From positions 1 to 39,785 of the forward strand of contig JAILAR010000091.1 in the NCBI GenBank assembly GCA_024681515.1: 39,785 nt of DNA. The letters run 5' to 3'. Positions 1-39,785 of the stretch are shown one piece after another. Position numbers and translations under genes: made by a program. Position 1 is the stretch's first letter; every line of letters starts with the position of its first letter. The notes below the pieces were generated by a model, which saw nothing but the letters and a program-made list of their open reading frames with translations, was not told where the DNA came from and ran no database searches. The stretch comes from Eubacterium sp. GTDB taxonomy: Bacteria > Bacillota > Clostridia > Lachnospirales > Lachnospiraceae.

Positions 1-107
1 GACAAAAAATGGTCTGAATAATACCTGATTTTCAAATTGTCAGACAATTACGTGCAAAAATGAGCTCGCGAGCCCAGTATTTATGCGGGTTCTCAGAAGG
101 TACCGTA

Positions 108-300
108 GAAATGATTCCAGCCCGAGTAAGGGCATTGACACCCCTGTTTGCCAAAGGCTGTGCAGTTGAAGAAGTCTGCTGGAAAACTTTGCTGGAAGAG
201 ATTAACTACGCCCGATTAAGGGCATTGACGCTGACGATATCCATTCGTTACGAAATTTATTGGTCACAGAAATGATCCCAGCCCGAGTAAGGGCACTGCT
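108..300 (+). CRISPR. Degenerate CRISPR-like repeats, possible trailer end of an array
   Basis: Three copies of a 32-nt unit lie at 108-139, 198-229 and 269-300. The best conserved part is GCCCGAGTAAGGGCATTGAC (120-139), with GCCC/GGGC forming a short hairpin. Copy 2 has GATTAAG in the loop and a diverged 5' half. Copy 3 matches copy 1 in the 5' half but decays at the 3' end (GGGCACTGCT). The intervals are 58 and 39 nt, which is irregular for a CRISPR. A hairpin followed by a short A/C-ending tail resembles what I recall of type VI-A (Cas13a) repeats of Lachnospiraceae. Decay of the rightmost copy fits the leader-distal end of an array read left to right. No cas gene is in the window, so this remains a tentative call. 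Confidence 0.35.
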
Positions 301-332
301 GCACCGTAATGGTGTTTTTTATCCGCAACTCC

Positions 333-361
333 TTGTGAATGCGGAACAAAGATGGTACAAT
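333..361 (+). promoter_or_regulatory. Sigma-A-type promoter upstream of the Wadjet-like operon
   Basis: A -35 TTGTGA (333-338) and a -10 TACAAT (356-361) are separated by exactly 17 nt. Transcription would begin near 368, giving an mRNA that leads into the gene starting at 492. The predicted start falls inside the hairpin at 364-393, so either the hairpin sits at the 5' end of the transcript or it serves upstream transcription. Confidence 0.5.
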
Positions 362-363
362 AT

Positions 364-400
364 ATCGTGGACTGCCATGTCGCAGTTCACGATTTTTGTT
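364..400 (+). terminator. Hairpin with T-tract
   Basis: Arms 364-375 and 382-393 (GCAGTTCACGAT on the right) pair over 12 bp with one G-U pair and a 6-nt loop. The run TTTTTG follows. This looks like a rho-independent terminator for anything transcribed from the left, for example the CRISPR-like repeats. Confidence 0.5.
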
Positions 401-491
401 TGCGTGGGCAATGAGTCATGCAGGCCTGAAAGAACGGCTTTGTGCGAGCGCCTGGCCCACACGCTGACAAGCGGAGATAAGAGTAGAAACC

Positions 492-2030
492 ATGGCGGAA
501 GAACATGTCCTGATCGATGATATTTTGCGGAACCAGAAGGAACGGATGCTGTACCTGAAAAAGTACTATCCGTTCTTTGTGTTGCTGGAAACCAGCCTCA
601 GCCAGTATAAGGACGGGCGGTATCAGGATCTGGACATGGGATATATCACCATGGCATTGCTCCGGTTCCTGATCCAGGAGAATCAGATGAACGGGCGGAC
701 GGTGACGTATCCGGAGGTGGAGAAGTTCCTGCGGGATGTGATCCGGAGGGATTTTGATATGGCGAAAGCACCGGACACTGCGAACGCAGGTGCATCAGCG
801 GAAACAGAACTCGCCGATCTCATCCGTTTTCTCTTCGACAAGATCCGCAACGACGGACGTCCCTTTATCTTTCATTTTTATGACCCCGAGACCCGTACGA
901 AGCAGCAGGGCTATGTCCGGCTGGTGGAGGGAACGGTGCAGGACGGTGAGGTGCGGTACAGCATCACTGCGGACGGCGTCGAATTCTATCTGTCCACCAA
1001 GGAGGTGCGGGACGAAAGCACCATCAGCACGGAGCAGCTGCTTCTGGAGAAAATGATCCGCACCGAGAATTTCCGTGGGGGGATCGATGTGGTGCGACGG
1101 ATCAACCTGGAGGTGAGCCGGCTGCGCAAGGAACGGGAGGCCGCGGTGCATTTGCTTCGGACGGATATCCGCGCAGGAGTGAAGGCCGTCGAGACCTATA
1201 TGGAAGGGATCACCAAATGGTTTGACCAGGAGAGGGAGTCCTTCCGAAAGAACAAGGCGCTGGTGGACAAGGCGGTGGCACGGTTTTCGGCCGGCAAGGA
1301 CATTTCCGCGCTGGAGATTGAATTAAAGAAGACCATCGAGAGTCACCGGCTTCTCATGGAGGAGGCCGCGTCTCTTACACAGATGGCAGATGAAATGGTA
1401 GAGCGCTCCAAGGTGCGGCAGCTCCGACCTGCATTTGATTTTGTAAATGCATTTCGGCTGATGCGGGAGCAGGACGCGCCGGAGCAAATGGGGCTGGTGC
1501 TGGCGCCGCTGCTCATGCCGAGGCGCAGGAAGTCGCTTTCGGTCTTCAGTATCGATAAGCTGGTGAGCGAGGCGAAGGAAGAGGAAGCGCTGACGGAGAA
1601 GCAGGAAAAGGCCGCACCGGATCTCGGTTTTGAGTACGAGGATGAGAAACTGAGTCGGATGATCGGTGAGAATTTCGTCCGGCTGTTCCGGGAGCTGCTG
1701 GAACGGTTGGTGCGCTGGGATACGGTGACGCTTCCGGAGTTCAATGCGATCCTGGAGATCAAGTTCGGAAAGGAGATCTACCGGAACCGGGATTATTACG
1801 CGTTCCTGGTGCATCTGGCGAAGAAGGACCGGTACCGGCTGGCGGAGAGCTTTGCGGAGCCGGAGACATTTCTGGAGTCCTATGTGAGTCGGGAGTTTTC
1901 CGAGGAGGAGAAGCAGCGGTTTAAGGGTCTGACGGTGGCGGTCGCCTTCGGAGAGGAAGAAGTGGAGCTGCGGGACGATACAGGGGAGACGCAGGGAACC
2001 GTGCGGACGATGACATTTTCCCGAGAGTGA
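492..2030 (+). CDS. jetA: Wadjet JetA-like / MksF-like kleisin subunit
   Basis: The 512-residue protein is soluble, strongly charged and largely helical, with no signal peptide or membrane segment. Its length and composition, and its place directly before a small KITE-like gene and a giant SMC-type ATPase, fit the JetA (DUF5716-type, MukF-like) kleisin that bridges the heads of JetC. Wadjet complexes recognise and extrude small circular DNA. The middle part (about residues 170-330) is heptad-rich and probably coiled coil; the last 100 residues contain acidic patches. The start ATG lies 14 nt after a weak GGAG, so initiation may be modest. A 210-nt repeat-like gap separates it from the next gene. 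The family call is from context and resemblance, not from a search. Confidence 0.65.
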   Translation: MAEEHVLIDDILRNQKERMLYLKKYYPFFVLLETSLSQYKDGRYQDLDMGYITMALLRFLIQENQMNGRTVTYPEVEKFLRDVIRRDFDMAKAPDTANAGASAETELADLIRFLFDKIRNDGRPFIFHFYDPETRTKQQGYVRLVEGTVQDGEVRYSITADGVEFYLSTKEVRDESTISTEQLLLEKMIRTENFRGGIDVVRRINLEVSRLRKEREAAVHLLRTDIRAGVKAVETYMEGITKWFDQERESFRKNKALVDKAVARFSAGKDISALEIELKKTIESHRLLMEEAASLTQMADEMVERSKVRQLRPAFDFVNAFRLMREQDAPEQMGLVLAPLLMPRRRKSLSVFSIDKLVSEAKEEEALTEKQEKAAPDLGFEYEDEKLSRMIGENFVRLFRELLERLVRWDTVTLPEFNAILEIKFGKEIYRNRDYYAFLVHLAKKDRYRLAESFAEPETFLESYVSREFSEEEKQRFKGLTVAVAFGEEEVELRDDTGETQGTVRTMTFSRE

Positions 2031-2240
2031 TTTGAAGCGAAGCGTGAAATGTCCGTGATTGATGTGCGAAACGTAGTTCGAAATCAAGCGTGAATCGAAG
2101 AATGAAACTACATGCGGAATAAACACGTGAAATCGTATGCGAAATAATGTACTGAATGATTTACGGAATAATACGCAGAATGAATTGTAGAATGATTCGG
2201 TGAAATTATTCGGCAGAGTAACAACGAGAAGGCAGACGGT
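2031..2240. repeat. Degenerate short-period repeat between jetA-like and jetB-like genes
   Basis: This 210-nt gap has no open gene. It is built from loosely repeated blocks of about 13-15 nt on the pattern GCGNGAAAT / GCGGAATAA / CAGAATGAA (for example 2042-2050, 2112-2120, 2132-2143, 2172-2190). The spacing is near-periodic but the copies are strongly diverged. It sits inside an otherwise compact operon and ends just before the weak GAGAAGG ribosome binding site of the next gene. Confidence 0.4.
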
Positions 2241-2978
2241 ATGGAAGAAAAAACACTATCAAAGGCGATGGACATATTCAGCATGCTGATGTCTGGGGAG
2301 GAGATCGCGAAAAACCGCCCGGGCACTTCGGAGCTGTACCAGATCTATTACGCAAATGCAGAGGTGTATGAGCTTGTGACGAAGCTCCTGGCGCGGCTGA
2401 ACATTTCCGTTTATGAGTATAATGAGACGCTGTTCGTGACGGCGGGGGAGGGCAACAAGGTCTTCGGATATACAAATGATGATCTGAAGCGGATCCTGGG
2501 ACTTCGGCGGAACCGGGAACTGTATCTGGTGTATTTTATCATCTATCAGGCGCTGCTCTTCTTCTACACGGATTCTGCGGCGTATCAGGTGAAGGAATAT
2601 GTGCGGATGGAGGAACTGCTGGAGGTGATCAGCCGTGCGGCGGAGCAGATCGTGGCAGAGAAGGACACCTTCAATCATACCGCAGAGGAGCAGGAGGGTT
2701 TTCGCTCCGTGGCTCTGCTCTGGCATGAACTGCCGCTTATGGTGAATGAAGATAAAGACAGGAACAAGGCCAGCCGCGGATCGCGGTACGGATACGTGAA
2801 GCTGACCATGAATTTCCTGCAGGGAGAGAAGCTTTTCCTGTCGGTGGACGACCGGTTCTATCCTACGGATCGGTTCCGGGCCATTGTAGAAGGATATTTT
2901 GAAGACGGAAAGGGACGGATCTACCGTCTCCTGGGAGGAACGGACGATGCCCAGTATCAATCGGATTCGGGTGAATAA
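2241..2978 (+). CDS. jetB: Wadjet JetB-like / MksE-like KITE subunit
   Basis: The 245-residue soluble protein has the size and position of the KITE partner of SMC-type Wadjet/MukBEF systems (JetB; DUF6063-like as I recall the clostridial version). It is probably made of winged-helix domains that bind the kleisin. The N-terminal 100 residues are rich in Leu, Tyr and Ile and contain the segment LYLVYFIIYQALLFFY (about 95-110), which is hydrophobic but fits a buried helix better than a membrane span. Its 3' end overlaps the next gene by 32 nt, which suggests translational coupling and fixed stoichiometry with JetC. The family assignment comes mainly from gene order. Confidence 0.6.
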   Translation: MEEKTLSKAMDIFSMLMSGEEIAKNRPGTSELYQIYYANAEVYELVTKLLARLNISVYEYNETLFVTAGEGNKVFGYTNDDLKRILGLRRNRELYLVYFIIYQALLFFYTDSAAYQVKEYVRMEELLEVISRAAEQIVAEKDTFNHTAEEQEGFRSVALLWHELPLMVNEDKDRNKASRGSRYGYVKLTMNFLQGEKLFLSVDDRFYPTDRFRAIVEGYFEDGKGRIYRLLGGTDDAQYQSDSGE

Positions 2979-5900
2979 CGTAAAATATAATTTCGGTACG
3001 CAGGCCTATGACGATTTCGCCATGCGCCTGTACGGGCAGAACACGCTCTATGACCTGGCCAACGGCGGCGGCAAGAGCGTTCTTATGCTGCTTCTCATGC
3101 AGTGCATGATCCCGAACTGTACCCTGGATGACAAGCAGCCGCTGGAGAAACTCTTCCGCGAGAACTGCGGAAATACCACCATCCATTCGCTGATCGAGTG
3201 GAAGCTGGATCCTGCGGACGTGAAGGACGGTATGCGGTTCATGACCACGGGATTCTGCGCACGGAAGGCCAGGGACCGGGGCGAGGAAGCGGAGAGCCGC
3301 GATACCGCGTCGGTGGAGTATTTCAATTACTGCATCTTTTATCAGGAATACAATAAGTACGATCTGATGAATCTGCCTCTTTCCGAAAACGGAGAGCGCA
3401 TGACCTATCAGGCACTGAAAAATTATCTGCATGACCTGTCCAGACGGGAGAACCGCATCCAGGTCTTCGTCTTTGACAGGAAGGGAGAATATCAGCGGTT
3501 CATCAGCAGATACGGGATCATCGATAGCCAGTGGGAGATCATCCGTGGGATCAACAAGACCGAGGGACACGTGCGGACGTATTTCGAAAGCAATTACCGC
3601 ACCACCCGGAAGGTGGTGGAGGATCTGCTGATCGAGGAGATCATCGAGAAGGCTTATCTGGTGAAGACAGAGCAGGAGGAGCGGCAGGAGAATTCTGCGG
3701 CTGCGCTGCTGATGAGTATTCGGGAGCAGCTCCGGCAGCTGGCGGAGAAAAAACGGGATATCGCAAATTATGATCATGAGGCGGAGCTGATCCGCCTGCT
3801 CCGGGACCGGATCGAATCCTTCTCGGGACTTTATGCAGAGAGAAATGAAGTTCTCAGTGGGATCGGAGACCTGTATCTTACACTGGACGCCGCAAGGTCC
3901 ACTCATGAGGCGGAGGGCGCGGCGCTGCAGCAGGCAGCGGAGGAAGCAGAGCGTCAGGCGGATGCCGGACGGGCAGCCGTGGAGGTGCTGAAGACCGCAA
4001 AGAAAGAAAAAGAACTGGAAGAACTCAGGGCCAGGGAAACCGGGCTGCGGGAAGAGGCGGAGCAGACGGAGCGCGAGCTGGAGGCCAGGGAGGCTAAGCT
4101 GAATCGCCGGCGTGCGGAGCTGGACTATCTGGATTATCAAAGAAGTCAGAAAAAACTGCAGAGCCTTCTGGCGGAGGCGGCGGAAGAGGTGCCGGAGGAC
4201 ATCGCACCGGTGGTGGCCGGGATCCGTGCATTTCTCTCGGAAGAGGTAAATGGTTCCAGACGTCAGGCCGAGGCGGTGGAGCGTGAGAAGGCGGAGCTGG
4301 AGCAGGAGATCGCAAAGGCGCGGAAACTCATGCAGGATGCCAGGATCGAACTGGCGGTAACGCAGCGGGAGCTGGCGGAGAAGGAAGCGGAGAGGCAGAA
4401 GGTACGGGAAGACATTTCCCGTGAGAATGCTGCGCTGGATTCCCCGTCTCTGACTCCGGTGGAAATGCGTCTTTCCGACGCGGAGAAGGAGCTGCAGGAA
4501 GCCGAGCTGAAACTGGTAACGCTGTCAAAAGAAAAAGAGAAGAAGGCAGCCTCGGAGGCGGAGGTGCTTCAGGCCCTTCGTGAGAAGGAGACGGAAGCGG
4601 CGGAGCTTACCAAACAGGCGGAGCGCTGGCGGGCGGAGGAAGAACTGCGCCGGGCCCGGGCCGTGCGCATCGCGGAGATGGAGAAGATCTATCATGCGGA
4701 GAACGCGGATCTTCGGGAGTGCATCCTGGAAAAGCTGAGCAGGGATATCAGCCGGCTGTCCGAACTGGAACGGGAGCTCATCAAAACCGAGAAGCGAATA
4801 AAGGAGATCCGGGAGGGACGGCTTCTGGAACTGTCGGAGGATGTGGCCAAGGTCATGTCCTATATTACGACGCGGCATGGCGTAACGGCTATGTTCGGTG
4901 CGGATTATCTGGCGCAGCTTGTCGCGGAGAAAAGGGAAGCTCTGCTCATCGCAAATCCGGAGCTGCCCTATGGGATCGTGGTAAGGTCCTACGGAAAGCT
5001 GGCCGAGGATGAGAATCTGAAGACTCTGGATACCGGAAGCACGGCTGTCCGGATCTATGATATCGAAGAACTGGAGACACCGACGGTGGCAGCGGAGCAT
5101 TGGTTTTCCGTGCATCAGGGACGGGCATTTTTCCTGTCCGAAGACACCGGACGGAAGCTCTCGGCGATGCTTTCGGAGACCGCGGAGAATCTGCGGACAG
5201 AGCGCAGCTATCTTACGGATGCGGTGCAGACGGAGCAGGCGGATCTGGAGTTTTTGATGCGGGAGAGCGGCTCTCTGCAGACGGCTGACCCGGAGGAAGC
5301 GCTGGAAGATCTGCAGCAGGAGATCCTCTCCCTTCGGAAGGAACTGGAGTCAGCGGGGGAGGCGATCTCTGAAAATGCAAAGCAGATTCTGGAGACGGAG
5401 GCTTTGCTTGAAAAACTGACCGCACGCACCGGAGCGCTGGAACGGCTGACCGGGCTGGAAAAGCAAAATGCGGCGTTGGAGACCTCCTGCGGAGAACTAC
5501 GGAAGACTGAGCAGCGTCTGCAGAAAGCCATCACCCAGGGCGGTGTGGAAGAGGATGAGAAGGAGCAGGTGCTTCGGGGGCTTGCAGAGTCTCTGCAGCA
5601 GCTGGAGATCGTGATCCACCGAACGGAGATGCTCTGGAAGGAACAGTACGAACCTTACTATAAGCCGGAGGTGGCGGCTCTTAGAGAAGCGGCCACTTTG
5701 GAAGAATTGGCGGCCCGCTTCCGTCTGTGGAAGCAGAAAATGTCCGGCGTAGAAGATAATGTCGAAAAGAGAAAGCTTCTGGAACAGACCCTGACGGAGA
5801 GTATGGAACGGCTTGCAGACAGCATCCGGGAACACGGACAGTCGTTGGAGAAACTTGCCGCCGCGGAGGCCGAAGGAAAGATTCTTCCGGGAGAGCGTTC

Positions 5901-7332
5901 CGGACTTGCAGGAGACGAAGCAATCCTGCAGGATACAAAAGCACTTTTGAAACAAAAAAGAGAAGCGCTGGCGGAGAGCTCTGCGGCAGTTCAGCATTTG
6001 GCGGGAAGTATCGAGTACGCCATCGAAAATATCAAGGCGGCCTATGGTTCCTACGAACCGCAGCCCATGACATCTGAAGAACTGGAACGGGCGATCCCGG
6101 AGGCGGAAGCGGCGAAGAAGGCAGCTGCTAAGCGGCTGGCAGAAGCAAGGGATGCATGGAAGGCGTTCCAGAAGCAGAGTCAGGAAAGCGAGGGGCTGTA
6201 CCGGGAGGCAGGGCGTCTGGCAGAGCGGCATCGGATCGATCTTGCAAAGGCGAAGGTCCTGGATGTTCCGGTAAAGCAGATGCAGCGGGATTTCGAGGAT
6301 CTGCTGCTCCGACTGGATCGCAGCGAGAAGAGTCTGGAACGGGCGAAGAGCCAGATGTTTCGGACCAAAGGGCAGGTGACACAGACGCTGATGGATCTGG
6401 GTGCGGCAACGCTGTCCGTCTCCGTACGGGATGATGCGGAGATCCCCGGTTCGAAGGAAGCGGCGGATTCGCTGGCAAAGCGGCTTACAGATATGGAGGA
6501 GCTGATCCGGCTGGAGCGGTCCCGCGTGGAGCAGGGCCTGTCCGATATGGAGAAGCTGAAAGAGAATTTTGTGGAGCAGTGCGTGGAGCGCTGCCTGGAT
6601 GTGCGGACGGAGCTGGACAAGCTGCAGAACCTGTCCCAGATCCGCATGCGGGCGTACCCCGGACGAAGCGCGGTGCAGGAAGAAATGGTACAGATGATCC
6701 GCCTCTCGATCCCGTATGTCAAGGATGAGTTTCTGCGGCAGCGGATGTCGGATCATATCGATCGGATCGTGGAGGAAGCGGATTCCAGGAAGACGGAGGC
6801 GGAGCAGCATAAGTTCCTGCAGTCCGAATTGGCGCTGAAAAAGCTGTTCGGTGTGATCGTAACGGATATGAACAAGATCCGGCTTCAGCTCTACAAGCGG
6901 GAGCGGATCCGGGAGCAGAGCCGGTATCTGAAATATGAGGAAGCTGTCGGAAGTACGGGGCAGTCCCAGGGTATCTACATTCAGTTCCTGATCTCGGTGA
7001 TCAATTACATTTCCGGAATGTATTCCGTGGAGGGCGGCGGGAACCGGACGAAGACGATCTTCATCGATAACCCCTTCGGTGCAGCAAAAGACATTTACAT
7101 TTGGGAGCCGATCTTTGAACTACTGAAGACAAACCATGTGCAGCTCATCGTTCCTTCCCGCGGCGCAACGCCGGAGATCACGGGACGGTTCGATGTGAAT
7201 TATGTGCTGGGCCAGCAGATGGCCGGCGGCAAGGCGCTGACGGTGGTTACGAATTACAGCAGTCGGACGTCGGAGGAGAATATCGAGTATCACGCACTGG
7301 AATACGAGCAGGCGACCTTCGATTTTATATAG
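2947..7332 (+). CDS. jetC: Wadjet JetC-like / MksB-like SMC-family ATPase
   Basis: The 1461-residue protein has the SMC layout. The N-terminal nucleotide-binding half has the P-loop NGGGKS at about 39-44. A long Glu/Ala/Arg-rich coiled coil (about 290-620) follows, then a globular hinge near 635-720, and a returning coil (about 740-1270). The C-terminal half has a signature-like GSTGQSQG near 1335 and the Walker B strand TIFIDNPFG near 1370. This is the DNA-translocating motor of Wadjet/MukB-like complexes. I chose ATG 2947, which has GGGAGG 8 nt upstream and is followed by the expected beta strand (INRIRVNNVKYN). An in-frame start at 2899 is less likely. Two motif oddities stand out: Leu replaces the first Gly of Walker A, and Asn follows the Walker B Asp where Glu is usual. 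Confidence 0.75.
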   Translation: MPSINRIRVNNVKYNFGTQAYDDFAMRLYGQNTLYDLANGGGKSVLMLLLMQCMIPNCTLDDKQPLEKLFRENCGNTTIHSLIEWKLDPADVKDGMRFMTTGFCARKARDRGEEAESRDTASVEYFNYCIFYQEYNKYDLMNLPLSENGERMTYQALKNYLHDLSRRENRIQVFVFDRKGEYQRFISRYGIIDSQWEIIRGINKTEGHVRTYFESNYRTTRKVVEDLLIEEIIEKAYLVKTEQEERQENSAAALLMSIREQLRQLAEKKRDIANYDHEAELIRLLRDRIESFSGLYAERNEVLSGIGDLYLTLDAARSTHEAEGAALQQAAEEAERQADAGRAAVEVLKTAKKEKELEELRARETGLREEAEQTERELEAREAKLNRRRAELDYLDYQRSQKKLQSLLAEAAEEVPEDIAPVVAGIRAFLSEEVNGSRRQAEAVEREKAELEQEIAKARKLMQDARIELAVTQRELAEKEAERQKVREDISRENAALDSPSLTPVEMRLSDAEKELQEAELKLVTLSKEKEKKAASEAEVLQALREKETEAAELTKQAERWRAEEELRRARAVRIAEMEKIYHAENADLRECILEKLSRDISRLSELERELIKTEKRIKEIREGRLLELSEDVAKVMSYITTRHGVTAMFGADYLAQLVAEKREALLIANPELPYGIVVRSYGKLAEDENLKTLDTGSTAVRIYDIEELETPTVAAEHWFSVHQGRAFFLSEDTGRKLSAMLSETAENLRTERSYLTDAVQTEQADLEFLMRESGSLQTADPEEALEDLQQEILSLRKELESAGEAISENAKQILETEALLEKLTARTGALERLTGLEKQNAALETSCGELRKTEQRLQKAITQGGVEEDEKEQVLRGLAESLQQLEIVIHRTEMLWKEQYEPYYKPEVAALREAATLEELAARFRLWKQKMSGVEDNVEKRKLLEQTLTESMERLADSIREHGQSLEKLAAAEAEGKILPGERSGLAGDEAILQDTKALLKQKREALAESSAAVQHLAGSIEYAIENIKAAYGSYEPQPMTSEELERAIPEAEAAKKAAAKRLAEARDAWKAFQKQSQESEGLYREAGRLAERHRIDLAKAKVLDVPVKQMQRDFEDLLLRLDRSEKSLERAKSQMFRTKGQVTQTLMDLGAATLSVSVRDDAEIPGSKEAADSLAKRLTDMEELIRLERSRVEQGLSDMEKLKENFVEQCVERCLDVRTELDKLQNLSQIRMRAYPGRSAVQEEMVQMIRLSIPYVKDEFLRQRMSDHIDRIVEEADSRKTEAEQHKFLQSELALKKLFGVIVTDMNKIRLQLYKRERIREQSRYLKYEEAVGSTGQSQGIYIQFLISVINYISGMYSVEGGGNRTKTIFIDNPFGAAKDIYIWEPIFELLKTNHVQLIVPSRGATPEITGRFDVNYVLGQQMAGGKALTVVTNYSSRTSEENIEYHALEYEQATFDFI

Positions 7333-7443
7333 GAACCGAAATGCCATCAGGCATTTCGGTTCCGTACGCACCCACCAACGCCGAAGGTGTTGGTGTCCGA
7401 GCGAAGCGAGGATTTGTGACCGCCATCCGAAGGCGGTCACAAA
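7332..7443. repeat. Tandem hairpin cluster after the jetC-like gene
   Basis: Three hairpins follow the stop codon in a row. The first has perfect 14-bp arms at 7332-7345 and 7350-7363 with loop ATCA. The second is a shorter CACCAAC/GTTGGTG stem (about 7371-7395). The third has perfect 12-bp arms at 7413-7424 and 7432-7443 with a 7-nt loop. None has a T-tract, so they are not classical terminators in either direction. They may act as mRNA 3' stabilisers, or be a member of a local intergenic repeat family. Confidence 0.7.
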
Positions 7444-7492
7444 GGTAGTATGAAGGCGGGCGCAAAGGCTATACTATGGGGGAGGATGCAGT

Positions 7493-8368
7493 ATGCATAT
7501 CGTCGAGGTAAAAACCATACTGACACCACAGAACGGGATGAACATCTACCGTGGGGTGACGGATCACTGCATTGTGTCACCGGTGCGGGCGAAGACCGCG
7601 AGGGTAGAGAATCCGGAGGATGTGGAGGTGAAGCAGGATGCGGCGCGGGTGCTGGAGCATTCGCTGCGACGGAAGAGAACACGGGGTATGATCTCCGTGG
7701 GCGGGCTGTCCGATCCCTACAATCCGCTGGAGGAGAAGTTCGGGATCATGCGGGACTGCCTGCGGGTGCTGGACCGCTGTGACTTTGGGGTGTGCATCAC
7801 GACACGGTACAGTCTGCTGCTCCGGGATCTGGATATTTTGAAGGAGCTTGCGCGGAAGACGAAGGTGGTGATCTGTATCCCATTTCCTACGGTGCAGACC
7901 GAACAGTTCCGCCTGATTGAGGGAGAACTTGGGATGTCGGATCGTCTGCGTCTCATTGATGAACTCTCGAAGGAGAAGATCGAGACGGTGCTTTTGCTGG
8001 ATCCCATCATTCCGAAGATCAACGATACCAAGACGTCCCTTGGAATGCTCCTTCAGTTGGCAGGGGATTATCATATCCGTATGGTGGACCACCGCGATAT
8101 GAAATGCCAGCTGCAGAATGGAAGCCGGGAGTATTTTTATAAAGAACTGCTTATGAGGGACAGGGATCTTGCGCTGAAACTGAGGGAGATCTACGGGGAG
8201 GAAAATGAGCTTGTCCCTGAAAATCAGAAGGACCTGCTGGCATATTTATTTGACAGTTGCAAGGCAAATGATGTAATATGCGACAGAAAAGAGATACTTA
8301 CCTATTGTAGAAAGTATGAAAACAAGACGGAAGGTGAGCAGCTTTCGATAGATAGTTTTATTGGATAG
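7493..8368 (+). CDS. Radical SAM (SPL-like) homologue lacking the Fe-S cysteine motif
   Basis: The 291-residue protein aligns by eye with clostridial radical SAM proteins of the spore photoproduct lyase type. It has the opening (MHIVEVKTILTPQNGMNIYRG), then SVGGLSDPYNPLE, LLRDLDILKEL, PIIPKINDT and REYFYKEL. In those relatives the segment after YRG reads CTHGCIYC, the CX3CX2C site for the [4Fe-4S] cluster. Here it reads VTDHCIVS, so only the middle cysteine remains and the cluster should not form. The rest of the frame is intact, so the protein is probably kept for a non-radical role such as binding nucleic acid or a partner. GGGGGAGG lies just before the ATG. It follows the Wadjet-like genes after the hairpin cluster and may be part of the same island. 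Confidence 0.8.
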   Translation: MHIVEVKTILTPQNGMNIYRGVTDHCIVSPVRAKTARVENPEDVEVKQDAARVLEHSLRRKRTRGMISVGGLSDPYNPLEEKFGIMRDCLRVLDRCDFGVCITTRYSLLLRDLDILKELARKTKVVICIPFPTVQTEQFRLIEGELGMSDRLRLIDELSKEKIETVLLLDPIIPKINDTKTSLGMLLQLAGDYHIRMVDHRDMKCQLQNGSREYFYKELLMRDRDLALKLREIYGEENELVPENQKDLLAYLFDSCKANDVICDRKEILTYCRKYENKTEGEQLSIDSFIG

Positions 8369-8371
8369 TAT

Positions 8372-8402
8372 GTCATCCTGAGCCAAAGGCGAAGGATCAT
8401 GA
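8372..8402. repeat. REP-like palindrome
   Basis: The sequence TCATCCTGAGCCAAAGGCGA (8374-8393), followed by AGGATCATGA, forms an imperfect hairpin (CCT/AGG, GCC/GGC around AAA). It matches the common TCATCCTGAGCGAAGCGAAGGAT type of intergenic palindrome that I recall from many Firmicutes. A second small hairpin (GGAATC/GATTCC, about 8423-8437) follows it. Confidence 0.5.
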
Positions 8403-8454
8403 TAACATCGTATCTTAATTTACGGAATCGCAGATTCCCGGAAAGGACAAAACA

Positions 8455-9624
8455 ATGGATTATAACAAATTAAGTCTGGAAATGCATGAACAGAATCAGG
8501 GCAAGCTGGAGGTCGTATCCAAGGTGCGGGTGGAGACCCGGGACGACCTGTCCACAGCCTATACACCGGGCGTTGCGGAGCCCTGCCGGAAGATCCATGA
8601 GAATCCGGAGGATGCGTATAAATATACCTGCAAGGCCAACACGGTAGCCGTTGTGTCGGACGGTACCGCGGTGCTGGGTCTGGGAGATATCGGCCCGCTG
8701 GCTGCGATTCCGGTCATGGAAGGCAAGTCCATCTTATTTAAGCGTTTCGGAAATGTGGATGCGTTCCCGATCTGCCTGGACACCAAGGATCCGGATGAGA
8801 TCGTGGAGACGGTAAAGCGGATCGCACCGTCCTTCGGCGGTATCAATCTGGAAGACATTTCCGCACCCCGTTGTTTCGAGGTGGAGCGCCGTCTGAAGGA
8901 AGAACTGGATATCCCGGTATTCCACGATGACCAGCATGGAACGGCCGTGGTCGTTTGCGCAGGTCTGATCAATGCCTTCAAGCTGACCGGACGGAAATGG
9001 GAGGACTGCAGTGCAGTCATCAGCGGTGCGGGCGCCGCAGGCATCTCCATTTGCAAGCTGATGCAGCGCTTCGGTATCGGAAATGTAGTGCTGGTTTGCT
9101 CCAAGGGTGCTCTTTGCCCGGGTGAGCCGTTCATGAATCCGGCTCAGGCTGAGATGGCAGAGATCACCAATAAGAATAAGGAACGCGGAAGTCTGGCGGA
9201 CGTGATGAAGGGCAAGGACATCTTCATCGGCGTATCCGCTCCGAATATCGTAACCGCGGAAATGATCAGCACCATGGCAGAGAACCCGCTGGTATTCGCC
9301 ATGGCAAATCCGATCCCGGAGATCATGCCGGACGAAGCAAAGAAGGGCGGCGCCCGGATTATTGCTACCGGACGTTCTGATTTCCCGAACCAGATCAATA
9401 ACGTGCTGGTATTCCCGGGAATCTTCCGCGGAGCTCTGGATGCACGCGCAACGTCCATCACAGAGTCCATGAAGGAAGCAGCTGCACGTGCCATCGCGGC
9501 AGTGATTCCAGAGGAGGAGATCACACCGGAGTATATCATTCCGGATGCCTTTAATGATCAGGTGGCTAAGGTGGTTGCCAAGGCCGTAGCGGATGAAGCG
9601 GTACGCGCGGGCGTGACACGGTAG
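8455..9624 (+). CDS. NAD(P)-dependent malic enzyme
   Basis: The 389-residue cytoplasmic enzyme oxidatively decarboxylates malate to pyruvate. Visible motifs are AYTPGVAEP (catalytic Tyr region), VSDGTAVLGLGDIGP, the metal-binding VFHDDQHGTAVV and the dinucleotide-binding GAGAAGIS near 190. The MANPIPEI and ATGRSDFPNQINNVLVFPG segments near the C-terminus are typical of the short bacterial form without the phosphotransacetylase domain. The start ATG follows GGAAAGGA. It is a few genes upstream of citrate synthase, so the stretch has a carbon-metabolism flavour. Cofactor preference (NAD or NADP) cannot be read from the sequence. Confidence 0.93.
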   Translation: MDYNKLSLEMHEQNQGKLEVVSKVRVETRDDLSTAYTPGVAEPCRKIHENPEDAYKYTCKANTVAVVSDGTAVLGLGDIGPLAAIPVMEGKSILFKRFGNVDAFPICLDTKDPDEIVETVKRIAPSFGGINLEDISAPRCFEVERRLKEELDIPVFHDDQHGTAVVVCAGLINAFKLTGRKWEDCSAVISGAGAAGISICKLMQRFGIGNVVLVCSKGALCPGEPFMNPAQAEMAEITNKNKERGSLADVMKGKDIFIGVSAPNIVTAEMISTMAENPLVFAMANPIPEIMPDEAKKGGARIIATGRSDFPNQINNVLVFPGIFRGALDARATSITESMKEAAARAIAAVIPEEEITPEYIIPDAFNDQVAKVVAKAVADEAVRAGVTR

Positions 9625-9708
9625 TTTACATACCATTTGGGGATTACATGAGACAAAACCGGAAGCATCGGAACATGGGGATAAGATGCAGATGTGGAGG
9701 CGATACAT

Positions 9709-11676
9709 TTGTCTTACGTAGAATATGAAAAAGCGAAGAAACTCGGTGAGAAAGCCGTCAAGGAAGCCAAGCAGGAAGGAAAGTCCCCGAATCCTGCCGT
9801 TCTTGATGAGGTGCTTGACGGCGTTCGGATCCGGGGTGAGGTGAATCTCGGTCTGGTGACGATCCCCCTGGATCGGATCATCGGAACCGCAACGGCCGGC
9901 CGGGCGAATTCCTTTGCGTGCAATTTCATGCCGATCCTGGAAAAGGACACGGAATTTGCCGTGAAATGGTCGGCGCTTTGTGATGCCCATATGGAAGAGG
10001 GAATCCATGACCCCCTCAAGGTTTACGAATATCTGAACTATTACTATGTGCTGGAGGGCAACAAGCGCGCCAGCGTTCTTAAATATTTCGATGCGGTGAA
10101 TGTCCCCGCGCTGGTGACCCGGAAGATCCCTGTGAAAAGTGATGATCCGGAGATCCGGATCTACTACGAATTCATGGATTTCAATCGGAAGACCGGAGTG
10201 AATTTTATCTGGTTTTCCAAGGAAGGAAACTTCCACCGTCTGCTGGAGGATACCGGAACCGACATGTCCGCTCCGGAGCTGACCTGGACGGATGAGCAGG
10301 TACAGAACCTGACCTCCGCTTATTATAAGTTTTCCAAGGCCTTTGAAGAGAAGGGCGGAAAGAAGCTGGAGAACATCACCACCGGCGATGCCTTTCTGCG
10401 GCTGATCCAGGTGTACGAATATGAGACCGTTCTGAACATGACCATTGCGGACATTAAGACCGCGGCGGCCAAGATGTGGGAAGAGTTTCTGATGATGAAT
10501 CAGGGACAGGAGGTCACGGTAACGCTGGATCCTCCGGAGACGAAGAAGACCCTGCTGGCCAGGGTGCTCCGACCGGAGCCCTCGGAGGAGAAGCCGCTGA
10601 ACGTGGCATTTATCTTCGATCGGGATCCTTCCAGTTCGGACTGGCTGTATGCCCATGAGCTGGGCCGTAATCATATTAAAGAGGTGTTCGGAAATAAGGT
10701 TTCTACCTTAAAGATCACCTCGGCGGACACGGAAGAGAAGACGGTTCAGGCCATGGAGGAGCTGATCCGGACGGAGGGAACGGAGGTGATCTTCACCACC
10801 ACCTCGCAGATGATCGATGCCAGCCTGAAGGTGGCAGTGGAGCATCCGAATGTCCATATCCTGAACTGTTCCCTGAATACCAGTCATCGCTACATCCGGA
10901 CCTATTATGCGCGTCTCTACGAGGCAAAGCTGCTGTCCGGCATGCTTGCCGGGATCATGACGAAGAACAATCGCATCGGTTATCTTGCGGATTATCCGAT
11001 CTACGGTGTCATCGCAAATATCAATGCCTTCGCCATCGGTGCACGGATGGTGAATCCGGAGGTGGAGGTCCGGCTGGAATGGACCACCCTGAAAGATGAC
11101 ATTTCCAAAGAAGCGATCTATCAGAATTTCTATAAAGAAGGCGTGGATTATGTGTCCGATCAGGACATGATCACGCCGCGGCATGCGTCCCGAAAGTTCG
11201 GTATGTATAAGCTGACGGACCTGCAGCCGGTGAATGTGGCCATGCCCGTGGTGAACTGGGGCGTACTCTATGAGCGGATCATTAAAATGATCATCGACGG
11301 GGCCTGGGAGAAGACGGATGCGCCGGCGGATGACAAGGCCATCAATTACTGGTGGGGCTTATCCTCCGGGGTGATCGACGTGATCCTGTCGGAGAAGACA
11401 CCGGCGGCCACAAAAAGGCTCATTGAACTGATGAAGAAGTCCATCATGGATGAGCGGTTTGCACCTTTCTCCGGTATCCTTCTGGACCAGAGCGGCGTGC
11501 AGCGATGTGCGGCGGGGCAGACGCTGACGGCAGAGGAGATCATGAAGATGGACTGGCTGCTGGACTGCGTGGTGGGAGAGATCCCTGTGGTGGATTCTCT
11601 GAAGGAGAAGGCTCGAAATATCGTTGAATTAAAGGGTGTACGGAAAGATGAAGCTGAGGATCCTGGCGATCGCTGA
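9709..11676 (+). CDS. Cytosolic fusion: ParB/Srx-like domain with BMP (PnrA-like) ligand-binding domain
   Basis: The protein is about 655 residues and has no signal peptide or lipobox, although its C-terminal half resembles BMP/PnrA substrate-binding lipoproteins (about residues 290-620). That half starts at LNVAFIFDRDPSSSDWLYAHELG and includes EVIFTTTSQMIDASLKVA and the NNRIGYLADYPIYGVIANINAFAIGA-like core. The N-terminal 200 residues contain EGNKRASVLKYF, reminiscent of the GNKR/GHRR loop of ParB/sulfiredoxin-like domains. The result is probably an intracellular nucleoside or small-ligand sensor. I chose TTG 9709, which has GGAGG 8 nt upstream and gives the N-terminus MSYVEYEKA. A GTG at 9694 is possible but would overlap that site. 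The 3' end overlaps the next gene. Confidence 0.7.
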   Translation: MSYVEYEKAKKLGEKAVKEAKQEGKSPNPAVLDEVLDGVRIRGEVNLGLVTIPLDRIIGTATAGRANSFACNFMPILEKDTEFAVKWSALCDAHMEEGIHDPLKVYEYLNYYYVLEGNKRASVLKYFDAVNVPALVTRKIPVKSDDPEIRIYYEFMDFNRKTGVNFIWFSKEGNFHRLLEDTGTDMSAPELTWTDEQVQNLTSAYYKFSKAFEEKGGKKLENITTGDAFLRLIQVYEYETVLNMTIADIKTAAAKMWEEFLMMNQGQEVTVTLDPPETKKTLLARVLRPEPSEEKPLNVAFIFDRDPSSSDWLYAHELGRNHIKEVFGNKVSTLKITSADTEEKTVQAMEELIRTEGTEVIFTTTSQMIDASLKVAVEHPNVHILNCSLNTSHRYIRTYYARLYEAKLLSGMLAGIMTKNNRIGYLADYPIYGVIANINAFAIGARMVNPEVEVRLEWTTLKDDISKEAIYQNFYKEGVDYVSDQDMITPRHASRKFGMYKLTDLQPVNVAMPVVNWGVLYERIIKMIIDGAWEKTDAPADDKAINYWWGLSSGVIDVILSEKTPAATKRLIELMKKSIMDERFAPFSGILLDQSGVQRCAAGQTLTAEEIMKMDWLLDCVVGEIPVVDSLKEKARNIVELKGVRKDEAEDPGDR

Positions 11677-12463
11677 CGAAGAATCCAAGTACTATTGGGA
11701 CTACTTCGAGAAAACTAAATTAGAGGGGATCGATCTCATCATTTCCTGCGGAGACCTGGCACCGCAGTACCTGTCCTTTTTGGCGACCTACGCCAAGGTG
11801 CCGGTGCTGTATGTGCACGGAAACCACGATGCCTGCTATGATGACACGCCGCCGGACGGCTGCGTGTGCATTGATGACAGGATCTTTGTGTACCGCGGCG
11901 TGCGGATCCTGGGACTGGGCGGCAGCATGAAGTACAACTACGGACCGTACCAGTATTCGGATGCGGAAATGCGGCGGCGGATCCTGAAGCTGAAACTGAA
12001 GCTTCGGAGGAGTCGCGGTTTTGATATCCTGGTGTCGCATTCGCCGGCGCTGGGGATCAATGACGGGGATGATATTCCCCATCGGGGATTTCTCGGACTG
12101 ACGGAGCTGATCATCGATTACAATCCGAAGCTGTTCCTGCACGGACATGTGCATTTGAATTACGGACGGCATATCAAACGGGAGGAGAAGTATCTGGATA
12201 CCCGGGTGATCAATGCGTTTGAACGGTATGTTTTTGAGGAGGAATTTTCGGACGATGCCGTGCGGAAGGGGATCTTCGGGCGAAAACCGGCGGATCCTGC
12301 AGAGGGTTCCGGCAAGAAAATGGGAAGGCGCGAGCGCCGCATCAGACGAAAGGAACAAAAGCAAAAGACGATCCAGAAGGTGCTGGAGCGCAGAGAGGCC
12401 AAGGATGCGGCAGAGCGGGAGGCCGTGATGCAGGCGGCCAGAAAGAACTCGCAGGAGGAATAG
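11648..12463 (+). CDS. Calcineurin-like metallophosphoesterase
   Basis: The 271-residue protein has the two-metal phosphoesterase motifs SCGDL (about 37), VHGNHD (about 59), VSHSP (about 132) and LHGHVH (about 165). The usual first DxH motif is ADEES, so His is replaced; this may be a family trait. The last 60 residues are a Lys/Arg/Glu-rich, probably helical tail (RRERRIRRKEQKQKT) that could bind RNA or acidic partners. The start ATG lies 29 nt inside the end of the upstream BMP-like gene, with AAAGGG upstream, which suggests coupling. A GTG at 11636 is also in frame but has no ribosome site at the right distance. The substrate is unknown. Confidence 0.8.
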   Translation: MKLRILAIADEESKYYWDYFEKTKLEGIDLIISCGDLAPQYLSFLATYAKVPVLYVHGNHDACYDDTPPDGCVCIDDRIFVYRGVRILGLGGSMKYNYGPYQYSDAEMRRRILKLKLKLRRSRGFDILVSHSPALGINDGDDIPHRGFLGLTELIIDYNPKLFLHGHVHLNYGRHIKREEKYLDTRVINAFERYVFEEEFSDDAVRKGIFGRKPADPAEGSGKKMGRRERRIRRKEQKQKTIQKVLERREAKDAAEREAVMQAARKNSQEE

Positions 12464-12464
12464 G

Positions 12465-13838
12465 ATGTTTAGCAGTGATGAAATGAAAGACCTGGTGAAT
12501 AAGTATGTGGAGTTCTGCGCGGATGCAGGCCAGATCGATCAGCGCCTGTATTCCCAATACGATGTAAAGCGCGGACTCCGTGATTCCAACGGTAAAGGCG
12601 TCCTTACGGGACTGACGGAGATCTCGGATGTGAACGGCTTCCGGATCGAGAACGGAGAGCGCGTTCCCATCGAGGGCGAGCTTTACTATCAGGGCTACAA
12701 TATCATGGATCTGGTGCGGGGGTTCCACGATACGAAGCATGGATTCGAAGAGACCACATTTCTGCTTCTCTTCGGAGAGCTGCCGACACAGGACCAGCTG
12801 GAAGAATTCATGACGGTGATGGGACAGATGCGGCCGCTTCCGGAGAATTTCAACCGGGACGTGATCATGAAGGCACCCAGCCGTAATATTATGAATGTAC
12901 TGCAGCGCTGCGTGCTGACACTGTACTCCTATGATGAGGATCCGGATTCCATCGATATCCGTCATATCCTCGTACAGTCTCTCAGTCTGATCGCACGGTT
13001 CCCGGTGATCGCGGCATACGGCTATCAGAGTTACCGGCATAAATTCCTGGATTCCAGTCTGGTGGTGCACCGTCCGAAGGCAGAGCTGTCCACGGCGGAG
13101 AATATCCTCCGGCTGCTCCGGCCGGATCCGAAGTATACGGAACTGGAGGCCAAGGTACTGGACATCTGCCTGGTACTGCATGCGGAGCACGGCGGCGGAA
13201 ATAACTCAACATTCACGACCCACGTTATCACATCGACAGGTACGGATACCTACTCGACGGTGGCAGGATCTCTCGGCTCCCTGAAGGGACCCCGGCATGG
13301 TGGTGCGAACCTGAAGGTACAGCAGATGTTTGCGGATCTGAAAGCAAACATTTCCGACTGGGAAAATGAAAAAGAGCTCCGTGCATATCTGCAGGGGCTG
13401 CTGAATAAAGAAGGCTTCGATCATTCCGGCCTGATCTACGGTATCGGACATGCGGTGTATACCATTTCCGATCCGAGAGCCGTGATCCTGAAGGAATATG
13501 CCCGTGCGCTCTCGGTGGAAGAGGGCTTCGAGAAGGAGTTTGCACTGTATGACCGGGTGGAACGGATCGCGAAGGAACTCATCATGAAGAACCGGGATAT
13601 GAAGAAGCCGGTCTGCGCAAACGTTGATTTCTACAGTGGCCTCGTGTATACTATGCTACGGATTCCTATGGAATTCTTCACGCCGCTGTTCGCCATCGCC
13701 CGGATCTCCGGCTGGTGCGCACATCGGATCGAAGAGATCGTCAACAACGGCAAGATCGTTCGTCCCGCATACAAATATGTGGGTATGCATAAAGCGTATG
13801 TTCCGATGGAAGAGAGGATCTGGGACGAAGAAACCTAG
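12465..13838 (+). CDS. gltA: Citrate synthase
   Basis: The 457-residue protein condenses acetyl-CoA and oxaloacetate to citrate. The catalytic triad is visible: His in LHAEHG (about 240), His in GIGHAVYT (about 326) and Asp in ANVDFYSG (about 387). LKGPRHGGAN is the conserved CoA/oxaloacetate site. The protein is longer than most (about 380-430 residues) because of an N-terminal extension of about 40 residues, as in several clostridial enzymes. AGGAGG lies ahead of the ATG, one base after the upstream stop. A 2-methylcitrate synthase role cannot be excluded, but no propionate genes are nearby. The gene ends in a large nested inverted repeat. Confidence 0.92.
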   Translation: MFSSDEMKDLVNKYVEFCADAGQIDQRLYSQYDVKRGLRDSNGKGVLTGLTEISDVNGFRIENGERVPIEGELYYQGYNIMDLVRGFHDTKHGFEETTFLLLFGELPTQDQLEEFMTVMGQMRPLPENFNRDVIMKAPSRNIMNVLQRCVLTLYSYDEDPDSIDIRHILVQSLSLIARFPVIAAYGYQSYRHKFLDSSLVVHRPKAELSTAENILRLLRPDPKYTELEAKVLDICLVLHAEHGGGNNSTFTTHVITSTGTDTYSTVAGSLGSLKGPRHGGANLKVQQMFADLKANISDWENEKELRAYLQGLLNKEGFDHSGLIYGIGHAVYTISDPRAVILKEYARALSVEEGFEKEFALYDRVERIAKELIMKNRDMKKPVCANVDFYSGLVYTMLRIPMEFFTPLFAIARISGWCAHRIEEIVNNGKIVRPAYKYVGMHKAYVPMEERIWDEET

Positions 13839-14023
13839 GTTTCTATTCGCGGGTATGTCAGCGATGATTCAGCTGCATGTTTACATGCGTAGCTGAATCA
13901 TCGCTGACATACTCTGCGAAGCAGAGACCGCTGAGGACCGCCTCAGCCGTGAGCAGCGCAGCTGCGGCTTACGCGCGGAGCGCGGAAGGGCTGTGGCCGG
14001 GACGAAGCGAGCGAATAGAAACC
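13838..14023. repeat. Large nested inverted-repeat element
   Basis: Perfect 13-bp outer arms (GGTTTCTATTCGC, 13838-13850, and its complement 14011-14023) enclose a chain of hairpins. The main one has perfect 22-bp arms at 13853-13874 and 13891-13912 with a further inner GCATG/CATGC stem. It is followed by CTCTGC-GAA-GCAGAG (13912-13926), GCTGAGG-ACCG-CCTCAGC (13930-13947) and several GC-rich small stems. The left outer arm begins in the last base of the citrate synthase stop codon. No T-tract follows. I see no gene inside. It resembles the elements at 17813-17912 and 32367-32489. Confidence 0.85.
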
Positions 14024-14057
14024 GGATAATACATGTTTCACAAAGGAGTGTGAAGGA

Positions 14058-15074
14058 ATGGGTCTGATTGTAAAGGATTTGTTTAAGAAGTATGGGGAGA
14101 AAGTGGTCGTAGACCATGTCTCTTTCGAGTTGCCTCAGCCCGGCGTATATGCGCTGCTGGGTAGTAACGGTGCCGGTAAGAGTACCACGATCCGGATGAC
14201 ACTCGGTATGCTGGAGAAGACCGGCGGTGAGGTTACCTGGAACGGAGGACCGCTCAATTTCGATACCTGCAACATCGGGTATCTGGCAGAGGAGCGTGGT
14301 CTCTATCCGAAATACTCTCTGATGGATCAGATTAAATATTTTGGTGAGCTCCGCGGGGTTACGGGAAAAACCCTGACGGATCGTATCGCTTACTGGGCAG
14401 AGCGTCTGAAGGTAGAGGAGTACCTCTATCCGGAGAAGGCTGCGGAGCTGCTGGCAAAGGAGCAGCCGCAGTATCAGGAAGAAACAAACGCAAGAAAGTC
14501 AGCATTTTCGGCAAAGAAGAAAAAAGCGAAGCCGAAGACGGCAGACCAGCTGTCCAAGGGTAATCAGCAGAAGATTCAGTTCCTGATCGCGCTTCTGTCC
14601 GATCCGGAGCTGATCGTTCTTGACGAGCCCTTCTCCGGACTGGATCCGGTAAATGCGGATATCCTGAAGGAGGTTGTCCGGGAAGAGATCGCAAAGGGAA
14701 AATATATCATCATGTCCAGTCACCAGATGGAGGTCGTGGAGGAGTTCTGTACGGACATCACGATCCTGCATCGTTCCAAGGTAGTGCTGTCCGGAAATCT
14801 GAACGAGATCAAGAAGGGCTTCGGCCGTGTGAACCTGGGATTGAAGGTGGAGCGGGATGTGTCTGACGAGATCAAGGCGGTGGGCGCTGAGATCCTGTCC
14901 GAGAAAGAGCATGAGTACCGGATCCGAGTGACCGGTGATGAGCAGGCAAATCAGCTCCTGAAAAACCTCGTTGCAAAGAATATTCCCGTGGTCAAGTTCG
15001 ATCTCTCTGAGCTGACGCTTCATGAGATCTTTGTAAGAGAGGTAGGTGACGAAGCAAGTGAAGAGCGGAAGTAG
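14058..15074 (+). CDS. ABC-2 exporter ATP-binding protein (NatA-like)
   Basis: The 338-residue ATPase has Walker A GSNGAGKST (about 35-43), Walker B LIVLDEPFSGLDP (about 196-208) and the H-loop MSSHQ (about 222). The signature is LSKGNQQK (about 174). Its C-terminal 90 residues resemble the DUF4162-type domain of NatA/YhaQ proteins. A Lys-rich insertion of about 30 residues (around 135-168, including SAKKKKAKPK) sits between the helical domain and the signature motif, unlike common NatA proteins. GGAGTGTGAAGG precedes the ATG. It powers the two permeases encoded next, and its end overlaps the first of them. The exported substrate is unknown; Na+ or drug/peptide efflux are family precedents. 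Confidence 0.9.
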   Translation: MGLIVKDLFKKYGEKVVVDHVSFELPQPGVYALLGSNGAGKSTTIRMTLGMLEKTGGEVTWNGGPLNFDTCNIGYLAEERGLYPKYSLMDQIKYFGELRGVTGKTLTDRIAYWAERLKVEEYLYPEKAAELLAKEQPQYQEETNARKSAFSAKKKKAKPKTADQLSKGNQQKIQFLIALLSDPELIVLDEPFSGLDPVNADILKEVVREEIAKGKYIIMSSHQMEVVEEFCTDITILHRSKVVLSGNLNEIKKGFGRVNLGLKVERDVSDEIKAVGAEILSEKEHEYRIRVTGDEQANQLLKNLVAKNIPVVKFDLSELTLHEIFVREVGDEASEERK

Positions 15075-16419
15075 AGAAAATATCTACAGCCTGAAGGGGT
15101 TTGGTCACGTCTTCCGTTTTACCTTCCTTCAGACGCTGAAGAACAAGGGCTTCCTGGTCAGTGCGATCATGATGATCCTGATGATGACGTTCATGAGACC
15201 TCTCATGTATTATATGGGTAAAGGCGGCGCGAATGCGGCTCAGTCTCTGGGAGATACCCTCTCAAACATTGAGGCTGAGAAGATGTACATTTTAAATGAG
15301 ACCGATATCGAAATGAGTCGGATCGACATCGCTTCGGAAGACGCAAAACCGAAGGAGGGTACGCTGAATCCGGACAAGGTCGTTCTCTATGGAAAGAGCG
15401 AAGCAAACGCTGACGAGCTTCTGGGAAAACTCGGTGCGAAGGAAATCCTGGTTGTGATCCGGCCCTCTGCAACGGGGTATGACGTGAATGCGGTGATCGC
15501 GGATACTTCGGATATTCAGATCAAGAGCATGGACCATGCCGTAAATTACACCAGAGGCATTTTCGAATCTGCGCGGAAGAAGCAGATGAAGCTGGATGAT
15601 CAGGCGCTGAAGTCCATCAATTCCGGTATTACAAAGGGCGGCGTCCTTACCGTAGCTGAGTATGCAGATGAGAAGACACATACCATGTCCAAGGCAGAGC
15701 TTTCCGGTATCGCCTTCGGATTCTCCATGCTCATCATGCTTGTCGCTACTTTGGCGGGAAGTTTTGTTATCACCTCCGTCAATGAGGAAAAGCAGTCCAA
15801 GCTGGCAGAATCGCTGTTGGTCAGCGTTCGGCCCATGGCACTTCTGATGGGCAAGGTCGTGGGAATGCTCAGCTTTGTAACGGCGACCGTTATTCTGGGT
15901 GTCATCGGATCTATAACCATGGATGCGGTGATGAAGAATGTGATGCATATTGATATGTCTTCCATAAATACGCAGGGGCAGTTCAATCTTGCAATCTTCA
16001 CAAGTTACGGAGCTGTCGGTTTCGTGTTATTCTTTGCGGAGCTGATCATCACGCTGCTGTCCTTCGGCGTATTTGCCGGGGTACTGGGCTCTGCCTGCAG
16101 TAAGACGGAGGATCAGCAGAGCGCTACGGGTATCCTGACTATGCTGGTTATGGTGGCTTACATGGTATCCATCATGGGCGCGGCTCAGGAGACACTGATC
16201 CCGAAGGCTGCACTCATTCCGCCGGTTTCCTATATCATGGCACCGGTTGCCTATGTCAGCGGCCGGATCGGAGTCGGTGAACTTCTGGGCTCCATTGCGA
16301 TCCAGATCGCACTCCTGATAGGTATGGTGATCCTGGCGGCAAAGACCTATCGGAATCTGCTGCTCATGGATGCCAGCAAGCCGAAGCTTGCGACCATCTT
16401 CCAGGCAGCGAAGGGTTAG
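15058..16419 (+). CDS. ABC-2 family permease, first subunit (NatB-like)
   Basis: The roughly 453-residue membrane protein has one N-terminal membrane helix (FLVSAIMMILMMTFM), a large extracytoplasmic domain of about 150 residues, then five to six helices in the second half. This is the ABC2_membrane_3 layout of NatB/YhaP. The motif NEEKQSKLAESLLVSVRP just after the second helix is characteristic (coupling region). I prefer GTG 15058, which has AGGTGA 8 nt upstream. A GTG at 15046 is in frame but too close to its AGAGAGG. Either start overlaps the ATPase gene, so the two are translationally linked. It probably forms a heterodimer with the next gene product. Confidence 0.88.
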   Translation: MKSGSRENIYSLKGFGHVFRFTFLQTLKNKGFLVSAIMMILMMTFMRPLMYYMGKGGANAAQSLGDTLSNIEAEKMYILNETDIEMSRIDIASEDAKPKEGTLNPDKVVLYGKSEANADELLGKLGAKEILVVIRPSATGYDVNAVIADTSDIQIKSMDHAVNYTRGIFESARKKQMKLDDQALKSINSGITKGGVLTVAEYADEKTHTMSKAELSGIAFGFSMLIMLVATLAGSFVITSVNEEKQSKLAESLLVSVRPMALLMGKVVGMLSFVTATVILGVIGSITMDAVMKNVMHIDMSSINTQGQFNLAIFTSYGAVGFVLFFAELIITLLSFGVFAGVLGSACSKTEDQQSATGILTMLVMVAYMVSIMGAAQETLIPKAALIPPVSYIMAPVAYVSGRIGVGELLGSIAIQIALLIGMVILAAKTYRNLLLMDASKPKLATIFQAAKG

Positions 16420-16434
16420 AGGGGGTGATCAGTG

Positions 16435-17805
16435 ATGTTTAAGAATTTCGGAAAAGTATTTAAGTTCACCTTCCACAATCAGGTAGCTCCTGCGAGCTAC
16501 AAGGTTCTGACCTTTGTGATTGGCATCCTTCTGTTCCTGATCCCTGCGGGAATTCTGGTCCTGCTGTCCATGAACGCAAATAACGATAAGGACAAGAAAC
16601 TGGAGTCCTGCGGTGCGGAGAAGATCTATGTGGCGAATACCGTGGCCGAGGGAACGGATTTTAATATCCTGAAAAGCATTCAGGGTGAAGGCTATGATAA
16701 GATCGAATATGTGACGGTTCCTTCCGTGGATGACGCACTTGAGAAGATCAAGGCGGCCGGAGAAACCAAATCCTTTGTACTCTCGGTGACCAAGGATTCT
16801 GAGAATGCGATCACGGCGGATATCGTTCTGCCGGATGGGTCTGAGATAAAAGCGGACCAGGCGAAGCATTTCTATGATGCCATCAACAGCCAGACGGAAA
16901 TGATGTTTGTCATCACGGCGCGGGGAATCTCCCTGGCGGATATGGCGGAGGTTGCCAAACAGACCAATACGGATCTCTTCAATGTATCCGGTTTCCAGAA
17001 GGGCGAGAGCCTTCTTGCGGATTCGAAGATCGCGGAAGAGCAGAACAATCAGAAGATGCTGGACGGCTTCAGCGTGATCATCACCATGATGGTCTGCATG
17101 ATCATGTACTTTGTGGTTATGGCCTATGGCGCAAGCATTACGAAAAACATCGTTATGGAGAAGTCTTCCAAGCTGATGGATACCATGCTGATCTCCGTAA
17201 AGCCGGAGGCGATGATCTTCGGAAAGCTGCTGGGCGTTCTGTCTGCAGGACTTCTGCAGTTCTTCTTCTGGATCGCCATGCTGGCGGGCGGCGTCTATGC
17301 AGGCGTGGTGCTTTCGGACAAGTTCTTCCCGGGCGCAAATGCACCGGTCATCACCTTCCTGAAGAGCTTCGGAAGCCTGAACCTGTTCAAACCGGGTCCG
17401 GTGATCCTGGCGGTTATCGTTCTGATCTTCGGTATCTTGCTCTATGCATCCCTGGCAGCATTTGCCGGTGCGATCTCCAGCACACAGGAGCAGGCGGCAA
17501 GTAATCAGGGTATCTTCCTTCTGGTACTGATCGCTGCGTACTTTATCGTAATGATCAAGGCACTGGATCCTGCAAATACACCGCTTTGGATCCATCTGTG
17601 TCCGTTCACGGGAGCCCTGACCCTGCCGGCGGCGCTGGTTCTGGGTACGCTGAACTGGGGTACGGCCATCGGCGGCGTGGCTGCGGTCGTGGTACTGGCA
17701 CTTCTGCTGGTATACTTCGCGGGGATGGTTTACAAGGCGATGGCACTGTATAAGGGACAGCATCTGTCACCGAAGAAGATCTTCAAAATTATGACGAATA
17801 AATAA
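16435..17805 (+). CDS. ABC-2 family permease, second subunit (NatB-like)
   Basis: The roughly 456-residue protein has the same layout as its neighbour: an N-terminal helix (VLTFVIGILLFLIPAGILVLL), an extracytoplasmic domain (about 45-210), then several membrane helices. The coupling-type motif MEKSSKLMDTMLISVKPEAMIFGKLLGV mirrors the NEEKQSKLAESLLVSVRP stretch of the first permease. The two therefore look like diverged duplicates forming a heterodimeric channel. AGGGGGTGA lies 6 nt before ATG 16435; a GTG at 16432 is also possible. It is the last gene of the three-gene operon and is followed immediately by a nested inverted repeat. Confidence 0.88.
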   Translation: MFKNFGKVFKFTFHNQVAPASYKVLTFVIGILLFLIPAGILVLLSMNANNDKDKKLESCGAEKIYVANTVAEGTDFNILKSIQGEGYDKIEYVTVPSVDDALEKIKAAGETKSFVLSVTKDSENAITADIVLPDGSEIKADQAKHFYDAINSQTEMMFVITARGISLADMAEVAKQTNTDLFNVSGFQKGESLLADSKIAEEQNNQKMLDGFSVIITMMVCMIMYFVVMAYGASITKNIVMEKSSKLMDTMLISVKPEAMIFGKLLGVLSAGLLQFFFWIAMLAGGVYAGVVLSDKFFPGANAPVITFLKSFGSLNLFKPGPVILAVIVLIFGILLYASLAAFAGAISSTQEQAASNQGIFLLVLIAAYFIVMIKALDPANTPLWIHLCPFTGALTLPAALVLGTLNWGTAIGGVAAVVVLALLLVYFAGMVYKAMALYKGQHLSPKKIFKIMTNK

Positions 17806-17812
17806 AACCAAC

Positions 17813-17912
17813 GCATTCGCTGTATCACGGTTGTCGCATTCCCTCTCGCGAGTCGTCTCACGATTTGAGTCGCGGAGAGGGAACGGACAACCGTTCTTTA
17901 TACAGTGAATGC
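17813..17912. repeat. Nested inverted-repeat element
   Basis: Four concentric stems are stacked around a central loop: 17813-17825 with 17900-17912 (13 bp, one G-T), 17828-17835 with 17886-17893 (CGGTTGTC/GACAACCG), 17839-17847 with 17875-17883 (TTCCCTCTC/GAGAGGGAA), and 17847-17851 with 17870-17874 (CGCGA/TCGCG). This makes a single 100-nt rod. It starts 8 nt after the permease stop codon and lacks a T-tract. It could shield the upstream mRNA 3' end or act as a DNA cruciform. Confidence 0.85.
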
Positions 17913-17978
17913 ACATACCGATGCATGTTATTTCGTGTTATAAAATCACTTTTGATCTATATGGAGAGGAACCGAATC

Positions 17979-18923
17979 ATGTGGATAGCTGATGGTTGGA
18001 AAGATTATGAGGTCCTGGATTGTTCGGCAGGAGAAAAACTGGAACGATGGGGCGACTATACCCTTCTGAGGCCGGATCCGCAGGTGATCTGGACTACGGA
18101 GAAGAAGATCCCTCAGTGGAAGAGCCTGAATGGACACTACCACCGCAGTAAGTCCGGTGGGGGAGAGTGGGAGTTTCATGATCTTCCGAAGGAGTGGACC
18201 ATCCAATATCCGCTCATCCGAAGCGGAGCGAAGAATCCGGAAGGGAAAACGCTTACATTTCATCTGAAGCCCTTCGCTTTTAAACATACCGGCCTTTTCC
18301 CGGAGCAGGCGGTGAACTGGAGCTGGTTTTATCCCCTCATAAAAAAAGCGACCGATGCGGGCCGTAAGGTGCGGGTACTGAATCTGTTTGCCTATACCGG
18401 AGGCGCCACTGTCGCGGCGGCAGCGGCCGGGGCCGAGGTGACGCATGTGGATGCGTCCAAGGGTATGGTGACCTGGGCAAAGGAAAATGCGGTGTCCAGT
18501 GGTTTGGGAGAGGCACCCATTCGCTGGCTGGTGGATGACTGCATGAAGTTTGTGGAGCGAGAGCTGCGCCGGGGGAAGAGTTATGATGCCATCATCATGG
18601 ATCCTCCGTCCTATGGCAGAGGGCCGAAGGGGGAACTCTGGAAGCTGGAGGATCTGGTGTATGTGCTGCTGCAGAGAAGCGGAGAGCTCCTTTCCGAAAA
18701 GCCGCTGTTCTTCCTGATCAATTCCTATACCACCGGCCTGCAGCCTGCTGTACTGTCTTATATGCTGCATACGGCAGTTCTGGAACCCTGGCGGGAGCGG
18801 ACGGGAAAAGATGCGGCAGGAGATATGAGTGAGGTTACCGCAGATGAGATCGGCCTTCCGGTTTCTTCAAATGGCTTAGTGCTTCCCTGCGGAGCCAGCG
18901 GAAGGATCTGCTTTCCTGAATGA
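17979..18923 (+). CDS. Class I SAM-dependent RNA methyltransferase (RlmI/RlmK-like)
   Basis: The 314-residue protein has an N-terminal beta-rich region followed by a Rossmann methyltransferase domain. Motif I is NLFAYTGGAT (about 136), with the acidic residue in THVDASKG closing the SAM pocket. DPPSYG (about 207-212) is the motif IV typical of rRNA base methyltransferases of the RlmI/RlmK group. I chose ATG 17979, which has GGAGAGGA 8 nt upstream; the frame is open further upstream, into the nested inverted repeat. The target base is not evident. A shared terminator separates it from the converging prepilin gene. Confidence 0.85.
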   Translation: MWIADGWKDYEVLDCSAGEKLERWGDYTLLRPDPQVIWTTEKKIPQWKSLNGHYHRSKSGGGEWEFHDLPKEWTIQYPLIRSGAKNPEGKTLTFHLKPFAFKHTGLFPEQAVNWSWFYPLIKKATDAGRKVRVLNLFAYTGGATVAAAAAGAEVTHVDASKGMVTWAKENAVSSGLGEAPIRWLVDDCMKFVERELRRGKSYDAIIMDPPSYGRGPKGELWKLEDLVYVLLQRSGELLSEKPLFFLINSYTTGLQPAVLSYMLHTAVLEPWRERTGKDAAGDMSEVTADEIGLPVSSNGLVLPCGASGRICFPE

Positions 18924-18962
18924 GGTGCCCGGTCATATATGAAACGGGTGTGATCACATACA

Positions 18963-18992
18963 AAAAAAGACGCCGTCAATGGCGTCTTTTTT
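18963..18992. terminator. Bidirectional rho-independent terminator
   Basis: AAAAAAGACGCC (18963-18974), loop GTCAAT and GGCGTCTTTTTT (18981-18992) form a perfect hairpin with A- and T-runs on either side. It therefore terminates both the methyltransferase gene (plus strand) and the prepilin gene (minus strand). Confidence 0.95.
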
Positions 18993-19002
18993 GTGGGTAA
19001 GT

Positions 19003-19791
19003 TTAATTCTTGTATGCATCGCAGGGATTCGGGTAGAGCCGATATAACGGACGTACCGACCCAGGACCGTTTCCGCGGCCGTTAAAGTTCTTATCTCCGA
19101 TCCATACTTCCGGTGTGTAATTTTCACAATTGATGCAAAGCATCCAGCACTCCGCCTGTCCGTAGACAAGCTTTTTCTTAAATCTGAATTCGATAGACTG
19201 TTCGGAAAAACCGTTGAATTTAAGCTTCTGGTTTTTCTTATAGGTTTCGCCCTTTGCCGAATCATGAAGCAGACAGGACAGGAATTCGTCTGTGTACTGC
19301 ATGGCGAGCTTGTTATTGTTATCAAGTGTGCATTTGAACAATGCGTTCTGCCATTCCGTTCCGCCGTAATTGTAGTTTGCGCCGCGTGCCCAGGAGATGC
19401 AGGCTATGTGATACTTCTTGTTGGTTGTTTTGTCAAAGAGGACATTATAACCGTTTTCGGTTACTTCCGTATAAGCAACATCTCTCGACTTCTTGTTGGC
19501 AACGAACGCCCAACCATCCTGCGCGTCATCGCTTCCGGTGGTGCACGCCATCTCGGCGGCTTTGAAGATCACCTCGGCATTTGCGATATCGACGGCTTTT
19601 CTGGACTTGTCGATGTATCGGATCAGTGCAGGAGCGATCGCTGCGGCCAGGATCGCCATGATCGCGATAACAATGATCAGTTCAATGAGTGAAAAACCTT
19701 TGTCATTGCGTTTCTTTTTTGTTTTCTCACGAATGACGGCCTGTGTCCAGAAGGCCATCATGTTCTCTCTCTTCTTTTTCTTATTATTCAT
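19003..19791 (-). CDS. Type IV prepilin-like protein
   Basis: The 262-residue protein has a type III (prepilin) signal. A basic leader is followed by KGFSLIELIIVIAIMAILAA, with the predicted cut between G and F, the required Glu at mature position +5 and the hydrophobic assembly helix. The leader is unusually long (about 32 residues from ATG 19791) and rich in Lys/Arg. Start 19791 has GAGGTGG just upstream; an ATG at 19806 is also in frame. The globular domain has several Cys (CTTGS, HIACISW, KCTLD, CLLHD, CWMLCINC), which may form disulfides or bind metal. No pilus assembly ATPase, prepilin peptidase or platform gene is in the window, so this is an orphan pilin or pseudopilin. Confidence 0.88.
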   Translation of the reverse strand: MNNKKKKRENMMAFWTQAVIREKTKKKRNDKGFSLIELIIVIAIMAILAAAIAPALIRYIDKSRKAVDIANAEVIFKAAEMACTTGSDDAQDGWAFVANKKSRDVAYTEVTENGYNVLFDKTTNKKYHIACISWARGANYNYGGTEWQNALFKCTLDNNNKLAMQYTDEFLSCLLHDSAKGETYKKNQKLKFNGFSEQSIEFRFKKKLVYGQAECWMLCINCENYTPEVWIGDKNFNGRGNGPGSVRPLYRLYPNPCDAYKN

Positions 19792-19828
19792 ATGCCCACC
19801 TCGCATTTCACACAGAATTCGAAGATTT

Positions 19829-19870
19829 TTGAATTGATTTTGAATTAATATCTTGAATTAATCTTGAATT
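19829..19870. repeat. Phased TTGAATT repeats in the prepilin 5' untranslated region
   Basis: TTGAATT occurs four times at 19829, 19840, 19853 and 19864, spaced 11, 13 and 11 nt, close to one DNA turn. The repeats lie between the predicted prepilin start of transcription and its start codon. They could be operator sites or part of an mRNA structure. Confidence 0.45.
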
Positions 19871-19927
19871 CCGGATATGCTCCATTGACGGCAGTTCCTG
19901 TGCCATGCAACATATATTAGTAGAAAT

Positions 19928-19956
19928 ATTTTACCATGACATCTATTGATTTGCAA
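19928..19956 (-). promoter_or_regulatory. Sigma-A-type promoter of the prepilin gene
   Basis: Read on the minus strand, TTGCAA (19956-19951) and TAAAAT (19933-19928) are 17 nt apart. Transcription would start near 19921 and leave an untranslated leader of about 130 nt before ATG 19791. Confidence 0.6.
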
Positions 19957-20122
19957 TAAATACTATGAACAAAATGTAAACATGTGTTAAAGTTCTGTGA
20001 ACAGACCGCGGCGAGAACGCCTGCCTGACCGTGTATGGAACCGATTGATCCGGGATTATCCTATTATATGATGATCTGAAAATTTGAAATGGGGCTGAAA
20101 AATAATAAAATGAAAAAAATGC

Positions 20123-20151
20123 TTGCATTTCGAAAATGTCTTTGTTATAAT
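20123..20151 (+). promoter_or_regulatory. Main promoter of the S10-spc ribosomal cluster
   Basis: TTGCAT (20123-20128) and a consensus TATAAT (20146-20151) are separated by 17 nt, with an A-rich UP-like stretch just upstream (20101-20120). The -35 environment GCTTGCATTT is identical to the one at 32506-32515. Transcription should start near 20158. Confidence 0.85.
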
Positions 20152-20157
20152 AGCCGT

Positions 20158-20538
20158 TGCTGTGACGTTGATAGCGTGGAAGCGGAGGTTGCTGTGCATC
20201 GCATAGGCTTTGCTTAGGCTTTGCTTAGGCTTTGCATAGGTTATTTCGTGGAGCGAATGTCAAGTTCAGAGAAACTGGCGACAAGTCACTGTACCAGAAA
20301 CCATCCGGCATCTGCCGGAGATGACGTGTGAGAGTGCCGAAAGGGCGCAGATTCACGCGTTTGTCTATGATCGGTACGCGACACACCCGGCAACGTGGAA
20401 CGCATATGAATCCTCTTGCGGAACATGAACGGGGTGAAGCAGCCTATATGTAGATCGAACGCGATACACACGGGAACGTTGTACAGTCACCGCTTGTCGT
20501 ACTATTTACAAAAGTGCGAAAAGGAGGCGGCTTTTTTT
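20158..20538 (+). promoter_or_regulatory. Long structured 5' leader of the S10 operon
   Basis: About 380 nt lie between the predicted transcription start and the S10 ATG without a convincing gene. The leader holds three tandem copies of TAGGCTTTGCT/A (20204-20236), a strong hairpin TCCGGCA-TC-TGCCGGA (20304-20319) and further weaker stems. It ends with the ribosome site AAGGAGGCGG and a T-run before the ATG. Length and position suggest autogenous control by a ribosomal protein. I cannot assign it to a named RNA family by eye. Confidence 0.55.
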
Positions 20539-20850
20539 ATGGCAAATCAGGTAATGAGAATCACACTCAAGGCTTATGATCACAAGCTGATCGATCAGGC
20601 GGCAAAATCCATCATTGACGCGGTTAAGAACACCGGTGTTAAGGTGAGCGGACCGGTTCCGATGCCGACCAAGGTTGAGAAGATAACGATCCTTCGGGCT
20701 GTTCACAAGTATAAGGATTCCAGAGAGCAGTTCGAGCAGAGAACTCACAAGAGACTCATCGATATCATTGCACCGAATACGAAGACCATTGAGGCACTTC
20801 AGAAGACAGATGTATCTGCCGGTGTATACATTGATATGAAGATGAAGTAA
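20539..20850 (+). CDS. rpsJ: 30S ribosomal protein S10
   Basis: The 103-residue protein is of the standard length for S10, a component of the head of the 30S subunit that also takes part in antitermination with NusB. Conserved stretches include [20 protein letters not shown] and RTHKRLIDI. The ATG follows AAGGAGGCGG and a run of T; the upstream in-frame extension belongs to the leader. It opens the cluster and is separated from L3 by an unusual 141-nt gap with its own inverted repeats. Confidence 0.98.
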
Positions 20851-20991
20851 GATCGCGCAGTGCGAGCACAAATGCAGTTCAGCCAGTCATTTCCTTAAAA
20901 AAGAGGATTCAGGAAAGGCGCTGCTGAATGATGCGATTTAGTATGATTGGGATTCCCAATCCGCTGTAAATTCTATTAGGAGGAAGAAACA
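20851..20991 (+). other. Structured gap between rpsJ and rplC
   Basis: The gap holds TTTCCT/AGGAAA and TTCAGC/GCTGAA pairings that can close one long stem (about 20877-20930). It also holds a perfect 17-nt palindrome GATTGGGATTCCCAATC (20945-20961). The ribosome site AGGAGG for L3 comes after it. No T-tract terminator is seen. Confidence 0.45.
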
Positions 20992-21678
20992 ATGAAAAAG
21001 GCGATTCTCGCTGAGAAGATCGGTATGACTCAGGTCTTCAACGATGACGGTGTTCTGACACCGGTTACGGTTCTGAAGGCAGGACCGTGTGAAGTATTAC
21101 AGGTTAAGACGGTAGAAAATGATGGTTACGAAGCCGTTCAGGTCGGATTCAAGGACGTGAAGGAAAAAGTAACCGGCAAGGACGGATCAGGAAAGAAAGT
21201 GATCAGAAATCCGCATGGTGCAACGAAGGCAGAGGCTGGCCACGCTAAGAAGTGGGCAAAGACAACTCCGAAGCAGTTCGTTAAGGAGTTCCGTTTTGAG
21301 AACGCTGCTGAGTATGTTGCAGGAGAGAGCGTTATCAAGGTTGACATCTTCGCAGAGGGCGACAAGATCGATGTAACCGCTCGTTCCAAAGGTAAGGGAT
21401 ATGCCGGCGGCATCAAGCGCCACGGCCTGAAGTCCGGTCCTTCCGGACACGGTTCCAAGTATCACCGCCATGCAGGTTCCAACGGTTCCGCAACTACACC
21501 GGGCCGCGTTATGAAGGGCAAGAAGATGGCCGGACACGCAGGCTGCGAGCAGGTGACCGTACAGAACCTGGAGATCGTTAAGATAGATGCAGAGAATGAT
21601 GTGATCCTTGTGAAGGGCGCGGTTCCGGGCCCGAAGAAGTCACTCGTGATCGTTGCAGAGTCTGTAAAGGCCAGATAA
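20992..21678 (+). CDS. rplC: 50S ribosomal protein L3
   Basis: The 228-residue L3 is one of the first proteins to bind 23S rRNA and reaches the peptidyl transferase centre. It opens with [12 protein letters not shown], and its core loop contains [14 protein letters not shown] and [14 protein letters not shown]. The length is slightly above the usual 205-215 residues because of a Lys/Gly-rich insertion near 65-85. AGGAGG precedes the ATG. Confidence 0.98.
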
Positions 21679-21701
21679 TCACGATTAAGGAGGATTCGAA
21701 A

Positions 21702-22322
21702 ATGGCAACATTAGCAGTATACAACACCGACGGCAAAGAGGTTGATAAGATCGACCTGTCCGATAACATTTTCGGTGTGGAAATAAATGAGACACTGGTT
21801 CACAAGGCAGTTGTTACCTACCTTGCAAACAATCGTCAGGGTACACAGAGTGCACTGACCCGTGCAGAAGTATCCGGCGGCGGAAAGAAGCCCTGGAGAC
21901 AGAAGGGTACAGGTCATGCACGTCAGGGTTCGACCCGTTCCCCGCAGTGGACCGGCGGTGGCGTGGTATTCGCACCGAAGCCGAGAGACTATTCCAAGAA
22001 GATGAACAAGCGTGAGCGTCAGATCGCTCTGTTCTCTGCACTGACCTCCAAGGTTCAGGATGAGAAGATGATCGTAGTTGACGAGCTCAGCATGGATGTA
22101 CCGAAGACGGCTGCATTTGCAGAGATTTTGAAGAACCTGAAAGCAGAGAGTGCACTGGTAGTTACAAAGGATAAGAACGACAATGTGGTTCTGTCCGCAC
22201 GGAACATCCCGGACGTTGCAACCACCATCAGCACATCCATCAATGTGTATGATATCCTGAAGTATGATTCTCTGATCATCACGAAGGATGCTGCACAGGC
22301 GATCGAGGAGGTGTACGCATAA
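21702..22322 (+). CDS. rplD: 50S ribosomal protein L4
   Basis: The 206-residue L4 has the extended loop with VSGGGKKPWRQKGTGHARQG (about 60-80) that lines the peptide exit tunnel, and the C-terminal globular fold. In some bacteria L4 represses its own operon, which makes it a candidate ligand for the S10 leader here, though that mechanism is known mainly from gammaproteobacteria. Its stop codon shares one base with the L23 start. Confidence 0.98.
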   Translation: MATLAVYNTDGKEVDKIDLSDNIFGVEINETLVHKAVVTYLANNRQGTQSALTRAEVSGGGKKPWRQKGTGHARQGSTRSPQWTGGGVVFAPKPRDYSKKMNKRERQIALFSALTSKVQDEKMIVVDELSMDVPKTAAFAEILKNLKAESALVVTKDKNDNVVLSARNIPDVATTISTSINVYDILKYDSLIITKDAAQAIEEVYA

Positions 22323-22621
22323 TGGCAGATTTAAAGTACTATGATGTGATCAAGAGACCGGTTCTTACTGAGAAGAGTATGAACGCTATGAGCGAGAAGA
22401 AATATGCATTCCTCGTTCATCCGGATGCGACAAAGAATCAGATCGCTGACGCAGTAGAGAAGATGTTCGAAGGAACAAAGGTGGCAAAGGTCAACACCGT
22501 AAACTACGATGGCAAGACCAAGCGCCGTGGCAACACCTTCGGCAAGACCGCGAAGACTAAGAAGGCATATGTTCAGCTGACCGCTGAGAGTGCTGACATC
22601 GAGCTTTTCGAGGGTCTGTAA
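22322..22621 (+). CDS. rplW: 50S ribosomal protein L23
   Basis: The 99-residue L23 sits at the tunnel exit, where it contacts trigger factor and SRP. VIKRPVLTEKSM near the N-terminus and NVVNYDGK-type sequence (KVNTVNYDGKTKRRG) are typical. TAATG overlap with L4 means coupled translation. Confidence 0.98.
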   Translation: MADLKYYDVIKRPVLTEKSMNAMSEKKYAFLVHPDATKNQIADAVEKMFEGTKVAKVNTVNYDGKTKRRGNTFGKTAKTKKAYVQLTAESADIELFEGL

Positions 22622-22659
22622 AATCATCAGATGACTAGATAGTCGAAAGGAGAATTAAA

Positions 22660-23502
22660 ATGGGTATCAAAACATACACCCCATATACACCTTCCAGAAG
22701 AAATATGACGGGTCTGGACTTTGATGTGATCACCACCGATCAGCCGGAGAAGTCGCTTCTGGTTTCCAAGAAGAAGACGGCAGGCCGCAACAACCAGGGC
22801 AAGATCACTGTTCGCCATCATGGTGGCGGAAACCGTCAGAAATACAGAATCATCGATTTCAAGAGAAATAAAGATGATATCCCGGCAAAGGTTCTTACCA
22901 TCGAGTACGATCCGAACCGGACAGCAAATATCGCACTGATCTGCTATGCAGACGGTACAAAGACTTATATCCTTGCACCCGCAGGTCTCAAGGTTGGAGA
23001 TTCCCTGATGAACGGTGAGAACGCTGATGTACGTGTAGGCAACTGCCTGCCGCTGACAGCGATCCCGGTCGGTACAGAGATCCACAACATCGAGCTTGTA
23101 CCGGGTAAGGGCGGTCAGCTGGTTCGTTCCGCAGGTAATGCAGCACAGCTGATGGCAAAAGAAGGAAAGTATGCGATCCTTCGTCTTCCTTCCGGCGAGA
23201 TGCGTATGGTACCGATCATTTGCCGCGCAACGGTAGGTACCGTAGGAAACATCGAGCATGGACTTGTGAACATCGGTAAGGCAGGCCGGAAGCGCCATAT
23301 GGGCATCCGTCCGACAGTCCGCGGTTCTGTTATGAACCCGAATGACCATCCGCATGGTGGTGGTGAGGGTCGTGCGCCGATCGGCCGCAGCGGTCCGTCT
23401 ACTCCGTGGGGTAAGCCGGCTCTGGGTCTGAAGACCAGAAAGAAGAACGCAAAGTCCAGTAAGCTGATCATCAGAACCAGATCAGGAAAGAACGTTAAGT
23501 AA
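22660..23502 (+). CDS. rplB: 50S ribosomal protein L2
   Basis: The 280-residue L2 is a core 23S rRNA-binding protein required for subunit association and peptidyl transfer. The C-terminal [14 protein letters not shown] holds the conserved His implicated in activity; [16 protein letters not shown] lies near the N-terminus. GAAAGGAG precedes the ATG. Confidence 0.98.
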
Positions 23503-23513
23503 GGAGGAAGAAC

Positions 23514-23789
23514 ATGGCTCGTTCATTAAAAAAAGGACCGTTTGCAGATGCAAGCTTATTAAAGAAGGTTGATGAGCTGAACAAGAAGGACGCTCATGAG
23601 GTCATTCGTACATGGTCTCGCCGTTCTACGATTTTCCCCTCATTTGTAGGACACACAATTGCGGTTTATGACGGAAGAAAGCATGTTCCGGTATATGTAA
23701 CCGAGGATATGGTCGGCCATAAGCTGGGTGAGTTCGTAGCAACCAGAACCTACCGTGGACACGGCAAGGACGAGAAGAAGAAGAAATAA
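23514..23789 (+). CDS. rpsS: 30S ribosomal protein S19
   Basis: The 91-residue S19 of the 30S head binds 16S rRNA with S13. [12 protein letters not shown] and [17 protein letters not shown] are signature segments; the basic KDEKKKK tail is normal. AAGGAGGAAGAAC lies just ahead of the ATG. Confidence 0.98.
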
Positions 23790-23803
23790 GGAGGAACCGA
23801 AAG

Positions 23804-24190
23804 ATGGCAAAGGGACATAGATCTCAGGTCAAGAGACAGAGAAATGAGAACAAAGATACAAGACCGTCCGCTAAGGTTTCCTACGCACGTGTTTCCGTAA
23901 CGAAGGCTTGCTTCGTTTTGGATGCGATCCGTGGAAAGGACGTAGATACCGCACTTGGTATTCTTGCATATAATAACCGTTATGCTTCCGCAGTGATCTA
24001 TAAGCTGCTCCAGTCCGCTGTTGCAAACGCTGAGAACAACAACGGCCTGAAGAGAGAAAAGCTCTATGTTGCAGAGTGCTTCGCTAACAAGGGACCGACC
24101 ATGAAGCGGATCCACCCGAGAGCACAGGGCAGAGCTTACAGGATCGAGAAGAGAACCAGCCACATCACCGTAGTGCTGGACGAGAGATAG
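23804..24190 (+). CDS. rplV: 50S ribosomal protein L22
   Basis: The 128-residue L22 contacts all domains of 23S rRNA, and its hairpin lines the exit tunnel (macrolide resistance region). The C-terminal [24 protein letters not shown] carries this loop. The N-terminus has about 15 extra basic residues compared with 110-residue homologues. Confidence 0.98.
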
Positions 24191-24200
24191 GAGGGAAAGC

Positions 24201-24878
24201 ATGGGACAGAAAGTTAATCCGCACGGTTTAAGAGTCGGTATCATCAAGGACTGGGAGTCCAAGTGGTATGCAGATGCAAAGAATGAGGAGTTTTCAAACA
24301 ATCTTGTAGAGGACTACAACATCCGTAAGTTCCTGAAGAGAAATAAGGACCTTAAGGACGCAAGCATCTCCAAGATCGATATTGAGAGAACCCGCGACCG
24401 CATTAAGGTTGGCATTTACACTGCTAAGCCGGCAGTTACCATCGGCAAGGGCGGTGCTGAAGTAGAGAAGATCAAGGCTGCACTTCAGAAGCTGGTTGCC
24501 AAGGGACGTAAGGTAGATATCAAGGTATACGAGATCAAGCGTCCGGATCTGGATGCACAGCTGGTAGCTGAAAATATTGCCCGTCAGCTGGAGAATCGTA
24601 TCGGTTTCCGTCGTGCTATGAAGTCCTGCATGCAGCGGACCATGAAGTCCGGTGCACTTGGCATCAAGACCTCCGTATCCGGTCGTCTGGGTGGTGCAGA
24701 TATGGCTCGTAAGGAGACCTACAGCGAGGGTACCATTCCGCTTCAGACTCTGCGTGCAGATATTGACTACGGATTTGCAGAGGCAGATACCACATATGGT
24801 AAGGTTGGCGTAAAGACATGGATCTACCATGGTGAAGTACTTCCTGCCAAGGGAAAAAAGGAAGGGAGCGATAGATAA
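24201..24878 (+). CDS. rpsC: 30S ribosomal protein S3
   Basis: The 225-residue S3 forms part of the mRNA entry channel. It has [14 protein letters not shown] at the N-terminus, a KH domain with the GKGG loop (about 81-84), and the C-terminal [15 protein letters not shown]-type fold. GGAGGG precedes the ATG. Confidence 0.98.
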
Positions 24879-24880
24879 TT

Positions 24881-25318
24881 ATGTTAATGCCGAAGAGAGT
24901 AAAACATCGTAAGCAGTTCAGAGGATCCATGGCCGGTAAGGCCCTTCGCGGCAACACCATCACCGATGGTGAATTCGGTATCGTTGCCACAGAGCCGGCA
25001 TGGGTAAAATCCAATCAGATCGAGGCAGCCCGTGTTGCGATCAACCGTTACCTTCGCCGTGAAGGTAAGGTATGGATCAAGATCTTCCCGGACAAGCCTG
25101 TAACCGCAAAGCCGGCTGAAACCCGAATGGGTTCCGGAAAGGGCTCCCTGGAGTACTGGGTAGCAGTTGTTAAGCCGGGCCGCGTAATGTTCGAGGTAGG
25201 AAATGTATCAGAGGAGAAGGCACGTGAGGCTCTCCGTCTTGCTACACACAAGCTTCCTTTGAAGTGTAAGATCGTTTCAAAGGCTGACCTGGAAGGAGGT
25301 AGCGCAAGTGAAAACTAA
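24881..25318 (+). CDS. rplP: 50S ribosomal protein L16
   Basis: The 145-residue L16 helps shape the A-site of the 50S subunit. [15 protein letters not shown] and the [20 protein letters not shown]-like core are characteristic. Its last codons overlap the GTG start of L29 by 11 nt. Confidence 0.98.
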
Positions 25319-25511
25319 GGATTATGTTAAGGACCTTAAGACAAAGTCCATCGAGGAACTGACAGGCGATCTGGAGGCTGCAAAGAAGGAACTCTTCAAT
25401 CTGAAGTTCCAGAACGCTACAAATCAGCTGGAGAACACAGGACGCATTACCATGGTTCGTAAGAACATCGCCCGGATCCAGACCGTGATCACCGAGAAGA
25501 AGAATGCGTAA
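25308..25511 (+). CDS. rpmC: 50S ribosomal protein L29
   Basis: The 67-residue L29 is a small helical-hairpin protein near the tunnel exit that helps dock trigger factor and [16 protein letters not shown] and [17 protein letters not shown] are typical. It starts with GTG, 11 nt before the end of L16, after GGAAGGAGGTAG inside the L16 gene. Confidence 0.97.
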
Positions 25512-25535
25512 GGAGACCGAAAGGAGAGATAAATC

Positions 25536-25790
25536 ATGGAGAGAAATCTTAGAAAAACACGTGTAGGTCTCGTGACCAGCGATAAGATGGACAAGACGAT
25601 CGTCGTATCCATCGTGGATAACGTAAAGCACCCGCTGTACAAGAAGATCGTAAAGCGTACTTACAAGCTGAAAGCGCATGACGAGGAGAATTCTGCAAAG
25701 CGTGGTGACCGCGTAAAGGTTATGGAGACAAGACCTCTGTCCAAGGACAAGAGATGGAGACTCGTCGAGATCATCGAGAGAGCGAAATAA
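25536..25790 (+). CDS. rpsQ: 30S ribosomal protein S17
   Basis: The 84-residue S17 is an OB-fold protein that binds 16S rRNA early in assembly. [21 protein letters not shown] and [16 protein letters not shown] are characteristic. GAAAGGAGAG precedes the ATG. Confidence 0.98.
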
Positions 25791-25809
25791 TTAAGGAGGC
25801 AAAAGAACT

Positions 25810-26178
25810 ATGGTACAGCAGGAAACAAGACTTCGTGTTGCTGATAACACCGGCGCAAAAGAGCTTCTTTGCATCCGCGTTCTCGGCGGCTCAGTCAGAA
25901 GATATGCAAATATCGGCGACATCATCGTGGCTTCTGTTAAAGACGCAACACCCGGCGGTGTTGTTAAGAAAGGTGATGTTGTCAAGGCAGTGGTTGTTCG
26001 TACAAAGAAGGGCGCACGCCGTAAGGACGGATCCTATATCCGCTTCGATGAGAATGCCGCAGTCATCATCAAGGATGATCTGAATCCGCGTGGAACCCGT
26101 ATTTTTGGACCGGTAGCAAGAGAGTTGAGAGATAAGAAGTTTATGAAGATCATCTCCCTCGCACCGGAAGTACTGTAA
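25810..26178 (+). CDS. rplN: 50S ribosomal protein L14
   Basis: The 122-residue L14 lies on the subunit interface and is a docking site for Rsf[21 protein letters not shown] and [13 protein letters not shown] are near-invariant. It has the standard length. Confidence 0.98.
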
Positions 26179-26191
26179 GGAGGTAGCTACC

Positions 26192-26509
26192 GTGGCAGCA
26201 TCGAAAATCAAGAAAGATGACATGGTACGTGTCATCGCCGGTAAGGATAAAGGCAAAGAAGGCAAGGTAATCTCCGTTGATCCGAAGAACCACAAGGTTC
26301 TTGTAGAAGGCATCAACAAGGTCTACAAGCACAGTAAGCCGAGCGCAGCTAACCAGCAGGGTGGCATCATTGAGAAGGAAGCACCGCTTGACATTTCCAA
26401 TGTCATGTATCTCTACAAGGGTCAGACCGTAAGAGTCGGCTTCCAGGGCGCAAAGAAAGACAAAGTCCGGGTTGCACATGTAAATGGCAAGACCGAGACC
26501 ATTGATTAA
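26192..26509 (+). CDS. rplX: 50S ribosomal protein L24
   Basis: The 105-residue L24 is a KOW-motif protein ([16 protein letters not shown]) that initiates 50S assembly. It starts with GTG after AAGGAGGTAG. The [19 protein letters not shown] segment is the usual central loop. Confidence 0.97.
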
Positions 26510-26532
26510 TCCGGGGAAGGAGGCTTACAGCA

Positions 26533-27072
26533 TTGAGTAGATTAAGAGATACATATGAAAGTGATATTAAAGTAGCTATGATCAAGAAGTTCGGATACAA
26601 GAACGTAATGCAGGTTCCGAAGCTCGAGAAGATCGTCCTGAACATGGGCGTCGGCGATGCACGCGAGAATGCAAAGGTTCTTGAGTCCGCAGTCAAAGAC
26701 ATGACTGAGATCTCCGGACAGAAGCCGGTTATCACAAAGGCTAAGAAGTCCGTAGCAAACTTCAAACTCCGTGAAGGCATGTCCATCGGATGTAAGGTAA
26801 CACTTCGTGGCGAGCGCATGTATGAGTTCGCTGATCGTCTGATCAACCTGGCTCTGCCGCGCGTTCGTGACTTCCGCGGCGTCAGCGCAGATTCTTTCGA
26901 CGGAAGAGGAAACTATGCTCTGGGTATCAAGGAGCAGATCATCTTCCCGGAGATCGAGTACGATAAGGTTGACAAGGTTCGTGGTATGGATGTTATCTTC
27001 GTAACCACAGCTCGTACCGATGAGGAAGCGAGAGAGTTACTGAGACTGTTCGGTATGCCGTTTAGAAAGTAA
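26533..27072 (+). CDS. rplE: 50S ribosomal protein L5
   Basis: The 179-residue L5 binds 5S rRNA and contacts the P-site tRNA. Typical segments are [27 protein letters not shown] and [10 protein letters not shown]. It begins with a rare TTG codon, placed by the GGAAGGAGG site 10-12 nt upstream and the expected N-terminus SRLRDTYE. Confidence 0.97.
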
Positions 27073-27083
27073 GGAGGAATATC

Positions 27084-27269
27084 ATGGCAAAGACTGCAAT
27101 GAAGATTAAGCAGCAGAGAAAGCAGAAGTTCTCCACCAGAGAGTATACACGTTGCAAGATCTGCGGCCGTCCGCATGCGTACCTCAGAAAATACGGAATC
27201 TGCAGAATCTGCTTCCGTGAGTTGGCGTACAAGGGCGAGATCCCGGGCGTGAAGAAATCCAGCTGGTAG
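27084..27269 (+). CDS. rpsZ: 30S ribosomal protein S14, zinc-binding type
   Basis: The 61-residue short S14 has two CXXC pairs (CKIC near 24-27 and CRIC near 40-43) that bind zinc. This is the C+ form usual in Firmicutes. It assembles late into the 30S head. AAGGAGGAATATC precedes the ATG. Confidence 0.98.
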
Positions 27270-27289
27270 AATGAAAGGAGGACAAAAAA

Positions 27290-27691
27290 GTGGCAATTAG
27301 TGATCCGATCGCGGATATGCTTACAAGAATCCGCAATGCAAATACAGCAAAGCATGACACCGTAGATATCCCTTCTTCCAAGATGAAGAAGGCTATCGCT
27401 GACATCCTTCTTTCCGAGGGATATGTAAAGTCCGTTGAGATCGTAAACGACGGCAAGTTTGATGTGATCCGCATCACACTGAAGTATGGAAAGGATAAGA
27501 ACGACAAGGTCCTCTCCGGACTTCGCCGGATCTCCAAGCCGGGTCTTCGGATCTACGCCGACACAGAGAACCTTCCCAAGGTACTCGGCGGCTTCGGAAC
27601 AGCCATCATTTCCACCAACAAGGGTGTGATCACCGATAAGGAAGCACGTAAGCTGAATGTCGGCGGTGAAGTACTGGCGTTCATCTGGTAA
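27290..27691 (+). CDS. rpsH: 30S ribosomal protein S8
   Basis: The 133-residue S8 binds the central domain of 16S rRNA and, in E. coli, represses the spc operon. [13 protein letters not shown] and the C-terminal GGEVLAFIW are typical. The start codon is GTG, after AAAGGAGG. Confidence 0.98.
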
Positions 27692-27739
27692 GCATCTGGT
27701 AAGATATCGATCTATAGAATTAAATGGAGGTAAAGGCAA

Positions 27740-28279
27740 ATGTCACGTATCGGAAAAATGCCTATCGCTATTCCTGCAGGCGTAACTGTAGATATAGCAG
27801 AAAATAATAAGGTGACGGTAAAGGGACCGAAGGGCGAGCTGTCCAGACAGCTGGCACCGGAGATGGAGCTTAAGATCGAGAACGACGAGCTGACTGTCAG
27901 CCGTCCGAACGATCTGAAGAGAAATAAGTCTCTGCACGGTCTCACAAGAACACTTATTCACAACATGGTTGTCGGTGTTACCGAGGGATACAAGAAGACC
28001 CTGGAAGTCAACGGTGTTGGTTACAGAGCAGCAAAGCAGGGCAAGAAGCTCACTCTGAATCTGGGTTATTCCCATCCGGTAGAGATGGAAGATCCGGAAG
28101 GTCTTACAACCGAAGTACAGGACAACAAGATCATCGTCAGCGGTATCGACAAGGAGAAGGTTGGCCAGTATGCAGCAGAGATCCGCGAGAAGCGTGCTCC
28201 GGAACCGTACAAGGGCAAGGGTATCAAGTATGATTACGAGGTAATCCGCCGCAAGGTTGGTAAGACCGGTAAGAAATAA
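27740..28279 (+). CDS. rplF: 50S ribosomal protein L6
   Basis: The 179-residue L6 consists of two similar domains and lies near the factor-binding site. [34 protein letters not shown] and the C-terminal [11 protein letters not shown] segment are conserved. A 48-nt gap separates it from S8. Confidence 0.98.
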
Positions 28280-28294
28280 AGGAGTGTGAATAAG

Positions 28295-28663
28295 ATGATA
28301 AATAAAGAATCCAGAAGTGAAGTTCGTGCAAAGAAGCATCTGAAGATTCGCAACCGGTTCAGCGGCACGGCTGAGCGTCCGAGACTTGCTGTTTTCAGAA
28401 GCAACAATCATATGTACGCTCAGGTAATCGATGACTCCGAAGGAAAGACCCTTGTTGCAGCCTCCACACTGGAGAAGGCTGTAAAGTCAGAACTGGAGAA
28501 GACAAATGACGTAGATGCAGCAGCTTATGTCGGCAAGGTGATCGCAGAGCGTGCGATCGCAGCAGGCATCAAGGAAGTAGTATTCGACCGTGGCGGTTTC
28601 ATCTATCAGGGTAAGATCAAGGCTTTGGCAGACGCTGCAAGAGAAGCCGGTCTCGAATTCTAA
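28295..28663 (+). CDS. rplR: 50S ribosomal protein L18
   Basis: The 122-residue L18 binds 5S rRNA with L5. [20 protein letters not shown] and [28 protein letters not shown] are typical. I start at ATG 28295 (AAAGGAG about 10 nt upstream); the GTG at 28286 would sit on that ribosome site. Confidence 0.97.
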
Positions 28664-28681
28664 TAAGGAGGAACGAACGCA

Positions 28682-29185
28682 ATGAAGAAGATCGACGCAA
28701 GTCAGTTAGAATTAGTCGACAGCGTAGTACAGATCCGCCGTGTCACCAAGGTAGTTAAGGGTGGTCGTAACATGCGTCTGGCAGCGCTTGTCGTAGTCGG
28801 AGACCGCAACGGACACGTAGGTGTCGGCGTTGGTAAGGCAGCCGAGATTCCGGAAGCGATCCGGAAGGCAAAGGAAGATGCGATCAAGAACCTGGTTGAG
28901 GTTCCGATCAATGAGGCAGGAAGTATCCCCTACGGATACACCGGTGAGTTCGGAAGTGCTACCGTACTTCTGAAGTCTGCTCCGGAAGGTACCGGTATCA
29001 TCGCAGGTGGTCCGGCTCGTTCCGTACTGGATCTTGCAGGTTACCGCAACATCCGTACCAAGTCTCTGGGCTCCAACAACAAGAGAAATGTCGTTCTTGC
29101 CACACTGAACGGTCTGAAGGCAATCCAGGATCCGAGCGAGATCGCAAAGCGCCGCGGTAAGTCCGTAGAAGAGATTCTTGGCTAG
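28682..29185 (+). CDS. rpsE: 30S ribosomal protein S5
   Basis: The 167-residue S5 contributes to decoding fidelity and mRNA helicase activity at the entry site. [21 protein letters not shown] and [17 protein letters not shown] are conserved, as is [11 protein letters not shown] in the second domain. AAGGAGG precedes the ATG. Confidence 0.98.
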
Positions 29186-29198
29186 GAGGGTTTGAAAG

Positions 29199-29381
29199 AT
29201 GGCAGATATGTTGAAAGTAACGCTGGTAAAGTCACCGATCGGTGCACTTCCGAAGCATAGAAGAACCGTGGAAGCTCTTGGCCTGACCAAGCTTCACAAG
29301 ACGGTAGAACTCCCGAACAATGCTGCAACCAAGGGCATGATCAGCCAGGTTGGTTACATGCTGAAGGTTGAGGAAGCGTAA
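29199..29381 (+). CDS. rpmD: 50S ribosomal protein L30
   Basis: The 60-residue L30 has the expected VTLVKSPIGALPKHRRTVEALGL pattern. AGGAGGG precedes the ATG. It is followed by a 96-nt gap with a strong hairpin (29425-29446). Confidence 0.97.
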   Translation: MADMLKVTLVKSPIGALPKHRRTVEALGLTKLHKTVELPNNAATKGMISQVGYMLKVEEA

Positions 29382-29424
29382 GCAAAGCAGATTCGATTAA
29401 GATCGATTATAGCGATTCGAACGC

Positions 29425-29446
29425 GATCGCAGCAGCAGCTGCGATC
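29425..29446 (+). other. Hairpin in the rpmD-rplO gap
   Basis: GATCGCAGC-AGCA-GCTGCGATC is a perfect 9-bp stem with a 4-nt loop. The flanks contain more GATCGC copies that allow alternative pairings. The gap ends in AGAAGGAGG for L15. There is no T-tract. Confidence 0.6.
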
Positions 29447-29477
29447 CGGATCGCGATCATTAGAAGGAGGATACATC

Positions 29478-29918
29478 ATGGATTTATCAAATCTTGCACC
29501 TGCAGAGGGCGCGGTAAGCCGTGACGATTTCCGCCGTGGCCGTGGCCATGGTTCCGGAAACGGAAAGACTGCAGGTAAAGGACATAAAGGACAGAAGGCA
29601 CGTTCCGGAGCACCGAGACCGGGCTTCGAAGGTGGCCAGATGCCGCTGTACCGCCGTCTGCCGAAGAGAGGTTTCACTTGCAGAAATCACAAAGAGATCG
29701 TTGCACTGAACCTGGATGTTCTGAATCGTTTCGAGGATGGCGCAGAGGTAACGGTTGAGTCTCTGGTAGAAGCAGGCATCGTTAAGAATCCGTGCGACGG
29801 AGTAAAGATTTTAGGAAATGGAGAGTTGACAAAGAAGCTCACTGTTAAGGTCAACGCAGCAAGCGCTGCAGCGATCGAAAAGATTGAAGCTCTTGGCGGA
29901 AAAGTAGAGGTGAAGTAA
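29478..29918 (+). CDS. rplO: 50S ribosomal protein L15
   Basis: The 146-residue L15 is a late assembly protein with a Gly/Arg-rich extended N-terminus ([20 protein letters not shown]) that threads into 23S rRNA. Its stop codon is directly followed by the SecY ATG. Confidence 0.98.
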
Positions 29919-31235
29919 ATGTTCAAAACCTTGAAAAACGCATTGAAGGTTAAGGAGATCCGAAACGGTCTCCTCTTCACCTTCTTTGTCCTCATCATTG
30001 TACGACTCGGCTCCTGGATCCCGGCACCCGGGATCGATACCTCGAAGCTGGGCGTGATCAACGGTAGCCTGGGCGAGACGGCTTCGGAGATCCTGAACAC
30101 CCTGACCGGTGGTTCCATCTCCCGTATGACGATCTTTGCTCTTTCGGTTACCCCGTACATCACCGCATCCATCATCATGCAGCTGCTGACCATCGCCATT
30201 CCGGCGCTGGAAGAGATGCAGAAGGACGGCGATGATGGACGTAAGAAGATCACAGCCATCACACGTATCGTTTCCATCGCACTGGCTATCGTGGAAAGCC
30301 TTGGTCTGACCATCGGCTTCGGACGTGCCGGTATCCTGAAGGAATACAATGCATTTAACGTGATCGTGGTAGTGATCGCACTGACCACCGGTAGTGCACT
30401 GGTTATGTGGCTGGGTGAGCGGATCAGTGAGAGAGGTGTCGGAAACGGTATCTCCATCATCCTGCTTATCAACATCATTTCCAGAATCCCCGGTGATATG
30501 AAGAGCCTTTGGGAAATGTTTGTCAGCGGCAAGGACGTGGTTCACATGACCTTCGCCATCGTGATCATCCTTGCGGTGATCCTGGCAACCACGGTTCTCA
30601 CGGTCATCCTGAATGACTCGGAGCGCCGCATCCCTGTAACCTATGCACAGAAGACCGCAGGCCGTCAGCGCGTAGCCGGCGGAAGATCCTCGCACATTCC
30701 GTTAAAGGTCAATACTGGTAACGTTATGCCGATCATCTTCGCTTCCACGCTGATGTCCATCCCCAACGTCATCATCAACCTGTTCAGTATCAAGGTTGAG
30801 AGCACGGTGGGCAACCGGATCCTGGAGGGTCTGAACTCCAACTACTGGTTCCGGTCCGGATATCCCTGGGCATACATCGGACTTGGCGTATATATCCTGC
30901 TGGTTATCTTCTTCGCTTATTTCTACACCTCGATCTCCTTCAACCCGATGGAGATCTCGCAGAACCTGAAGAAGGGCGGCGGATTTATCCCCGGTATCCG
31001 TCCGGGCAAGCCGACACAGGATTATCTGAATTCTATCCTGAATTACATTGTCATCATCGGTGCCTTTGGTCTGATGCTGGTAGCACTGATCCCAATCTTC
31101 TTCAACGGAAGATTCGGTGCAAATGTATCCTTCGGTGGTACATCCCTGATTATTATCGTCGGTGTTATCATCGAGACCATCAAGCAGATCGAGTCCAAGA
31201 TGGTAGTACGGAATTACTCAGGATTCCTCAGCTGA
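29919..31235 (+). CDS. secY: Preprotein translocase subunit SecY
   Basis: The 438-residue SecY is the membrane channel for Sec-dependent export and insertion. About ten membrane helices can be seen. The N-terminal amphipathic segment, the plug region after the first helix, GERISERGVGNGISIIL (about 167-183) and the cytoplasmic loop ERRIPVTYAQK (about 233-243) that meets the ribosome and SecA are conserved. It abuts L15 with no gap, so it is presumably coupled to the ribosomal operon. Confidence 0.98.
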   Translation: MFKTLKNALKVKEIRNGLLFTFFVLIIVRLGSWIPAPGIDTSKLGVINGSLGETASEILNTLTGGSISRMTIFALSVTPYITASIIMQLLTIAIPALEEMQKDGDDGRKKITAITRIVSIALAIVESLGLTIGFGRAGILKEYNAFNVIVVVIALTTGSALVMWLGERISERGVGNGISIILLINIISRIPGDMKSLWEMFVSGKDVVHMTFAIVIILAVILATTVLTVILNDSERRIPVTYAQKTAGRQRVAGGRSSHIPLKVNTGNVMPIIFASTLMSIPNVIINLFSIKVESTVGNRILEGLNSNYWFRSGYPWAYIGLGVYILLVIFFAYFYTSISFNPMEISQNLKKGGGFIPGIRPGKPTQDYLNSILNYIVIIGAFGLMLVALIPIFFNGRFGANVSFGGTSLIIIVGVIIETIKQIESKMVVRNYSGFLS

Positions 31236-31272
31236 TAGAATTTGGGTATGATCAGATTCAGATTTGAATAAT

Positions 31273-31335
31273 GATTCTTCGCTCCGTCTTGTGTGTCAGA
31301 GCCTTTGGCCGGCACCCTGACCGGGGCGAAGGATT
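31273..31335. repeat. REP-like inverted repeat upstream of adk
   Basis: The arms 31273-31286 (GATTCTTCGCTCCG) and 31322-31335 pair apart from G-T wobbles and enclose GTCAG/CTGAC with an inner GCC-TTT-GGC. The CTTCGC/GCGAAGGAT motif links it to the palindrome at 8372-8402. Confidence 0.55.
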
Positions 31336-31380
31336 TTGTGGTTTCAAGAGATTATTGAAAAACAGAAGGGAGTAGCAGCT

Positions 31381-32025
31381 ATGAAGATTATCATGTTGGG
31401 AGCACCCGGTGCCGGCAAGGGCACACAGGCAAAAATGATCGCAGCAAAGTATGAGATCCCGCACATTTCCACAGGCGATATCTTCCGTGCAAACATTAAG
31501 AACGGAACAGAGCTGGGTAAGAAGGCGAAGGAATACATGGACAAGGGCGCGCTGGTTCCGGATGAGCTGGTTGTTGACCTGATCATGGACCGGTTTGCAC
31601 AGGATGACTGCAAGAACGGCTACGTTCTGGACGGTTTTCCGCGTACCATTCCTCAGGCAGAGGCACTGGATGCTGCGCTGGCAAAGAACGGCGAGACCGT
31701 AGATTATGCGATCAATGTAGATGTTCCGGATGAGAACATCGTCAATCGTATGGGCGGCCGTCGGGCATGCGTAGGCTGCGGTGCAACCTATCATATCAAG
31801 TATAACGCTCCGAAGGTTGAGGGTATCTGTGATACCTGCGGCGCTGAGCTGATCCTTCGTGACGATGACAAGCCGGAGACCGTGCTGAACCGCCTGAATG
31901 TATATCATGAGCAGACACAGCCGCTCATTGATTACTATGAGAAGGCAGGTATCGTACGGAATGTAGACGGTACCGTAGATATGAAGGATGTGTTCGATGC
32001 GATCGTTGCGATCCTGGAAGGCTGA
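31381..32025 (+). CDS. adk: Adenylate kinase
   Basis: The 214-residue enzyme interconverts ATP + AMP and 2 ADP. It has the P-loop GAPGAGKGT (7-15), DGFPRT (about 84-89) and a long LID domain with four cysteines (CVGC and CDTC) that bind zinc, as in Gram-positive enzymes. AGAAGGGAG precedes the ATG. The gene usually found next, map, is not here; infA follows after 109 nt. Confidence 0.98.
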
Positions 32026-32134
32026 TCGCCCGGGAAGCGGAATCATACGAACTGTAACCGGAAAAGATGCGCGACGAGATAATACACGAAGCGCGTAACC
32101 GAGAAGTGAGGAAAAGTTAGGAGAAGTTAGGAAT

Positions 32135-32353
32135 ATGTCAAAAGCAGATGAGATTGAGTGCGAAGGCGTTGTTATAGAGAAACTGCCGAACGCAATGTTC
32201 ACCGTAGAGCTTGAGAACGGACACCAGATCCTGGCCGTGATCAGCGGCAAGCTGAGAATGAATTACATTAAGATCCTTCCCGGTGACAAGGTTACGGTTG
32301 TTCTTTCTCCCTATGATCTGTCCAAGGGGCGGATCACCTGGCGTGCGAAGTAG
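32135..32353 (+). CDS. infA: Translation initiation factor IF-1
   Basis: The 72-residue OB-fold protein binds the 30S A-site during initiation. [24 protein letters not shown] and [11 protein letters not shown] are near-invariant. TTAGGAGAAGTTAGG precedes the ATG. It ends the first transcription block; a nested inverted repeat and a new promoter follow. Confidence 0.98.
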
Positions 32354-32366
32354 ACGCGAACTACAA

Positions 32367-32489
32367 GCACTGCGGGGATTCGCACATAAAGCGCCGAGTG
32401 AGCTTGCTCACAGAGGTGCTGTAATGCGCGAATCCACATAGCGCGCCAGCGCGATCCCGAGGATACGAAGCATCCGAGGGACGCAGTGC
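32367..32489. repeat. Nested inverted-repeat element after infA
   Basis: Outer arms GCACTGCG (32367-32374) and CGCAGTGC (32482-32489) enclose GGATTCGC/GCGAATCC (about 32376-32433), GTGAGC-TT-GCTCAC (about 32398-32411), GCGC-GCCA-GCGC (about 32440-32451) and GGAT-ACGAAGC-ATCC (about 32461-32475). It sits 13 nt after the infA stop and just ahead of the promoter at 32508. The 376-nt gap to L36 holds no gene apart from this element, the promoter and the leader hairpin. Confidence 0.8.
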
Positions 32490-32507
32490 GTAAAAAATAA
32501 AAAAAGC

Positions 32508-32536
32508 TTGCATTTTAGAATATAAAATGATAAGAT
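32508..32536 (+). promoter_or_regulatory. Promoter of the rpmJ-rpoA (alpha) block
   Basis: TTGCAT (32508-32513) and TAAGAT (32531-32536) are 17 nt apart, preceded by A-rich sequence (32491-32505). The -35 context GCTTGCATTT is identical to that of the S10 promoter at 20123. Transcription would start near 32543. Confidence 0.75.
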
Positions 32537-32560
32537 TGTGGATTGCAGAGACTTTTCGAT

Positions 32561-32584
32561 AGAGGTGGCCTTCGGGGCACCTCT
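32561..32584 (+). other. UUCG-capped hairpin in the rpmJ leader
   Basis: AGAGGTGGCC (32561-32570), TTCG and GGGCACCTCT (32575-32584) form a 9-pair stem with one G-G mismatch and a UUCG tetraloop. It lies about 20 nt after the predicted start of transcription and may stabilise the 5' end or take part in feedback control. Confidence 0.6.
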
Positions 32585-32729
32585 GTCGGATTGTATAATT
32601 GATCATCATGAAGCACGGACTCGCAGCAGTACAGTAAGGCATAAGATCAGAGAATACGTGCGGAATGATGATCCTACGGAGCGCCGGAAGGCGCGAAGTA
32701 TGGAATACAGCAGAAAGGAGAGCATTTTA

Positions 32730-32843
32730 ATGAAGGTTCGTGCATCAGTAAAACCGATTTGCGACAAGTGCAAAGTCATTAAAAGAAAAGGCAGAATCCT
32801 GATCATCTGCGAAAACCCCAAGCATAAGCAGCGTCAGGGGTAA
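32730..32843 (+). CDS. rpmJ: 50S ribosomal protein L36, zinc-binding type
   Basis: The 37-residue L36 binds the sarcin-ricin region. It has the zinc ligands of the C+ form: CDKC (11-14), then Cys 27 and His 32. The ATG follows GAAAGGAGAG; longer in-frame starts upstream are artefacts. Confidence 0.98.
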
Positions 32844-32848
32844 CAAAT

Positions 32849-33080
32849 CCTTCTTAATCTTTTAAAGAAGGGAAACTTATTCATGGGTTGTCAGACAACC
32901 CGAAAGCGGCTGAAAAACAGAGCACTTTTAACAGGAAAAAGTGCGACGGGCACACGAGTTTCGTCATACCTCGTGATGCTACATGTGGATGCGTACATTC
33001 ATGGGTATACCATTTCACCTCCTGCGTCCATACAGGAGTTACCCGGGTGATGTGCCGAGAGTTTTAATAATTTATCGGAG
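32849..33080 (+). promoter_or_regulatory. Structured leader before S13
   Basis: The 246-nt gap between L36 and S13 is long for this cluster and contains five hairpins: 32849-32871 (CCTTCTT/AAGAAGG), 32885-32901 (GGGTTGT/ACAACCC), 32922-32944 (GCACTTTT/AAAAGTGC), 32953-32975 (CACGAG/CTCGTG) and 33019-33038 (CTCCTG/CAGGAG). The last can sequester a purine-rich stretch upstream of the true ribosome site CGGAGG (about 33075-33080). A cis-acting regulatory RNA is plausible. Confidence 0.5.
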
Positions 33081-33089
33081 GTAAAAAAA

Positions 33090-33458
33090 ATGGCTCGTAT
33101 TTCAGGTGTGGATTTACCGAGAGAGAAGCGCATCGAGGTCGGACTGACCTACATTTACGGTATCGGTCTTTCGACTTCCAAGAAGGTTCTTGCAAGCGCT
33201 GACGTAAATCCGGACACAAGAGTTCGTGATCTGACGGATGATGAAGTTCGCCGGATCAGCGATGTAGTGAATGAGACAGTAATGGTAGAAGGTGACCTTC
33301 GCAGAGAGACTGCTCTGAACATCAAGCGTCTCCAGGAGATCGGTTGCTATCGTGGAATCCGTCACAGGAAGGGACTTCCGGTACGTGGACAGAACACCAA
33401 GAACAACGCACGTACACGTAAGGGACCGAGAAAGACGGTAGCAAATAAGAAGAAGTAA
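33090..33458 (+). CDS. rpsM: 30S ribosomal protein S13
   Basis: The 122-residue S13 contacts the P-site tRNA and the inter-subunit bridges. [22 protein letters not shown]-type N-terminus, [17 protein letters not shown] and the basic tail [15 protein letters not shown] are typical. CGGAGG precedes the ATG. Confidence 0.98.
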
Positions 33459-33476
33459 TAATGGAGGATAACGTTC

Positions 33477-33878
33477 ATGGCTAGTGCTAAGACGACGAAA
33501 AAGGTAACCAAAAAGCGTAACAGAAAGATCGTTGAACATGGACAGGCTCATATTCAGTCTTCTTTCAATAACACGATCGTAACTCTGACAGACGAACAGG
33601 GAAATGCTCTGTCCTGGGCAAGCGCAGGCGGACTTGGATTCAGAGGATCCAAGAAGTCTACACCGTATGCTGCAGGTATGGCAGCTGAGACCGCTGCAAA
33701 GAATGCAGCACCCTATGGTCTGAAGATGATAGATGTTTTTGTCAAGGGCCCCGGTTCGGGACGTGAGGCAGCAATCCGTACTCTGGGTGAGACCTGCGGT
33801 CTGAAGGTTCTGTCCATTAAGGATGTAACCCCGGTTCCGCATAACGGATGCCGTCCGCCGAAGAGAAGAAGAGTCTGA
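33477..33878 (+). CDS. rpsK: 30S ribosomal protein S11
   Basis: The 133-residue S11 of the platform supports mRNA binding in the E-site. [26 protein letters not shown]-type core ([15 protein letters not shown]) and the C-terminal [12 protein letters not shown] are near-invariant. ATGGAGG precedes the start. Confidence 0.98.
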
Positions 33879-33897
33879 TTAGGAGGTACAGAATACT

Positions 33898-34491
33898 ATG
33901 GCTATTAATAAGACACCGATCCTTAAAAGATGTCGTTCTCTGGAACTGGAGCCGGCATTCCTGGGTGTAAATAAGAAGTCCAAGCGTAAGAGCCTGCATA
34001 TGTCTCGTAAGAAGAGTGAGTATGCACTGCAGCTTCGTGAGAAGCAGAAGGCAAAGTTCATCTATGGTGTACAGGAGAAGCCGTTCCGCAACATGTATGA
34101 GAAGGCTGAGCGTATGCCGGGTCTGGTTGGTACCAACCTGATGACACTGCTGGAGCTTCGTCTGGACAATATCATTTTCCGTATGGGCTGGGCACGCACA
34201 CGTCGTGAGGCTCGTCAGGTTGTGTCTCATCGTCACGTCCTGGTAAACGGAAAGATCGTTAACATCCCGTCCTACAAGGTAGAACCGGGCGATGTGATCG
34301 AGATCAAAGAGAAGAGCAAAGGGCTTCAGAGATTCAAAGATATCGTAGAAGCTAACGGCGGGATCGCTGTTCCGGCATGGATGGAGGCTAGTTCTGAGAC
34401 TCTGTCCGGTAAGATCCTGGAGAAGCCGATCCGTGAGCAGATCGATGTGCCTGTAAATGAGACTCTTATCGTCGAGTTGTATTCCAAGTAA
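33898..34491 (+). CDS. rpsD: 30S ribosomal protein S4
   Basis: The 197-residue S4 is a primary 16S rRNA binder. The S4 RNA-binding domain is visible as LLELRLDNIIFRMGWARTRR and QVVSHRHVLVNGKIVNIPSY (about 89-130). The N-terminus has only one Cys, so it is the zinc-free form. S4 represses its operon in several bacteria. A 198-nt gap with a strong hairpin separates it from rpoA. Confidence 0.98.
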   Translation: MAINKTPILKRCRSLELEPAFLGVNKKSKRKSLHMSRKKSEYALQLREKQKAKFIYGVQEKPFRNMYEKAERMPGLVGTNLMTLLELRLDNIIFRMGWARTRREARQVVSHRHVLVNGKIVNIPSYKVEPGDVIEIKEKSKGLQRFKDIVEANGGIAVPAWMEASSETLSGKILEKPIREQIDVPVNETLIVELYSK

Positions 34492-34498
34492 TATTCTG

Positions 34499-34555
34499 TG
34501 AAATATTTCGGGATATACTTCGAAAATACTTCGAAAATATCCCGGAAATATTTCA
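34499..34555 (+). other. Strong hairpin in the rpsD-rpoA gap
   Basis: The arm 34499-34516 pairs with 34537-34555 over 18 bp with one bulge. The loop is made of two tandem copies of TACTTCGAAAA (34516-34526, 34527-34537). It begins 8 nt after the S4 stop. No run of T follows directly. It may act as an attenuator or mRNA processing site that sets the S4 to alpha ratio. The remaining gap up to 34689 shows only the ribosome site AAGGAGG. Confidence 0.7.
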
Positions 34556-34689
34556 GATATTATTTCATGTAATATTCCAAGTCGGATTCCCGCGACAATG
34601 ACTGATGAAGAGGAATCCAAAAATATAGGAAAAGGTAAATGCAGAGACCGCAGATTGCGGTTCATTCGACGCATAAGGAGGAGTAGCGC

Positions 34690-35646
34690 ATGTTTGAATT
34701 TGAAAAGCCGAGAATTGAGATCGAGGAGACCTCCGAGGACAACAGATACGGTAGATTTGTTGTCGAGCCGCTTGAGAGAGGCTATGGAACTACGCTGGGT
34801 AATTCCCTGCGCAGGATCATGCTGTCTTCCCTTCCGGGTACAGCGGTCAGCTTCGTGAAGATCAAGAATGTGCTGCATGAGTTCAGTTCGATTCCGGGAG
34901 TTAAGGAAGATGTAACTGAGATCATCATGAACATCAAGGAACTCCATATCAAAAACAATTCCAGTAGCCCGGAGCCGAAGACCGCATATATCGAGGCTTC
35001 CGGAAACTGTGTGGTTACTGCTGCGGATATCAAGCTGGACAGTGATCTTGAGATCCTGAATCCGGAACTGGTGATCGCAAACCTGAGCGGTCCGGATGCA
35101 CATCTGGACATGGAACTCACCATCCGCAACGGCAGAGGCTATGTAAGCGCTGATAAGAATAAGGAAACCGAGGCGGCTATCGATATGATCGCCGTAGATT
35201 CCATCTTCACACCGATTGAGCGTGTGAACATGACGGTGGAGAATACACGTGTCGGCCAGATCACGGATTATGACAAGCTGACATTGGATGTATACACCAA
35301 CGGAACCCTGGCACCGGATGAGGCAGTCAGCCTTGCGGCAAAGGTTCTGTCAGAGCATCTGGCTCTCTTTATCGATCTGTCCGAGTCTGCACAGCAGATG
35401 GATGTCATGGTTGAAAAAGAGGATGACGACAAGGATCGTGCGATCGTTATGTCCATCGATGAGCTGGAACTGTCCGTACGTTCTTACAACTGTCTGAAGC
35501 GTGCGGGTATCAACACCGTTAAGGAACTGTGTGCAAAGACTCCGGAAGATATGATGAAGGTTCGGAATCTCGGACGCAAGTCTCTTGATGAGGTGCTTAA
35601 CAAGCTGAAGGAAATGGGACTCTCTCTGAACAGCGGAGAAGAGTAA
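34690..35646 (+). CDS. rpoA: RNA polymerase alpha subunit
   Basis: The 318-residue alpha subunit has an N-terminal dimerisation domain ([21 protein letters not shown], about 22-42), a linker rich in acidic residues (about 235-255), and the C-terminal domain that binds UP elements and activators. The helix-hairpin-helix residues are visible in [12 protein letters not shown] (about 288-299). ATAAGGAGGAG precedes the ATG. The presence of a full alpha C-terminal domain fits the A-rich UP-like stretches seen at both ribosomal promoters. Confidence 0.98.
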
Positions 35647-35654
35647 AACTATCA

Positions 35655-35704
35655 CCGCCTAAGCGGAAGGCTCAGTACGCAAGGCGAAGACCCGTGTCAC
35701 GGGT
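35655..35704 (+). other. Small hairpins before rplQ
   Basis: CCGC-CTAA-GCGG (35655-35666) and ACCCGT-GTC-ACGGGT (35690-35704) sit in the 73-nt gap between rpoA and rplQ. The second ends 2-3 nt before the AAGGAGG ribosome site, so it could modulate L17 initiation. Confidence 0.5.
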
Positions 35705-35719
35705 AAGGAGGATTAAAAA

Positions 35720-36256
35720 ATGGCAATGTACAGAAAGCTCGGAAAGAAGAGCGACCAGAGAAAAGCTTTACTTCGCAACCAGGTAACACAGCTGCTTTAT
35801 CACGGAAAGATCCGTACGACCGAGGCAAGAGCTAAGGAAGTTCGCAAGATCGCAGAGAAGCTGATCACCATGGCAGTGAAGGAGAAGGATAACTTCGACG
35901 AGGTTGAGGTGACCGCTAAGGTTGCACGTAAGGACAAGGACGGCAAGCGCGAGAAGCACGTGGTTGACGGCAAGAAGGTAACTCTTTACGATGAAGTTAA
36001 GAAGACCGTAAAGAAGGATCAGCCCAGCAGACTGCATGCACGTCGTGAGATGCTGAAGGTTCTGTATCCGGTTGTTGAGATCCCGACAGAAGCTGCAGGC
36101 AAGAAGAAGGCTATCAAGAAGGTAGATCTTCCGGATAAGCTTTTCAGCGAGTATGGCGTAAAGTATGCAGGCCGCAACGGTGGTTACACCAGAATCGTAA
36201 AGATCGGCCAGCGTAAGGGTGACGGAGCTATGGAGGTTATCCTGGAGCTCGTATAA
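35720..36256 (+). CDS. rplQ: 50S ribosomal protein L17, extended form
   Basis: The 178-residue L17 has the usual core ([38 protein letters not shown] and the C-terminal [17 protein letters not shown]). It carries an extra Lys-rich stretch of about 50 residues in the middle (about 68-115: [20 protein letters not shown] and following). Typical bacterial L17 is 115-130 residues. The insertion is in frame and hydrophilic and probably reaches out on the 50S surface near the tunnel exit. A strong terminator follows. Confidence 0.97.
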
Positions 36257-36283
36257 TCCGAATATCTAAATATTTGCTTTGAA

Positions 36284-36323
36284 AAGGCATGGGCAGTATC
36301 AAACGACTGCCCATGCCTTCTTT
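36284..36323 (+). terminator. Rho-independent terminator of the alpha block
   Basis: AAGGCATGGGCAGT (36284-36297), an 8-nt loop and ACTGCCCATGCCTT (36306-36319) form a perfect 14-bp stem followed by CTTT. A TATAAT at 36328-36333 directly downstream could be a -10 for the ECF genes, but no good -35 lies 17 nt before it. Confidence 0.9.
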
Positions 36324-36515
36324 GCGCTATAATGATCCATGCCGCACGGGATTTCTGATTTCGTGCCTTGCAACGTTTATACAGTTCGTGCGCCCTGCGA
36401 TGATGTGCAGTGGTAGCCTTGAGGGTGTACGAAAACGTGGAAATATGGTATGATTTATATATCGCTGTGCTCTGTGCAGCATAACACGATGAAACAAAGT
36501 TTTGGTGGCGGCAGA

Positions 36516-38051
36516 ATGGGATTGGATATCAGGATCAAGGACTTACAACTGCATCATGTGCCGGGAAGTCGGATCAACGCGCAGTTTCGTGCGGGGGAGA
36601 TCGTCGGGATCGCAGGCGCAAACGGAGCCGGGAAGAGTGAACTGCTCCGGATGATCGCAGGAATCCTGCGCCCGAAGTCCATGGGTGAGATCCTGATCGA
36701 CGGGCTGGATCCGTTCCATGGCAGGGATCTGGAGAAGCTGCACCGGAGGATCGGATTTGCGCAGCAGTCTCCGAAGGATACGATGGTCTTCTCTCGGATG
36801 ATCCAGGATGCTCCCTTCGGACCGGAAAATCAGGCAACGCCGCCGGAGGTGATCCGAAAACGCTGGGAAGGATTAAAAGAGCGGCTTATGACCGGGATCC
36901 CGGAAGACCAGCCTTTTGAAACGCTCAGCGGCGGACAGCAGCAGAAAGCGGCGCTGGTATCCGTGCTGATGCTCAGATCCAAAATCCTTTTGCTGGATGA
37001 ACCGACATCCATGCTGGGCAGGAGGGAAGGTCGGGAGGTTGAGAAACTCCTTCTGAAGCTGGCAAAGCGAAGCGAGCAGACGGTACTGCTGGTATCCCAT
37101 GATCCGGAGATCCTGAGGCAGGCAGACCGTGTCTTTCTGCTGACGGACGGAGAACTTATGCAGCTCCATAAGAGCGAAGTGGAGGCGGCGCTTTCACATA
37201 TCAGATCCGAAAAACCTAAATCCGGCGCAGATGCGCAGGCGACGGGAGGATCGGGAGAGAGCGGTGGCTCAGGTAAAACCACGATCGCAAATCCACTGGA
37301 TCAGTTTATATATGAGACCCAGAGCAGCCCGCGGGTATTATCTGCTCCGACGGAAACGCTGACTGCAAATCCATCGGTTCGCTGGGTCATGATGAAGAGA
37401 CCGGACCTGGCAACTCCGCTCATCGTTCTCAAGGATGTCAGTGTACGGTTTGGGAAAAAAAACGTGGTGGAGCATTTCTCTGCGGCGGTATGCCCCGGAG
37501 GATACTATGAGCTGACCGGAGGGATCGGATCCGGAAAGAGCACGTTATGTAAACTGATGAACGGGACGCTTTTTGCAAAATCCGGAGAGGTCACGGTGGG
37601 CGGTGTGCGTCTGCCCATGGCAGGACAGAAACGAAAATCCGCCTTCGGACTGTTCGGAAAGAAAATGCCGGGGCTGGGCGAGGTACGGAGATTTGCCGGC
37701 TATGCGATGCAGAGTCCGGAGGACCAGTTGTTTGAGACCTCGGTCATATTTGATGTGATGTACGGTCCGCTGAGGGCGGGCCGGGCCGCCATGGAGGCGC
37801 GGCAGGATGCGGAATCTGCGCTGAGAGAGCTGGAAGTTCCGGAGGCATTGTGGGACCGCAGGCCGGAGCATTTGTCTGCGGGAGAGCAGCGGCGGGTGGC
37901 CATCGCAGGGATCCTGGCGATGCAGCCTCAGGTTCTGATCCTGGACGAACCCTATGCCGGGCTGGATACACAGGGGTGCCGGATCATTGATAAACTGATT
38001 TCGGATTATGTAAACCAGGGGCGCGCCGTGGTCATGACGCGGCATGTTTGA
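36516..38051 (+). CDS. ecfA: Fused two-domain ECF transporter ATPase, shortened C-terminus
   Basis: The 511-residue protein contains two ABC ATPase domains in one chain, corresponding to EcfA1 and EcfA2. Domain 1 has Walker A GANGAGKS (about 34-41), Q-loop QQSPKD, signature LSGGQQQK (about 136) and Walker B LLLDEPTS with SHDP. A Gly/Ser-rich linker (about 235-300) leads to domain 2, with GIGSGKST (about 335), MQSPEDQLFE, HLSAGEQRR (about 452) and LILDEPYAGLD (about 477). It stops at MTRHV, right after the switch-histidine region; ordinary ABC domains continue for about 40-60 residues. Start 36516 follows GGTGGCGGCAG; an ATG at 36450 lies in a possible -10 box. It powers vitamin or metal uptake together with EcfT. 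Confidence 0.88.
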   Translation: MGLDIRIKDLQLHHVPGSRINAQFRAGEIVGIAGANGAGKSELLRMIAGILRPKSMGEILIDGLDPFHGRDLEKLHRRIGFAQQSPKDTMVFSRMIQDAPFGPENQATPPEVIRKRWEGLKERLMTGIPEDQPFETLSGGQQQKAALVSVLMLRSKILLLDEPTSMLGRREGREVEKLLLKLAKRSEQTVLLVSHDPEILRQADRVFLLTDGELMQLHKSEVEAALSHIRSEKPKSGADAQATGGSGESGGSGKTTIANPLDQFIYETQSSPRVLSAPTETLTANPSVRWVMMKRPDLATPLIVLKDVSVRFGKKNVVEHFSAAVCPGGYYELTGGIGSGKSTLCKLMNGTLFAKSGEVTVGGVRLPMAGQKRKSAFGLFGKKMPGLGEVRRFAGYAMQSPEDQLFETSVIFDVMYGPLRAGRAAMEARQDAESALRELEVPEALWDRRPEHLSAGEQRRVAIAGILAMQPQVLILDEPYAGLDTQGCRIIDKLISDYVNQGRAVVMTRHV

Positions 38052-38090
38052 GTCGCGTGGGTGAGAGGCACATGAGTGAAACATGTGAGG

Positions 38091-38142
38091 GAATCGCATG
38101 AGAGAATCGCATGAGAGAATCGCATGAGAGAATCATATGTGA
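38091..38142. repeat. 13-bp tandem repeats
   Basis: GAATCGCATGAGA occurs three times without change (38091-38129) and a fourth time as GAATCATATGTGA (38130-38142). The array lies 40 nt after the premature-looking end of the ECF ATPase gene and before EcfT. The preceding 40 nt contain related CATGAGTGAAACATGTGAG fragments. Confidence 0.85.
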
Positions 38143-38224
38143 GTTTTATTTGGAAACATATATGGTATTATGATCGATATTTACCGGAACTCATAGTAAA
38201 TATGAGTTTTTGACAGGGAAAACT

Positions 38225-38956
38225 ATGGAACGGGATATTACCTTGGGGCAGTACATGCGGGGAGAAGGGCTTCTCCGTCGGCTGGATCCGCGATGCAAAT
38301 TATATATGATCCTTGTGTACGTGATCCTGACGCTGCTTTCCGGACACCCTCTGGCCCTGGGACTGGGTACTCTGGCACTGATCGCGGCCTGGGGAATGTC
38401 GGGGCTTCCGCTTCTTACGATCCTGTGGTCCGCCCATGGCGTTTTGATCATGTTGGTGATCTCGGAGCTTTTCAGTCTGATCTGGATGCCGGTGGATGCG
38501 GTGCTTCTGAGCTTTTGGCGGCTGTCGCTGATCATCCTGATGTCCGTGATCTTCTCTAAAACAACGGAGCCCAGAGACATCCTGGACGGCCTCAGAGACG
38601 GCTTTCCCATCGGGGAAGGTGCTGCCATGTCCCTGGCCATCGCACTGGACTTCCTGCCGCGTCTGGGCCGGGAAATGGAGCGCCTGAAGGTGGCTGCGGC
38701 CTCCCGTGGGGCGCTGTATGATGAGGGGACGATCTTTGCCCGTGCGAAGCAGACGATCCCGCTTCTTGTCCCACTGTTCCGCAGCACGCTGAGATCCGCC
38801 GGAGGACTGGCGGATGCTATGGATCTCCGTGGTTATAATGCGGGCGTGAAACGCACGCGCATGGTGCCGCTGAAGTATCATAAGAGAGATTATGCGGCGC
38901 TGCTGATCATACTGGCGTATACGGTGGTGATCGTAATGCTCCGGATCGTATTATGA
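38225..38956 (+). CDS. ecfT: ECF transporter transmembrane subunit EcfT
   Basis: The roughly 243-residue membrane protein has about five hydrophobic helices (for example LYMILVYVILTLLSG, LGLGTLALIAAWG and YAALLIILAYTVVIVML) and the two coupling-helix motifs of EcfT: SRGALYD near 160 and DLRGYN near 200. Their Arg residues contact the ATPases. It scaffolds exchangeable S-components encoded elsewhere. ATG 38225 follows CAGGGAAA; a TTG at 38210 is possible. The neighbouring fused ATPase and truA downstream match the common Firmicutes order after rplQ. Confidence 0.93.
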   Translation: MERDITLGQYMRGEGLLRRLDPRCKLYMILVYVILTLLSGHPLALGLGTLALIAAWGMSGLPLLTILWSAHGVLIMLVISELFSLIWMPVDAVLLSFWRLSLIILMSVIFSKTTEPRDILDGLRDGFPIGEGAAMSLAIALDFLPRLGREMERLKVAAASRGALYDEGTIFARAKQTIPLLVPLFRSTLRSAGGLADAMDLRGYNAGVKRTRMVPLKYHKRDYAALLIILAYTVVIVMLRIVL

Positions 38957-39069
38957 CGGTGACCGACTGTGAGGAATCCGGATTGTATTATGGCGACTCT
39001 GAGAAATCCAAAATCGAAGCGTCTGCCATAACCTGACATTGCATATTGAACTATCAGGAAGATGACTAC
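38957..39069 (+). other. ecfT-truA gap with an inverted repeat
   Basis: TTATGGC (38988-38994) and GCCATAA (39025-39031) form a loose stem around a 30-nt loop. The weak ribosome site AGGAAGATG lies about 8 nt before the truA ATG. Nothing else is seen in the gap. Confidence 0.35.
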
Positions 39070-39785
39070 ATGAAACGAGTTATGTTAACCGTTGCTTATG
39101 ACGGAACCAATTACTGCGGCTGGCAGCTGCAGCCCAACGGAATCACCATAGAGGAGGTGCTGAACCGGGAGCTGTCCTCCCTGCTGGGAGAGGAGATCCG
39201 GGTGATCGGCGCCAGCCGGACGGATTCCGGGGTGCATGCTCTGGGAAATGCGGCAGTTTTCGATACGGAGACCCGTATTCCGGCGGAGAAGCTGTCCTTT
39301 GCCATGAATACGCGCCTGCCGGAGGATATCCGGATCGTGGGCTCCAGAGAAGTTCCGGCGGATTTTCATCCGCGGCACTGCAACTCCGAGAAGACCTATG
39401 AATACCGGATCTGGAACGATACCTTTGCAAATCCGACGGTGCGTCTGTATACGAAGTTCTGTTATTACAGGCTGGATATCGAGCAGATGAGGAAGGCGGC
39501 AGGGTATCTGGTGGGAACCCATGATTTTGCCAGCTTCTGCTCTGCGGGAAGCCAGGCGACTACCACCGTGCGGACCATCACCGGCATTACGGTAGGGCGC
39601 GACCCGGAGGAGCCCAGGATGGTGCGGATCCGTGTGCTGGGGACAGGGTTTCTGTACAACATGGTCAGGATCATTTCCGGAACGCTGATGGAGATCGGTA
39701 TGGGACAGCGGGAACCGGAGGATATGAAGCGGATCCTGGAAGCCTGCGACCGCAGTCAGGCCGGGACCACCGCAGAACCCCAGGG
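39070..39785 (+). CDS. truA: tRNA pseudouridine synthase A, 3' end cut by the window
   Basis: The enzyme isomerises uridines 38-40 in the tRNA anticodon arm. MLTVAYDGTNYCGWQLQP opens the fold and the catalytic Asp lies in SRTDSGVHA (about 56-64). FLYNMVRIISGTLMEIG is the conserved C-terminal segment. The window ends in frame after 238 codons, close to the typical 245-260 residue length, so only the last few residues are missing. Confidence 0.96.
   Translation, partial: MKRVMLTVAYDGTNYCGWQLQPNGITIEEVLNRELSSLLGEEIRVIGASRTDSGVHALGNAAVFDTETRIPAEKLSFAMNTRLPEDIRIVGSREVPADFHPRHCNSEKTYEYRIWNDTFANPTVRLYTKFCYYRLDIEQMRKAAGYLVGTHDFASFCSAGSQATTTVRTITGITVGRDPEEPRMVRIRVLGTGFLYNMVRIISGTLMEIGMGQREPEDMKRILEACDRSQAGTTAEPQ

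Follow-up and report, generated by a model that had tools for sequence, protein, structure and literature searches.

The stretch of DNA analysed here, referred to as the window, comprises 39,785 nucleotides at the start of an Eubacterium sp. contig (JAILAR010000091.1), and the genes described below all lie on its forward strand. Homologues of JetA, JetB and JetC of Wadjet type III stand first and were all assigned by PADLOC: a JetA3-like kleisin subunit (492..2030; PDLC00560, E = 1.4e-174), a JetB3-like KITE subunit (2241..2978; PDLC00571, E = 2.5e-91; Pfam DUF6063, PF19539, E = 3.1e-47) and a JetC3-like SMC ATPase (2944..7332; PDLC00581, 1530 bits). An intergenic stretch with two inverted repeats follows (7333..7492; repeats at 7333-7362 and 7413-7443), which is longer than the median jetC-to-start spacing of 20 bp across 57 loci. 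It leads to the gene under study (7493..8368), encoding a 291-aa protein similar to spore photoproduct lyase (SPL) that we classify as a pseudo-radical-SAM protein from ORF, profile and fold evidence. A malic enzyme gene lies next (8455..9624; profile matches and locus comparison). Malic enzyme is the downstream neighbour in most genus loci that we read, jetABC-free loci included, and therefore marks the ancestral locus. Genes for ribosomal proteins L3 and L2, SecY and RpoA occupy a region further downstream (20992-35643), and the window's genome also encodes a canonical SMC (1,094 bits); together, the ribosomal-protein genes and the separate SMC indicate that the locus belongs to the core chromosome.

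The ORF begins with ATG and has no internal stop, and a plausible ribosome site, GGGGAGGATGCAGT-ATG, precedes it, in agreement with the first-pass annotation, which had reported an intact frame of 291 codons with a ribosome site. That annotation had also quoted four pieces of an SPL-like scaffold, all of which are present in the protein, and had proposed that a radical SAM enzyme here had lost its iron-sulfur cysteines. The CX3CX2C motif is normally expected right after a conserved GMNxYRG. In the window protein, GMNIYRG is followed by V22-T-D-H-C26-I-V-S29 (codons 22-29, 7556..7579; sequence and column comparison), so that one cysteine of three is left, as the annotation had read it. Compensating frameshifts at the motif were considered, but ten close relatives (61-87% identity) carry the altered reading in frame, and the idea was abandoned. 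The 3′ end of the gene encodes a C-terminal signature, RxYxNKxxGxQ (R273, Y275, N277, G281, Q283), and a tail of low model confidence (8309..8365; sequence and model).

Profile searches, which had been recommended for confirming the family, place the protein with the NCBIfam PA0069/Rv2578c-type radical SAM proteins, although below both family cut-offs: the match to NF033668 (PA0069 family) has E = 4.9e-27 and 94.8 bits against a cut-off of 360, and that to NF038135 (Rv2578c-type) has E = 1.1e-22. It thus resembles these families in sequence and differs from them in its sub-threshold scores and missing cluster cysteines. The Pfam Radical_SAM profile (PF04055, cut-off 29.5 bits) did not match the window protein at E = 0.001. 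The intact paralogue in the window's genome scores 57.5 bits with this profile, while two other Cys-less proteins (L037 and L052) reach 20.8 bits, under the cut-off; among intact jet-linked members, L112 (50 bits) and L145 (45.8 bits) pass and L110 (22.9 bits) falls below. A sequence search of PDB chains with the window protein returned nothing at E = 0.01. The AlphaFold2 model, built from a 57-row alignment, is of high confidence (pLDDT 93.9, pTM 0.90) except for the final eleven residues, whose low confidence fits a flexible tail. In a Foldseek search of the PDB with this model, SPL fills ranks 1 to 6, headed by 4fhc (E = 4.9e-7, TM 0.63, 12% identity), and matches to SPL, PFL-AE, viperin and others indicate a partial TIM-barrel fold. 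SPL (PDB 4fhc, 4rh0), a DNA-repair enzyme that uses SAM to repair spore photoproduct, is therefore the closest structural likeness in overall fold, from which the window protein differs in its low identity, its lack of CX3CX2C and its putative non-catalytic nature. CX3CX2C, the motif by which radical SAM proteins bind a [4Fe-4S] cluster, is present in none of the 54 Cys-less rows of the tree described below.

The altered form is widespread in the genus. A search with the window protein (P0001) against 61 genus genomes (Eubacterium ruminantium group) found matches in 59, and reading the motif in each identified a Cys-less orthologue in 56 of the 61. The five genomes without it are G011, G050, G051, G032 and G060; a jetC piece reaches the contig end in G032 and G060, and G051 has only weak partial matches. 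All 56 frames are open, with one match (G020) passing a stop near its end. Carriers are rumen and gut Lachnospiraceae around E. ruminantium, including the cultured strains AC2029, AC2031, NE2001, LC2019 and ATCC 17233. The residual cysteine varies by clade: the window's clade and the GGPN clade keep the second, the E. ruminantium clade keeps the third, and most RTENSILLTE-type members keep none. In many Cys-less members the cluster loop is also shortened by deletion. Two genus copies outside the tree, matched by contig coordinates (G009 = L164 and G019 = L175), are motif-less too.

An intact, unlinked SPL-like copy accompanies the Cys-less form in 30 of the 61 genus genomes (fragmentary in two), and the Cys-less form occurs alone in 26, among them 10 of the 31 best assemblies. 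Of those 31 assemblies, all contain the Cys-less gene, 27 have JetC3 and 21 have the intact paralogue (two of them as fragments). CX3CX2C is intact in all 30 unlinked genus rows, all 19 unlinked family rows and all eight jet-linked rows from outside the 61 genus genomes. Forty further family matches were fetched, and the motif is intact in each of the 38 in which its region could be read. One SPL-like gene of another genus (L204, G132:C1:464925-465803) has the degenerate motif GGVCSILSC, and no jet genes were seen across the 10.9 kb read there; this is an independent loss. The same genome, G132, holds a second SPL-like match, split into two pieces.

The Cys-less gene is under purifying selection. 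Nei-Gojobori dN/dS had a median of 0.07 in 18 usable of 20 locus pairs (one pair had an undefined dS and one exceeded the saturation filter), compared with 0.05 for JetA, 0.04 for JetB, 0.07 for JetC and 0.03 for malic enzyme. Several dS values are above 1 and unreliable; pairs with dS below 1 gave 0.06-0.15 for the SPL-like gene, and pairs within the window's own clade gave 0.11-0.15. Selection on the gene is thus not relaxed, and the earlier denial that it is a decaying pseudogene is borne out by this constraint together with the presence of the altered form in 56 of 61 genus genomes.

In eight loci from outside the 61 genus genomes, jetB3 and jetC3 are followed after 10-26 bp by an SPL-like gene with an intact CX3CX2C (L110 (= L185), L111, L112, L142, L144, L145, L146 and L147). 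jetA3 is also present, partly so in the shorter loci, and malic enzyme lies further on. L110, L111 and L112 belong to other genera (G100, G189 and G239), with one SPL-like match per genome. Small genes of 86-91 aa are found just 5′ of malic enzyme in L110, L111, L112, L142 and L145. The first-pass annotation had named intact homologues at this locus in close relatives, with relaxed selection, as evidence against its reading; intact copies at the locus were found only outside the 61 genus genomes, and the Cys-less gene remains constrained.

In an unrooted tree of 113 rows made by a quick method, a single branch with an SH-aLRT of 86 (not starred) separates the 54 Cys-less rows from the others, consistent with the expectation that Cys-less homologues cluster in one clade. 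Jet-linked intact rows sit between the Cys-less rows and the unlinked rows, and a starred branch (98) separates the latter from the rest. The tree has several long end branches, and the positions of L110 and L111 carry an uncertainty flag. Rows L084 and L085 represent the intact unlinked genes of G060 and G032, where the Cys-less gene was not found. As the root was not inferred, the direction of change is argued from the intact motif in every other group. Given that the eight jet-linked homologues outside the 61 genus genomes keep all three cysteines, an intact operon enzyme seems to have been kept after losing its cluster.

The jet-linked forms also share a subfamily signature. In a column comparison that left out rows L174 and L204, Q13, R273, Y275, N277 and G281 were present in all 62 jet-linked-type rows, intact and Cys-less alike, and in few of the 49 unlinked rows (R273 14%, Y275 8%, N277 0, G281 12%, Q13 at most 16%), while Q283 stood at 100% in all three groups compared. 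On a plain reading of these sequences, an active-type enzyme bearing a subfamily-specific tail would have entered the operon, and one genus would later have lost the cluster. A signature common to intact and Cys-less jet-linked forms suggests a binding role that may have outlived catalysis.

The proposal that the protein stands beside an anti-plasmid SMC operon is right as to the neighbours, because JetA3, JetB3 and JetC3 adjoin it; the anti-plasmid part is not confirmed, as these genes were found without a jetD. JetD_C matches occur in 11 of the 61 genus genomes, and by coordinates none is at the jetC3 locus; they lie on other contigs, or 1.4 Mb from jetC3 (G006). The JetD3 model gave weak matches in 10 of the 61, nine of them at the JetD_C loci. 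The possibility that a distant JetD serves the window-type operon was examined and rejected: the JetD_C matches are elsewhere in the genome, and profile scans of three JetD proteins (G000, G006 and G038) show all of them to be type I. The window's own genome has a separate set of type I Wadjet genes (L101, C33:16000-35000), in which JetC1 stands beside JetD1, and in G038 (L100, C11) a type I jetD lies directly upstream of an intact unlinked SPL-like copy. The window contig starts 491 bp before jetA, and many relatives' loci extend about 2.5 kb upstream. As a positive control from the same bacterial family, G170 has JetD3 directly upstream of jetA3. A window-type JetC (over 200 bits) is present in 38 family genomes; in the 37 tested for JetD_C (all but G152), it was found in 13 of 35 from other genera and in one of the remaining two, and never on the contig of that JetC, although a linked JetD might be missed in drafts such as G175, where the jetC piece ends at the contig edge.

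The operon thus has JetA3, JetB3 and JetC3 homologues in the same order as Wadjet type III (JetABCD3) but differs in that JetD was not found with it, unlike G170, where JetD3 precedes jetA. Without a linked JetD, an anti-plasmid function of the operon is not confirmed. A review describes MksBEF as likely having arisen by JetD loss and as contributing to chromosome organisation in Pseudomonas aeruginosa, and states that most work so far has concerned type I (PMC10586767). MksBEF, the JetD-less SMC complex found for example in P. aeruginosa, shares with the window operon a JetABC-like set minus the nuclease; the window operon differs in fitting the PADLOC type III models and in having an SPL-like fourth gene in this lineage. 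The operon resembles an MksBEF-like condensin more closely than a proven anti-plasmid system. Among 15 further loci from other genera (L114-L128), 10 have a TPR-like-looking gene of about 700-1250 aa first or second after jetC3, judged from ORF starts (L116, L118, L120-L123 and L125-L128), whose product is a candidate partner.

How closely the SPL-like protein is bound to Jet is a separate question. An association with jetABC lacking a linked jetD was predicted and found: in 51 of the 56 genus genomes that carry the Cys-less gene, it immediately follows jetC3. From this it might be argued that the protein is a dedicated fourth subunit or regulator of JetABC3, in place of the fourth Jet gene, a reading also favoured by the short median spacing, by the intact forms at the same place in the eight other loci and by the failure to find jetD in the locus. 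Conversely, five genomes (G003, G017, G035, G036 and G059) keep the gene without any JetC3 match, so the protein is not simply a Jet subunit. No SPL-like match lies beside the window-type JetC in 33 of the 38 family genomes, and G130 has jetABC3 and malic enzyme but no SPL-like gene. Rate correlations across 33 loci, controlled for two other neighbour genes, gave a partial r of 0.41 between the SPL-like gene and JetC and 0.40 between it and an unrelated nearby Bmp-like gene, compared with 0.76 for JetA-JetC; this mirror-tree test thus returned no Jet-specific signal, and it is not sharp, given a correlation of 0.62 between the Bmp-like gene itself and JetC. We regard the dedicated subunit as possible, on the unlikely side. 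The same observations (no JetD, genomes with the gene and no JetC3 match, JetC genomes with no SPL-like match beside it, and a rate correlation with Jet no higher than with an unrelated gene, in a weak test) leave unsupported the annotation's suggestion of an accessory Wadjet protein, to which the dedicated subunit corresponds.

Other explanations depart further from a binding role. The protein could still be an enzyme, using SAM or another cofactor in a new non-radical reaction or holding a cluster through other residues. D74, P75, Y76, T104, R111, D112, D114 and R151 are invariant in the 57-protein alignment (A2), which leaves room for residual non-radical activity, and the low dN/dS is compatible with it; the deletions in the cluster loop of many members and the clade-dependent or missing residual cysteine make a retained enzymatic function improbable. 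A dominant-negative partner or regulator of the intact unlinked copy would need that copy in the same genome, and the two do coexist in 30 of 61 genomes, counting two with a fragmentary intact copy; with the Cys-less form alone in 26, including 10 of the 31 best assemblies, we consider this very improbable. Gene decay or assembly error has the altered motif itself in its favour and nothing else. Decay is refuted by the low dN/dS and the breadth across 56 genomes with open frames, and the several distinct residual motifs by clade likewise count against either, leaving this explanation a negligible chance.

The reading that we prefer, to which we give about an even chance, is a conserved pseudoenzyme that would act by binding, as a catalysis-free adaptor for DNA or the sliding clamp. 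The sliding-clamp consensus is given as QL[S/D]LF, and the PolC C-terminus as QLSLF, in PMC12309361. A strict version of this motif (Q[LM][SDTN][LI]F) lies within the final 20 residues in 42 of the 49 unlinked rows, in 5 of the 8 jet-linked intact rows and in 22 of the 54 Cys-less rows. Of 5,040 control 20-mers taken from the bodies of these proteins, 1 has it; a looser version occurs in 43 of 54 Cys-less rows versus 29 of 5,040 controls. Two unlinked genus rows have no clamp-like tail in the last 16 residues, and are probably the longer proteins L100 and L213. In the window protein the tail is degenerate (QLSIDSF), and the strict motif is found in none of the 11 rows of its clade. Clamp docking is therefore a lead for the family that may not apply to the window protein, for which it is doubtful. 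DNA binding gains no support from the net charge, which is slightly negative (median -4.2; window protein -3.5).

Under this pseudoenzyme reading, an SPL-like radical-SAM gene whose cluster motif was still intact would once have stood directly behind jetABC, and the jet-linked copy would have lost its cluster cysteines in the E. ruminantium genus. Purifying selection would then have kept the fold, several pocket-side residues and the subfamily-specific C-terminal signature. With the radical-SAM chemistry gone, the protein would work as a binder: most likely it would be an adaptor that docks on DNA or the sliding clamp and is co-expressed with an MksBEF-like JetABC complex lacking JetD, in a job that could persist without that complex. 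A more specific proposal, that the Cys-less protein couples the JetD-less MksBEF-like JetABC3 to the replication clamp or to damaged DNA, is tentative and rather unlikely. If it were true, a repair enzyme would have been drawn into an SMC operon and stripped of its chemistry, which would be a new kind of SMC partner.

In the titles and abstract openings searched, which covered few subscription papers, we found no conserved radical-SAM pseudoenzyme of this kind; for SPL with the sliding clamp, literature with the same sparse subscription coverage yielded one general review. Intact operon relatives, altered descendants and an unlinked active-type paralogue all occur within one bacterial family, and the altered form is present in cultured strains such as E. 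ruminantium ATCC 17233, which makes the change from enzyme to binder directly testable. The finding also brings into view a broad group of JetD-less JetABC3 operons, which may have a chromosome or a plasmid role.
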